Shown here piece by piece: positions 1 to 64,000 of a stretch of DNA of 64,000 bases. Location of the stretch: NCBI GenBank assembly GCA_036924285.1, contig JAYKYS010000010.1:2542001-2606000 (forward strand), read 5' to 3'. The position numbers were made by a program, and so were the translations under genes. Position 1 is the stretch's first letter. Every line of letters begins with the position of its first letter. Source of the DNA: Asterella californica. Taxonomy: Eukaryota > Streptophyta > Marchantiopsida > Marchantiales > Aytoniaceae. The notes beneath the pieces are model-generated. The model searched no databases, was not told where the DNA came from, and saw nothing but the letters and a program-made list of their open reading frames with translations.

Positions 1-960
1 TTTATAGATCTAAAAGAAAAAATCTAAGGAGTTGTTCTTTGTTGCAAGAAAAGATATTCATGCATGATGTCTTAAATGATAGAATACATAGCCAATAGCC
101 ATGAACTTGATATCCTCGTAGATCTCCCTCAACTTAACTCTAGATGAACGCCAAGATGAGCCTTTGAGGATACCATTTATTAGACACAATACATATAGAT
201 TCACATGCAAATTCAGAGACATCATCTTCTGATTCCTCTAGATTTCTGAAATACAACACACTTCAAATTTTAACCTGATATTATATCCACTAAAAGGACT
301 GTGCTTTCAACAAAGTGAAATGAAATGAAATAAAATAAAAATGTGTTGCAATAGATCTTCTGTATATGATACACTAACTTAAAAGGATGTGGGGATGAGT
401 CTTCACTTCCTTTTGTCGGTAAGAGATTTCTTGCTGCTTCATTCGAAATGTTAATCTTCATTCAGAATATGATGTTAGGGTTTCCAACCGTTGATTCTAG
501 CTCTTTATCATCATGAATGGCTCTACGTATGTGTAGCCACATGAGCATGAAGTCACATTCGTTTCAGGACTATCCGTTCTGAAACTGTGACACTTGTACG
601 TGGATGAGAAATGATCCTCTGATTACAACAGTGATGTAGACGTAAGACGTAGTTGTAGATATAAAATTTATGACAATGCTACGATAAGAAACCGTAATGG
701 AAGTATCTGGGAGAGAAAAAAATGGATTGTAATCAGTATATCTCAAGCTGAGTCTAGTACAAAAGATATAGTCATAGAGCTGATGTGCAAGACAAGGCCA
801 ATGCTGACAAGCTGATCTAACATTTTGATTAACGGGTGCAACTCTTCTAAGCTAGAATAGCTCCTCGAAGTTTTAAACAAATTCAAAATCTACTGATAGC
901 CATTATAGACTTGGAGCTACGAGACTACCATTTATCTAACACTCCCACGTAGTGAGTGGC
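1..960. other. non-coding, no gene seen
   Basis: No open frame with recognisable protein features on either strand. It lies on the 3' side of the - strand copia remnant, where a 3' LTR would be expected, but no LTR pair or TG...CA boundary could be identified. Confidence 0.4.
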
Positions 961-3365
961 TACGGCTTCCTGTTAAGCTCAACGATCATACAAATTTGAG
1001 ATGATTTTCTTTCGTTAGTGGTTTCGTAAAGATATCAGCAACATGTTCAGCCGTAGCACAATAAATTATGCATATTTCTTTATCTGTTACGTGTTGATTG
1101 ATGAATTTGTACCGTATGTCGATGTGCTTACTCCGATCATGAACCTTCGTTGTATGGAGAAGTGAAATTGTACTCTTATTATCACAATTTATTGTGATAA
1201 TATTGTCATGAAAATTTACACTGTATTTCAGACAAGAGAGATCGGAGTCGTATAGTCTCAGTTGTTGCTTTTGATAGTGCCATGTACTCTACTTCGATCG
1301 ACGATATGGTGATTGATCGTTGTTGAACACTCGTCCAACTAACAGTCGCATCAAAGAGCATGTAACAAAATCCGAAAGTAGATTTTCTGGTATCAACATC
1401 TCCGGCCCAATCTACATCAGAATATCCTGTCAGTTGAATTGGCCCTTGAGTTCCCTCATACCATAGAACTAAATCTTGAGTGCCCTTAATATAACGGAAA
1501 ACTCTCTTGATTGTTGTCTAGTGTCTTGATCTTGGGTTGGACATGAATTGGGCTAGAGAAAACACGGAATATGCAATGTATGGCCGTGTAGAGAGTGCTG
1601 CCCACATGAGTCAACCAACTGCATTCTGGTATGGTACTCTTCTCATCACTGCTCGCACCTCTTCAGTCGCTGGAGAATTCTTCAATGATGATCAAACTCC
1701 CACTGTCATAGACATTGATGCAGGTTTTGCATCTTGCATATTGCAGTTCACTAACTTCTGTGAAATATAAAGACTGTGACATTTCAACAAATCTTGCATC
1801 CACATTATGATGTATCTGCATACCTAACAAGTGATAGATTGTTTCTAAATCTACCATATCAAACTCACTGCTCAACATTATCTTGACATACTGCATAAGT
1901 AGTAAATTGACAGTCATCAAAATGATGTCATCAACGTAAAGTGCAAGGACAAGAAGCCTCATAGTATCAGTGAGCAAGTAAACTTAAATCCGCAGATGTG
2001 GGTTTGAACCATGTTTCTTCAAGTACGTATCTATGCAATGATACCAAGTTCTTGAGGACTATTTCAGCCCGTAAATGACTCGCTGAAGTTTACAAACCAA
2101 GGATGGATCAGTCGGTGCAAGACGTTCAAGGAGTCTCATGTAGACTTCCTCTTCAAGTAATCCATTAAGAAATGTAGTTTTCACGTCCATATGATGAATG
2201 TGCATGTTGAATGTACTGCAATTGCTAACAAAACTCTGATTGACTTTAATCTTACAACAGGTGAGAATGTTTTCTCGTAATCAACACCCTTAACTTGTGA
2301 AAACCCCTGAGCCACCAATCTTGTCTTGTATCTAGAATAGTACCATCAGGTCGGACCTTCAACTTGAATATCCATCGACAGGCAACAATCTTACGTCGTG
2401 GAGGTAAGTGAATTAATGTCCATGTGGACATTTTATCCACCGCATGAAGCTCCGCAATAATGACTGAAATTCCAGTTTGCAGCATCAGGACAAGAACAAC
2501 TTCATAGTAAGAACTGGGTTCTTGTGATAACGCAGACGTATTCAACGCCAATGTGGAGAGTGACCGTGGTTGTTTGAAGTCTAGCTCATCAAATCGAACA
2601 GGTGGATGATTTGAACGAGTTGAACGTCGAAAGTTCTGCTGCTCAGCATCCACGAAATGAGCTGGAACAGACAAAACCGTATTTGAGAATCCAGAATTTT
2701 CATATTGAACCTCACTCCTCTACGGTTCAATGTTGAGGTCAACATACAGTTCTCCTCTTCTCACATCACGCACTTGTTGAGTTTCGTCTCCTCTGTGCAG
2801 TATCGGTGATGAATCCAGATCTGCAACAACGTGTCGGGAGGTCTGGACGAAGAAGGAAGACTAGGTAATAAATTATGGGTTGTAGAAGAAGGAAGAGCGA
2901 CGGATCCTGGAGGAGAAAATAGATGTAACACGAGAAGTAGAAGAAACTGAGGATGAACTAACCGATGAAACATGAGTAGTTGGACTTGAAAAAGAAAGTT
3001 CACTCGTTTGAGAGTTAGAGGACGGAAGAAAAAGATTCTTTTGGAACTTGACATCACGAGAATAAATGACAGACTTATTTATCAACCTCATCATCTTGAA
3101 CATTTTGGACTCAGCACTGTAGTCCAAGGATATACATTTTTGACTCCTATCATCTAATTTCTTGCGGCTAGTGGTTTTAGGAACAAGGCCATAAACTATA
3201 CAACCAAATACACAAATGTATGACACATTTGGTTTACTACCATGCCGTAATTCAAACGGTGTGACATCAACCGTTAATGCCTTGGAAGGAGAGCGGTTCA
3301 GCTGATAACATGCAGTGACAACAACCTCACCCTAGTAGATACATGTCCTCTAGTCTTTAGAGAAG
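961..3365 (-). pseudogene. Ty1/copia retrotransposon pol remnant
   Basis: Decayed copia-type polyprotein read on the - strand from high to low coordinate. Near 3226-3050 is an integrase C-terminal stretch (SYICVFGCIVYGLVPK, then KKLDDRSQKCISLDYS). Near 2674-2250 is the start of the reverse transcriptase ([31 protein letters not shown]). Near 1977-1663 is the RT catalytic block with LYVDDIIL. Around 1440-1260 are RNase H motifs (GYSDVDWAGDVDTRKSTFGF). The order integrase-RT-RNase H is diagnostic for Ty1/copia. Gag, protease and the integrase catalytic core are absent, and stops and frameshifts separate the blocks, so it cannot be functional. No LTRs or target duplication were found. Confidence 0.85.
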
Positions 3366-3427
3366 TCATTTCCTTGAGAAATCATGTAGTCCAAGTAGAA
3401 TATTGTATGTGCATGCATGTATGTACC

Positions 3428-3960
3428 ATGGGAAAGTCTTTTCAAGGGCTTTCCGATAACACAAAAAACATCAAATTTGGAGCAACGTCGAGGATTTTAT
3501 GGTAGGTTGAAATATTCGGTAAACTCTGGGGATTTATGACCAAACTGCACGAGTCCTCATGCAAGTTTTTGCATTTTGGGTAAGGGAGGAGCCGAGGGGT
3601 CCAAAACTGTATGAGCCCTCGCACATGTTTTAATCTCAAGTCGACCTGGGAGTTTAAATTGGACAACACTTAAGGTCAGTTGGGAGCAAGAGTGGCGCCC
3701 TTGGAAAGAGCTTATCGAAAGCTTTCTAACAAGATCAAGAACAGATGATTTGGAGCAACGATGAGGATACTACGTGGGTCTGAAGTTTGTCTTGAGTTTC
3801 AACCTCTAATACAAAACTGCATGAGCTCTCATGCAGTTTCGTCTTGGTGGAGAGGGGATTTGATAAATTACTTCGAGAGGTCATAACTTCGTCTAAGGAG
3901 ATCCGTTGGTGACGTTCTGGGTACCACCGGAGCTGGAAGCATGATCTTCAAGTTTAGGTT
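3428..3960. repeat. diverged repeats with a palindromic core
   Basis: Two clear, diverged copies about 270 bp apart share a run built on GGAAAG..., ATTTGGAGCAACG and GAGGAT, followed by an 'AAACTGCATGAG...CTCATGCAGTTT' module (near 3535-3575 and 3810-3840, with a further variant near 3600-3635). In the last copy the module is a perfect 12-bp inverted repeat (3814-3825 and 3828-3839, 2-nt loop). Composition and context suggest the leader or LTR of a decayed element. No coding function is seen. Confidence 0.5.
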
Positions 3961-6400
3961 TTGGTAAACAGATGAGAGGATTTTGGAGTTTGAAGATTGT
4001 GGATTTAGAAGGAATATAACTTCTATCACATGAGTTAGTAGAAGACATATTCGATACCGTTGGATTTGATATTTTGAGGATTACGCAATTGTAGCATTAG
4101 ATTAGGTTTTTAGGGACTTGTGTTGAGACCACAGACCATTGCATCTGTTTGTAAACTCTTTGAATAAATAACAAGAGTAAAAAGTAAGATTTTGGACTGG
4201 AAGTTTGTATTCATATTTTTTCGTTCGTGTTTTTTTAACCTTACACGCTTTCCATTGACATATATCATGTATTCCTGGATATATCGTTTGCGTCTTATGC
4301 TACGACATGGACACTCTTAGCCTCCGGTGTGACCTCTGAAAGTTGTCCGAACTCTTCCTTCTCACAAAACCTTACGAGGATCTAATTACGCTCGTAAGTA
4401 GTTCAACATCGATTTCTTATCACATGATCAAATTGACCGGACATCACTCCTAACGACCCACAACTAACCTAAAATTCTAGTTCTAAAATTTAGGGTAAAA
4501 GTTGTGTAGACTTTCGACGCTTAAATCAAAAAATTGTCCTCTTTCTGTTCTTGACTGCTCGTCTTTTATACTCCTTGGTAGCACCATACCTAAGTACATG
4601 TGTGACCACTAGAAAAATCCAAGTGACGGATATGTAGACCAACAAGTTTCTCGCATTCTTTTTGATAGACTTAGATAAAATCAAAAGCTTGTTGAGCATT
4701 CAACCACAACAAGCCTAAAATCCAAGTCATTTCTCTCGGCTCACTCAATCTAGTCAGCAAAATTTTGACACTTCAACATCAACCACTGCATCATCAGAAA
4801 ACACCACATTAGCAAAATTTTGACATATGTCGGTTTCTCAACCTCAGATTGCCGTGTCAGACTTCCATCTACCACGTCATCAACGGCACGTCAACATTCG
4901 TGACAACCAGAACCTTAAATATTTTAACCTCGTAACTTCCATGTAGCTCCGTTGACGATAACCAAGAAAACTATTTTGACTTTCTCAGCGAGCTCTATCC
5001 AATGGTGTAGTCAGATCTAAATTCTGAGCAAGTGCAAGTAAAGTTGTGTTTACGCTCTCTCATTTTCATCTTGAGACTGATCCACGACATGACACCAGGG
5101 TAAAAAAAAATCAATTCACACTTTTCAAAGTTGGCACATGAGCTTTTGCTCTAAATTGTAAATGATTGCATTTAGAAGTGAAATGATAATTATCAATAGA
5201 TGATGATGCACAAAGTAAAGCAGGAGAATGTAAAGTAGATTTTGTGCATCTAAACGTACGATGACAAGTTTAATTTGGATCTAATATTCAAATGACATAG
5301 ATTTATATATAAGAGGAGGTCGTGCCAAAAAGATGATAGAATGCATACAGCTAGTCGTGTTTTGAAAAGCTTCCACACAAACTATATCGCATAAATCAAA
5401 TGAGACAAAATCATTTGCTCATTGAATGCTAAAGAATCAGCAGCCATCTAACTCTTCAATCGTATACGAAACATCATATATCTGTTAATTATAATCGAAC
5501 CGATATCAGTCAGAAATGCTTGTTAAAGATGTCAAATGAACGAGAATGTAAAATATCTCCACGGCTGGAATAGTTGTACATTGAAGTAGAGCAAGAATTT
5601 AATCGTTTGAGAAAACTAGTGTCAAGTTTCCATTCAAGTTTTAAAGAGAAATTCTCATAGATTTCTCAAGACATTTGAGCATCTTGGGATTTTGCCGAGC
5701 ATTTGATGAAGACGGAAATCTTATGAAAGAAAAGATTGCTCCAGGATGGATCTAGCATTTCATGGACTGCAGAAATATTGTTGGTCGAGCTGGGACAAGT
5801 CTCGAGAAACAAGCTCACAGCTGATTTACCAGTTGCTTATATGAGTGTACTACGAAGAGAGTTTCAATCAAGTATGTATTTACTAGAACCTAGTCGGAAA
5901 CATAAATGAAATATATTTTATTGTGAATATGGAAAATGATAGTACTTTCTGTTTTTACAATGACAATGAAGTAAAGTCCACTAACATTGTTTCTGGAGGT
6001 ATAAGAACCACAATGGTGGTTCATATCACAAGCCAATTTCAAGCAAAGATCGAAGTACCGTTTTTCACTTTTAGAACAAGATTTGCTTGTATCCTATCCA
6101 AAATATATCGAATCATCTTCTTGAAATTTATTATCAAATATAAAAAAGTTCAGGACAAATGGAAATGAAAAATTATTACAAATACACTAGGAAACTGTAC
6201 AGGATTTTCAAGCGAATTGCTGTCCTGACTGCTTCACCTTTGCCTACTGTAATAATTTAGGGGGTTAGAAAAAGGATTTGACCACAGTTCACGGGACTAT
6301 ACTGCAGTACATTATAACGGCAATTCCATCGAATCCTTGTGATGTGGTTACCCTGTAAAGTACTGTAGTAGCTTTCTGTACAGGATCACTGACTAATCTA
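3961..6400. other. non-coding interval
   Basis: AT-rich DNA with only short chance frames. I see no domain, RNA gene or repeat with clear ends. The last few hundred bases may contain the promoter and 5' UTR of the DDI1 gene, but no TATA box could be assigned with confidence. Confidence 0.4.
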
Positions 6401-6751
6401 GGTGGACATTTAGAGGTGGTGTATAGAGCAGTGGATCGGAGAGGTAACAGAAAAGAAGACGAAAATAGAGACAGTTACAGGGGATGGCGGGCTACATTCC
6501 ATTCCCGTCGGGAGCTTCGAGAGGTCGGATTACTTTCCCTCCACGAAGCGCTCAATTCATGGATGAGAAAGAGTGGTCGATACGTTTTGATCCATGTGAG
6601 GTGTAATCGCTGCTCCTGTCCTCTCTGTAGCTCGTCGTGCATGTGTGAGAGTGCTCGCAGAGGTCGCAGGGAGAAGAACGAGCACAGGAGCGGATTGCGT
6701 TTTTCCCACTTCCGGGTTTAGTTTCTCCGCTAGAAATACGGGAAATCCAGT

Positions 6752-9700
6752 ATGAAGATAACGGTAATGCTGACGACGGATGAGCGTATAGTGTCCCTGG
6801 AGGTGGAGCCCGATGAGCTGGTAAAATTCGTTGCTCATTGGTTTTCAGTAGTTTGAGCCAGAAGTTGAGATTTGAATTTTCAAACGGCAATGAGCTGCAC
6901 TTGGTAGATCCAGTATGATGGAATCAGCTTCTGGTACTGGATCTGCGGGGTCTGGACAGTGTTTCTTGTCAATCGGAATTATCTGCAGTACCAGTTTGTT
7001 ACAATTATTCAGTTCTAGGGTTAGCAGTTTGAGAATGGCCACTGATGCATTTTCTCGATCACAAGGTTTTCAACTGTTAGCACCTTCGTTGCACAATATG
7101 AGTAGTTGGACACTGCTGTATTCTGTGTATGGAATTTCGGGGATTTCATAATCTACCATCATGGGCTCTGTGAAGCTGTGTGCTAGCTCATATGTTTGTG
7201 TCTGTGTATCTAGTTGTACGGATTAGAGTCTTTTTCCTGGTAGCTAGTATGTTCAGGCTTTCATGGGATGTGCTGAATTCGGTTTCAGGTGGAGAATTTG
7301 AAGGCTATTCTAGAAGTGGAGGTGAGCACATGCGTACCTAGTTTTACATTCAACTACCTGCTGCTGTGTAGTCTCTGTTTACTAAATTCATCCCTTAAAC
7401 GCTTTCATTTCGGACTGCTAAAGTTTCTGCTTGGCTTTTCTTTATCTGGAATGGATTCTGGAGGGGTCTGGACATAAGTTCCGGACTTTCCTTGTTTCAG
7501 ATCCGCTCTTTTTCACTTTTAGCTAGCCACTACAAGGTAGACTCCAGAACAAATTTGATATGTCGACATCTCTGAGGTCTACAGGAAAGTCCTGAAGTGC
7601 TGCCGTGTGTTGACAAGAGAGATTTCGTTGCAGACCAGTATCCCATTGGATCAACAGCAGATGATGCACCATGGGAAAGAGATCCCAAACAACGCTAGAC
7701 TTAACGCTGCCGGAGTAGTTGAGAACGACCTCTTGATGCTTGTTGCTGCTGCCCCCAGGTTGGTTTGATACTTTAAGTTTGCGGACTGTGTAATGATTCA
7801 GTGTCTTGTGTTCTGTCCATCCTGCTACCACTAAGCTTTCCTTCTTGCGTTTTTTTTCTGACGAAACCTTCGTCCTGCTCATGTGTAGTGTACCGAATGG
7901 ACCCTCACCATCTCCAGTTGCAAGTACTTTAGCGATGAATACTGATGGCTCTGCAGCGAATCCAAGCGCTTTTCTAACACACCTACGTGAAAATCCAAAC
8001 CTCATGACTCAGCTCATGCAGGTGAGAATTGATATCGACGTTAACTAATGGATTTAAACTTCAAACTGAAATGTGGTGCGTGGTTCCTGAGAGCAACTGC
8101 TGTTATATCTGATTTTCACATTTTAGATGATAGGTTTCTGGTTATCGAGAGTGCCTTTGAAGTATGTGCCTACTTATCGCGTAACTACTCTTTCGCTGGC
8201 CTATGCCGATGGGTATAGGTGTTCTTTTTGTGCCTACTCCCAGATCCTATCACACTTCTATCGCTCTCACTCCCTTATTGTCAGTCGCTTCAAATGCAGT
8301 TCACGAGCGCTTATTGGACTGTAAGTAGGGACGTAAATGAGCCCAGCCTACTGCCGTGGTTTGTTGAGCAATCGCCCTTGATATATTCGAGTTGTATAGC
8401 ATCAAAATAAATACACGCAAAGTGCGCATGTATTTCAGTCCGAATCTGGTCGGAATCTCCAGTTCTGACTTGAAGGTTCAAGTGATATTTGTCATTTTAT
8501 TTTATAAAAGGGGGAATGGACTTTTGGAGGAAGAGCCCCAAGTTTCTTCAAATAACATCAGATTTACGGCGCTGGCATGCGCTGGACGCGTGCCGTAATA
8601 AGATGTCAAAGGGATGATGACTTCCTCTGTTGCTTCGTTACTATGAAATAAGTGTTCTTTTAACTTCTTCCGTCGTTCTCTTTATGCATCCGTATATACT
8701 TTAGTGTCTAGGACTGCGGTGATTCCCACATTCGAGGCCCTTGGGAGCCTCTGATAGTCATACTTTTGAATAAATATGACTATCAGAGGCTTAGCAGATA
8801 TAGACTCTTTTGTCTGTGGCATTCTCACCGCCAAGTATAGGATTAAACTATCACATGTGATTGTTTAAACTGTAGACTACTGGTTCGACGTCATTACCTG
8901 ATATTGATCCATTTATCCATTGAGAATCTTTAGAGTTGTATATGCTTCAAGATGATTATCACTAGGGTGGTCAAGTCCCCGTTTCCATGACTGATATACT
9001 GTTCCATGTATGCAGACGAACCCTGAATTAGGCAATGCAATAATAACAGGTGACGTCGAGACAATGCAGAGATTTCTCAGGCAGCAGCATGGTCACCGTC
9101 TGGAGTTGCAACGTCAGCAACAAAGAGATTTTGTATGACTTCTTGCCAACGCCACTGTTTGAGAAATAAGTTGCTACTCGACTGATTAATAACTCTTTAA
9201 ACGCTTCGACCTATCCTCCGATCAAACTCTTAGTGGTTTGGACAGTGTTAGAATTTAGTTCTAGAGGACAAAGTTAGACTTTTGGTTAGGGGAAGCTAGA
9301 TCAAGATCGAGTTTGTAGATTTAATCTGTAATTATGAAGCACACAATCCTCACTGATGAAGCCATGTCGGTACAGTTTTAGTTGCTCATATAAAATGAAT
9401 CGGTGTACTGTCTAGCAGACGAATAAACAGTCTAATCAGCTTTGTGAACTACTGAGACAAAGATGTCTTCACTGCAATAAGTTCCGAGTTGTTTGTCCCG
9501 TGACATAAGATGCTATAATCAGAACCATCAGGAAAGACGAAGCATTAAGCTTAAACTACCCTCTAAGCGAAAAGAAAGAAAACATCTCTATTTTTCGTTT
9601 CCCTCTCATTTCTTGAGAATCCAGTGGTGACGCGAGCCCTTTTGAACAAGCACATATTCGTAAGTACAGTAGCAATAAGCTGTAATCTGATATCTTGATT

Positions 9701-12700
9701 CTTGTGCAGGAGCTGATGAATGCAGACCCATTTGATGTAGACGCACAGAGAAAAATAGAGGAGGCTATACGGCAGGTTTGCATACTACATGCTCCTGTGT
9801 CCCGCAGACAAGTTGATGTTTCTTGCCCGTCGGGTCCTAGTTCGCTCGGACGCTTCAGACAGTGGAGCTAAACCTTGTCCTTCCTGACTTGAGCTTCTGT
9901 TGCCAAGTTACTGACTGGACCAAGTGTTCATCAGGTCCAAATGTTTTAAAGGTTTGTGGTTCTGATGATACAGAAAAATGTCGACGAGAATTGGCAGGCC
10001 GCAGTGGAACACAATCCCGAGTCCTTCGCACGCGTGGTGAGAAGCACTGGCGAGTATCGTTCGCACCTTTTATTTTTTATTAGCACCACGCGTGGAAAAA
10101 TGGAGTTGTACTTGCTTTTTGCTACTTTTACTTCCTGAATAAGATTCTTGTGGAATCGTGTATGCGTAGAGTAAGACAAAGGTTTAGGGTGATGTTCAGT
10201 GTCCTATTTTGGTACAGTTTTCGTTGCTTTGCCCTCACCCTTCTTCCTGTATTATCTTGCAGGTTATGTTGTATGTCGATATGGAAGTAAATAGTGTTCC
10301 CCTTAAGGTGAGTCAGGTTCACGAGACAACATCACCTCTTGAAGTTTCCAGGCATAATGGGTTTTCTTAAATATTCCTTATCTGTTACCCTCCCTATACT
10401 TTATGTATTTCCTATAGAATATAGGACAGGTATTTATTGTGGCGTATGGGAAGCTGTTAAACGTTTTGGGGTCATCATCCCAGACCCAAGTTTCACTCAA
10501 CCAGATCGAGATATGGATTGATAAAAGGTCTGCAGGCATTCGTCGATAGTGGTGCCCAGATGACAATCATCTCCAAGGACTGCGCAGAGCGTTGTCGGTG
10601 AGTTTCCCTTTCGCATTTACTACTATCCTTCTGCAGTCAGAATGCCAGGGCACGTTGTGCGTACATATTGGCTCCGTGAACTCATGTTGTAGTATCTAGA
10701 TGTAGCGCAAGGGTCTCAGGTTTATGTGCTTCTTTGCTACCAGATGCACCGGAAGTGAGGATGCTCACTAGGCGGATATAACTATTAGGATACAGCTTTG
10801 CTCTGGGGGAGATGGTAGTTTTGACTCCAATCGAAGTTTCCAAGCCTCACTGACTGCCCTACTCTTGCTGTAAATCCTTATCCTTTCTCGATTACAGGCT
10901 TTTACATCTTCTGGACCGACGCTATGGCGGTATTGCAAGAGGAGTAGGGCAGTCTGAAATTCTGGGACGAATTCACGTTGCCCCACTAAAGGTGAAACCA
11001 TCTTTCTCCTTGACGTATTTGTCTGAATGTCTTCTTAGATATTCTGATATAAACTATCGACGCTTTTAAGCCTTTCACTTTACACGCCGGGATCACTCGA
11101 TAATGATCTCGGGACTCACATGCACATTTGCAAGGACATAAAGAAGTAAGAGAAGACAGTGTTTTTCGAGTTTTATTATCAGGGTATCAAAATATCTTTC
11201 AGTTTAAGAACGGTCTCGCACCTTACAGATTGGAGAAAATTATTACCCGTGCACCTTCAACGTGCTCGATCAGCCTGATTTGGAGTTTATTTTTGGGCTT
11301 GACATGCTTCGTAAACACCAGGTATGTAGTACTTTCTAGCTCAAACCACAATCCACTTATGCCTGATGTTATTTCTTATCGTTGGGGCCTTTCCAGTGAG
11401 CTGTACTAGACTCTTAAATTTGTTTGGTCTCATGGTTGGTCAAAAGGGAAGTTTCGAGGTCAAGTGAGTGCACGCACTCTTGGTAAGTCTCTGTGGTGGT
11501 CAGACCGATGAAATCGAAATGTTTGCGCAAGGTTGTACGGTCAATAATGATAACCTGCTAGGAGGCGACGGGTACTGCTTTGTACTTCCAATATTGCCTG
11601 AAGTTACATGTTCTTGAGAATGCAGTGCTCGATTGACTTGAAGGACAACGTCCTACATGTGGGTGGCGGCGAGATAGCCGTTCCCTTCTTGGCAGGTATA
11701 TCTACACCACTGTAGGCCTTTTCGTCGTTCTGCAATCACCTTGTTAGTATGTATTTCTGTATGTGTAGGAATATATGATATCTGTATGTGTACAATGGCG
11801 AGTTTGTCCCAGGGGAATGTATGAGATACCTAACCCGTCGTCTGACTATTCCCACAGAGAAGGATCTTCCTTTGCACTTCCATGGAGACGATAGAGTTCC
11901 TCCAATATCAGCTGTAAGCAGGCGAAAAAACTTTTAGTTCCTCTTATGTGGAAGATTGAATTCTAAGTTACACCGTTAGACAGGGACTGTATTCGTCATT
12001 TGTTATTGTAGAAGATTCACAGCTTGGTGCAGTTATCAAACCAGAATCTTCTAGTTTGTAAGATACCTTGGAGAAGAAGCAACTCCAGTGTAATGATTCC
12101 ATAAGTTTGCAGTTTATCCAAATTTGGTTGAAGTTGCAATCATTTAGCGTTTGTTTGTCTTGTTAACCTCTCTTGCAACATCTTCTTGCAGGGTGGTAGT
12201 GGTGCTGGTAAAGGAGCGGTCACAGATTTTCCAGCTCCGACAAAATCAACTAGTGGAGCAGGTATTTACGTGTGCATTTTACGTTACACTTACACACTCA
12301 GGATTCCATGTCTACTTTAGACAAGTTTGTCACTGGGCTGGAGGCATGGTGTTGGTGAGCATGATGTTTCCTCTGCATCTGGTACAGGCGGTCCTTCAGA
12401 AGAGTCTATGGCACAGGCTCAGGAAGCCAAGAAGAGAGCGAGGAGTCCACAGGTGAATAATCACTTCACTTGAAATCGTCTCAGTTGGGAACACACAATA
12501 CCTTCATTTCCGACTTCTCTACTGGCATATTGTGTCTTTTAATACTCGAGAATCTGAGTCGATAAGATGTGAAAATCGGATTCCGTGCACGAAATAATAT
12601 AAGATCATATGGAAATGGAGAATTTATTAGCAAATCAAAGCACAAGGGCAAGACAATAGGTTGTGATCAGTCTTGTGGTTGCGCCTGATTTGTGCCGCTG

Positions 12701-13337
12701 CATGTTCGATTTGTTCAAGGATGAAAGTCCTTTCGGAGATAACGAGTAAGTGAGATTATCCGTTATTCTGGACTTGGCTAAGGCCTTCTATACTCTAACC
12801 CTTTGGCTGTGTGCGGGTTCGGACCAACATTGCATAGAATTCTGATGATGATTGGAAGTAATGAATCTTAGTGCGCTGGTGGCTGGCCACTTCTGGCGAG
12901 ATTCTTTCATCTTGTGGGATTCTCTGCCTCTCCTGGAAGGTACTTGCTTGATTGGAAAGCATATTCCACAGTTAACACGGCTATAAAAGTTATATCTAAC
13001 GGAAGAAAAGAACCAAAGGTACGCTTCGAAAATGGTGTTCAAGCAATGACCAAATCATTTACACTATCGAACCGAATGAATAACCACATCACTCATAGCA
13101 TTCCCTGTTCAAAGCAGGATATCCACGTGAGTACTAAGCAGGCTTGCTTTACCTGAGTCTCTTTCTGTAAAGACTAGTAGTAATGGGTTTGTGTTTCTCG
13201 TTTCATTTTTGCAGGACCTAGAAGTGAAGATAGCGAGGTTGATGGAGCTGGGGTTTGATAGAGAATCTGTCACACAAGCATTGAGCCTCTGCAATGGAAA
13301 CGAGGAGCAAGCTGCTAGCTATTTGTTCGGAGGTTGA
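6752..13337 (+). CDS. DDI1: DDI1-type ubiquitin receptor / aspartic protease, 16 coding exons
   Basis: Exons: 6752-6820, 7289-7321, 7634-7758, 7889-8021, 9016-9132, 9710-9775, 9974-10036, 10263-10307, 10536-10597, 10898-10991, 11229-11321, 11626-11695, 11858-11913, 12192-12261, 12388-12452, 13215-13337. All introns are GT-AG and all phases join, giving 1284 nt and 427 residues, close to plant DDI1 proteins (just over 400). Residues 1 to about 73 form a ubiquitin-like domain (starts MKITVMLTTDERIVSLEVEP). A helical region follows (LRENPNLMTQLMQ; NADPFDVDAQRKIEEAIRQ; ENWQAAVEHNPESFARV). The retroviral-protease-like domain is about 203-325, with the catalytic DSGA motif at Asp221 and FGLDMLRKHQ. 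After a Gly-rich linker (about 343-387) a UBA domain ends the protein (388-427; LMELGFDRESV, NGNEEQAASYLF). Family role: shuttles and cleaves ubiquitinated proteasome substrates in cytosol and nucleus. The ATG is chosen because the UBL begins at once. All key residues are present, so it looks functional. Confidence 0.96.
8746..8791. repeat. perfect 17-bp hairpin in DDI1 intron 4
   Basis: Arms 8746-8762 and 8775-8791 are perfectly complementary over 17 bp around a 12-nt loop. It lies in the longest DDI1 intron (8022-9015). It could be a small fold-back insertion or an intronic RNA structure. No other copy was seen in the window. Confidence 0.8.
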
Positions 13338-13493
13338 TGTTCGAACAAAGTTGCATGACCGGCAGAAAAGTCCGTCCTTTTTTACTTACGGTTCGGTTGT
13401 CTTTATAGCTCGAAGCTGGTTCTTGCCCAGCTCATTCATTACTTTACCGTGCGTGCGATGCCATATGTGAGAAAGCTCTATCCAGATCAAGTG

Positions 13494-13499
13494 AATAAA
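13494..13499 (+). terminator. putative poly(A) signal of DDI1
   Basis: AATAAA lies about 157 nt after the DDI1 stop codon, a typical 3' UTR distance. The cleavage site itself is not determined. Confidence 0.45.
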
Positions 13500-13743
13500 A
13501 GTAGGGGCATTGGAGTGATCTTGAAGTGCTCTCAGTAGTTCTGTACGTACGTTCAGCTGCCGAAATTATAGATTTACCGTGGTAAAGATTATAGATTAAC
13601 CATTTATGGTAGACAATGATCATGATCCTGATGGTTAACAAGCATGACATCGGGACCCTCAGCGGTTGCTGTCACTTGGACACACGCTATCGTCAAAAGA
13701 TACCAAGATACAAAGAAGACAAGCTTTCCTGGATGTGTAGCGG

Positions 13744-13860
13744 AAGGTTCCGCCGCTGGTGCTTTCCCGGATGTAAGTCCACCCCCGAGCGTCGAACAGC
13801 CGGGAATAACGCCTCGGGGGAGGTCTTCCATCCGGGAAAGGACTGGCGGCGTGGAACCTT
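13744..13860. repeat. imperfect fold-back (about 47-bp arms)
   Basis: Arms 13744-13789 (AAGGTTCCGCCGCTGG ... ACCCCCGAG) and 13813-13860 (CTCGGGGG ... GGCGGCGTGGAACCTT) are inverted copies with several mismatches around a 23-nt loop. It is much more GC-rich than its surroundings and lies about 400 bp downstream of DDI1. It may be a MITE-like insertion or a small-RNA precursor-like hairpin. Overlapping open frames on both strands are a by-product of the symmetry. Confidence 0.7.
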
Positions 13861-16095
13861 TTCGTTTCCGGCACTCTCGTCTTTATTGTAGTCCGTTCGG
13901 CTGGGACAGAGTCGTTGCGAACTCGTTGGAACACTCATACTTCATAAGAATCTCCTACACGTGGCAGCATTGTCTTCAAGGATTGAAGACACGAAAAGAA
14001 ACACTACGAGAGTGGCCACAGGTTTTACATATAACATAATGCACTCAGGAAGTGCATTGTTGGATTTGAGGGCATCGCCAAGGCGTAATCAGAAATTCCA
14101 TTATTGATCACTCTTAGCAATGCAGTTTTCCAAGGGGTGATCAGGAGCACATTTGAGATACTGTACTTATATTGATTGCCACCTGACGCAAGAGTGAGAT
14201 TATGGAGTGTATAAGAACATATATTTTCTATACACTGCACAAAAGTATATCTTTGGATGCTGAATATTGTATCAAATGTTCTAGATCATCAGTGAGATTC
14301 CGAAGTTTTAGTTCCACCTGTAAATACTAACCAAACTAGCGTGGAAAAACGCATAAATGCTTGACGCATCAGTATGATCTGTGTAAATATCCTGGAATCT
14401 GTGCTCAGCTTATGCAAGGTTCATACAGCTTTGATTCGTAATGCAGTCATCGCCAAATACATATTCGTTAAGAGCTGGAGTTGTTGCTGGAAATATACGT
14501 GACACCTACTGAATATATTCCTTGATTGAATAAGATGCATGCTAAATGGTAAATGTTATCAATAAGGTATTCTCGGACCATGGGACTCTTAATGTGAATC
14601 CACCACGTGGGACTAGGACCAGAAGTCTTCTTAGCAGTGCATTCATTTCCAATCATGTTTGCAAGGGATTGAACCCACGAACTTTTCACAGGAAAAATAT
14701 GCAGACGAAGGAAGGCGCCTAGAGGGTGAAAATTCTGGGAGGTTGTTCTCTTCGTTTTTTTTCTTAATATGTGCAATGTTTATTTTCAGAAAAGATTATT
14801 CCTCGCTAATTTGCTGTGAAACATGCATTAAACTTCGGAGAACTCTACAGCTCTTTTTGTTACCAAAAAGCTACATTATGAAATTGGTTTATTTAAGATA
14901 ATCTAGTTTCTACCGTCTGAACTCTTGAACATTTTATTCATATTCAAGGCATTTAAAACATGAACACTTCAAAATTCTGATTCATTTTTTACTTCTAGAA
15001 AGAATTGTTTATCCACGAAGAGGGGATCAACTTAAGAGAAATTTTGTTTCTTTTGTAATTAAAAGGTCATATACATATTATACAAACATTCTCCAATAAA
15101 TAAAATTAAAATATTAGTTTTTATTTATAAATATTAAATGATAAGCGAACTGTGAATTACGGCCAGATCCAAACATAACCATAAGCATAGTGCGCCAACA
15201 CGGGCTTCTGAAACTACAAGGCCTGGACCTTGGTACCAAATGGTCATTATTTATAATAGACATTAATTTATTATTTTAATTATTTTTTACCAAAAATTAT
15301 ATGATTGACTAATGAGTATACCGCCCTCTTTCATCTTTATGAAAGAGTGTGAATATGCATGCTCCCCAAAAGTCTTGAGTGATTTATTTTCTAGAAAAAA
15401 TACATTTTACAAAGGGAGGGATCAATTTTGGCGAACTCCTTTTCTATTCTTCTTATAGAAAAATATATACATGTCATTTAATATTTATATAAAATGATTA
15501 TTTTTAAAATAATAAACGATAAGAAAACCAAGAGTTATGCTTATTATTTTAAGCGTAACTCTAAATAATAAATGTTATGATTATTATTTATTATAAATAA
15601 TAAATATATAACATGAGAACACGCATTTCTGAAATCGCAAGGCAGGGATCAAGTGCATATTAATTAAAGATAGGCGTTAATTTGTTATATAATAAAAATA
15701 AAAATAAGATAAATATATATGCTTCACCATACACTTGATTATTTGAAATTCAAGTGTATTCACGCATATTTCTTTGAAAAGCTGAATATGCATCCAAAGT
15801 GACCTTCGAATCCAGAAACTAAAGGCAGAAAGCGATAAACGAGAAAGTGAATATGCTTGTATTAGTCACCAAAGTGGACTTTCTCTCTAGAAGAAAAGAA
15901 CAACACGAACATGTGGTGAATAGAGAACTACAGAGCGAAGGAAACGAATTGGATCTAGAACCTCCCGGAAGGATGGATGCCACTGTCCTCTTCAATATCC
16001 GCATCGTTCTTTTCCTTTGCAAGATGTTCCGTCACCGAGCAGCAAATTTGGTTCATGCAACTACTGTAAAGAATCTCTCGCGGCAACATCCAACT
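13861..16095. other. AT-rich intergenic DNA
   Basis: No gene is seen. From 14900 to 15800 the DNA is very AT-rich. Around 15786-15801 it carries ATATGCATCCAAAGTG, a motif that recurs near 27827 and, with one change, near 37902 (see the dispersed-repeat entries). Confidence 0.45.
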
Positions 16096-16099
16096 TGCC

Positions 16100-16990
16100 A
16101 ACGCTACACAATAATCAGCCAACAGATGGAAAGATCATATCAAGCTGTACAAAGAGAAGAGAGACCCCAAGGACCAAGCAACCAACGTTCCAAAGGGAGA
16201 AAGAACATCATGCTTAAGCTCCGCTATCTATAGCTCCAAAATTGTCTATCATTCCTAAAATATCCCACTCTGATAAATCAAAACTCTTGTATTCAACATG
16301 TGGACATGAAGTAGCATTGTCTATTGCAATTGCTCTTTTGTGGATCGCGTCTGCTAAAACTCTTTGTAGAGCAATGGAAACTCGTTATCTAAACAACATA
16401 GTGCAAAAAAGAAAGTGGTACCCCTCACGTCTCTTATGATAAGCTCTAGCATAATCTCAAATAAAAGCGTCGAGCTACGAGACTTATGATCCATACATCT
16501 CTGAAGCTAGGGAGATGAAACTATGTTTCTCTTCATATTCTTATACTTGGTCATCTTCGCCGCTGTGGTCACATCAGCAGCTCATCTTGGAGTATGAGTG
16601 CTCACTCACCCGTCATCGAGTCTCGTGTCAGATCCAAAACAATCATATTTGTCATCGAGACATGATCCTCCTTCATCATGTACAAGTCAACCAACTCTTA
16701 CTGACTCCCATATGAAGAACATACCATCACTCTCCTCACGACGTGGAACCGCTCTCCCGTGCTATAGCAAACACAACGTCCCTATGACATCAGGAGTAAC
16801 TATTCGCTCTCACAGTGAGGACAATGAGTAAAGTGTCGAGCAAGACACCACACTCGCATGGGATAGTGTCAAATCAACAAGCGGAACCAACTTAGACAGA
16901 ACCTCATCGCTGTAGAGAAGATAGTCTGTGCGAATCAAAATGCTCTAGTGCAATGTCGAGCTATGACCAAGAGCATGCTTTCGCGCACCT
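16100..16990 (-). pseudogene. decayed 3' part of an RT/endonuclease element
   Basis: Collinear with about 51925-52845 of the intact element further along. It covers the 3' UTR (16110-16220 matches the block near 51950-52030) and the C-terminal coding end, where the sequence encoding the last part of the ORF is recognisable (for example 16350-16385 against 52175-52210) but riddled with stops. Differences are mostly C:G to T:A. It appears to be one half of an old copy whose other half is at 23391-25150. Confidence 0.75.
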
Positions 16991-18446
16991 ACAGTTTTGT
17001 TGCATCAGCAGAAGCATTTAATCAATAGGTCACCAAACTCATAACGTTAATATGCAAATCATAATCACATGTTAGCATCCATGCAACACTTATCTTTATC
17101 TCATTTGATTCAGACATGATCCAGATCGTCTCCTTAACTCTCAAGCTCAACATTCCTTAAGTCCAAATCTAGACTCGGCTAGATCTGTCCCAAAACACGA
17201 GCAACGTGACTTGGGACAGACTTCTCATAAAGTCTAAGGTCTTAAACCGTACCTCCAGCACACCTAGCGATCTAGATCTTAGGTCAATCTCAAGTCTAGA
17301 CGTCTAAGTTTGGACGAAAAAGCACTTTAGTACTAACTCAGTCATCACATGATGCTCTTAGAGTCCTCCCGTCGAACTCTGAGGTCGAGCAACTCGTCTT
17401 GGTCCACCCAGGCATCGAGTCTCCTTCACATATACTTCTACAGATCTACGACATTGTCTTCCTCTTATGTCCTTAGAAATTATACCGCAACTCGATCACG
17501 AGATCGGCTGTAATTCTCAGCTCCGATGTCAATTTGAGAAGTTCTTGCCATCATTGAAAAGCCCTTCCAAGACCTTTCTAATGAAATTTTACTCATCTCG
17601 AAATCTTTTTGATCTCTGTCCATGATCCAAAACTCGTTGGAGCTGTAATACTTAGCATTTTTCTGAAGAACCGTGGTCTAGCGCCAGATGGGACCTTGTG
17701 GGTCGAACCATAGTCCGTCTACACCGGATGCACATCTCGGTCCACTCGGAACTATCTCTAGGACACAAGTCTCAAACTTACATTTCAATCTGTATCTAAA
17801 CTTGCCCCCTTAGGTCAACATTCGTCTAGGATCCTCTTGAAATATACCCCTACATCCTAACCCAATCTTCCAATCTTAGTTCAAAAAACCACTTAAGGTT
17901 CATCTGTTCTTGACTTCCTGGTCAAGTCATTAAGTCCTACTCGCAGCGTTCAGAACCTAACACAAGTTCGCTAGATTATATTGTTCTCGTTTGAGCTTGA
18001 TCTAGAGACTGAGCGTCACGACATTCACCCCTCACTTTGGAGGTTGATGCACTCATCAACAATGATCTTTAAGTTAACGCCAAGTTCAAAACGGGTAGTC
18101 AACCCCTTGGCGTCAGAATTGCATTCTGGTAGCTAACCCGCAATTCTCTTCTTGGCTTGAGTCTTGAGTTGTCGCTAGAACACTTAGAAAATTTCCAACT
18201 AGTCTAAGGAAGCCTAACCTTTTTGACCACGCTTAAACAAAACTAGTTGACAAATTCTAAGTTAACTGAAGGCGTCCTACGAATGTGATGATATTTCAAA
18301 ATGTATTAGATGACTTGGTTAAAGATAGCCTCATCTGATCTATTTCTAATCAATAGTATGTCAAATCTATATCTGGATACGACTTAGAGATCAGACTCCA
18401 AGAAGTCAATGTACTAGAGGTTAATTTTCGATCACGTGGTAACATG
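16991..18446. other. non-coding, inside split element
   Basis: No gene or recognisable domain. It is part of the block that separates the two halves of the old RT element. It has many short C/T-rich runs but no LTR boundary could be set. Confidence 0.4.
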
Positions 18447-18599
18447 TGTCGTGCGCATACACATCGCTACACAATATACATCGCTGTCAAAGGTACATCA
18501 CACACACACACAACACATGGTTTTTTCGCACAATAGCGATGGAGGTTGTTGGTGGTGAGGAGAAGGAAACTGCTACAGGACTGCAACCGGAGTGCCAAC

Positions 18600-20660
18600 C
18601 CGATTTGTAAGATGTTGTCTCCGTCCAATAGTCGATCACGAACCCCATATGGTATAATACAGCACCTCCAACCAATACATCATAAGACCCTGCGGTTGTA
18701 ACGATAGCCTTGGTCCTCACCATGGAGCCATCCGTGGGAATGATCTGGTCGAACTCTCACCGTCAGCAACTCGCGTGTCATGTGCAGAGTTATATCTCCT
18801 GATCTCCTTAGAGATGTATGTAGCTGGAATGGACATCTTTACACTTTGGACTTCCTCAGACCCAAACCGATACACACGGTCTTCCCCAACATCAACAGTT
18901 GGGCTCTAGAGTCTAACAACACTTTCTGTGATCGATACACCTTCCCTGAAGATACCACCAAATAGAAGATACCACTTCTGTTGTCCAACAACACCACACT
19001 TGGTGCCAATCCAGCACGGTCAATTGTCGGTCTAACTGGTAACTCATCTAATCTGGTAGTCGTCGCTTGCCAAGTACCACTAGTAGCTATCCTGATCTTC
19101 GACTCCATGGACACATCTACCACCTCTCGCTGAACCATCTCAGCACTAGAGGTAATCACATCCTCGCTCTCACTGAGCGCGGCTGCCAACTGGAACACTG
19201 GAGCCAAGTTGACTCTCAATGTCCTCATATCCGTGGCTGAAAATAGTGAGACTCGCAAAACTGTTGTAGCCATCTCCAACTTTGGATTTGATGTCGCGTC
19301 TACAGACATCGAAGGTTGACTCGCATCACCTCCACTCTTGGATGTCGATGCCTCCAACTCCACTACACCATCGATAGGCCGTTTAGGAACCATAGAAGTG
19401 GTCCTCAATGCCTTTGATAGAGTGAACGATTGAGGAAGTCTGACCTGTCTACCAGCCTCTCCGCATTGTAGATCCAACTCCACAGACGTACCTTGTGCTC
19501 AGAGATATGTATTGCACTCCGAGTCATTGTCGCAGATGTCTCAATCTGCACCACACCAGCCATGAAGTCGAAGTCACCTCCTTCTCCTCCATAAGACGTG
19601 GAAGCTTCTGTTCCATCAGATCTCCGCTGAGCCATAGCCATACTAGCTATCCTCTGCTCCAACTGCTCAATCCGAGCAGCCATACCTGCTTCTGACGTCG
19701 TAGCAGACAATGGACCGACTGGTCCTCTCTCAAGTGCTGGACCTCTACCTCCAGCTCGACCACCACGGCCTCCTTGAGCTCCTCCGCCTCGTCCATGATC
19801 AACCTTCCCTTGCCGTAGCTCGGGATGGAGATCAAAACAACGATCACTACTATGACATGATCGTCCGTAATGCTCACACTACATACACCGCTTGAGACGT
19901 CCCAGATGTCTCATAACTACCTCTCCTTTGTGGACAATCCTTCTGCTGATGAAGACCATCACACGTCCAATAAGGACATGCTTGTTGTTGACTAGAGAAA
20001 GACGGCATAGGCTTCTGTCCACCAGATCCTCCAACACCTCCATGGGATCATGAGTGTTCAGCACGATCCTTACTCCCACCACCACCACGCTGTTGTGCAG
20101 CTTGTGATCCTCGAGAAGAGGAGGTCGCCCCATGTGATGTGTCCTTGCTGAACCCAGCAATCACCACCCTGTCCTCTACCATGTTGAGCTCTATCCGCTC
20201 AGCCAAACCAAAGACAACCGTCAATGTCGGAACAATGTCTCTAAGGAGAGTGGCATCTTTGACTCTTCTACGCATCTCTCTGTCTAGTATCCCATATCAG
20301 AACTCGACTGCTTGTGCTTCCGTCGTCTCTTGGATAACCTTGTTAACCGCCTCATGCGAGTAAACGCCTCGCATAGGCTTTCTCTAGTTCTTCGCTGGAA
20401 CTCTTGCAGAGTCTTCAACTTGTCGGTCCGCACACCTTGATAGTTCTTCTTCAAATAGTGGAAGAACTGAACCACAGGGTTAAAACCTGGTGGTATCCCG
20501 CTTGCACTACCACCTGCTCCACCAGAAACTTCGACTTGTCATAACTCACAAACTGCTCGACCAAACTTCGTGAAACTTCGTGCACTAGGACTATCTTCCC
20601 AGCGCACTTCCAACGAGCCCACATTCGTCTAACATTGTTGACTATTTCGTCTGTCATGCC
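18600..20660 (-). pseudogene. gag-protease remnant of the methyltransferase element
   Basis: The frames at 20475-20284, 20275-20048, 19710-19405 and 19483-18839 parallel the main copy in order: gag C-terminus (LQEFQRRTRESLCEAFTRM), the coiled segment (ARIEQLEQRIASMAMAQRR), the long linker and the protease. In the protease active site the main copy's DSGAQ is DSRAQ here, so glycine is lost and the enzyme would be dead. One-base differences shift frames (for example after FTRMRRL at about 20340). No start or continuous frame remains. Confidence 0.85.
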
Positions 20661-20929
20661 CAAACCCGCACTTCAACCCGAAACAGGTCACTTCAACACA
20701 TTCTGTCAAGTTTCAGCAGCGCTTCCGCACTACCTCACCACCAAATCGACAGAGAACAGGTTCAGATAACACCCATCCACACAGCAATCGATTACAACAC
20801 CAAAACAAACCACTCCACGCACACGCGCACCCGCACCCACAAATCGAAGAAATCAACGATTTTGTCAACTCCGGAGATACCACCGGCAGCAATTCACGAC
20901 CTGAAATCTCTCAACCAGGCCTCGCAATC

Positions 20930-21135
20930 TGAGTTCAGATCTCACTCACAAGACTACCCACCATAGCCAAGAGCTTGAAGGCTCAACTTGAAGAACTGAG
21001 GTCTCCAAGTCCTACCTGCGAAGTATACCCCTTGTGGACACTCCCACCAACTTGCCATAACTGCACTAACGGTCTTACCGGGATTCTTCACTTTGCACTC
21101 GGTCAACCTAGTTGAGTAGCCAAACTAACATGACA
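20930..21135 (-). repeat. 5' terminal repeat of the deleted copy
   Basis: About 206 bp aligning with 48835-49035 of the main copy (shared GAGTT, AGAGCTTGAAGGCTC, CACTAACGGTCTTACCG, GCACTCGGTCAAC). Its outer end is TGACA on the + strand, that is TG... in element orientation. Confidence 0.7.
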
Positions 21136-21139
21136 CATG

Positions 21140-22559
21140 TGTCAGAGGTCTCAAATTAGTTTTCTTTTTGTCATTTTCGTGGTAGGCTATTTTGGAGTAC
21201 CACTTGGTAGTGTAGGAAGAGAGATTTGAGATTTCAGTTGTTTTAATGGTGACAACACATTGGTAGTGTCATCCTCTAGCCTTTGGTGGATGGATCTCAC
21301 CGATATCACCGATAGGTCCTGTCGTTTATCACTAGCCAGGATTGAGCTCAACAAAGAGACCGACCTGTTCAACATCACGAGGAGTGATGTTGCTGGTGTG
21401 TGTTATGGGGGTTTATAAAGACTTACTCGCCATGTGTCTTCTTTGTGATCTGTTAGGTGCTACAGCTACTTGCTAACTAGTTCTAGGAGGGAGTTTGAGG
21501 ATCTACGAGTAGCCCTAGGAAGGAGTAAGATCTGGTGTGCAACTCTTTTGTGTATTCTTGAGTCTATCCTCCTCAGTAGTGGATTTCATACTTGCAGGTC
21601 TTGTGTGGGTCTTTCATGCATATCTCTGAGTAATCTATATGTTTGCTTTGAAGTCAGCTATGTGTGCACAAGGTTGGGGGTGTGCTAACCATACAAGAAA
21701 GACAGAGAGAGCAAGGAAGGGTTGAGAGCTTGTACAATATGATGCTAAGTACCAAGAGTGCTATTAAGCTAACATTCTGTTCAGACAAAAAGAGAGGCAG
21801 GTATAGAGACAAATTACGAAGAGAAAATGCATTTGTTTGAGGAGACTATCACACACTCAAAGTCTTGATCTATCCATCCACTCAGCAAAGAGAGTGAACC
21901 ATCAACTAGCATACAAGAGAGTCATAAGGTGTCAATAGAGGAGTCTATTGTCTTATCATGCTGGAAGTCTACGATTCTGATGTACACAGAGAGATAGCAA
22001 GTAGTCTAGGAAAGAGGAGTGACTGTGAGGAGTTCTTGGAAGTGAAAACTGCAGTACGTGTCTTCATATGCCACACTTGAAACTAGTTGTAGGAGACGTA
22101 CGTCATACAAAGATCCATTTTTGTATCCAATAGAGGACTGATGACATTTTTTTGTAAGGAAGGTGTTCGCGACACCTACTGAATTCATGTATATATTGTA
22201 TTTACTAACACATATCACATCATGAGAGTGGAGGTTGACGTTAGGAGGTCAGCATTTGGAGGTTAACGTCTCAGAAGCTGTCGTACCAAAAGTCAACATC
22301 TACTTTCCGTTGTAAGGATTCTGAGTCGATTTTCTAGTGAGATCTGGTTATTGAGTAGTTTAGAAGAGCTTTATGATAGAGAGCTTCATGCTCAATACTT
22401 TTTGTGAGTTTTGGTTGTGTTTAAAGAGAGAACTGTGAGTTTGACCTCCAGGATAGAGTTATGATCAATTTTATTGCAAGTTACAACAGTTTGACACCAG
22501 TTCTCTTGGGGATGATATCTTTTGTACTACTAATGGTGTAAAAAAGCAAACCTTGTGCT
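21140..22559. other. non-coding, inside split element
   Basis: No recognised gene. Short frames here show no family features. Probably unclassified element debris. Confidence 0.35.
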
Positions 22560-23110
22560 TTACAGACTCCAATGTTTTTTAGTAGATCAAGATGTCGTCA
22601 ATGTAAATGATGACAAACACGTCTATCTCTTCGTGGAAAATTGTGTTCATCAATGCAGTGAACGTCGAAAAAGCATTATAGAGTATGAATAACATCACTA
22701 CGAACTCAAACGATCTAAATCTAGTTCGACAAGCAGTCTTCTCAACATCTGGTTCAACTATCCGAATCTGGTAATATCTTGACTTCAAGTACTTCATGTC
22801 CACTAAAATATCAAACAAATCATCTATCCTTGATAAGGGATAACTATTCTTCACCGTCACCTTATTGAGCGCATGAAAATCTACGTAGAGTCACAATTTC
22901 CCATCCTTCTTTGCAAAAAGAACTCAGGCTCCATAAGGCGACTTGCTGGTTCATATATATCCTTATGCTAATAGCTCATGGAGTTGTCTTTTCAACTCAA
23001 GGAGTTCCACTTGATTGAGTCGATAAGAAGCTTTAGAGGGTGATTTTGATCTTGACAAGACCTCGATCTTGTGGTCCACCATCCGTCTTGGAGGTAATTC
23101 AGCAAGTAGC
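22560..23110 (-). pseudogene. Ty3/gypsy reverse transcriptase fragment
   Basis: Read on the - strand, the frame 22860-22579 holds an RT palm segment (VKNSYPLSRIDDLFD; then FVIIYIDDILIY with the catalytic DD). Upstream frames to about 23110 hold the preceding RT block with stops. It resembles ordinary chromovirus-type gypsy RT rather than the methyltransferase element. No LTRs were found. Confidence 0.8.
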
Positions 23111-23390
23111 TCATCCGTCAAGACATCTTCAAACTCCTTAATTCACTTTGTAAAGCACCTCCAAAAGTCCAGTCGTATCTCATGATATTTCTTTTGTCTG
23201 TCACTCGTCATAATATCTACAACTCGCATCAAACACATGATTCCATGAAGTTCATATGTTTGTCTTTGATCAAATTCATCACAAAGTTATTAATTGTCTT
23301 CACCTTTCAGATTAGTCTCACTCCCAGCTTCCGTCTTTTAACTTTGACGCTCAACCTCAAAGGTTTCTGTCTGATGTGCTAAGTGAAAAC

Positions 23391-25150
23391 GATACCAAAG
23401 GCAACATAGGGGTCCTTTAACTTAAGGAGGTCCTCAATATGTAACACGTCTTCCGTCAGAGCAACATCTAAGAACTGAGAAAAGAAATCTTTTGAATCCA
23501 CCGGTACTCCGAAGATACATAAATCATCTCTAGGTGTAACAAAGCCCTATAGGAGTTAGAGGTCTGACGGTATACATATGAGAGACCAAACCCTGCACTT
23601 TGACATCTTCATTCTCAACCCTACCAAGACCGAACTGAGAGAAGAAGTTATCAAAGACATCATAGACTTGGTCCGCCAGACCTATGATATGTGTGTCATC
23701 AGCTAGAGATGAAAAGACATAACCTAGAGCAACCAAGGTGGTGACCAAGAGAACTCTATAGTGAACTAAGGCAAAGAGAGCAACCAAGGTGGTGACCAAG
23801 AGAACTCTATAGTGAACTAAGACAAAGAGAGGTCCATCCAAAGGGTCTCCTTGATGAGTATCTAAAACGAAGTCGATGATTGTAATCTTTTTTATCGAAA
23901 GATCGTGTTGATAATAAAAAGAGGAGGAAGAACCATAGAACGATCGCACGTGAAGAGAATGAGATTCGTCAAAGATCCACCGTCATCCTGGTTCTCTAAA
24001 GATGGAAGCGCAAAAAATACTATTCAAAGTATTTTCCACGTCCACTTATGTGACAATCCAATCGAGATGATGTTCAAGAGAGCCTTAATGCCGAAGGACA
24101 CAGACTCACAACCTCCATGCATTGCAACTCCAAATTGATATGGACAAAGTGATCTTGAAAAGTATCTCGAAGTTGAAAAATAATGATACAACTAATAAGT
24201 TGTAAGAGAATCTCGTCAATGGTTATCAATCCAATCCTCCTACCATCCTTCATCATGACCAAAAGTCTAGCTACCCTAGAACATGAGCTATACAATGAGG
24301 AATGTGTCCTTGAGCTATTGTTGTTGCTATCAAAAAAAGCTTCGGGAAATCACTAGATAGATCGTATGTCTGAAAATAATCTTATAAGTGCTCATAGATC
24401 ATCAAACGGACCTCCATATGAGAGACGTGGAGTTGTACACAAGGCTTCAGCAAACAGAGATCTGTCGAAATATAATGACTCCTCATGCTGATAGTCTGAA
24501 CCTCAAGTAGTGGAGGTCATCTGATGGAGGTGAAGAAAACGCAACGGGGTGATCGTCTTCTCAGTATGACGTGCCACTGACAAAGAATGCAATAATAACT
24601 TCACTATACTCTCCAACTTGACATAACATCCTACAATGTCGTACATGAGTGGAAGATGAGACGTCACGTGTCGAGATAGACTAACTCTTATCTCACGCAA
24701 CACGTACTGATTCTTCCTGTAAGACCGTCCACTCGCCAGCATAGAATCTCCGAAGATGGACCGTCATCTCTCAATGTCCAACTCTACCATCTCGAGTATA
24801 ACAGAGACACCAACAACGTAGTAAGAGGAACACTAATCACGTTGTCTCGTCTTTGATGTTCCATGTCAACATGTTGAGAGGTAGACGAATGCATGCCTCA
24901 TCTCGTCATGGAGAGCACGAGGTAGCCGATGTAACAAGCACAGACAAAGAACACTCGTCTCGAACAATCTTAAAATAGTGTCAGTGTGTATTCTCAAAAA
25001 CTCTCACGACTCAATAAGAACACTAGGAAGAATAGCTAACGGTGCCCTAATGATTGCACGTGTAGACATTTACTCTCGGCTAACATGGACATTCCATATG
25101 GTCTAGTTATAGATCTTTCGCACATGAGACGTTACTTCTTGCGAGATAAC
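23391..25150 (-). pseudogene. decayed 5' part of an RT/endonuclease element
   Basis: Collinear with 53391-55120 of the intact element. Residual RT pieces are readable (FYGSSSSFYYQHD; HQGDPLDGPLFVLVHYR; FSSLADDTHIIG), with frameshifts and stops between them. Compared with the intact copy, most changes are C:G to T:A. It continues the copy whose other half is at 16100-16990. About 545 bp corresponding to 52845-53390 is missing at the break. Confidence 0.85.
23726..23827. repeat. 51-bp tandem duplication
   Basis: Units 23726-23776 and 23777-23827 are nearly identical. In reading frame this is a 17-residue duplication in the RT remnant. The intact copy at 52-55 kb has one unit. Confidence 0.85.
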
Positions 25151-28100
25151 AACTGACTGCACATCAAACATGGTGTGTCTCGGATCAATCTCGATCTCAT
25201 GGGAGAGAACTCATAGCTAGAAAAAAAGACCATATCCAATCAAATGATACTCGTAGTAAAAAAATCTCAAATATATACCCTCATATATAGAACCTTAATC
25301 CTCTAGAGATAAAATATGCACTAAACGTAGCAAGAAAACTCTCAAAAGCTCTCAAAAACCTTAAGCAATCTATAACCCTAGAAAATCCAAAAGTATTTAA
25401 TACTCATTCATTTCTCCACAAAATGTAAAAATTCTAGAACTAAGAGAAGTAGAAACAAAAAGTGAAGAGGACTATGTAAGGAAAATCTGCACTAACCCAC
25501 CCCAACACACTCTAGCCTCTCAACCTACACTCTCTCTCTCCTCTCCTCTCTCCTCTCTCCTCTCACAGCTGCAAAAGCTCTAGATCTGTCAATCATGTGT
25601 GTGAGGATATCACAATGCAACGTAGAGAGATGTCTCATTAGCGGTTGCTGCAAAGATACTGCCGTCGTATGAACTTATGAACTCGACGTCGTGCTAATAG
25701 GAAACTTTAATGATGACGAGCCCAAGCAGTCTACAGAACCTGTCTAGCTCGAGAACATCAAATAAACGACAAACACAAGTCTAGATGTCACCTTAGTGTG
25801 AAGTCGATAGAATGATTTAGTATCGGTTTCTCCATGGAGTGAGCTCGAGTTTAGAAACTCCAACCTAGACTAGACGGGCATCTCCTCTTTTAGTGAGAGG
25901 GTTCGACACTCGAGACATCTACTGTCACGGCTTGCACAAGCACCTAAAATATATAAGACCATCCAAACCTTGGCTATAAGGGATTCTTGTAACTCATTTA
26001 CAATCTTTAAAAAATATTGTCGTAAATTGTATGTACTATCTCTGGAGATGATGTGTGAAGTTTATAGTCAATGGATGTATGAAGTGTATGCTTGTAAACG
26101 AGATTTCCTGAAAACAGTTGAAAATAAATGAATCGAAATAACAACATATTGTTTTACACTTATATTTTCTTATTTGCCTGTATTTTTTGTTAAGGGAAAA
26201 GGTTGAGTTGTCTTATTAGAAGGTCTCAAACATTGACTCTAATAAGTTTGTTCTTGGTCATAAAATTTATCTATGGTTACTATAACATCTGTAACATATT
26301 GCTGTTAAAAATTGGGCAGAAATAAACATGGCGTGTGTACTTTAATACTAATATTTATTATATTTTTATTTTATCTGCTGATGGAATAGAACGTGGGATA
26401 TGTTTGGTGTTTATTCTTCTAATCATCTTGATTTATGGAGCATATTAACAGATTATGATTTTGAGAAGCATCTATTAAAAGAAGAGTTTCCTCTAAGTGG
26501 ATATGTGGAAGGTAATATGCCTTCAGATGCCTTATTGGAGGTCTCAAACATCTACCGTAGACGATTACGCTCACATAGGATTTTTTATGATTACTAGGCT
26601 GTAAACTTAAAAGGATATTTCTGAATAATATGCATGCTAGATGCAGTTTTCGCGTTGGACAAAGAAAATGACAAACGTTTATTCTGGATGAATAATTCAG
26701 TGTTTTCATTCGTTTTCTGAATTCTGATTGTCATATTATTTATTATTGAATATATTTAGTGTGAAAAGAAATCCAGATTAAAAAATATCAAGATTAGTTT
26801 TTTACGTCTGTTTATTATTCATAAGCATCTATGTAATGGATTATAGAAATCTGAATATAGAGAAGATCAAGCATATCAAGAACTGATAACATGCGACGGG
26901 GTGCAATATTAGTATATAAACACAGAATATATTTATTTTATCAGCATACTGAAGTTAGTATTCGAGACTCGACGTCGTTAGGATCAAAATCATGTGGGAG
27001 AGTGGACTCTAATGACACTTAAATAAATCTCAGACGAAGCAAAGGTCTTTATAAAAAAATATTTTTATTCTTAAAATATCATTCATAAAAGACGACTAAT
27101 TCTTAGAGAAATAAAAAATATATCTTTGTAAATTAATGATCACTATACCCGTACATGAAGAGATCAGATTGAGTTTCTTCGCGGACTGGTATAGTGATGG
27201 GTTCTCAAGTCAAAATATTTCATCTCAAATAGCACCTGCATGCATGAATAAACCGGTGCTCTCTGAAAATTACATGCAAAACTTTTATTTCCGTGGTCAT
27301 AAACAGTAGGAAGTTTCAATACAAGAGCGTATTTATATCACTGTTTCCCATTTTGGTTATAATTATACACAAAATAGTCACAACCGCGAAGAGGTTTTAT
27401 TAATAGCATAGATCAATGCCGTGCATGTGTTGCAGACCCTGACATGCATTAGTTTCTCGCCATACCCCTTTTTTCGAAAAGGGGTTTTGCGATATATACA
27501 AAGGGTTTAATTTACCCCTAACTTTTCTTGATGAAAGGGGTAGGTGATAAATTACATTTTCTGATAGATTTGGCTCAAGATCAGAAATTCTGGAAAAAAA
27601 ACCTGAATCCACATCACTATATTCCGGAACTACTTACTATACCATAAATTTATCGCTGCAGCCGTAATTAATATGTATGTCATTAAAAGTTTATATTTTT
27701 AATTTTTTCTGAAATATCTGTCATGAATATATAGTTCTTATTATATTTAAAATTTATTATTCACTTTGTATGCAAAATGTGCACAACATTGTGTCTATGC
27801 GTTGTTATAAGTTGAATGTGGAAATTGATATGCATCCGAAGTGCTCTTTTGGCTGAGGGAAAGAAAACGACATACATCTAAACAAACTGTAAAATTTTCA
27901 TCAGAGATTGATTAAAAACTGATTTCAAAAATAAATAGTGAAAAATACATCGACAGTACTTACAAATAATACTTGTGTTTGTTTGGGTTCTGAAAAACAT
28001 GAAGGGGTGGATTTTTAGACAGTCAAAGTATTCTATATTTAAATGGTTAAATTTAAATAATTAAATTTAAATAGTTAAATTTAAATTTCACAATGCTTCA

Positions 28101-29036
28101 TTTGATTACATGTTGTCATTACAGTCACTGAAAACTCATAAGCAACACCCCGATTCAGTCTCTTTCTGATATTAATGCTTGTGATTTCCACGCGTAATCA
28201 TACTTTTAATTTCACAGCTTTTAATTTATAGACTTACAAATTGTAGCTGCAGATTCATGATCGTAGTTATTTAGTAATTATAAATACATCTTCTAAAATA
28301 ACACATATCCAGAGTACGAACAGAGTATTAACAAAGGAACAGAGTACCTAAACCATAATAGATAAAAAGATAACTGTTTTACTAGTATCTGCTTTACAGA
28401 GTAGCAAAGTTATAAGAGTTATAAATTGTAACAATTAACCAGGTAACCTTTATCAAGGGAAGACTGTGTTATATGGAAGATGTTTGAGAACAAGCATGAA
28501 GTAACAGTTCTTGTCATTTAACTCGAGACAACTGATTAATACATCAGCATTCGTTGTTGTCGGTCATTAATGTATAGTGATAATTACGAAAAACAATATA
28601 TTCAAGATAAAAAAGTGTTATACTGGAAGGAAAACCTACCTAAAGTAGATTGAATTATTATATTGATTTTGTAACATTTATCCCGCTTATTTTCTATTTT
28701 ATTTTTCATGTTTGAATTCAACAAAAGATACCTATAGTTTCTTATTGATCAAACTCCGAAGATAACTTCTTTTCCGGTGATAAGAAGTGACCGTTACCGA
28801 CTCTACCACTATAAGCAGGTTCTACTGTAGTCGGTTCGGCGATCGTCGCCAAACCGAACGAACTTTACCAAACTTGGTAAAGGTGATCCCGACGTCGACG
28901 GGACAACTGAATTGGGTGCTATACATCATTACGGAGGAGACATAGTCGCGGACCTCTGGCGAAATTTACGGGGGACGTCGCTAAAGTGCATTAAAGGAGC
29001 CGACCGTGGAACGACGTACTGTATAAACAAGAGAAT
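25151..29036. other. AT-rich non-coding interval
   Basis: No gene is seen. It includes a CT-rich low-complexity tract at about 25520-25577, the dispersed AT-rich repeat described next, and a 14-bp tandem array around 28036-28088 (about 3.7 units of AATTTAAATAATTA-like sequence). Confidence 0.45.
27827..28660. repeat. dispersed AT-rich repeat, copy A
   Basis: Starts with ATATGCATCCGAAGTGC and contains ACCTACCTAAAGTAGATT near 28637. The same two landmarks in the same order occur at 37902 and 38330, with a TTAAATTTAAA-rich segment between or near them. Ends were not defined. Confidence 0.45.
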
Positions 29037-29041
29037 ATTTA

Positions 29042-29631
29042 CAGAAATTGGCTTTATCACACCTCCAGTAGGTTCCGTGAGCTTGATCATACCCCTCTTA
29101 ACGATATATGGATTTATCACACCCATGACTGGCTATTGCTTGTAAAACCAGTCACTTTGTGATGTTACTCACATGTGAGACTGCACATATTAAAAGAATA
29201 AGAATATGGATAGTCTAATGTGTATTTAATGTTGAATATTTTAACTTACAGTGATATTTAGTCAAGGTTCAAAGTACTAAAATGATGAACCAAAAGATAA
29301 ATGACTGGTTCTACTGTCAATAACCAGTGGTCCTTTCTTTCCCTTGTGAGGCTTGATGGGGTCTTCTCATCCGTTTGCTATTCATTGGGTCGCGTTCTCT
29401 CCCAGTTGAACTTAGCTTGGATGCAATGGAGGCTACCGTAGCCTACAAAACTGAAGGTTACTGGTTCTGCGCAGGTGATCATGCAGGACTCCAGACACTT
29501 TTCCCTTGAATACAAGGCAAACACTTTTTCCTGTCAATAACCTTTCATAGGTATGATCAAACAACCAAACGTTGAAAGGAGTATGATCAAGCGAAACAAT
29601 CGTATTGGGGGTATGATCAAGTCAGTTTCTG
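29042..29631. mobile_element. 590-bp MITE-like DNA transposon
   Basis: Left end CAGAAATTGGCTTTATCACA. The right end reversed is CAGAAACTGACTTGATCATA. These are imperfect TIRs of about 27 bp. ATTTA lies directly outside both ends (29037-29041 and 29632-29636), a 5-bp target duplication. A motif of the type TTGATCATACC is iterated inside each end (near 29083 in + orientation; near 29553, 29585 and 29612 in - orientation). It has no transposase frame, so it is non-autonomous. A segment near 29332-29380 resembles the 3' tail of the 52-55 kb element. The superfamily is not assigned. Confidence 0.75.
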
Positions 29632-29636
29632 ATTTA

Positions 29637-30107
29637 TTTAGGCTTGGCTACGTACTGTACCTATATTAGATCTCGCCCCCTAAGTAAAAGATACGGCAAA
29701 GCGGACACAGTCCTTACGAAGGTTCTCCTGTAGGGTGTAAACTTTTGCGACTAGTTCTCGACCTCTAGCGGTCTGAGTTTAGACCGAAACTCACGGTACA
29801 CGTGCAGGGCAGACAGCCAGCAAGGGCACGGGTGGGCAAGGAAGATTGCGCGTCGTTCCTTCGATGAAGGGAACGAGGTCGATGACTCGGCGATGAATGG
29901 TGTATGGCTCGGGCTGGAGATGGGGGACCGGCGCCTGCTTTGGTTGTGGGCTCGGGCAAGGAGCGGGGACGCTGCTGGCAGGCTGGCCCTGTGTTTGAAC
30001 TTGAGAGGTCTCTTTTTCGGATCTCTCGGTCGCTCCTGCTGCGTCTTTGACAAAGTACCGCTGTAGGCAAGCAGCGAGGCAGAAAGGGCAGCAGGCAGGC
30101 AAGCGTT
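29637..30107. promoter_or_regulatory. upstream region of the ferredoxin-domain gene
   Basis: The GC content rises from about 29750 to the ATG at 30108, typical of a promoter/5' UTR. Long frames on the - strand here have simple biased composition and no domain, so I treat them as chance frames. No TATA box could be assigned. Confidence 0.3.
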
Positions 30108-33100
30108 ATGGAGAGTTTAGCAGCAGCAGGATCACCAGCAGTGTTGTCCTGGTCATTGTGGTCGTGCAAGCCTCGTATGCCTTCGAAGTGTTTGGGTTCG
30201 TCCTCTGTGAGTACCTGTCTCCAACATCATCTTGTCATTGATAGTTCGGCTGGTCGGTCGCGGGTTTCTTTATCAGTCCGGATATTCATCAGGATTCCTG
30301 GTCCGATGATAGTGATGGAAGGTCTTGTCGAGCCGCGGAGACGGACAGACTGATACGGCATGAAGGGGTTTGGTGTTTTATGGGTTTAGCTTATTGTCTT
30401 GAAAAGGGCAGGTTTTCCCTTATTTTGCCTTGGGGACTCTACCAGATGATAGGATGGCTTTGTGGGTTTATCTTTGTAGGAGACTTTAGTAGTGAGAGGA
30501 CGTTTTGACTGTAATCGAGAGGGAATTGCTGTTGCGGTGGTTTCTTTTCTTGATTAGTTTGAGGCTGGGGGGAGTTTTCTCTGTGTTTGTTTGAATCAAG
30601 ATTAGTTGTCGGTTGTGGCTGTGGGGAAGCAGAGTGGCTCTTGTGGATAGGCATCCTTCTATTGGACCGTCGATGGTGCGCATGGGACAGGTTGGTCATG
30701 TTCTGATTTATCCTCGTTCGTCTTGTGTCCTGGTTAATGCAGAAAGGTGAGCTCATCAAGTTTCCAGCTCAATGCTTGATTTTAGATTGCAGTAAGAACC
30801 ACCTGGTAGGTTACCCAGCAACTACGAATGTGCTGTACCCTTCTTCTCTCCCTCCTGTGTTAGCAGTTGGACGCTCTGATATGGATGAATGATATTCCAT
30901 GAGCTTATTTGACCTCTACTGCTGGGCTTGGATGAACCACTCGTCTAGAAAAGCTCGATTCAAGGACATCTCAGTAAGGTGCAATTGTTAGTATGCCCGT
31001 GAAAATTTAGGATTTGGAAGTAGCACTGAAATACTTGTGATCACTTCATCTTAGGAAGGATACGGTACACATTTCGGCAGCACAATTCTTGTATAGCAGT
31101 CACAATTCTTGTCTCGCCTGCTTGCGAACAGATTGGAGCTGAACCGGAGGCCGTTAGAAGAAAAGATGGAGTGAGCAGACAAGCGAGACGTTTGGTAATT
31201 CTACCAATGCCTTCCTGTAGTTTAAATCTCTGAATATGTGAACTTGGCCATACTTCTATCTGGGAAGGTCCGAGTAAATCCGATGGTGAATGCCTCTCTT
31301 ATTTCTTATCGTTTCTTGTCCTAGAATGCCGCCATATCAGGTCCATTTTCGAGTCCCAAAACTGGTACTCTTGGTGAGGATCGTTTCAAGGATGGAGCCG
31401 TTCCTGGTACCTATTGGAATGACAGGTACATTTTCCTCCTGGTTGGTACTCCGAGTCAAAGATACTTGTGCTTCCGCTCGAAAATCTAAGAGATCAGAAA
31501 GACTTCAAGACTAATACTTCCTCACATCAGTGCCCCACAACGAACATATTTATCCCCGGGATGAGCTCGAGAGGCACCTATCTGTCAGGAGGATGTCAAG
31601 ACACATCATAGCCTCTGCTCGTCTCACTGAATCGAGAGGGTCTCAGTCTAATCTCTAAGTCCGAAACTATTTATATTGCTTTCGTTAGGCCAGAGAGTGA
31701 GGCTGTTGAAGTACCCAAGAAAGGTGAGGATTTCTCCACTAATGAGTACACTCTCGTTAAATTCCACTCTGGAAACGAGACCGGTTCTGTAGTAATTACA
31801 GCGTCGCCGTTGACTGTTCAGACGCCCTCTCACTCATATAATGTCGTGCGTGATATATTATTTCTTGTCATTCGTCCGATATAATGTATCTGCTGTGTTG
31901 TTTTATTGCAGCCTTGACTTAGGAGAGAAGACAACCGTTTGTTTCAACACAGGCTCAAATAGAGTAAGGGTCATTATGATCTTTCTTTCCCATTGTTTCA
32001 AGTTTCTTTTTGTGGTGGTATGACAAGAAATCATGTGCATCAAAGGGTACATTCGTCCATTTTCTCTTGCTGTACATAGGGTTTCTCAACTGTTTGCTCA
32101 CAATAATTCAAGGTACCCACTGGTATATCCTCTCTGCTTCCTTACTGTCACCTCCCCGTTTGTGGGGAACCCGAGTTGAGTGGGTACCCCTGACAACTAA
32201 TTTTTACCTTAGTACTGTAACTTTGTATGAGGTCCTTGTAGAGGAGCTGTTTTTGTAATCAGGGATAACAAGACAACGGCTTGAACTCAAGGAGAATAAT
32301 CCATCGTTTCCACTGCCTTATTCTCTCTGCCTACTTATTTTAATCTACCTCTCTGGACCCTGGTTATATGGTGCACAGAGTCATTGATTTTCATCATGAC
32401 AACCTCCTTTCTGTTACTAGTTCCCGTTTGGGGGGTCATTTTTGGTGAGGAGTTGGACCTATAGCGCGGACCATCCGTAAGTTGGGGAATCACGGGTAAC
32501 TGTTGGAGGAAATTCCTTGATGCAGCCGATTACCTTACAACCAACCTAGCTTGATCAGGTATCGATGATGTGAGTGCTAAGCAGATTTTAAAGCTCTGTC
32601 GGACTTCTGCGCGCATATGCACCCACATCATTGAAGTAGATGAGTCATTCTAGGAACTCAACCATGCCTGTACGGTGGCCTGTGCAGGTAGTAGGCTGAG
32701 TGATTGTAATCGTTCAAAATGCTCCTCACAGTATCCGAGAAGGTGGGCCGCAATAGAGAGCTGAACAACGCTCAGCGGAAGTTGATTTGTCTTCATAAGG
32801 AGGCCACATCCATCACCAATCGGGAGTTGAGTCTATGGGCAACCGAAAAGTTCCAGTTTCCGGTGTCGGAGATGACCATCTCACGCACACTCAAAAGGAG
32901 AGATCAATGGATCTCAGACAAAGCATCACCCGATGGCAAACGTGCACGCAAACTTGTCTGCCCCGAAGTAGAAGAAGCCACTTATGCTTGGTTTCTTGCA
33001 ATGCAAGACAAGGGGGCCACTCTTACCGACGCGTTGGTGTGTGAAGCTGCCAAGCGCTTTTATTCAAGCCTTGAACATAATTCTGCTACAAAGCAACTTG

Positions 33101-36100
33101 TCTTTTCACATGGTTGGCTGGGACGTTTCAAAAAACGACACGGTATTAAAGGATATGTGAAGCATGGTGAGATTGTTCCACTTGAGACAAGGCAACAGAT
33201 GCCAGATCAGATTGATGCTATCAAAGCAATCTTATCTGATTTTGAGCCTGGAGATATCTTCAGTATGGAGGAGACGAGACTTGTCTACAGGCTGGAACCC
33301 AATAAAGCCCTAGCAGCCAAACGGACGAGTTTCCTCCAGAAGGCTAACGAGAGAATCACCGTCGCCCTCACAGCCAACATGGATGGAAGCGTCAAACTTC
33401 CCCCTCTGGTTATCAACAAATACTGCAAGCCTCACGCCTTCGTGTCAAGGAATATCTCCAACCCCGCTAATGTCGGCGTCCTTTGGCACGCGAATCGATT
33501 AGCATGGATGAGTATCACTATCTTCGAGAAATTCCTACAGGACTTTGAGAACAGAATGATGTTTGCAGGCAAGAAAAGAGTCTTGCTGCTTGTGGACTGT
33601 GCTCACAGCCATAAATTCGCCAACTTGGAGAAAGATTTGAAAATCACTGTCGTCAGATTTATCCCGAGTTCTTCTGGGCTTGGTCAACCGGGAGATAATG
33701 GACTGGTGAGTTGCTTCAAGGCTTACTACCGCACGCTCCTGCTCAAGCATCAGTCACACTCTCGTTCGATTGGGAAGGATGCCAGGATTGATGTATATAA
33801 TGCCGTTGTTCTTTTGGAGAAGGCATGGAGGACACATGTGACGCCAATTACCATCTCCAATTGCTGGAGATATACCGAACTGTGTAGGAAGAGATCGCAG
33901 CCTGTTATGCTCGAAAATCTCAATGGTTCTCCCGGGCACTGGCAACCGAGGTACTCTTTCGAATTGAATGAGCAACTCACGGAGATTTCTGAATTGCTGG
34001 AGCACTATGGAGACCAGTCAACTGGAATGGTTGCCGATATGTCTGCCCAGGAGTATGTCCACTTTGAGGAGCAAAATGGGTTTGCAACCTCCCGTGAGCC
34101 CAGCGAAGATGAAATTTGGGAAGCTTCGTTATCTACCGACGAGGTGGAGGAAGAAACTGATATGGATGGGCCAGTTGAGAATGTGCCACTCATCAGTTTC
34201 TCTTCAGTCCAAAGCTCCTTGGAGAACATCGCCATGTACTTACTCCAGCAGCAAGAAGATGTGACAGATCTGCTGCAGAAATTCAGAGTTGTAGATAGCA
34301 ATTTAGCCAGTCATCACAAAACAGTAGTTAGACAACGTGATATAACCCGACTCTATATTACGAATGGTTGAAGTAAAAAGTTCCAAAAAGTTCTTATAGA
34401 TGGCGCTCTCCTTGGAAACGCATGACTCTTCCTCTGGCTTAACCAATAAGATCCTGTGTTAGATACTCTGTTGGGACGCATTCTGTTGCACTGCAGTGGG
34501 TGGTTGGATTATCCTGGAAGAATGGAGTTCGTTCCCTTTTTTCAATATCTGAGCGTTTACTGTGTATATGCAGCAGTACTCTCTTACTAGCTGTGAGGCA
34601 CCACGGGTCACGTTAAGCGGTGCATATGTAGTGAAGGACGATTGATGGTTCAGTAGTTTATTCGATGGTACTGACTTCTTCCGCCGTGGGCGTTTCAATA
34701 ATGCTGCAGTTGCTTGGTTTGGCTGTGAAGGAAGCCTGAGCAAGCATGTTAGGATGGATTGTGCCTTCGCTTGTTGGAAGAGTAAACCCGCAATTCCATA
34801 CTTTTTACTTATATACGTTACTGAGTTTAAAGTTTTGGGTTGCCTCAGGTCTACCTGCGTAGCTTTTGCATCGCGGTGCTAACCACATGTAGTGGCACAT
34901 AATGTACCGAGAATCGCTATTCGGTTGTGCAAATCCAGTAAGGACTGAATCCTCTGACAGATGCGTGCTGTTTGTGCAGAATCATCACTAAGGTGGGAAG
35001 TTTGGGTGTAATAATGTGCCTGTTTCTGCATATCTCTAGTATGGACGAATATATATCTTTTGGATCAGGAACACTAGAATGCAAGAAAAATGATAATCTT
35101 CTTGCATATGCTTCTTAGGGCGTATTTACCTCTGACTAGATAGCGATCCTTGACAAAATCTGCCATTCTCGACGCATGAATATATGCTTCTTAGCATATA
35201 TTCATACGTTCTGTTCTGTTCGCCGGTAGGTAACCCATTTTAAAGTGTCACTGAGGTGACATTTTGAAGTGTCACAGTGGCAATGAATGGCACCAACGTA
35301 GTCACACTGAGTGGTTTCTTCAGCTGCGTGGTTTGGCAGTTGCAGTTGGGGTAATAGTGAGGGCTTTTCAGGCATTGTGATCAATTTACAACCAAAACGT
35401 CCGAAGGACAGTTCTGGAGCTGGTAGCGGAAAGAAATCCATCAATTGCGCACCCGTAAAAGATTACCAAACCATTGAAACTCACGGTCAGTCAGAACGGA
35501 GAGATATTGAGAATGCTCCTCCACTTGGAACTATTTAACGCTCCATTCTGATTGTACGTATGACCTCCGAACCCATCTCACACCCGGTTGGAAATGGAGA
35601 CCGAAGGTGATGAGTTTGCTGGATTGTTTACCTGACCGTAGAAGACAGTAAAGTCGTCGGTTGGTCTTTTTGAATTGTGGATTGTTGTCTTTGGAGGTCG
35701 TGGAAGTGCTCAGAGCCTCACACGTTTCATACCGCTAACTGCTTGTCCAGTATCTGATTATTCCATCGATATGTCTTGTACTTGTTGATCCAGTTCGCTT
35801 CTCATCTGCTAGCATCAACGCACCTCACTACGAATCATTCCATAACCATCGCCATTATTGCGGAGGTTTAGGATATGATGTATGACCTAGATATTGTTTG
35901 TCTTGTTTTTGAGGCCTCTTTCGCTGTGGAGCTTATGACCTAGCTATTGTTGTGTGGTTGTCTGAACTATTGGAAGCCTGCGGAATCCGGCAGTCACTTC
36001 ACAATGGCTCTGTGAGTTCTCACTGTTCAGGGATGGTCGTCAAGGCATCGAACTACAAAATAATGAATGACGTCACCTGTGTTGCAGGTGAGTGTGCAAT

Positions 36101-37473
36101 GCAGGGCCGGTGAAAATCTACTTCGTGTTGCGGAGCGATGTGGAGTCACTGTACCAAATGCCGTAAGCATCTTTTAGTCGTTTACATACTTCGTGCGAGG
36201 ATCGCTGGCTGATTGGACTAAGAACTTAAATTTCAACACGACTTCTTATGATTAACTCCTCTTTCTGATTTCCTACATATATAGGTAAAATGAAAGTTGC
36301 TCTCTTGGAAGTACTGTGAACGCGCTTGTGAATCATATCCGCGGCGAACGATCTAATAATTCTCGTGAAACATGCTTCGCGCTTCATCTGGTTCCCAGGA
36401 ATTTTGCTTCGAAGGATCTTGTTGTCATTGTGAGATGGAGATTCAAGGCGGCGCAGTGGAGGTATGTTTCTGTTATTATTGAAAACTCACTAACAGCACT
36501 TGAAGAGCAAGTAGCCTCAAAGGGTTGTCCGTCGTAGGTAGATTGTTCGAGTGCTGCGTAGTAACCATTTGCATCGATCTCTTACGCATGTAAGAGATGT
36601 AAAGATGTGCGCAGGGCCTATTGCTCCGGAAGAATGGCTCTTGGTCCGGTTGCCTGGGGAAATAATACTCGGTCTTAGTTTCGTTAGCAGATATCCAAAA
36701 CTTGTGATCATCTCTCTTGTAGGGTCTGTGATAGGACCCTTCTAGGTAGTGATGTTTTGACAAGAGCTGTCGACGATGGATCACAAGTTTATGGTTAAAA
36801 TGCTTAGACCGTGGGGAGGGCTCTGCTAGATGGGCTATGATTGTTATGACAGCTGCGATGTGAAGTTTGATCCAAAGAAACAGATTCTTGCTACTGGTAG
36901 TGTACCCATTTTATCCGAAATGGTACCAGAAGTTCTGTTTCTCTGATAAGCGGTGAGCGGGACTGACGATATACCTCACCAGCTCGGAGTCGAGAAGATA
37001 AGTCTCTAATAGTTTGCCCTATGTGTATAGGTTGGATACCGAGCGGACACGAGTGGTGCAGATTTGATCAGAAGTTGCATCTGTCCTGTAAGTATGGGAG
37101 GAGACTTGGAAGGACCTTGCATGAAGAACCTTCTCGTTCCCTGCTCCTCAGTCAGTAGCAGTTCATATCGCCTTCATATCACAGTATCCGTCCTCTGTCT
37201 CTTGCTAATATGCTTTCAAGAATTATATCACTGTTTTCTAGGTAGGTCACACGTCCTCAGACTAAGGTCACCGATCAGATGATCCGAATGTCTCTCTAGG
37301 AACAGCGATTCCTTGAACAGCACTCTTAGGAAAGTCTTTAGCAGCTTGGTCGGTTTGGCCTTGTCTTGTGCTGTGGTGACTGTCTTCTTCTTGGACAGGT
37401 ACCCGGTGGAAGGAAGATTGTTGATGTGAACGTGTTGAGTGAAGAAGACGTTTGGGGCGAGGGTGTCCTGTGA
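30108..37473 (+). CDS. [2Fe-2S] ferredoxin-domain protein, multi-exon, likely plastid
   Basis: The 3' exons are firm and join in phase 0: 36088-36162, 36399-36461, 37031-37087, 37399-37473 (stop 37471-37473). They encode VSVQCRAGENLLRVAERCGV, then CFEGSCCHCEME with the C-X4-C-X2-C cluster ligands, then DLIRSCICP with the fourth Cys, then VPGGRKIVDVNV. This is the plant-type 2Fe-2S fold, although the spacing from third to fourth Cys is 25 residues rather than the 29 of photosynthetic ferredoxins. The 5' exons are less certain: 30108-30206 (MESLAAAGSPAV..., Ser/Ala-rich and basic, transit-peptide-like), 31325-31425 (KDGAVPGTYWND), about 31531-31639 (IYPRDELERHLSVRRMSRHI), and 31689 to about 31850 (NEYTLVKFHSGNETGS, probably the first beta strand). 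Exons between 31850 and 36088 may be missing from this model. The likely role is electron transfer or Fe-S binding in the plastid. The partner is unknown. A transposase ORF sits in the large intron. Confidence 0.8.
32112..32191. repeat. short inverted repeat upstream of the transposase
   Basis: GGTACCCACT at about 32112 and AGTGGGTACC at about 32179 are exact inverted copies about 57 bp apart. They were considered as a terminus of the transposase element, but no matching end was seen downstream of the ORF. Confidence 0.45.
32719..34371 (+). CDS. pogo/Tigger-type transposase, intact 550-codon ORF in an intron
   Basis: Residues 1-60 form an N-terminal helix-turn-helix (NNAQRKLICLHKEATSITNR) and about 75-145 a CENP-B/Tc5-type DNA-binding domain (SHGWLGRFKKRHGIKGY). 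The DDE_1 domain is about 175-345. The family active site is Asp-Asp-Asp. Here the first block reads SMEETRLVYRL, with Glu184 where Tigger has Asp, the second is LLVDCAHSH (Asp293), and the third GQPGDNGL (Asp326), in which the usual LLQPLDQG is altered. An acidic C-terminal tail follows (about 455-490). The ORF has no stop or frameshift, unlike other elements nearby, yet no TIRs or TA duplications were found around it. It lies on the same strand in an intron of the ferredoxin-domain gene. It may be a decaying immobile copy or a co-opted (CENP-B/Jerky-like) gene. Confidence 0.9.
   Translation: MLLTVSEKVGRNRELNNAQRKLICLHKEATSITNRELSLWATEKFQFPVSEMTISRTLKRRDQWISDKASPDGKRARKLVCPEVEEATYAWFLAMQDKGATLTDALVCEAAKRFYSSLEHNSATKQLVFSHGWLGRFKKRHGIKGYVKHGEIVPLETRQQMPDQIDAIKAILSDFEPGDIFSMEETRLVYRLEPNKALAAKRTSFLQKANERITVALTANMDGSVKLPPLVINKYCKPHAFVSRNISNPANVGVLWHANRLAWMSITIFEKFLQDFENRMMFAGKKRVLLLVDCAHSHKFANLEKDLKITVVRFIPSSSGLGQPGDNGLVSCFKAYYRTLLLKHQSHSRSIGKDARIDVYNAVVLLEKAWRTHVTPITISNCWRYTELCRKRSQPVMLENLNGSPGHWQPRYSFELNEQLTEISELLEHYGDQSTGMVADMSAQEYVHFEEQNGFATSREPSEDEIWEASLSTDEVEEETDMDGPVENVPLISFSSVQSSLENIAMYLLQQQEDVTDLLQKFRVVDSNLASHHKTVVRQRDITRLYITNG
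35176..35205. repeat. perfect 12-bp hairpin in intron
   Basis: ATGAATATATGC (35176-35187) and GCATATATTCAT (35194-35205) around a 6-nt loop, in the intron between the transposase and the first ferredoxin-domain exon. No function is assigned. Confidence 0.7.
35311..35538 (+). other. unexplained open frame within the ferredoxin gene region
   Basis: The frame includes GIVINLQPKRPKDSSGAG and KSINCAPVKDYQTIETHG and ends in TAA at 35536-35538. Its composition looks coding-like. It could be an alternative exon of the host gene or a remnant tied to the transposase. I recognise no family and see no conserved splice solution. Confidence 0.25.
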
Positions 37474-38454
37474 TATCTTAGGGCCACATTTTATCGATCT
37501 CATTACATCTCATTACCAGTTTCGTCCTCGGTGGTCCTTAAGGCACTTGTTATCCAGTCAAACTGGAAAATATCATTTCTAAACCCCTCAGCTCTAAACC
37601 CTAGATTCTATCTCGTCTCTGTATTTGGAATATGTTCTACAATGCATTCTGAATGATGTAGGGCTTTGTTCTTGGACCCCAAATTGCAGAGAACTAAGCA
37701 CCTTTCCGGGGGGCTTACTGCAATGTATCTTCAGGTCATGAGACGGATTCTTGACCTGTACTCTTTCCTCCGAGATATTTGGAACCATTGAAGATCTAAT
37801 CAATTCGTTGCAGTCGTTGTGGCACTGAATTACCCAAACACCAAAATGTCTTTTCTGGAACTTCCTATCTGAGTTTGTCATATGTGGTACTATCGGCTAA
37901 AATATGTATCCAAAGTGCACTTCTAGGCGAACGAGGAAAAAGACAAACTTTTGATACTTAGGATACAGACCTTTCACTTTTTGACTTGCGCTTTTTGACT
38001 TGCGGGGACCTCTGGGTTAGCCAGATCATTTAAGGTTTGACTTCGTTTTTGATGCAGTATTGGAAAGCGTTATTTTCTTGTCAAAAGGTTTTTAACTTTT
38101 ATCTAAGCATTATCAAAAACTGGTTTTTTAAATTTTAGGATTTTATGTGTTCCAGATTCTAGCTAGTGATTTTGAATTCAAAAGAACAATCTGAGAGGAA
38201 TATTTTCATCAAGATCTTGATATTTTTATATCAACAGGGGGTTTAAACAGACTATAAAATAATCATGAGCAAACTGGTTGTGAACAGTCTTCAACAAAAT
38301 CTAGTGAAATATATAGTTTATTAAAGTACACCTACCTAAAGTGGAGTTCGATTGGGTTTGCAAACGATGATTTGGTATAAATTTTTTAAATTTATTTGGT
38401 TAAATTAAAAATATTAAATTTAAAACTTCTTGGCAAACTTGATTGTATATGATC
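37474..38454. other. 3' flank and AT-rich DNA
   Basis: No gene is seen after the ferredoxin stop codon. The interval from 37901 carries the dispersed repeat below. Confidence 0.4.
37901..38440. repeat. dispersed AT-rich repeat, copy B
   Basis: AATATGTATCCAAAGTGC at 37901, ACCTACCTAAAGTGGAG near 38330, and a TTAAATTTAAA-rich tract near 38400 match copy A at 27827-28660 in order and orientation. It abuts the hairpins and left end of the large retroelement. Confidence 0.45.
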
Positions 38455-38529
38455 ACTTGAGTTACACAAATTCATAAATAACTCAAGTATACAGGACTTC
38501 TTTGAGTACTCTCTTAATACTCAAAGAAG
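38455..38529. repeat. two adjacent perfect hairpins at the left edge of the large element
   Basis: First hairpin: ACTTGAGTTA 38455-38464 with TAACTCAAGT 38479-38488. Second: CTTCTTTGAGTA 38497-38508 with TACTCAAAGAAG 38518-38529. The second runs into the point where similarity to the right terminal repeat begins (about 38522). Confidence 0.75.
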
Positions 38530-38671
38530 AACTAAGGCCTCCAAGTCTTACATGCGAAGTTTATCCTTAGTGAGCTCTCTTACCAACTCGTCTTAACGGC
38601 ACTAACGGTCTTATCGGGATGCACCACTTCGCACTCGATCAACTTAACCGAGGTGCCAAACTGACGTGACA
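38522..38671 (-). repeat. left (3') terminal repeat, truncated
   Basis: About 150 bp matching 48885-49035. By hand count about 13 of some 144 positions differ, 12 of them transitions, and in 11 the left copy has T or A where the right has C or G. Similarity stops abruptly at about 38522 against a hairpin. Confidence 0.8.
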
Positions 38672-38943
38672 ACTGTCGTGCGCATACACATCGCTACACA
38701 ATCATACATCGCTGTCAGAGGTACACCACACATACACATAACACATGGACGATGTCATACACATACACAAGTGTACCACAATCCCCCCCTAACTGGCGGT
38801 TAGGTCCCTCTAACTCCAGATAGCTCTATATCCCAACTACGTGATATACACTTTCATGGGTGCAAGGATCAGAAGACCGGGTGCTACATCGTCCCATCGT
38901 TAGTGCAATCCATATCACGCAAAGAACTAATCGACTATCCTTG

Positions 38944-39447
38944 CTATATACATCGAGGACAAACCCACCGTCCAGTAGGAACGACATTGAGAGGTGGGGT
39001 CAAACATGACATGTGCCAACCTCTCAAACAACCATCACACACCAACATACGGGCTGCTCCACCAGCAAACCCACACAACATACACCTCAAGCCCGCGCGT
39101 ACAACTGCTAAGCTTGGGTCAACAATACCATCAATGTTGGGAAGATGACATGGCGCGCAATTACGCACATGGTCCTTCCACACAACACCATCACGGCCTT
39201 CTAACATGAGTACTCCAGAAGGTAACACCTCACGAGTGTGCCCTGCGGTCACATCCAACATCGTCGGTGCAGTCTGCTGTAGATAGATATAATCGTCAAG
39301 ATGAAACTTGCGAATTGACGGTCGATAACCTCCTCCTCGGATAGTCGCATATCGCAACGTGTCTCTATGCTGAGCAATCGCTAGGTTCTCAAAAGCCATA
39401 GACATAACTCTCCGAAATGTCTCTGCTCGTTGAGAACATGCTCTCAC
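38944..39447 (-). pseudogene. integrase C-terminal module plus PHD finger
   Basis: Continues the integrase frame across an in-frame TAG at about 39448. Residues 1-90 resemble the region after the integrase core in gypsy elements (RDTLRYATIRGGGYRPSI; FHLDDYIYLQQ). Residues 121-167 are a textbook C4HC3 PHD finger: C122, C125, C137, C140, H145, C148, C163, C166, with GWH and the conserved Trp161 before the last pair; the frame then ends at once. PHD fingers usually bind the histone H3 tail. In chromoviruses a chromodomain occupies this position and steers integration, so the PHD may do the same here. That is inference. Confidence 0.88.
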
Positions 39448-40036
39448 CTACATATCCGGGTCATCAAGATCCAGCACCTCAGCAGAATCACGACGAATGG
39501 CCGAAGGTAGATCTGGATCTCGGCCATACAATAAAAAATACGGTGAGAAAGAAGCCAAAGACGCTTGTCGGCTGAAACGATAACCCATAGCCAACCATGG
39601 TAACTGCACATCCCAGTCTCCCAAGTGACCTTTCTGCAAGCCATACTTGCGCAATCCTCTCTTTACCGTCTGAACTACCCTCTCCGCCAAACCATCCGCC
39701 TCAGGATGATCTCGAGATGTAGTCCGATGATCAATCAACGCCTGATCGCACAAGACCTGAAACTCACCAAGAAACTCTGTACCTTGGTCTGTCAGCACTT
39801 CAGCTGGTGCTCCAAAACGACTCAGCACTCGATCTAAGAACGCGTACGCTGTCCCTTCACTCGCCTTGTCTGGTAATGCCACCAACTCAATCCGCTTGGA
39901 GAAGTGCTCCATCATATCGGTGGTGACGTACGGTCAACGGTAAGGGTCCCGCAAAATCCAAACTCCAACGGTAATCCAATCCCATAATCGATAAGGGGTG
40001 TAACTGTGGAGTAGGAGCATTAAACGATGCTCGTAC
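39448..40036 (-). pseudogene. integrase catalytic core
   Basis: The frame 39915-39448 contains VLTDQGTEFLGEF (second catalytic Asp) and SRDHPEADGLAERVVQ (catalytic Glu). The segment up to 40036 carries the first catalytic block (WSLDFAGPLP) in another frame, so there is a frameshift near 39930. It ends at an in-frame TAG before the C-terminal module. Role: strand transfer of element cDNA into the genome. Confidence 0.88.
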
Positions 40037-40951
40037 TGTAACGACCTATGTTACACATAGGAAGTTTGTCTATTAGTAAGATGTTTAGTTCTAACTAAGT
40101 GTTGAGAATGTTTATTTGCTGCCAAAGTACTTTTAAGAGATATCAAGTTAGTCATGACTAGCTAAAAGTTAGTTATGCTTAAACTTAGCTGTACTTTTGG
40201 CAGAATTCAGATATTTGCTAAAGAGTGAGTACTACTATCTTGTCATCTTGTCTAAAGGTAGAAAGGAGGTGGAAAGTATCCCTTATCTCCTTTTTGACTT
40301 GATATTAGTGGTTGGATTAAAGTTGTGGACTTTGTGGGCATTAAAAACAAGAAGAGATTCCACATGTTTCCTTTTTAGTGGGTCCTAGTGTAGAGGAGGG
40401 GTGGAAATTCGAGATTCCTTGAGAATATTCCAGAATCCTTCTAGAAGTTGTTGACTTTGAAGGAATAAGCCCATGTGAAAAGGTAAAAAGCCCATGTGAT
40501 CAATGCTTTTACCTTAAGTAATATCTTAGTAAAACCCGGTAAAAGTAGTTACGGCTGAGTTACCGGAGAGTACCAAAGTAAAAACCTAGAATGTATAAAT
40601 AGAGGAGTAGAGAAGAGCTCCTCATCCTTGTTTTCACATTGTCGTAATGACAACTTGAGTAATATAGAGAGTGTGGGATATTTTTAGCATGTGAGAACTT
40701 GAGAGACGTCGTTATAATGGAGGATTTTAGTTGATGTGTTTAAGGAGATTTTTAGTTGATAAGTTTGTGGGTGTATGAGTGAGTGAACTCAGCATTTTCC
40801 CTTCAAGTTCATGGTGTGCTTCCATCAAAGCCATCAGAGGTGACCCCTGAGTGAGAGACAGGCCCGACATGTTGCAATGTTCGTGGATGACGATCGTGGA
40901 GGTTGAGAGATCGGGGGGGTAGTTGATCGTTAGGACCGCGGAGGGTTTACA
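40037..40951 (+). mobile_element. solo LTR (915 bp) of another family
   Basis: Starts TGTAACGACC and ends GGTTTACA (TG...CA), flanked by GTAC on both sides (40033-40036 and 40952-40955), a 4-bp target duplication. Removing it and one GTAC brings the interrupted integrase frame back into register, which confirms the edges. A TATA box and downstream sequence suggest + orientation. No internal element coding is present, so an intact insertion has recombined to a solo LTR. This is younger than the host element. Confidence 0.9.
40594..40601 (+). promoter_or_regulatory. TATA box of the solo LTR
   Basis: TATAAATA in the middle of the LTR, followed by a GA-rich then CT-rich stretch. Position is typical for the U3/R boundary. 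Confidence 0.55.
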
Positions 40952-41792
40952 GTACTCGATCACAAATCACACATCGTGCAACAAATTGTTGCACATCGAC
41001 GTGCATACCACGCCACCAATACTGTCCTTGGAGTAAGCTATGCGTACGCTTCACTCCAAAATGTTCCAACTCCTGATGGGCATGTCGCACTAACTGTGCC
41101 CTTTGGGATGGATGTGGCACTATCCGTATCCTCCCATCACCCCACACTCGAAGTACATGTCGTCCTTCTCGTCGAAATCTCTTCGCTCGTTGAAGGACAC
41201 GATCTCGCTCCTTGACACTTACTGTGCTTACTACCACACTAGTACGTAGATACTCCATCACGATCACATCATCATGGATATCTCGCTGGTCTGGAACACC
41301 ATCTCCGCCCTCAGGATCTGGAGACTCATTATCTACTCTCTGATCAGAGAAAGATACAACTTGGTCCTCCATACTAGAGTTCATGGCCAACACACAAAGA
41401 AAGACAGATGCATGCCACCTTGACACTATCTCTTCATCAACCTCGTCATGCCATCGAGCCCCAGTCTGATCCTGCTGACTCGTGCACGGGTTGCGACTCA
41501 ACCCATCGGCATCTAGGTTTGCAATTCCAGGTCTATGTACTACATGGAAGTCATACTCCTGTAAGATCAGAGCCCATCGTGCAAGCTTCTCTGTAAGCTT
41601 GTCGGACTCCATCAACCACTTGAGCGGCTGGTGATCAGTGATGAGAGTAAAAAGGTTCCCAAACAGATAACATCGAAAGTGTGCAACAGCCCACACTGCT
41701 GCCAAACACTCTCTCTCATACGAACTATACCTCGCCTGAATTGTTGGAGCGACTGGCATACGCCACCACGAACTCCTTTTTCTCATCATCAT
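40947..41792 (-). pseudogene. RNase H and integrase zinc-binding region
   Basis: Starts within RNase H (ARYSSYERECLAAVWAVAHF; LITDHQPLKWL; FHVVHRPGIANLDADGLSR), followed by a variable linker and the HHCC zinc-binding module (RHAHQELEHFGVKRTHSLL ... FVARCVICD). It ends artificially where the solo LTR enters. The N-terminal boundary overlaps the preceding frame, with a one-base shift near 41760. Confidence 0.9.
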
Positions 41793-42150
41793 GCTGAGTC
41801 AGCACTGCTCCAAGTCCCAACATACTCCAATCGGTGTGCAGTTGGAAAGGACGCCCCCTAACGGGTCTCCTCAAGATGGGAGCAGATGTCAACCTATCCT
41901 TGAGCTCTACAAAAGCTCGTTCCTGCTCATCTCCCCACTGCCACTCCTGGTCCACCTTCATCAGCTTGGTCAACGGCTTCGCAATTGCACTAAATCCCTT
42001 CACGTATCGACGATAAAAGTTCGTCAAACCAACAAATGCTCGAACTCGACTCACATCTGTGGGACGTGAGATACGTGCAATAGCCTCAACCTTCGTCTGT
42101 TGAACACCCAACCCACCTGGATAGATGGTGTGACCCAGATACTCTACCAA
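41725..42150 (-). pseudogene. RT thumb and start of RNase H
   Basis: VEYLGHTIYPGG and VRAFVGLTNFYRRYVKGF are typical of the gypsy RT thumb/connection, then FQLHTDWSMLGLGAVLTQ with the first RNase H Asp. It follows the RT palm in the same frame across an in-frame TAG. Confidence 0.9.
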
Positions 42151-42153
42151 CTC

Positions 42154-42588
42154 CTAGAAGAACTTACACTTCTCAGGGTGTAACTTCAACCCATGAGCTC
42201 TCAACCGCTCAAACACATCCCCTAAGTGTCTCTCGTGCTCCTCCACTGTAGCACTATAGACTAAGATGTCGTCAATATAACATCTGACAAAATCCAATCC
42301 TGCTAGGATTCTGTCCATCACCCTCTGGAACTCAGCAGGGGCGTTCTTCAACCCAAATGGTAAGAACCGCCACTGATACAAACAATCCTTGTCGTGAGAG
42401 TCAATTTCCCAGAATGCTGTCTTGGACTTATCTTCTTCTCTCACTGGCAACTGATGATACCCTGCTCGAAGATCCAAAGTACTGAAGACCTTCACATGCC
42501 CCACTGCATCAAAGATCTCCTCAGGTATCGGCATGGCATATTTATCGGACTTCGTCTGCCGATTGATAGGACGGTAGTCTCCACACAT
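42154..42588 (-). pseudogene. reverse transcriptase palm
   Basis: CGDYRPINRQTKSDKYAMPI, FSTLDLRAGYHQLPV, FLPFGLKNAPAEFQRVMD and VRCYIDDILVYS (catalytic DD) give the complete palm of a Ty3/gypsy RT. It ends at an in-frame TAG after EKCKFF, and the same frame goes on downstream. One C-to-T change from CAG would explain it. Confidence 0.93.
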
Positions 42589-42609
42589 CTCCCTATCCGT
42601 GTAGTTGTA

Positions 42610-42930
42610 TTACATATCCTTCTTGGCTGGCATAACTGTGGCAGATGCATACTCTCCATGCGACATCTCCACCAATCCAACCTCCAACAAGTCTTGAGTC
42701 CGACTCTGGATCAAGGCGCTCTCCATGTCACTGTATCTGTAAGGACGTCGAAAGATTGGCGTGTCATTAGCCAAGTCGATCCGTATACCAGGTCCCTTCA
42801 AGGTACCCAAATCCTTCATACTGAAGGCAAAACAATTCCTGTAGCTCTTCAGGAATCTTTGAACTCTTCGTCTCTCCTCTCCTATAAGCTTGGGTCCAAT
42901 CTCCGGCTCCCAAGTATCCTCTGTCACCAT
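42610..42930 (-). pseudogene. reverse transcriptase N-terminal segment
   Basis: IRIDLANDTPIFRRPYRYSD and EVGLVEMSHGEYASATVMPA correspond to the RT fingers region. It is followed by an in-frame TAA before the palm. Confidence 0.85.
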
Positions 42931-42960
42931 GCTAGAGGTAGAAGACGAAGTCGTTGACTG

Positions 42961-43476
42961 CTATCTTGCAGCCTCTGGAGCAGTTTCCTTCTGCTCACCA
43001 CCAACAACCTCCACCGCTACTGTGCGTAAAACTTCTGCAGTTCTAGCTGCAAACTCCACACTCTCTCCTATGACATCCCATGATGTCCAAGGATGACGAA
43101 CTCCACGTGCCTCGCCCCCAGCCTTTGCCTCCACCGACCCGGTAGGCAAAGAGCTCAAGAGTGCTCGAGCAGTAACACCCATCGATCGTATCCGACGCTG
43201 CTCAGCCAATCCAAGGCTAACAATCCATGTCAAGCAATTCAAGTCCATTGCTTGACCCAATACTTGACGACGTGAAACCTCTGACACCGAAGCTACTGCC
43301 GTCGTACTCGTAGCGAAACCCATCGCTCGCTCTCTCTCATCGGCATTGGGCTCCACCAACTGCCGCAATTGAGCATTCCACACAAGCCCAGGTCCTCCAT
43401 CTCTGTAAGCATGTGACGCTGGAAAGCTTACCAAAGTAGGTAACGCTACCATGGGCCGTCCCACTAGGTTCATCAC
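42961..43476 (-). pseudogene. C-terminal part of the DNA methyltransferase
   Basis: Contains ADERERAMGF followed about 20 residues later by RRQVLGQAMDLNCLTWIVSL, which match the end of DNMT3-type methyltransferases (the ...ERE...MGF... and RxxLG...L motifs IX-X). It overlaps the upstream frame by a few bases in the -1 frame, so the enzyme is split. The extended tail after it has no counterpart that I know. Confidence 0.8.
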
Positions 43477-46451
43477 TGCCTGGGTGACCTATCGACGACT
43501 CTCACTACTTGAGATCGTCGTCCTGCATCCAAGATGCTATCAACCGTGAGATGTGTTGGTCGTCTCACTCCATCGTGTGCTCGCTTAAGCACCTCTCTCG
43601 GTAACAAGTTCGTCCACCACAACCGTGGACGATGTGCACGAGATCCTACTCTCGCTGCATCCAACAACACTGCTGGTCCAATCCAAGACCGCACTTGGTG
43701 CACACTCACCATCATCTGTGTACGAGCATCACCCAACAAAGGAACGTTCTCCAAGATGTACGCTGGAGAATCCACCTGATGCATTTGGAGATGTCGTAAG
43801 ATCCGTAACATCTCCCAGAACATCCTAGATCGCGGGTCATGTAAACCCTGACCTCTCTCAGCACGCGTGTGACCTTGACATGGCCATCCGGCTATCACCA
43901 AGTGAATGGTGCCAACAAACGTAAGATCTTGCGCCCCCAGCAGCGAAATATCCGACGTTAATGCTTGCTGGTATCCTCTAACAGCTGATATGGGCAACAA
44001 CTCAGGATATCTCTGCATCAAACGTGCCACATGTCGCAATGAGATGCGTCTCGCAATCTCATCTCTCTCCACATACAAGTATTGCTGTACTTGTATACCT
44101 GCCTGCAATACCGCAGCCAAACCTGTGGTGATCCTTCCAAACAGCTCCAGCAGACATACACCCTCTTCTGGATACTGCCACATAATGGGAGTCGTATCCA
44201 ACGGTGATAAGGTCATAAGGCCAGTAGCAAGAACAACCCTTTGTTCCTCTACTGGTGGTACAAAGGCTTCACTCCAAGCCTGCTGCACCAACTGATCAGC
44301 ATACTGCTGCAACTCTCCACTCGAACTCCAGAGTGGAACATCCAAGGCAGATGGTACTAACGTAGACATGCTAGGCATGTCCTCCACCTCCTCAAAGACC
44401 GGAGTATCCTCCGCATGGACATTGCCCTCCAACAACTCGCCCGGCCAAGTGATGACCGAACTGAACCCTGCAACGGATGCCATCGTCCCTGGTGTAGGCT
44501 CCGTCGTCCCAACTCTAGCACTGAACCGCACTGGTAAGCGACTCACTCGTCTCTCACCGGACTGCCAACCTGATCTGTAAGATGCTGTCTCCGTCCAATA
44601 GTCGATCACGAACCCCATAGGGTACAACACAGCACCTCCCACCAATACGTCATAAGACTCTACGACTGTAACGATGGCCTTGACTCTCACCATAGAGCCA
44701 TCCGTGGGGTGATCTGGCCGAACTCTCACCGTCAACATCTCACGTGTCATGTGTAGAGCCGTACCTCCTGATCCTCCTAGAGATATCTGCAACTGGAATG
44801 GACATCTCTCTATCTCGGACTTCTTCAGACCCAAACCAATACATGCCGCCTTTCTCAACATCAACGGTTGGGCTCCAGAGTCTAACAAGACCTTCTGGGG
44901 TCGATACACTTTCCCTGAAGGTGCCACCAAACACAAGATACCACTTCCGTTGTCCAACAACACCACACCTGGTGCCAAACCAGCACGGTCAATCGCCGGC
45001 CTAGCTGGTAACTCATCTAACCTAGCAGCCGCCGCTTGCCAAGTACCACTGATAGCTGTCCTGATCCTCGACTCCATGGACACGTCTACCGCCTCTCGTT
45101 GAACTACTTCAGCACTAGAGATAACTACATCCTCTCTCTCACTGAGCGTGGCCGCCAACTGGAACACTGGAGCCAAGTTGACTCCTAATGCTCTCATATC
45201 CGTGGCTGAGAATAGTGGGGCTCGCAAAACTGCTGTAGCCGCCTCCAACATCGAGTTCGACGTCGCATCCATAGACGTCGAAGGTGGACTCACATCACAC
45301 TCACTCTTGGATGTCGATGCCTCCAACTCTACTGCACCATCGGTAGGTCGTTTAGGAATCATAGATGTGATCCTCAACGCCTCCGATAACGTGAACGACT
45401 GGGGAAGCTTGGCCTGTCTACCAGCCTCCCCGCGTTGTGGATCCAACTCCACTGACGCACCTCGTGGCTCAGAGGCACGTACTGCACCTCTAGTCATTGC
45501 CGCAGATGTCTCAATCTGCGCCACACCAGCCATGAAGTCGAAGTCACCTCCTTCTCCTCCATAAGACGTGGAAGCCTCTGTTCCACCTGATCTCCGCTGA
45601 GCCATAGTCATACTAGCTATCCTCTGCTCCAACTGCTCAATCCGAGCAGCCATACCTGCTTCTGACGTCGTAGCAGGCGGTGGACCGACCGGTCCTCTCC
45701 TAGGTGCTGGAACTCTACCTCCAGCTCGACCACCACGGCCTCCTTGAGCTCCTTCGCCTCGTCCACGATCAGCCTTCTCTTGCCGCAACTCGGGATGGAA
45801 ATCAAAATAACGGTCACTACTGTGACCAGGTCGTCCGCAATGCTCACATTGCCTAGGTGCAGTGTGAGACGTTCCTGACGTCTCATAACCACCTCTCCTC
45901 TGTGGACAGTCTTTTTGCTGATGAGGACCATCACACGTCCAGAAAGGACCCGCTTGCTGGTGGCTAGAGAAGGACGGCATGGGCTTCTGCCCACCAGATC
46001 CTCCAACACCTCCCTGAGATCGTGACTGCTCCGTACGATCCTTATCACCACCACCACCACCACGCTGTTGCGTAGCCTGTGATCGAGTGGTCGTTCCATG
46101 TGGTGTCTCCTTGCTGAACCCAGCAACCACCACCCTCTCCTCCACCATGTTGAGCTCAATCCGCTCAGCCAGACTAAAGACAATCGCCAACGTCGGAGCG
46201 GTATCTCTAAAGAGAGTAGCATCTCTAACTCTCTTACGCAGCTCCCGGTCTAATATCCCATACCAGAACTGGACTGCCTGTGCTTCCGTTACCCCTTGGG
46301 TAACGCTGATCAGCGTTACCCAAGGGTAACGCTGATCAACCGCCTCATGCGAGTAAACGCCTCGCGTAGGCTCTCTCCAGTCTTCCGCTGGAACTCCTGC
46401 AGACTCCTCAACTTGTCGGTCCGCACACCCTGATAGTTCTTCCTCAAACAT
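43473..46451 (-). CDS. gag C-terminus, aspartic protease and cytosine-5 DNA methyltransferase
   Basis: 992 codons. Residues about 47-115 are gag C-terminal (AQAVQFWYGILDRELRKRV). At 170-216 are degenerate zinc knuckles (C173-H177-C182; C202-C205-H210). Residues 265-285 form a short coiled coil and 290-515 a variable linker. The protease has VLLDSGAQPL with the catalytic Asp524. Residues 760-992 are a methyltransferase with motif I (ELFGRITTGLAAV, 769-781), the catalytic PCQ loop (GWPCQGHTRAERGQG, Cys858), motif VI (YILENVPL, Glu901) and motif VIII (SRAHRPRLWWTN, 937-948). The GIQVQQYLYVERDE and VLLDAARVGSRAHR blocks resemble the DNMT3 group. The target-recognition part and motifs IX-X continue in the -1 frame downstream. 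In motif I the usual Asp/Gly after LF is Gly-Arg. The annotated start at 46451 is only the first ATG; the true upstream coding is gag, before the palindrome. Confidence 0.93.
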   Translation of the reverse strand: MFEEELSGCADRQVEESAGVPAEDWREPTRGVYSHEAVDQRYPWVTLISVTQGVTEAQAVQFWYGILDRELRKRVRDATLFRDTAPTLAIVFSLAERIELNMVEERVVVAGFSKETPHGTTTRSQATQQRGGGGGDKDRTEQSRSQGGVGGSGGQKPMPSFSSHQQAGPFWTCDGPHQQKDCPQRRGGYETSGTSHTAPRQCEHCGRPGHSSDRYFDFHPELRQEKADRGRGEGAQGGRGGRAGGRVPAPRRGPVGPPPATTSEAGMAARIEQLEQRIASMTMAQRRSGGTEASTSYGGEGGDFDFMAGVAQIETSAAMTRGAVRASEPRGASVELDPQRGEAGRQAKLPQSFTLSEALRITSMIPKRPTDGAVELEASTSKSECDVSPPSTSMDATSNSMLEAATAVLRAPLFSATDMRALGVNLAPVFQLAATLSEREDVVISSAEVVQREAVDVSMESRIRTAISGTWQAAAARLDELPARPAIDRAGLAPGVVLLDNGSGILCLVAPSGKVYRPQKVLLDSGAQPLMLRKAACIGLGLKKSEIERCPFQLQISLGGSGGTALHMTREMLTVRVRPDHPTDGSMVRVKAIVTVVESYDVLVGGAVLYPMGFVIDYWTETASYRSGWQSGERRVSRLPVRFSARVGTTEPTPGTMASVAGFSSVITWPGELLEGNVHAEDTPVFEEVEDMPSMSTLVPSALDVPLWSSSGELQQYADQLVQQAWSEAFVPPVEEQRVVLATGLMTLSPLDTTPIMWQYPEEGVCLLELFGRITTGLAAVLQAGIQVQQYLYVERDEIARRISLRHVARLMQRYPELLPISAVRGYQQALTSDISLLGAQDLTFVGTIHLVIAGWPCQGHTRAERGQGLHDPRSRMFWEMLRILRHLQMHQVDSPAYILENVPLLGDARTQMMVSVHQVRSWIGPAVLLDAARVGSRAHRPRLWWTNLLPREVLKRAHDGVRRPTHLTVDSILDAGRRSQVVRVVDRSPRQ
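46294..46325. repeat. perfect 32-bp palindrome from a snap-back insertion
   Basis: Each arm is CCTTGGGTAACGCTGA, with no loop. GGGTAACGCTGATCA also occurs as a direct repeat at 46298-46312 and 46324-46338, 26 bp apart. The related copy at 20.3 kb lacks the insert. Confidence 0.92.
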
Positions 46452-47012
46452 TGAAAGAACTGAACCACAAGGTTAAACCCTGGTGGTATCCCACTCACAC
46501 TACCACCTGCTTCACTACCTGTGGACGCACCGCTGGTAGTAGGTACTCCGCCACCTGCGACTGTACCACTGCTACTGGCACCCGAACTCGCAGGTGCTAC
46601 GCCTCCCGAAACTACGCCAGTAGTGATAGAAACGTAGTTGGGAGACCAATGTTGTCTCCACAACTCGATCACAACACTGTAATCTCGCCTGAACTCATGA
46701 TAATCGTCCATCGGCGGTCCCTCCAAGTGCTGGAACAAACCCTTCCACGCCATGAAGGGTGTAAACAACTGTGGGTTCCGCATCTGCTGCAGATCGCTAC
46801 CAACTGTCGAACTCCTGGATGAAGTCATCCAGCTCAATGATACCAACTGTACCCGAGTAACGTCGAGGCCCCTTCGTGGTCCCATAGATCTCATCCATGT
46901 CCCATAAAAACGGTGTGGCGACACTAGACTCACCACCAGAAAAGGCGCTGTCTGCGTCTGACTCGTTCTCTGGAACAATCGACGGCAATGGTGTAGCTAG
47001 TCGATACTTCAC
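46316..47012 (-). pseudogene. gag N-terminal and central region
   Basis: The frame 47012-46797 starts MKYRLATPLPSIVP and ends in a gag-like opening (RRYSGTVGIIELDDFIQEFD). The frame 46796-46316 continues with FTPFMAWKGLFQHLEGPPMD and the Retrotrans_gag-type helix LQEFQRKTGESLREAFTRMR. A frameshift near 46800 and the 26-bp insertion at 46294-46338 break it from the rest. Role: capsid protein. Confidence 0.75.
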
Positions 47013-47794
47013 CCCACTCCGTGTATACCCACTGTCCGAAAAGTCCCCACCAGAACCTCTCGAGAACTCCGTGATGAGAGAATCCCGCTAACACACTCTC
47101 CAACCGGAAGCCGCAATCTCCGTCACCACCGTAACCACCACTTGCCTAACCCCGCTCCTACTGAGCTCACCTATCCCCTACTAGGACGGTCAAGGTAAGG
47201 GCAACCTGTACCTGCCATCACCACAGGCAACCTCTCATGGTCTGTTGATCGTCACTCCAACCGCACTGTGAGAGAGACAAAGGTAGTCTGACCGGTCCGC
47301 AACTCCAACCTCACTACCGACAGCACACTGGAGTGAACTCACTCCGGAAATCAAGCGCCAACACAAGCAAACGCGGCGCACAAACATGAAGCAGAATATG
47401 GAGGGGTTCCAACCACAAGAAGTCCAAACGATAACCCTCCACACTCAAACATTCACATAAAGAGAAACCCAGCCCCACCCGGACTGACGTCTCCTCGTCG
47501 ATGACCACATGCACAATATATGGTCACCAACAGTCGTAACTGACACTGGAGGTCACTAACTAGATGTCTACACCTCTAGTAGCTCCAAAAATATCCACGT
47601 GGTAGCTCTACTAGCTCACCCAAGACAACTGTCTCCATACGCGTCTCTATGGTATAGGCAAACACTACCACAACTATAGCTTACCCCTAATACTATGGGG
47701 TCGCCTTACCACTCCTCTAGGAACGTGCGGGAAGGTCTCCTACTACCTTATACAAGTCCATAAGTACTTGCACGCATCTCTGTAAGACACCAAG

Positions 47795-47880
47795 AGCTAT
47801 TGGTCTAGTGGTAAAGCCAAAGCTAAGACTACAGAGTTAGGAGTCCAGGTCCAGGAATAGTGTTGGGATGGGTGACCAGC
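47795..47880 (+). ncRNA. tRNA/5S-like Pol III promoter remnant
   Basis: TGGTCTAGTGGTAAAG (47801-47816) fits a tRNA box A, and GGGATGGGTGACC (47865-47877) is identical to the box C region of plant 5S rRNA. Between them there is only a weak box B. It could be a 5S/tRNA-type SINE fragment inside the leader of the element. It folds neither as a full tRNA nor as a full 5S rRNA. Confidence 0.35.
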
Positions 47881-48082
47881 TGATTTTACCTTTCCCACAC
47901 AACTGAAGCTTGGATACCTCTCTCACGCACGCCAGCAAGCTGGCTTGCGGCGGACGCGGGCTCGAGCTCAGGCTCAGCTCCGCTCCACCTCCGCACTCCG
48001 CTCTCACGCCTCCGCACTCACGCACCTCTGCTCCTCTAAGCGCCTCCTAACACGAACTCCACACCTCGACATTCCCGCTCAC

Positions 48083-48110
48083 TCTCCGCTCCGCTCCGCT
48101 CCGCTCCGCT
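48083..48110. repeat. (CTCCG)n microsatellite
   Basis: Five to six units of CTCCG in the leader of the large element. Confidence 0.9.
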
Positions 48111-48834
48111 TGAAGTAGAGTACAACGGACACAACACACCAAAAGAGACTCGGCTCCACCTCGAATTGCAGAAGATTGCACCAAAAGAGGCTCCAAAACA
48201 GCAAAAACAGCTTACGGGTGCACACGGGTGACCAAAATCTGACGTAAAACAGCAAGAACACCCAAATCCAAACCGAACACCACCACAACAGATTCACGAA
48301 TGCACAAGACACACTTCGCGAATGCACACACACACAACAAAACTCCTAAACTCGAGTTTTCACACGAAATTGCACCAAAATCTGACGTAACTAGTCTTTT
48401 TGCACTTGCGGGTGTCACGACAGCGAACTTCGACATGCCATAACTTCTTCAATCCTTGGCCAAACTCCACGAAACTTAGTGCACTAGAATTGTCAAATGC
48501 GCTTCCAAAGAGCCCACTCCGCTTGACATTGACAAGTCCTCCGTCTGCCACGCCCAAACGCGCAATCCGGCTCCAACAACACACTTCAAGAACATTCCGC
48601 AAAATTTCTGCAGCGCTTCCGCATGACAGAAATCTCCACTCGACCCCAACAACAGCAAATAGATCTGCGACCAGCAATGTAGCATGCACCTCGGTCTCGA
48701 TCTCGATCTCAGACCGCCTCGACCTGCACTCAGTTCTTCGAGTAATCTGAATAGAGAAATTACCATCTCCAACACTACAACACTGATTACTCACAAATGG
48801 TCAAGCCAAACCCACTCTAAACGCGAAGAGAATC

Positions 48835-49035
48835 TGAGTTACACTCAACTAGACTATTCACCATAGCCTGGAGCTTGAAGGCTCTTCTCGAAGAACTAAG
48901 GCCTCCAAGCCCTACCTGCGAAGTTTACCCTTAGTGGGCTCTCCCACCAACTCGTCCTAACGGCACTAACGGTCTTACCGAGATGCGCCACTTCGCACTC
49001 GGTCAACTTAGCCGAGGTGCCAAACTGACGTGACA
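48835..49035 (-). repeat. right (5') terminal repeat
   Basis: Ends TGACGTGACA on the + strand, that is TGTCACGTCA in element sense. About 150 bp pairs with 38522-38671, and the whole 200 bp pairs with 20930-21135. The inner end was set at TGAGTTACAC by comparison and may be longer. Confidence 0.7.
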
Positions 49036-51904
49036 TAACTGTTTAAACCAAGAGTATGAGTATAAAGAATGAAAGAGAATATTTTTTTCCTTCACCTTAT
49101 TTTTTGAGTTGGAAGAAAGATTTCCTTTGTCAAAAAATCTATAAATTTTCATTTTAAATATTTTTCTGTTATTAAGTAGTTTGTTTCCAGATGAATTATA
49201 ACTTGTAAAACTGGTGGATAGCTTTAATTTGATATTTTTCACATAACCTTTTCTCTATTCTCTGAAAACAAATCTGCAAAATAAAATCTTCTGGATCACC
49301 AAGAGCACTTGTAATCATACTCAAGGTTTAAGTAATTCACATGACTATTTAATTGTATATCAGTCTCACATTTAATTAACTCGAAATTTTAGATCAAACC
49401 AACATGTCATGATTGAGTCTCAAGATGGTCAAATACTAATTTATCATTTTTTACGGTAAACTCTTTATCCAAGAGTAATGACTTCCAATTTAGAACTCTA
49501 TCTATCAGTCGGACTGTAAAGTCTTATAAACTTGTTCGAATTATCATCTCTTGAATGAGGAGAAATGGTGATAATTTATTGCAATATGTGCGATGCTAAT
49601 TTTATGTGATAATTTATAACTGGGAAAACTATAATAATATTGGAAATATTAGATAACACATAAATAGTGAATTAATCCCAGACTTGCACGTTTGGGAGCG
49701 CGTTCCCTGCCTATGGTTTCTTTTCTAAATTCTTCTATAGCGTATAATAGTTAAAAGATATAAATTTTCACATTTCTTGGGTATATATTTTTCAATAATT
49801 TCAATATAATTTTTATTTATTAACAAAAACTAAAAATTACTTAAGGTTGATCATGCATACTTAAATTTAACCATTTGTCTTCTATAACAAGATCCGAACC
49901 GTGTCCTAGCCAATGACAGTCCAAGATTTCCCGTCCAAGCTACTCAGTTATCCTCTTCCTTCTCGACCGAAATGCTAATGTTGCATGCATATCATTCTCC
50001 AGTATTATTGCATATGATCATCCCAGAATCTCTCCATAAATTAATAATGGGATAAACTCATTCTAACTCTCTACGATCACCCTCTTGGCAATCTCAAAAT
50101 TCTTGCTCCTTCCCACTTCCATGTACACCATTATTTTACCCTGTTTCCAATACTGCAATCACGCATAGTTTAGTTCCATATGAGAGTTATGCATTCCCCA
50201 ACACGATGCTGTTTCTCGTTTCCCTCTTTTACACGTGGCATGGAAATATCTTACCTTATAGCACTATGAGAGCATTAGAAAACTAAGAAAACTATACTCT
50301 CTTTCATGACACAGTACTTGCCCGAACCCTTCTACATTTCTGGTGCATTATAATACGTGTTATGGTAACATGTAAAAAAGAAAAAGAAAATACTGTCGTA
50401 GATAGATTTTTTCGGTCCTTAAAGAAAATGAAAACATGTATAACAATCTCCTCCAGATATACTTTCGTTGCTTAAATATGCATGCTCGATGAACTTCTGA
50501 GAGCTTTTGTTCGTTTGTTGTTATTAGAGAAATACATAAATATTACACATAAAAATCAAATACCAAGTTAGGTAATAAATTAAACTCCTGGATATTTGAA
50601 AATATGAGGAGGTGAGAATATGCATATTGCTCTTGAATAGATCGTTTCTTTCACTTTCGCTGGTTAAATCGCTTTTGTTATCTCGTCAAAGAAATCTGTC
50701 TCTCTCGCTCTCCTTCCTTCAAGCGCTAAACACCTGCACAACCTCCACAACCTTCTTGTCTCTCTTCCCGTTTTCTCTTTCTCTAAGTAAGTAGGTTTCA
50801 CATCTTTAACTACTGTATCGAAAAGAAAGTGGTAAAAAGATACAAAAGTAAAATATATAGGTAAGGTAATGTAAGGTAGAACAAAGGTAAAATATACGTT
50901 ACAGAAAATATAAACTCTGAGAATGATAAGAAGTGAAATTATATTCTTGGATATTTTTGTCTTTACTTTAACTAGAAACATAACCCCTCGGGAGAAATGG
51001 ACTTCGCTAAACCCTAAAGCTAGTATTCTGGACAAAATTAAGTAGCGTTTTGCGACTTTAGAGCTAGAGATATTCTCTTCTCTTCACTTTCAAGGTGTTG
51101 AGTGCTTGGACTTTGGTTTCTTTTTTCTTCTCTTGTGTGGTTTGATGAGGTTTCTCATCCGTTTGTTGTTATGCGGTAGCATAGCTATACGTCGATTATG
51201 AAAGTCAGAAAAAAAAGAAGAAGATTTTTGTCGTATAGCGAAATGAAAGGATAAAATCGTGACAAAAATAAAAAAAGTAGCAAAAATGAATGAATAGAGT
51301 CGTTGTAAAAACAAAAGAAAAATAAAAAAATAGATGCAAAAAATTACTAATGCATAACCCCACAATTCCATTGCAAGCGGAGCTCCTTGTTATTCATCGC
51401 GTTGTTTTTCCACCAAAACCATTATTATGAGAAAATTCCCGTGTCATGACTCCACAATACGATCTCAAGTCCTCATACATGTGGAGGATAGATAAACTCT
51501 AGATCTTTGTTTTCTAGCAATAACTCCAAGCTGTAGGATATTCTAGGTACAAACTGTGCAACTTTCACTTTTCATTTATATTTTTTATATGACAGGGAAT
51601 GTAAGTCATCCAAGCAACTATGTAGAATGAATATGATCTTGTTTACATGAATCAATAACCAAAACTTCACGATCTAATGCAAAAGTTTATCGAGATACAA
51701 TAATTTAAATTTTGTCATGCTTCACAAATTTCTGCAGTATTCAACTGAGACAGACAAGTTTCAAGTTGTTACATTTTAAAACCTCCCTCTAATTAACTGA
51801 GAAATGTAAATTCAACCGTCCGCCAAAATGTTTCTTAAAACCTCCGCTGTGTTTTTATTTATCGCGTAATCCAGTATAAAACCGGATTCGCGGTTGTCAA
51901 AACT
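49036..51904. other. AT-rich non-coding interval
   Basis: No gene. Near 51120-51180 it contains a diverged copy of the 3' tail of the 52-55 kb element (CTTGTGTGGTTTGATGAGG, TTCTCATCCGTTTG). Nothing else recognisable. Confidence 0.4.
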
Positions 51905-52041
51905 CTTGGATCCTCATGGAAACGGGGGAACACGCGACGCGATATATAGCCAATGGATGGGAAGACCCCATCAAGCCTTACAAGGGAAAGAAGGACCCGA
52001 AGGGCCAAGCAATAACCACCCTGAAGGGGAGAACACCGGGG

Positions 52042-55000
52042 CTAAGCCCCGCTATCAGTAGCTCTAAAATCGCCAGTCGCACCTATAATGTCGGAGACCA
52101 AAAAATCAGTACCTCTATCTACAACAGGTGCACCTGAAGAGGCATCGCCTACTGCGATTGCTCTTCTGTGAATGGCCCCTGCTAAAGCTCTCTGTAGAGC
52201 AATGGAAACCCGCTGCCTGAAAAACATGGTGCAGAAAGAAAGAGAAAGTGGTACCCCCTGACGCCTCTCATGGTAGGCTCTAGCGCACTCTCGCAGAAAG
52301 ACGTCGAACTCCAAAGCTGTCGATCCATATATCTCCAAGGCTAAGGGGATGAAGCGATGTCCCGCTTGCATACCCCTATACTTGGATACCTTCGTTGCTG
52401 CCGCCACGCCTGCAGCCCATCCTGGGGGATGGGTGATCACCTGTGCCGCCACTGAGTCCCGTGTCGGATCCGTAACAACCACATCAGCCACTGAGACCTG
52501 ATCCTCCCTCATCATGTACAGGTCTGCTCTGACTGATCCTCCCGTCTGAAGGGCGTACCAACGCTCTCTCCACGTCATGTGACCGCTCTCCCGTGCTAAG
52601 GCAAACACGACGTCTCTGATGGCATCGTGGGTGGCTATCCGCTCTCCACCGTGAGGACATCGAGCAAGATGACGACCCGCGGTGTCGAGCGAGACACCGC
52701 ACTCGCAGGTGGACAGTGCCGAAGCAACAGGCTGGACCAAGCCTAGACGAAACCTCATCGCTGTAGAGAAGATAGTCGGTGCGAGTCGGAACGCTCTAAT
52801 GCAAGGTCGAGCTATGAGCCAAGAGCCTGCGCCCTTGCCTGAACAAGAGCGGAGTCGAGCCCTAGTATCTCGTGAGATGGAAGGATCCACTAAGAGTGCA
52901 TGGAGAACCTGGTGGAAGTGGTGTCCTGTCAGAGAAGACTGTAGTCCGCGAGATCCATCGGAAGGTAAGGAATCGAATCGAGGATGTGCCTCACGTGCCT
53001 CAAGAGTCAAACTGTCTCTTGCCTCGCGAAGACACATCTGTAGTGGGTAAGAACCATCCTCCACCTCTGTCACATAGCTCTCCAAGATAGGTCTATCTCG
53101 CACGAGAAAACGACCACAGAGCCAAGGTGCTGAGAGGGCCCAACTACCCAAAAAAGCTGCCGCAGCAGTCTCCTCCATGGATAATAAGCCCACCCCGCCA
53201 CATGATATTGGCAAAGATGTCTGTCTCCGTGCGAGAGGTCCTGTCACACAGTCAAAGGTCCCCGGTCCTATGATGTCGCCAAACACCCCCATGATCTTCC
53301 TATCAAACTCTCTAAGGCGCGAGATGAAGATAGGAGATGGGGGTACTGTGCGGAGTAAGTAACAAGGACGTCGTGCTATGGAAGAGGAAAGGATACCAAA
53401 AGCAACCTGTGGGTCCTCTAACATAGGGAGATCCTCGATATGCATAACGTCCTCCGCAAGAGCAACATCTAAGAATCGAGAGACAAAGTCCTCTGTACCC
53501 ACGGGTACTCCGAGGATGCGTAAACCATCTGCAGGGGTAACAAATCCCTCTGGGAGCTGTAGGTCCGACGGTATACCTATGGGAGACCAAGCCTTGCACT
53601 TTGACACCTTCGTCCTCAGCCCTACCAAGGCCAATTGAGAGACAAGGTGATCAAAGGCAACACCGACTTGGTCCGCCGGACCTACGATGTGCGTATCATC
53701 AGCTAGAGATGGAAAGACACAACCTGGAGCAGCCAAGGCGGTGGCGAAGAGAGCTCTATAGTGAGCTAAGGCGAAGAGAGGTCCACCCAAAGGATCTCCC
53801 TGGCGAGTCCCCGCAGCAGAGCTGATGATTGTAACCCCCTCTATCGTAGGACCGTGCTGGTAATAAAGAGAAGAGGAAGAACCATAGAACGATCGCACGA
53901 AAGGAACGAGACCCGCCAGAGATCCTCCACCATCCATGAGCTCTCTAAAAATAGAAGCGCGGGAAACACTATTAAAAGCGTTTTCCACGTCTATCTGTAG
54001 GACCACCCAATCGGGATGGATGTCCAAGAGAGCTCTAATGCCGAAAGACACAGACTCACAACCTCCCGGCGTCGCAACTCCAAACTGATGTGGACAAAGG
54101 TGGTCCTGGAAAGTATCTCGAAGCTGAAGAACAATGGTTCGACTGATAAGTCGTAAGAGAATCTCACCGATGGCTATCGGTCGGATCCCTCCACCATCCT
54201 TCGTCATGGCCAAAAGTCTAGCTGCTCCCAGTACCTGAGCTATAGACTGAGGAATATGTCCCTGAGCTACTGCTGCCGCTACCTGAAAAAGCTCCGTGAA
54301 ACCGCTAGAGGGGTCGTCTGTCTGAAAACAATCCCGTAGATGCTCGTAGACCATCCCAGACAGACCTCCAGAAGATAGACGTGGAGCTGTACACAAGGCC
54401 TGGGCGAACAAAGATCTATCGAGACATAATGGCTCCTCAGGCTGATAGTCCTGAACCTCAGGTGGTGCGGGATCACCCGATGAGGGATGAAAGAAACGCA
54501 ACGCAGCGATCGTCTCCTCAGTAGGACAAGCCAATGACAAAGGATGCAATGCTCTGGCAGCTCTACTATACTCTCCTACCTGACCTAACATCCTACAACG
54601 TCGTATGCGAGCGGAAGATGAGACATCACGTGTAGAGGCAGACTCACTCCTACCTCGAACCGCACGGACTGATTCCTCCTGTAAGGCCGCCCAGTCACCT
54701 GCTCGGAATCTCCGAAGACGGACCGCCACCTCCCGATGTCCTCCTCTGCCACCTCGAGTATACCGGAGACACCAACGAGAAAGTAACAGAAACAATAACC
54801 ACGCCGCCTCGTCCTTGGTGTTCCGTGCCAACATGTCGAGAGATAAACGGAATGCCTGTCTCACCTCGTCATGAAGAGCACGAGGTAACCGATGGAATAA
54901 ACGCGGACAAGGAGAACTCGTCTGGAACAAACTCAGAATAGTGCTAGAGTGAGCTCTCAACCACTCCCACGACTCTGGAGGGACTCCAGGAAGAAGGACT

Positions 55001-55209
55001 AACGGTGCCATAATGACTGCACGTGTAGACCTCCGATCTCGGCTAACCTGGGCATCCCATGTGGTCGTATCATAGCTCTTGTGCATCTTTCCCACATGAG
55101 ATTTTACCCCTTGCGAGGTAAATAACCTCATGGAAACCGGAAATAACCTCATGGAAACCGGCCTGACGGTAAACGTTGCCCATTTGTCGTAACCGCGGTG
55201 TAGGAACAA
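52042..55209 (-). CDS. reverse transcriptase with restriction-like endonuclease, 1055 codons
   Basis: RT motifs in order: GGIRPIAIGEILLRLISR (340-357), VLQIDVENAFNSV (catalytic Asp407), AGTRQGDPLGGPLF (466-479), PSLADDTHIVG (Asp504-Asp505; Ala-Asp-Asp instead of the usual Tyr/Phe-Ala-Asp-Asp form). After a thumb region is a zinc-binding CECG...GRHLARCPHGG (C835, C837, H847, C851) and then RADLYM ... VADVVVTDP ... TKVSKY (Asp896, Asp909, Lys940), which fits the PD-(D/E)XK endonuclease found behind the RT in R2-like elements. The first about 65 residues include a short in-frame duplication, and the true start may be a later Met (42 or 67). No DNA-binding zinc finger precedes the RT. The ORF has no breaks, so the copy is young. 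Expected role: target-primed reverse transcription. Confidence 0.85.
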   Translation of the reverse strand: MFLHRGYDKWATFTVRPVSMRLFPVSMRLFTSQGVKSHVGKMHKSYDTTTWDAQVSRDRRSTRAVIMAPLVLLPGVPPESWEWLRAHSSTILSLFQTSSPCPRLFHRLPRALHDEVRQAFRLSLDMLARNTKDEAAWLLFLLLSRWCLRYTRGGRGGHREVAVRLRRFRAGDWAALQEESVRAVRGRSESASTRDVSSSARIRRCRMLGQVGEYSRAARALHPLSLACPTEETIAALRFFHPSSGDPAPPEVQDYQPEEPLCLDRSLFAQALCTAPRLSSGGLSGMVYEHLRDCFQTDDPSSGFTELFQVAAAVAQGHIPQSIAQVLGAARLLAMTKDGGGIRPIAIGEILLRLISRTIVLQLRDTFQDHLCPHQFGVATPGGCESVSFGIRALLDIHPDWVVLQIDVENAFNSVSRASIFRELMDGGGSLAGLVPFVRSFYGSSSSLYYQHGPTIEGVTIISSAAGTRQGDPLGGPLFALAHYRALFATALAAPGCVFPSLADDTHIVGPADQVGVAFDHLVSQLALVGLRTKVSKCKAWSPIGIPSDLQLPEGFVTPADGLRILGVPVGTEDFVSRFLDVALAEDVMHIEDLPMLEDPQVAFGILSSSIARRPCYLLRTVPPSPIFISRLREFDRKIMGVFGDIIGPGTFDCVTGPLARRQTSLPISCGGVGLLSMEETAAAAFLGSWALSAPWLCGRFLVRDRPILESYVTEVEDGSYPLQMCLREARDSLTLEAREAHPRFDSLPSDGSRGLQSSLTGHHFHQVLHALLVDPSISRDTRARLRSCSGKGAGSWLIARPCIRAFRLAPTIFSTAMRFRLGLVQPVASALSTCECGVSLDTAGRHLARCPHGGERIATHDAIRDVVFALARESGHMTWRERWYALQTGGSVRADLYMMREDQVSVADVVVTDPTRDSVAAQVITHPPGWAAGVAAATKVSKYRGMQAGHRFIPLALEIYGSTALEFDVFLRECARAYHERRQGVPLSLSFCTMFFRQRVSIALQRALAGAIHRRAIAVGDASSGAPVVDRGTDFLVSDIIGATGDFRATDSGA
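55120..55161. repeat. 21-bp tandem duplication
   Basis: AAATAACCTCATGGAAACCGG occurs at 55120-55140 and 55141-55161. In the ORF frame it duplicates the VSMRLFP segment at residues 18-30. Confidence 0.9.
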
Positions 55210-55370
55210 GCACGTAACGCCTGTTCAACTACGCAGATCTTTGGGTTCCAGCAGCTGCCACGTTTCCGTGTTGCCAGAAGTACGTTATGCACGGGCGTTA
55301 CGTGTTAGAGTTGCGTGCGCAACGGTCCGGCTCCAGGAGCACCCGCGCCTTGGCTGAACAGTGAACAGTG

Positions 55371-55422
55371 CACTCGATGATCGTATTATTATTATTATTA
55401 TTTTCACTCGATGATCGTATTA
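55371..55422. repeat. (TTA)n flanked by 18-bp direct repeats
   Basis: CACTCGATGATCGTATTA occurs at 55371-55388 and 55405-55422, separated by a short (TTA)n-TTTT run. It looks like the scar of a tiny, almost wholly 5'-truncated retro-insertion with its target duplication, or a slippage duplication. Confidence 0.8.
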
Positions 55423-58407
55423 GGGGTTTTCAAACCTGGAAACGAATATTCAGTTATGGAGAACGTTATCGTTCCCGTGACAGACGTAAGAGGTGAGGTG
55501 ACGGATATGAACGTCTCGATCTACAATTATTCTTCCGTCGACGTCGTTTTGCTGCTTCAACCATCTACTCACGTCCGGCCATCGCGTTTTATACTGTAGG
55601 CACCCCTGCATATTCCGCTGTATGGAAGGGTTTAATTTATAATCTAACTTTTTTATCAAAAAGTTTAGTAATAAATTAATCGATTGATTAATATATTCTT
55701 TCGTCAATTCACATTGAGTTTTCTAATCACGTGAGTCCTCATGAGTTATGTGAGGATCTTCTCTCATCTCTAGATCTGGCTAATATTTGTATAATTTGGA
55801 AATAACTTTGATTTTTCTTTTCGATTACTATAGGATTTATAGTTGTGTCTTTCCGATAACAAAAGGGCTAAAAGTTCCCCAGAAGTTCATGTTGCATGCA
55901 TATTTGGTCTCCAACTTCCATATAATTTTACTCATCAATTAATTACTCGTTCGATCAAGCATAAGTTAGGAAAGAGTTAGCACAAAACCAAAGATGATAA
56001 AACAGATTCAACCAAGGGTTTTGTTTCAGTATTCTTTACACCTATACATTCAAGTGATATAACTGCTAATACTTCGTAAACGGTACACAGCATTCGCGAT
56101 TGCATCGCAATTCGACATTCGATTCGGAAGCTTGTCATTTGTCTCTTGTTCTTAAGTCAAGAGTAAGTTTACGTCTAAACGAGTTATACATTTTTGGTTA
56201 AACATCAATGATTGAAAAGAAATGAAGATAATACATCTTGATAGTCGTAACAAACAAGATGTCCATCTTTATGATCCATCTGAGATGATTAATCCTTCCC
56301 ATATTGATAATAAAAATCCACATTTTTAGATATAAATGTATAAAATTATAGAAAGTAATGAACATCGCAAGTTAAGTCTTGTAGTTGATAAGTAACTATG
56401 AGGTAAAAATAGGAAATGCTGATGTGTGTAGGTTTTGGTTTCAGGATAAATATTCATATTATGGGTAAGATTTTTAAAGGAAATTTAGGATAATACGAGT
56501 TTAAAGTTACCCTAGAACTTAAATTCAGTTCACTTGGGATGTATTCAAATTAGTTTTTGGAACAATGGATTTAGAAAATAAAACTACTATATCATGATTT
56601 AATATACTAATTGATATTTGTTTTGTTTAAGATTAGTTTGGTGTATAAAGTGCTTAAATAACCCCAGACACCTTAGCAAAGCTTTATGAAATATGGCACT
56701 TTCCCTTTTAATGACTTCTGACCAGTAGTTAGAGAATATCCAAATTGGAAGATATTAGTCTAAGAGCATATCCCTCACAAACGCTTTGAAGCAAGAAAGA
56801 ACATTAATTGAGTGCTTTGTGCAAGAAAAAAATGAAGTTAAATGAATTGAAAATATCTTACGAGACCCCACCTTTATGCCTGCAGTGGCTAAATTATTGA
56901 ACTCCACAATTCAAGAAAGAAATCGATTGAAACTTCCATATATCAGATTAGTGAAACATTAGAGGAAAGTGAGAAATGGAAAGGATCAATTAGCGATTAG
57001 CTCATACAATAATACTGTTCTGTCCTTACAACGTACCAGCCACTCACACCGCATAGTTGTTACCACTTTACATAAGGGTTTGTTTTTAGGTTTAAGGCGG
57101 GCATAGACAAAAATTATGTGTAAACATGCTGCGTATTCTTTCATAGCTAACGTTCTGGTGTGTTATTTTGTTTTTGGTTTTACTGTTTTCTTAAACTTTT
57201 AAGGAAGAACATTCATAGCTAACGTTATCATATTGTGAATAGTGAAACATAATTAGACTGTAAACTGTAGTTTTTGGGAAGGATTAAGTGAATCCTATAA
57301 CCTATCATATATTCGCGCAATGAAAAGTTAACGAGCGCATATTTCTTGCTAGTGGCGAGTGACTTTGAGTGACTAGTATGGTATCTCCATGTAGAGTTAA
57401 GTGCGCATCTTCTGAACTGCACTCCTGTTACAAAATGCTGCTGGGGGGAATATTCTCAAAGATTCTTCAGTGAATTTGAATTTCAAATGATTTCCAAGAG
57501 ACTCCTCTCAGAACTTGGATTTTTCTGACACATGTATTCACTCATACAGTGAGCAAATGCTAATATTTGTTGTCTCAAATGTAGTACTCAGTGAGGAAAA
57601 TCCATTGGTACAAGGCGCTTAAGAAATAGTTTAGAAATAATGTCAAAGTGAACTGGTGCAGTTCAGTCTGGGTAACCCGGATTAACCGAAAGGTAGAAAG
57701 CGAGAAAAGAAAACAGAAGGGTCCCAGACTTTTGTACCAGGAGCGGGGGTTTGAGAGTTTATTTTAGCTTTATAAATTCTCATTGATAATAACTATTTTG
57801 AATAATTCAAATATTTAATGCATAGTTTCGAATCATAAAGATTGAGCGTAGCTGTTGTGAGCGTATGCATTCTCTCATACGTATCACACTATTATGTTTT
57901 GTGACCTATTCACAAGAAGGAAATACTAACTTGCGCTAGCCCCGTTACTATTTCCCTAAGGATTTACAGGAAAACTTCAAAATACAGATAGAGCTTTAAA
58001 TAATAACATATTTTGAACAAGATTTGGAGTACAATATTCATTGAAGGCACAGAAAAGGATTTATAAAATAAAATCTTGTAATTTATCAGTCAATAAATTG
58101 ACTTTAAATAAGTAAGATCCATCAACGACTGACCTGGAAGGTTTAGACTGTTCTGCAATTACCGGTTCGTCCTAGCTGGAAAGAAAGAAATGAAAGAAGG
58201 GAACGGAGATGTACGGAGAAAGGGCTATGGTTATAGGGATGAAGAGCTTGCTTGCTACGGTAGCGGCGTAAGATGTACATGTTACTTTGGTCTCACTTTG
58301 GCCTGGCCAGACGACATATCAGATGATGCTTGGCTCTTATCATCCCGACCCTTGAAAGAAAGCTAAAGTCGCTAAAGTCGTTAGAGAAATTAACAAATTA
58401 ATAAATA
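55423..58407. other. AT-rich non-coding interval
   Basis: No gene is seen. A segment at 55625-55680 (GGTTTAATTTATAATCTAAC...) resembles one at 27500-27560. Otherwise unremarkable. Confidence 0.4.
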
Positions 58408-58489
58408 TCAGGCTGTGTGAGTTCTTTTCACAGCCTGAAAAGGTCCATTTTGCTTCCAGTTGTACAGACGTAAAATACTCTTTACGTCT
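58408..58489. repeat. two consecutive hairpins
   Basis: TCAGGCTGTG 58408-58417 pairs with CACAGCCTGA 58429-58438, and AGACGTAAA 58466-58474 pairs with TTTACGTCT 58481-58489. They lie about 150 bp upstream of the SINE candidate. Confidence 0.65.
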
Positions 58490-58636
58490 CCATCTTTTCA
58501 CGTTGTCGGTTCTTGAAGAGTGATCAGTAGTCTAGAGTTTAATTCAAATTTTCTGAAATTACAGATATTCACAAACTCAAGATGAAAACTTCCATCAAGT
58601 TGAGTGATGAATTCACGAAAATTAAAATTTCTTATT

Positions 58637-58856
58637 CAGCTACCGAAGATCGGTAGCTGAGTTGGTTGGGTCTCAGACCTCTAAGCGAAAGGTCTGGGGT
58701 TCAAACCCGCCTGCTCCCGGTTGGAGGTGCAAGAAGTCGCTGTATGTGCTGTATGTGCAATCTGGTACCCGTGTGGTTACCCACAAAGGACAGTCCGATG
58801 CCCCTTGAAGGGATAAAGCGGACAAGTTAACAACTTTAACTTTTAGCTTTAACTTT
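58637..58856 (+). mobile_element. tRNA-derived SINE candidate
   Basis: Box A TAGCTGAGTTGG (58654-58665) and box B GGTTCAAACCC (58698-58708) fit tRNA internal promoters at normal spacing. The segment between has an anticodon-like stem CAGACC/GGTCTG, but the loop is too long for a true tRNA. A body of about 120 bp and a simple T/A-rich tail (CTTTAACTTTTAGCTTTAAC) follow. A perfect 10-bp hairpin (58637-58646 and 58650-58659) overlaps box A. No second copy was seen in the window. A tRNA pseudogene is the alternative. Confidence 0.6.
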
Positions 58857-59339
58857 ATTCACTTGAAAATAGGATTGCAATGGTGAAATGCTATGCGTTA
58901 GTGTTTTATCCAGATCTTGAACTAACTTTGTTTTATCTTTTCCGGGTTTCACAACGACTCCATCCTTTCTCTTCTTAACCGTATGCTACAACGACAAGTT
59001 ACAATACATGACAAAAGATCCACTCTTTTTCCGAGTTTCACGATCGACGAATAATTATGCTAATGCATACTGTAGTAATACAGGGTTCATGATTAACGTG
59101 ATGGAGGTTAAGTTATGACTTGAGAATATGACTGGAGGACAAGAAAATAGTACCCATTTTCCCTTTTTCTCAAATTTCCTTTCCTTTTCTTTCTTTTGTA
59201 CCTTTTAACCTCTCTGTTTGGTCAAAAGACTTGCTCCTTTCTGCTTGTAGAACTCGGTACTGTACTCAGCGAAAGCTTTGAGGTTAGCTTACACACGGTT
59301 AAATACACAGTTACTGTGTTCGTTAGATTGACTACGTTC

Positions 59340-60074
59340 TCTCTGCGCTAGGATCGCGTTAGAGAGGTCCTCAGTCAGTTGCAGTTTGACAGGATTCAGC
59401 CATTCACCCCAGGCCCTAATTCCCTGGCTTTACAGTCGTCTAATTATGAAAGCCATGCTAATTCTTGCCTTATGTCATCCTCCGAATACAACATACTAAT
59501 ATTTCAGACTGTTTTAGTACTTCCGCTGCTTCATAGTAGTACAACTTTCAAGATAAATCACGACCTTCGTTTCCGTCAGCGCCTCCTTACAAGCCCGAGT
59601 CTAATTGGACGGTTCAGCATATGTTCAGAACTTACGCAACGTCAGGTAACTGCAACTTCTGAGTTGATCTTTTGGACGTTCGAAATTTGAATTACAGTAC
59701 AGCGGAGCCGGTGGCTCAAGTACAGTATCACCTTTGCGTTTTTTCCTTTCAGAGCTCACTTGAAAACTGGTTCATCGCTTAGCGAGTGTTCAAGAACAGT
59801 GTGTTCGTGACACGGCAATACTTACCTGAGCTCCGACACGGCGGGGGTCGGACTGAGTTCACGACAGTGAGGCCGCGCCCAGGCTCAGACAGCAGAAGTA
59901 CGGTATATGCTTCCTGGGTGTCTTACTGCTGGGGCGTGCGATTATTCAGGGCAGCTTACATTGGCATGGTAGTGACAGTTTGGAGAGATGATGCGTGCTT
60001 CACGACAAGAATATCTCAACGATGGGGCCTTCAGAGAATCTATTGACGAACCTACGGGAGAGCGAGGGAGCTGA
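59340..60074 (+). CDS. putative exons of an unrecognised protein
   Basis: Three stretches look coding on the + strand: about 59353-59480 (VREVLSQLQFDRIQPFTPGP), 59580-59645 (PPYKPESNWTVQHMFRTYAT, flanked by CAG and GTAACT), and 59979-60074 (GEMMRASRQEYLNDGAFRES, after a TGACAG acceptor, ending in TGA at 60072-60074). The first two can be joined only with a weak donor, and at least one exon between 59646 and 59978 is unresolved. The family is not recognised. It may be a real gene with its 3' end here. Confidence 0.35.
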
Positions 60075-63000
60075 GGACGAATAGATCTATGAAGACGCGA
60101 CTACCTCGGACGCACCAGCACACTAACGGAGGTTCTGGTGGTAATGAGGATTAGTTTATCGTGTTTGTTTTGCCTTTGTTTGAAATTGTTTGCAGATCTT
60201 TTGTGTTCGGGCTAGTTGCACCTTCTCGCAGAGTGTTACTCTTCTGTGGATCTGGCAGACTGTAGTGCTCTCCCTTCTTGTGATTCTCAAGCTGCACCGT
60301 GGCGTTTGATTTGCATCTCATAAGTTCCCGAGAAAGGTGACTTCTCGTGTGCTGATCTTGTTTTCGTGCTGATCGCTCCAGTAGTAGTTTTAGATGCTTA
60401 TTCGAGAAGTTGGAATAGAACTCTGTCTCTATTCAAAGGATTTTGCATATTTCTTCTGATCGTCCTCAGTGTTCTGACTCCTCTTCCTGTCCTCTTCAGA
60501 CCAGCGGGAAAAGCGTAGATTAACAGGTTGAGTATAGCTACAAGCTGCCAGGTTCTTTAGTTACATGGTAGATTTGATAGATACAACGGAACGTAACCTC
60601 ATGGTGAAAATTTCCTGGAAAGTACTCTCGTGTCCACAGAAACCTTGTGATTATGAAGCCACCCACGAGAACCATATCATGTGGTTGATAACCGTATGAC
60701 CTGGTCCATAACCGTACTGTTAATTCGAGCCTGAACCTGAACTTTGACTTACATACAGGGATCATGACGTCAACACTGAACACAGATTCAGCATCTTTTC
60801 TACCGGGACTGCAGGGAAGACGGTATGCATAGCATCTCTCCTGTAGTCCGGATAGAAAGTAAGGCCTTGTCACTGTCACTAAACGCTAAGTGTACACACC
60901 TTTATAACTGAAGGTGGACCGTCAGCATGAACCTTGTTTGTTCTAGGGAGATGAACAACCATGTAACTAGAAAGAGAGCTTACAGTCTTGAGTTTACCTC
61001 CGTTTCAGTCAGGAATGTAATCGGCACATATTACTGACTGAACCATCAGTCGTCCAGAAAAGGCGCGCAAGCGTATCATATGCATATTTCCGTGTTACGA
61101 AGTTGAAAACAGTAAGGTGAGAGAATGCTCCTAGCGTTTCAATCCTAGTCTTATGAGAGAAGTACGCGTTCCCGTCTGGCACATGGTAAACTGTTGATAG
61201 CCGAATCGATTCTGCTATCACAGTCTGCACGTATTCATCGTTGAAGCTAATATTGGCGGTAAAGAGTCAATTATTCCGATGTTTCGCGCACTCATGAGTA
61301 TATTTTCCTGGATTGATCGATAATCTGCGCGAAATATGTATCGCGCGAACTGGAATATCACTACGATAGAAGAACTCCCAGACCGGTTGCATATGGAATC
61401 TTACTACACTTCGGATGGATCTCAACATTTCTGCATCCCTTGTTGTACATCTCCATACAGTGACTACCTCTAAGCACCCGAATTGAACCAAGTGGACTTC
61501 GACACAGCCAGAAAATGGCTACTTGACCATCTGGCTCTTTCATGATTCTAAGGTTATCTTGATTTTTCAGTTAAACATTCGCAGGCCAGTGGTTGGTGGC
61601 GGAGTGCCAAAACTAGGTTTTGTACTTTGCTTTCTTTGTTAAGGAAGTAAAACGGGATCAGATTATCGTAATATCCCACGAGTGACCATATAGTTCTCGA
61701 GGGTATCTCAACATCACTAGGCTAAGGAACTGAAAAGGCTACAAAATAACTGACGTAACAACATAGATATTCGCTTTTATATGGCCCTTAGTGCTCAGGT
61801 TGATTAATATAAGATGAAGTTTCTTTGTTGCCTACTTGCATGTACATTTCAGGCTGCACATGAGTCTTTTGAGTTGACATAGTGACTTTGATATGAGAGC
61901 AGTCCCTCGAGTTGACAAGGTGACTTGCTGTCACTATCAACTATATCACGCTTAACTGTATCCTTAACAGGCTTGATCACCTAGCCTTTTTCTAAAGTCA
62001 AAAAAGATAATGGATGCCTAGCTACTAAGGTCACCTAGCGAATAATCTCTGGATTAGACACCCCGGAAGGCCCTACGGATTAGAGCGAACTTAAAGTCCT
62101 CTAGTCGACGTTTAGCCCAAAATAATTTAGTTTCAACTCAGTTTCCACCTTGTATGAAGGTTTGACTCCTCGCGGGCATATGTTTATTTATGACCTTGTT
62201 CACTTGTAGCTATTTTATCTAGTCCCTCCCATGCCTCCGGGGATGAAGAAGAAGCGTATACGTTTTCATTTTCCTTTTCTGATTACCTTTCAAACTAGTG
62301 AAACAACTAAAGTTGTGTGTGATCGAGTTGTGATCGATTTAAAGTTGAAGTAAACCACCGTAGGATTCGTCTGATCCCCATGATTCTTGCTCACTGACGT
62401 TTTACACGTCCATGAATTTACAGGAAATCATAACGATCCTCTATTACCCGCTGTGCTACACTCGGTCCGTAATTTGGTGCATTTGTTTACTGACGCTATA
62501 GCAAGTTTAATCACATGCTGGGGCACTTCTACTACTGCAGTCGGTGAGACGGTAGTTGGCCACTTTCACTTCCACGATGCACTTCCACGTTGTGATTTAA
62601 GTCGAGGCGGGCCAAAAACAGTCCGCTTTTCTCTTGCTAGACACGGACGGCAACTCACATAATGATCGAGATTTCTGACGTATGTAAAATGATTTGCTGA
62701 TTGAAGTACCAGGTCTTCAGCTTGAGCTAGATGAATAGCATGCGTTCTATCGTCATTTCTTCACTGTGGCATTCCGTGAAGCTGAATAGAGCTGCAACCA
62801 ACTTGAACAAGACTTGTTCGAGTTACTACGACACTCCCAACGTTGAGTTCGATCAGGTGATTGTCCTTCATTAAGAGAAGATTGAAAAATCCTAAAATAC
62901 GCTTCCAGCCTGCATCTGAATTTGGACGACTGAATAACCACTCAGTGCATTGATTTACGCAAATACTCAAGACTTCGGTCCGTTGTTCCAGTGAAGTGCG

Positions 63001-63458
63001 ATGATTTATGTTACTTTCTAGGAATCTTAGAACTAATATTAGTCATCGCACTTCTCTGGAAGTAAGAGATAGAAAGATGTGTATGACACTGTCCGTTTAG
63101 TAACTGGAAGCGCGATCCGGTTTTGGTTTAAGAACTTTCAGCTTGCATATCGCTTTCAAATTCCCTTTCAGTTTGTTGATCCTTTGTGGTCTGATAGTAC
63201 TCTTGGGCCTTGTCGGGATCTTCGATGTTCACTGTTGTTTATATGGTGTTGATCTTTCTCCGTGTGCATAAGTATTGTTTGATAGATTGTGTCAAATATA
63301 ATGTTGTCAAGGCAAGTCTTTTCAGTGGCATAGAAACGTTGATAGCATCGGAGCTCTATAATAGAGTCAGCCGCCTTGAGTCGAACCCAAAGCAGTTGCC
63401 TTGTTCAATTCGTGTTGGAGTCAGCGTGACAAAGTTGAATGTACTGATGATCCAGTAA
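60075..63458. other. no recognised gene
   Basis: Mixed-composition DNA, possibly introns or intergenic DNA of the putative genes on either side. A frame at 62387-62662 (LLPAVLHSVRNLVHLFTDAI) might be an exon, but I could not support splice sites or a family. Confidence 0.3.
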
Positions 63459-63485
63459 ATCCTTCTTTGCCGAAACTTGGAAGGT

Positions 63486-63748
63486 AAGGACCAATATGCT
63501 GTCCAATCCCAATGTGGCGAGCACCATTCTCGGGGGCGGGCGCCCGAAACGAATGGTGTCATCGACGGTAAGTACTCTTTGTACTTGCTAAGTCTTCTCC
63601 TTCCTAGGTGGCTGTCTCTGCAGCTCTTTCTGCTCCATTCCGTTTTTTCTACACATCTCTGTTTCTAGGACCGTCCAGCCAGAACACGGGTTCTATGGTC
63701 GAAAGGCTACGACATGCCGTGCGTTATGAGTACAATCCCTCTCTCTGA
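63486..63748 (+). CDS. putative last two exons of an unrecognised gene
   Basis: An exon ending at 63567 before a GTAAGT donor and one from 63669 (TTTCTAG acceptor) to a TGA at 63746-63748 join in frame, giving GRAPETNGVIDGPSSQ and SMVERLRHAVRYEYNPSL at the C-terminus. The start of the first exon (about 63486) is a guess. I do not recognise the family. Confidence 0.35.
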
Positions 63749-64000
63749 CCCCATATACCGATCCTCTCTCGGTTTTACAAACCTTCATATACCCATCCTT
63801 ACATGCAGATTCACGGGACCTCTGAAGAACGTGAGCGTGATGTACATACACGCTCTGAAACTCGCCCGTGATTGATTGATTGATTCATATGAGTTCAATA
63901 TTCATTCATATGAGTTCATATGCACATTCATATGAGTCAATTAGCCCCAATAATCAGAAGGAAATTTTAACCTGTAGTAGGCTCCAGGATGTGTATCAAT

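Follow-up and report, generated by a model that had tools for sequence, protein, structure and literature searches.

A Ty3/gypsy-type retrotransposon family of Asterella californica encoding a DNMT3-type methyltransferase and a PHD finger on either side of a putative readthrough-type stop codon

In a 64,000-nucleotide stretch of the Asterella californica genome (hereafter, the window), positions 38527-49035 of the minus strand are a decayed, dead copy of a Ty3/gypsy-type retrotransposon family that is present in multiple copies and was mobile until recently. As judged from sequence, the Gag-protease reading frame of this family (ORF1) ends in a DNMT3-type cytosine (C5) methyltransferase, and the frame beyond its stop codon (ORF2) ends in a PHD finger. 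Our best explanation, which taken whole we consider slightly better than an even bet, is an element whose stop codon separates a writer from a reader of chromatin. Most translation would end at the UAG, yielding abundant Gag-protease-methyltransferase, and occasional readthrough would give the full polyprotein, with its integrase tipped by the PHD finger; methyltransferase carried in the particle would then methylate newly made cDNA or the insertion just formed, and the PHD finger would steer integrase to chromatin with unmethylated H3K4. Enzyme activity, histone binding and readthrough all enter this scheme as predictions.

The ORFs of the window copy, all on the minus strand, matched the Pfam families RVT_1 (E 1.3e-29), rve (E 1.9e-9), RNase H and H2C2, as well as DNA_methylase (E 2e-7, in the ORF at 43473-46472) and PHD (E 8.6e-11, at the end of the ORF at 38944-39447); given the last E value, a chance PHD match was rejected. 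Pfam revealed no chromodomain in the window ORFs. The order protease-RT-RNase H-integrase, with a DDE integrase, is that of Ty3/gypsy elements. The first-pass annotation had placed a methyltransferase with PCQ, ENV and R-x-R motifs between protease and RT, and a C4HC3 PHD finger after the integrase; both placements were borne out by Pfam, and the motifs were located as PCQG (43872-43883), LENV (43743-43754) and RPRLWW (43614-43631), with motif IX at 43315-43338 and motif X at 43252-43272. In this decayed copy the frame is broken twice in gag, near 46797 and near 46316, and once in the methyltransferase, near 43480; ORF2 contains stops or frame breaks, the 3' A repeat is truncated, and no last B follows it. 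A 146-nt direct repeat (38526-38671 and 48890-49035) retains 91% identity. CpG observed/expected was 0.72 in the ORF1 part and 0.73 and 0.87 elsewhere in the window; this lack of extra depletion weighs against our best explanation. The layout is given in Table 1; the second family member listed there lacks methyltransferase, RT, integrase and PHD.

Table 1. Features of the retrotransposon family in the window
Feature	Position	Strand	Evidence
A repeat, element 5' end (TGTCACG...)	48743..49035	-	92.5% identity to A of copy L017
ORF1 residues 1-96, gag start	46800..47087	-	tblastn 90.6%
ORF1 residues 98-256, gag past frame break	46319..46795	-	tblastn 94.3%
ORF1 residues 250-1197, gag to methyltransferase motifs I-VIII	43482..46313	-	tblastn 91.3%; motifs; Pfam DNA_methylase
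Zinc knuckle, within ORF1	45822-45848	-	motif
Protease DSGAQ, within ORF1	44868-44882	-	motif
Methyltransferase domain, approximate limits, ORF1 residues 965-1297	43183..44170	-	profile limits; motifs IV, VI, VIII, IX, X
In-frame TAG, end of ORF1	42961..42963	-	same stop in 15/15 other copies examined
CAG TCA immediately 3' of TAG (CAR-YYA)	42955..42960	-	CAA TCA in L096; CAR-YYA described in PMC2194720
ORF2 residues 1-411, RT and part of RNase H, stops inside	41728..42960	-	tblastn 95.1%; Pfam RVT_1, RT_RNaseH_2
Remaining RNase H and integrase H2C2 zinc region	40952..41744	-	Pfam RT_RNaseH, Integrase_H2C2; L017 alignment ends 40952
Nested insertion (other repeat, ~0.9 kb) in integrase, TGTAAACC...GTTACA, GTAC flanking both sides	40038..40951	-	gap vs L017; borders
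Integrase core and C-terminal part	39085..40037	-	Pfam rve; tblastn 93.9%
PHD finger, C4HC3, end of ORF2	38944..39084	-	Pfam PHD E 8.6e-11; eight ligands invariant (22-row alignment)
B repeat, first copy	38674..38782	-	96.3% identity to B of L017
Second A repeat, truncated	38527..38671	-	87.7% identity to A of L017 over 146 nt
Second family member, internally deleted: A, part of gag/protease, B	18447..21135	-	4-bp duplication CATG

Elsewhere in the genome, the methyltransferase was present, in the same place, in all 16 other copies fetched, and the PHD finger in 15 of them; the exception, L009, has lost its 3' part. Intact copies, which the first-pass annotation had proposed seeking, were represented by 10 of the 16 that keep both long ORFs, and L096, a 50%-identical relative, has the same domain order. 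Exact 4-bp target duplications flank 12 of 14 testable copies, and the repeat layout A-coding-B-GC-A-B was recorded in 13/16 copies, with both B ends and the junction read. The apparent LTRs are the A parts of these split repeats. An ordinary LTR element was rejected, as the terminal repeats are split (A-coding-B-A-B) and two complete LTRs are missing, so that the family is filed as gypsy by its proteins only; a DIRS identity was rejected on the rve integrase, in place of a tyrosine recombinase, and on the 4-bp target duplications. The initial reading stands for the pairing and for both positions, but not for a single element: the pairing attributed to one gypsy element is a widespread architecture, and many proteins elsewhere share the layout.

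The enzyme was assigned to the DNMT3 type on its fold and on its motifs, which run, unrearranged, as I-IV-VI-VIII-IX-X. A host DRM was rejected as its source, because the motifs of the DRMs (L002, L041 and L042) are rearranged and those of the element enzyme are not. Motif IV of the elements is PCQ or ECQ, not the PCN of the DNMT3 family; however, the host DNMT3 of A. californica has PCQ as well, so that absence of PCN is not decisive in plants. Neither ADD nor PWWP was found in the element proteins by Pfam. The nearest named relatives of the methyltransferase come from liverworts (Calypogeia, 76%, and Marchantia, 73%, each matching along almost all of the domain). Judging by sequence variation, both the methyltransferase (pN/pS 0.19) and the PHD finger of the window's family are under purifying selection, and catalytic residues are retained in this family and in the set of well-matching enzymes. 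In the 74 codons past the methyltransferase domain, pN/pS was 1.66 (6 synonymous and 24 nonsynonymous variants), so that protein constraint is not visible there. Five named chlorophyte proteins (P0030, P0034, P0038, P0056 and P0058) have a profile-matching region with neither a PCQ/ECQ-like motif IV Cys nor ENV; the element there gets by without the enzyme's catalysis, which we counted against our best explanation.

All eight zinc ligands of the PHD finger are invariant in its alignment, and they and the neighbouring residues are conserved among relatives. The finger adjoins the integrase C-terminal domain directly. By sequence and fold it lies near KDM5 PHD1, BHC80 and UHRF1, the ING-type cage Trp being absent, and several of the nearest solved PHD fingers are, per their structure titles, bound to H3 peptides. 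In sequence, the finger resembles readers of unmodified H3, and it probably reads histones.

The TAG recurs in L096 as in the family copies examined, followed throughout by CAR-YYA, and ORF2 (RT-RNase H-integrase-PHD) continues in the same frame past it. CAR-YYA is described as the readthrough signal of tobamoviruses and MuLV gag-pol as a case of UAG readthrough (PMC2194720). By this analogy the junction fits a readthrough-type stop, in which case the writer would be made at Gag level and only readthrough would yield the reader. No RNA structure 3' of the stop was found beyond that of shuffled sequences (z -0.50; 63 of 200 shuffles equally stable), a further point against our best explanation. 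Over the 60 nt that precede the stop, third positions do not vary at all, and over the preceding 240 nt they vary little; because some other stretches vary as little, this was not used as evidence.

The search of other streptophytes suggested by the first-pass annotation recovered the pairing in liverworts and Sphagnum relatives, and many algal elements have it too. Among 82 long PHD-bearing algal or metagenomic relatives, a methyltransferase profile built from 7 of 11 intended seeds matched 76, of which 68 strongly, with the enzyme between RNaseH and IN; six gave no match at all. In three streptophyte-type proteins (P0170, P0173 and P0175) the methyltransferase is present and the PHD finger missing, and named volvocalean copies have lost the catalytic motifs. 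The six unmatched relatives and the three proteins lacking the finger also weigh against our best explanation. At least 19 of the 452 proteins found carry a Pfam DNA_methylase tag (19 among the 120 listed). The well-matching set of 148 enzymes (score >200, span >280 residues) comprises the window family and 147 of the 187 proteins with any match, a filter that excludes fragmentary enzymes as well as degenerate ones, the volvocalean enzymes among them. By these matches the pairing marks a lineage, though it is not universal.

A tree was built from 66 element enzymes, hand-chosen from the retrieved set, and few references (11), among which DNMT3A is a 166-residue fragment and the host DNMT3 consists of two exons. 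The element enzymes, including that of Klebsormidium, stood apart from the references with a support of 98; nodes near K. nitens were weak (45-51), and P0197, labelled streptophyte-type before the tree, was relabelled after falling in the other clade (RNase H precedes its enzyme). The phylogenetic comparison proposed at the outset thus groups the enzyme with those of elements and not with the host DNMT3, but the opposing arrangement, in which bryophyte enzymes were forced together with host DNMT3 and DNMT3A, was not rejected at 5% (AU 0.052). This result, and the different position of the enzyme in chlorophyte-type elements, would suit a capture from host DNMT3 by bryophyte elements separate from that by Klebsormidium and chlorophyte elements. 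We regard such a capture as improbable, given the support of 98, a forced tree worse by 51.9 log units, and RT and methyltransferase distances that are concordant over 44 elements.

That either domain is a chance match, an assembly artefact or, as the first-pass annotation had proposed checking, a later insertion in the window copy only has a negligible chance, being refuted by the other copies and by L096. PHD fingers can have roles besides histone reading, and this one, next to the integrase C-terminal domain and dispensable in the three proteins without it, could be a structural zinc module for folding, multimerisation or DNA binding; the H3-bound structures among its nearest solved relatives and the conservation of its ligands and their surroundings make this unlikely. 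Somewhat less probable again is that ORF2 is expressed by another route, such as reinitiation, splicing past the stop or an RNA of its own: several Marchantia gene models (P0008, P0014) run through the junction from methyltransferase into RT, possibly via predicted introns, and no stable structure was seen downstream, yet the window copy, the 15 other copies examined and L096 all retain TAG CAR TCA, with both ORFs in one frame. A role for the enzyme other than marking element DNA (RNA methylation, silencing of rivals or host defence genes, protection of cDNA from degradation or editing, or a structural or nucleic-acid-binding function) has an appreciable though minor probability. The Klebsormidium enzyme produced no DNA methylation in yeast, a result its authors call inconclusive (PMC5890265), and the five chlorophyte elements persist without the motifs; against this stand the retained catalytic residues, the low pN/pS and the CG methylation by related SymbioDIRS enzymes in yeast (PMC5890265).

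Capture of methyltransferases by retroelements has been described for dinoflagellates and a single charophyte (PMC5890265). According to one review, transposons that carry a methylase lie outside land plants such as tracheophytes (PMC6338049). In the present survey liverworts, Sphagnum relatives and many algal elements combine the enzyme with a reader-type finger, and the enzyme takes either of two positions in the element. As the pair is common to mosses, liverworts and green algae, the mobile DNA of this lineage may long have owned a chromatin-marking kit, and the predicted readthrough-type stop would in addition set the dosage of writer relative to reader. With multiple young insertions at hand in a plant genome, self-marking and chromatin choice by a mobile element become testable. 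A broader proposal, possible but in its entirety rather doubtful, is that one ancient green-algal/bryophyte lineage brought a DNMT3-type writer and an H3-tail reader together, most members retaining both and some losing one of the two; bryophytes and a relative would use UAG readthrough of plant-virus type for a Gag-level writer and an integrase-level reader, and new copies would arrive methylated and land in H3K4-unmethylated chromatin, writing their own silencing so as to be tolerated.

The closest described element is KnitGypsy-Dnmt3 of Klebsormidium nitens (de Mendoza et al. 2018, PMC5890265), which shares with the Asterella family a DNMT3-type enzyme within a Gypsy element, purifying selection and a DIRS-like repeat layout. 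The K. nitens protein P0193 (KFL_009030040) has the order methyltransferase-RT-IN, whereas the Asterella enzyme closes the Gag-protease ORF before the readthrough-type stop, and a PHD finger follows the integrase. We found no report of a PHD finger for KnitGypsy-Dnmt3, the word being absent from the available main text of PMC5890265; the gene model of P0193 is partial and ends inside the integrase, short of where such a finger would lie. SymbioDIRS-Dnmt3 and SymbioLINE-Dnmt of Symbiodinium, independent captures according to the authors (PMC5890265), are likewise retroelements encoding cytosine methyltransferases, but are tyrosine-recombinase and LINE elements, respectively. With DIRS elements the Asterella family has in common the split direct repeats A-coding-B-A-B, a likeness of layout only. 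Chromoviruses are Ty3/gypsy elements with an integrase chromodomain and so also bear a chromatin-reader-type domain at the integrase C-terminus; the Asterella family differs in having a PHD finger in its place, a methyltransferase and split repeats. DNMT3A/B, through their ADD domain, unite DNMT3-type catalysis and a PHD-like H3 reader in one system, whereas reader and writer here lie in different polyprotein halves, with PCQ for PCN and neither ADD nor PWWP. The Ginger1-9_HM transposase resembles gypsy integrases and has a PHD as one of its C-terminal domains, but belongs to a Hydra DNA transposon for which, in the consulted portion of PMC2836005, neither RT nor methyltransferase is reported. 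The junction recalls MuLV in its in-frame UAG between Gag and RT, and TMV in the CAR-YYA past the stop; in the Asterella family both protease and methyltransferase precede the stop, and readthrough is predicted from sequence.

The first-pass annotation had described a gypsy element carrying both a cytosine methyltransferase (MTase) and a PHD finger, and both domains were found in the window copy (see table). Its MTase retains motifs I, IV (PCQG), VI (LENV), VIII, IX and X, although the reading frame is broken after motif VIII and before motif IX. Across most of its coding region the copy shares 91-95% protein identity with a relative whose frames are open. The window copy is dead: gag and the MTase contain frame breaks, ORF2 (RT-RNase H-integrase-PHD) has stops or frame breaks, a nested repeat interrupts the integrase, and the 3' end is truncated. 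An inverted repeat at this end is perhaps linked to its loss. Regarding the nested-repeat family, a 97% identical member (L032) lies near element copy L020 and, in a single case, a copy (L021) had inserted into a member.

Features of the element copy and of other mobile elements in the window
Positions	Strand	Feature
38527-49035	minus	Window copy: terminal repeat, gag with zinc knuckle, protease motif, C5 cytosine MTase, RT, RNase H, integrase, PHD
40038-40951		Nested repeat (TGTAAACC...GTTACA) inside the window-copy integrase
38490-38530		Inverted repeat (CTTCTTTGAGTA...TACTCAAAGAAG), entered by the truncated second A repeat of the window copy
18447-21135	minus	Internally deleted family member, A - part of gag/protease - B; perfect 4-bp duplication CATG
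32710-34371	plus	Open 553-aa frame, Tc5-type HTH and DDE_1 transposase domains; predicted pogo/jerky-like DNA transposon or gene derived from one
52042-55224	minus	Open 1060-aa frame with reverse transcriptase domain, LINE-like

A PF00145 search of this genome (516.7 Mb, 773 contigs) gave 1250 candidates, 123 of which scored as matches; a few of these are host DNMT3 and DRM genes, and 16 lie in open frames of at least 1360 aa. We fetched 16 copies, 15 from such frames and one from a frame of 1149 aa. The possibility had been raised that other copies lack one of the two domains; however, the MTase was kept in all 16 (motif IV reads PCQD in L009) and the PHD in 15 (14 by pattern and L023 by tblastn, at 92%), the exception being L009, whose 3' part is lost. 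Copies with intact ORFs, which the same annotation had suggested seeking, do exist: both long ORFs are open in 10 of the 16, encoding gag-protease-MTase (ORF1, ~1370 aa) and RT-RNase H-integrase-PHD (1038-1041 aa). When the window ORF spanning the integrase end and PHD served as query, 150 of 3660 candidates scored, every one at least 92% identical, and 36 of these (manual count) lie in stop-free 1041-aa frames.

Copies are laid out as A (~294 bp, TGTCACG...) - coding - B (~108 bp) - GC - A - B (...CGACA), in which the internal B-GC-A looks like two element ends joined head to tail. The A repeats are 98.3-100% identical in the 13 copies with both alignable, and exactly identical in four, indicating recent insertions. 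An exact 4-bp target duplication flanks 12 of the 14 copies with placeable outer ends, and in the other two the flanking sequences differ at one of the four bases; this count does not include L009 and L023. The duplication is present even in L013, which is A-coding-B without the extra A-B. Together, layout and duplications indicate that a DDE integrase joins TGT...ACA ends. The deleted member at 18447-21135 lacks MTase, RT, integrase and PHD, and thus perhaps moved in trans or was deleted later.

In the window and in all 15 copies examined (L024 left out), ORF1 and ORF2 are separated by a single in-frame TAG followed by CAG TCA. A related element, L096, whose MTase is 50% identical, has a gag-protease-MTase frame, TAG CAA TCA, and then RT in the same frame; its PHD lies in a 1047-aa frame 2967 bases past the start of the RT frame, a distance that places the two in phase. 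Both post-stop sequences conform to CAR-YYA, the tobamovirus readthrough signal (PMC2194720). Seventeen metagenomic proteins (P0021, P0148-P0163) carry the MTase without RT, a composition that a stop between the two would produce. L096/L101 (CADCWO010000201.1) is a eukaryotic-type retroelement on a 9.3-kb contig of an assembly labelled Synechococcales cyanobacterium, presumably eukaryotic contamination.

A first protein search for MTase relatives returned 28 proteins (Marchantia, Calypogeia, two Sphagnum species and metagenomes) and a second 86, also including Klebsormidium nitens P0193 and Cymbomonas. With an algal integrase-PHD sequence as query, 452 proteins were matched, of which 120 were listed and used; named hosts among the matches listed are Chlamydomonas, two Volvox, Haematococcus, Pleodorina and Tetrabaena. 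All 120 contain the PHD, by a profile made in this analysis, and 93 match the MTase profile. Where 500 or more residues precede the integrase (82 proteins), 76 proteins match this MTase profile, 68 of them scoring over 200, and six do not. The pairing extends beyond this genome, to many algal and metagenomic proteins and Marchantia P0024. Domain orders among 214 proteins and two ORFs (RT-MTase-IN-PHD, 87; MTase-IN-PHD, 38; MTase alone, 37; IN-PHD, 21; MTase-RT, 8; MTase-RT-IN, 8; RT-IN-PHD, 7; RT-MTase-IN, 4; RT-MTase, 3; MTase-IN, 2; MTase-RT-IN-PHD, 1) place the MTase either between RNase H and integrase (chlorophyte-type) or between protease and RT (streptophyte-type). Among streptophyte-type elements with readable ends, the PHD is present in the window family, L096/L101, P0024 and P0167, P0164 has a degenerate cysteine-rich stretch at its end, and P0170, P0173 and P0175 have no PHD; P0166, P0193, P0165 and P0022 end too early for a call.

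In a 77-tip MTase tree, 66 element enzymes were set apart (support 98) from 11 references, namely the DNMT3 encoded by the host genome, a fragment of human DNMT3A, and enzymes of phage and Streptomyces. The chlorophyte-type clade had support of 99 in this tree and 100 in a 51-tip RT tree, and RT and MTase distances over 44 elements were correlated (Spearman 0.456, reached by none of 2000 permutations). These clades and this correlation favour one association of MTase and element, with one move of the enzyme. A separate origin, with the bryophyte enzymes grouped with host DNMT3 and DNMT3A, seems to us rather unlikely: forcing that grouping made the tree 51.9 log units worse, although the constraint reached only p = 0.052 (AU) and 0.062 (KH), and nodes around the K. 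nitens enzyme have support of 45-51. The host's own DNMT3-type gene (L001) reads PCQ, not PCN, at motif IV.

All eight zinc ligands of the PHD are invariant among 22 aligned sequences, and the complete C4HC3 pattern is present in 146 of the 153 PHDs retrieved. Nearest chains by sequence were CHD4, KDM5B, KDM5A, KMT2C, Drosophila Lid, DPF2, BHC80 and DPF3, followed by ATXR5, BAZ2 and UHRF1. The top rows of a fold search were PHF1 multi-domain structures with poor rmsd; tight local matches were DPF2/3, BAZ2, ATXR5 and BHC80, and some titles of fold-matched structures name H3 peptides. Several of these nearest PHDs are readers of unmodified H3. The ING-type cage Trp position is Gly in 142 of 152 PHDs and Trp in none. 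Our best guess is an H3K4me0-type reader. In some chlorophyte-type elements (P0027, P0031, P0041, P0064, P0066) the PHD is followed by an extra domain that contains DPWxGTG and SPW motifs and may be a second methyltransferase-like fold of the SAM-dependent kind; a G-patch tag was found on P0027, P0045 and P0082.

Anatomy, conservation, recency, selection, target duplications and stop context are shown by the sequences. We propose that termination at the stop would supply MTase at the level of Gag, and readthrough the PHD-bearing integrase; the MTase might methylate cDNA or the insert, and integration may be guided by H3. In the ORF1 part, rare C-to-T type variants occur at 77 of 414 CG and 89 of 469 CHG sites, compared with 180 of 1316 CHH sites and A/T transitions at 125 of 1797. 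The CG/CHG excess is consistent with methylated copies and is silent on the methylating agent. CpG depletion there is no stronger than elsewhere in the window.

A search of open-access titles and abstract starts (subscription papers, bioRxiv and Repbase lying outside this scope) yielded no description of an MTase-PHD pairing in a retrotransposon, nor of such elements in bryophytes or chlorophytes. The K. nitens element (KnitGypsy-Dnmt3) is described by De Mendoza et al. (PMC5890265) as having DIRS-type repeats and Gypsy domains, a combination that it shares with the window family.
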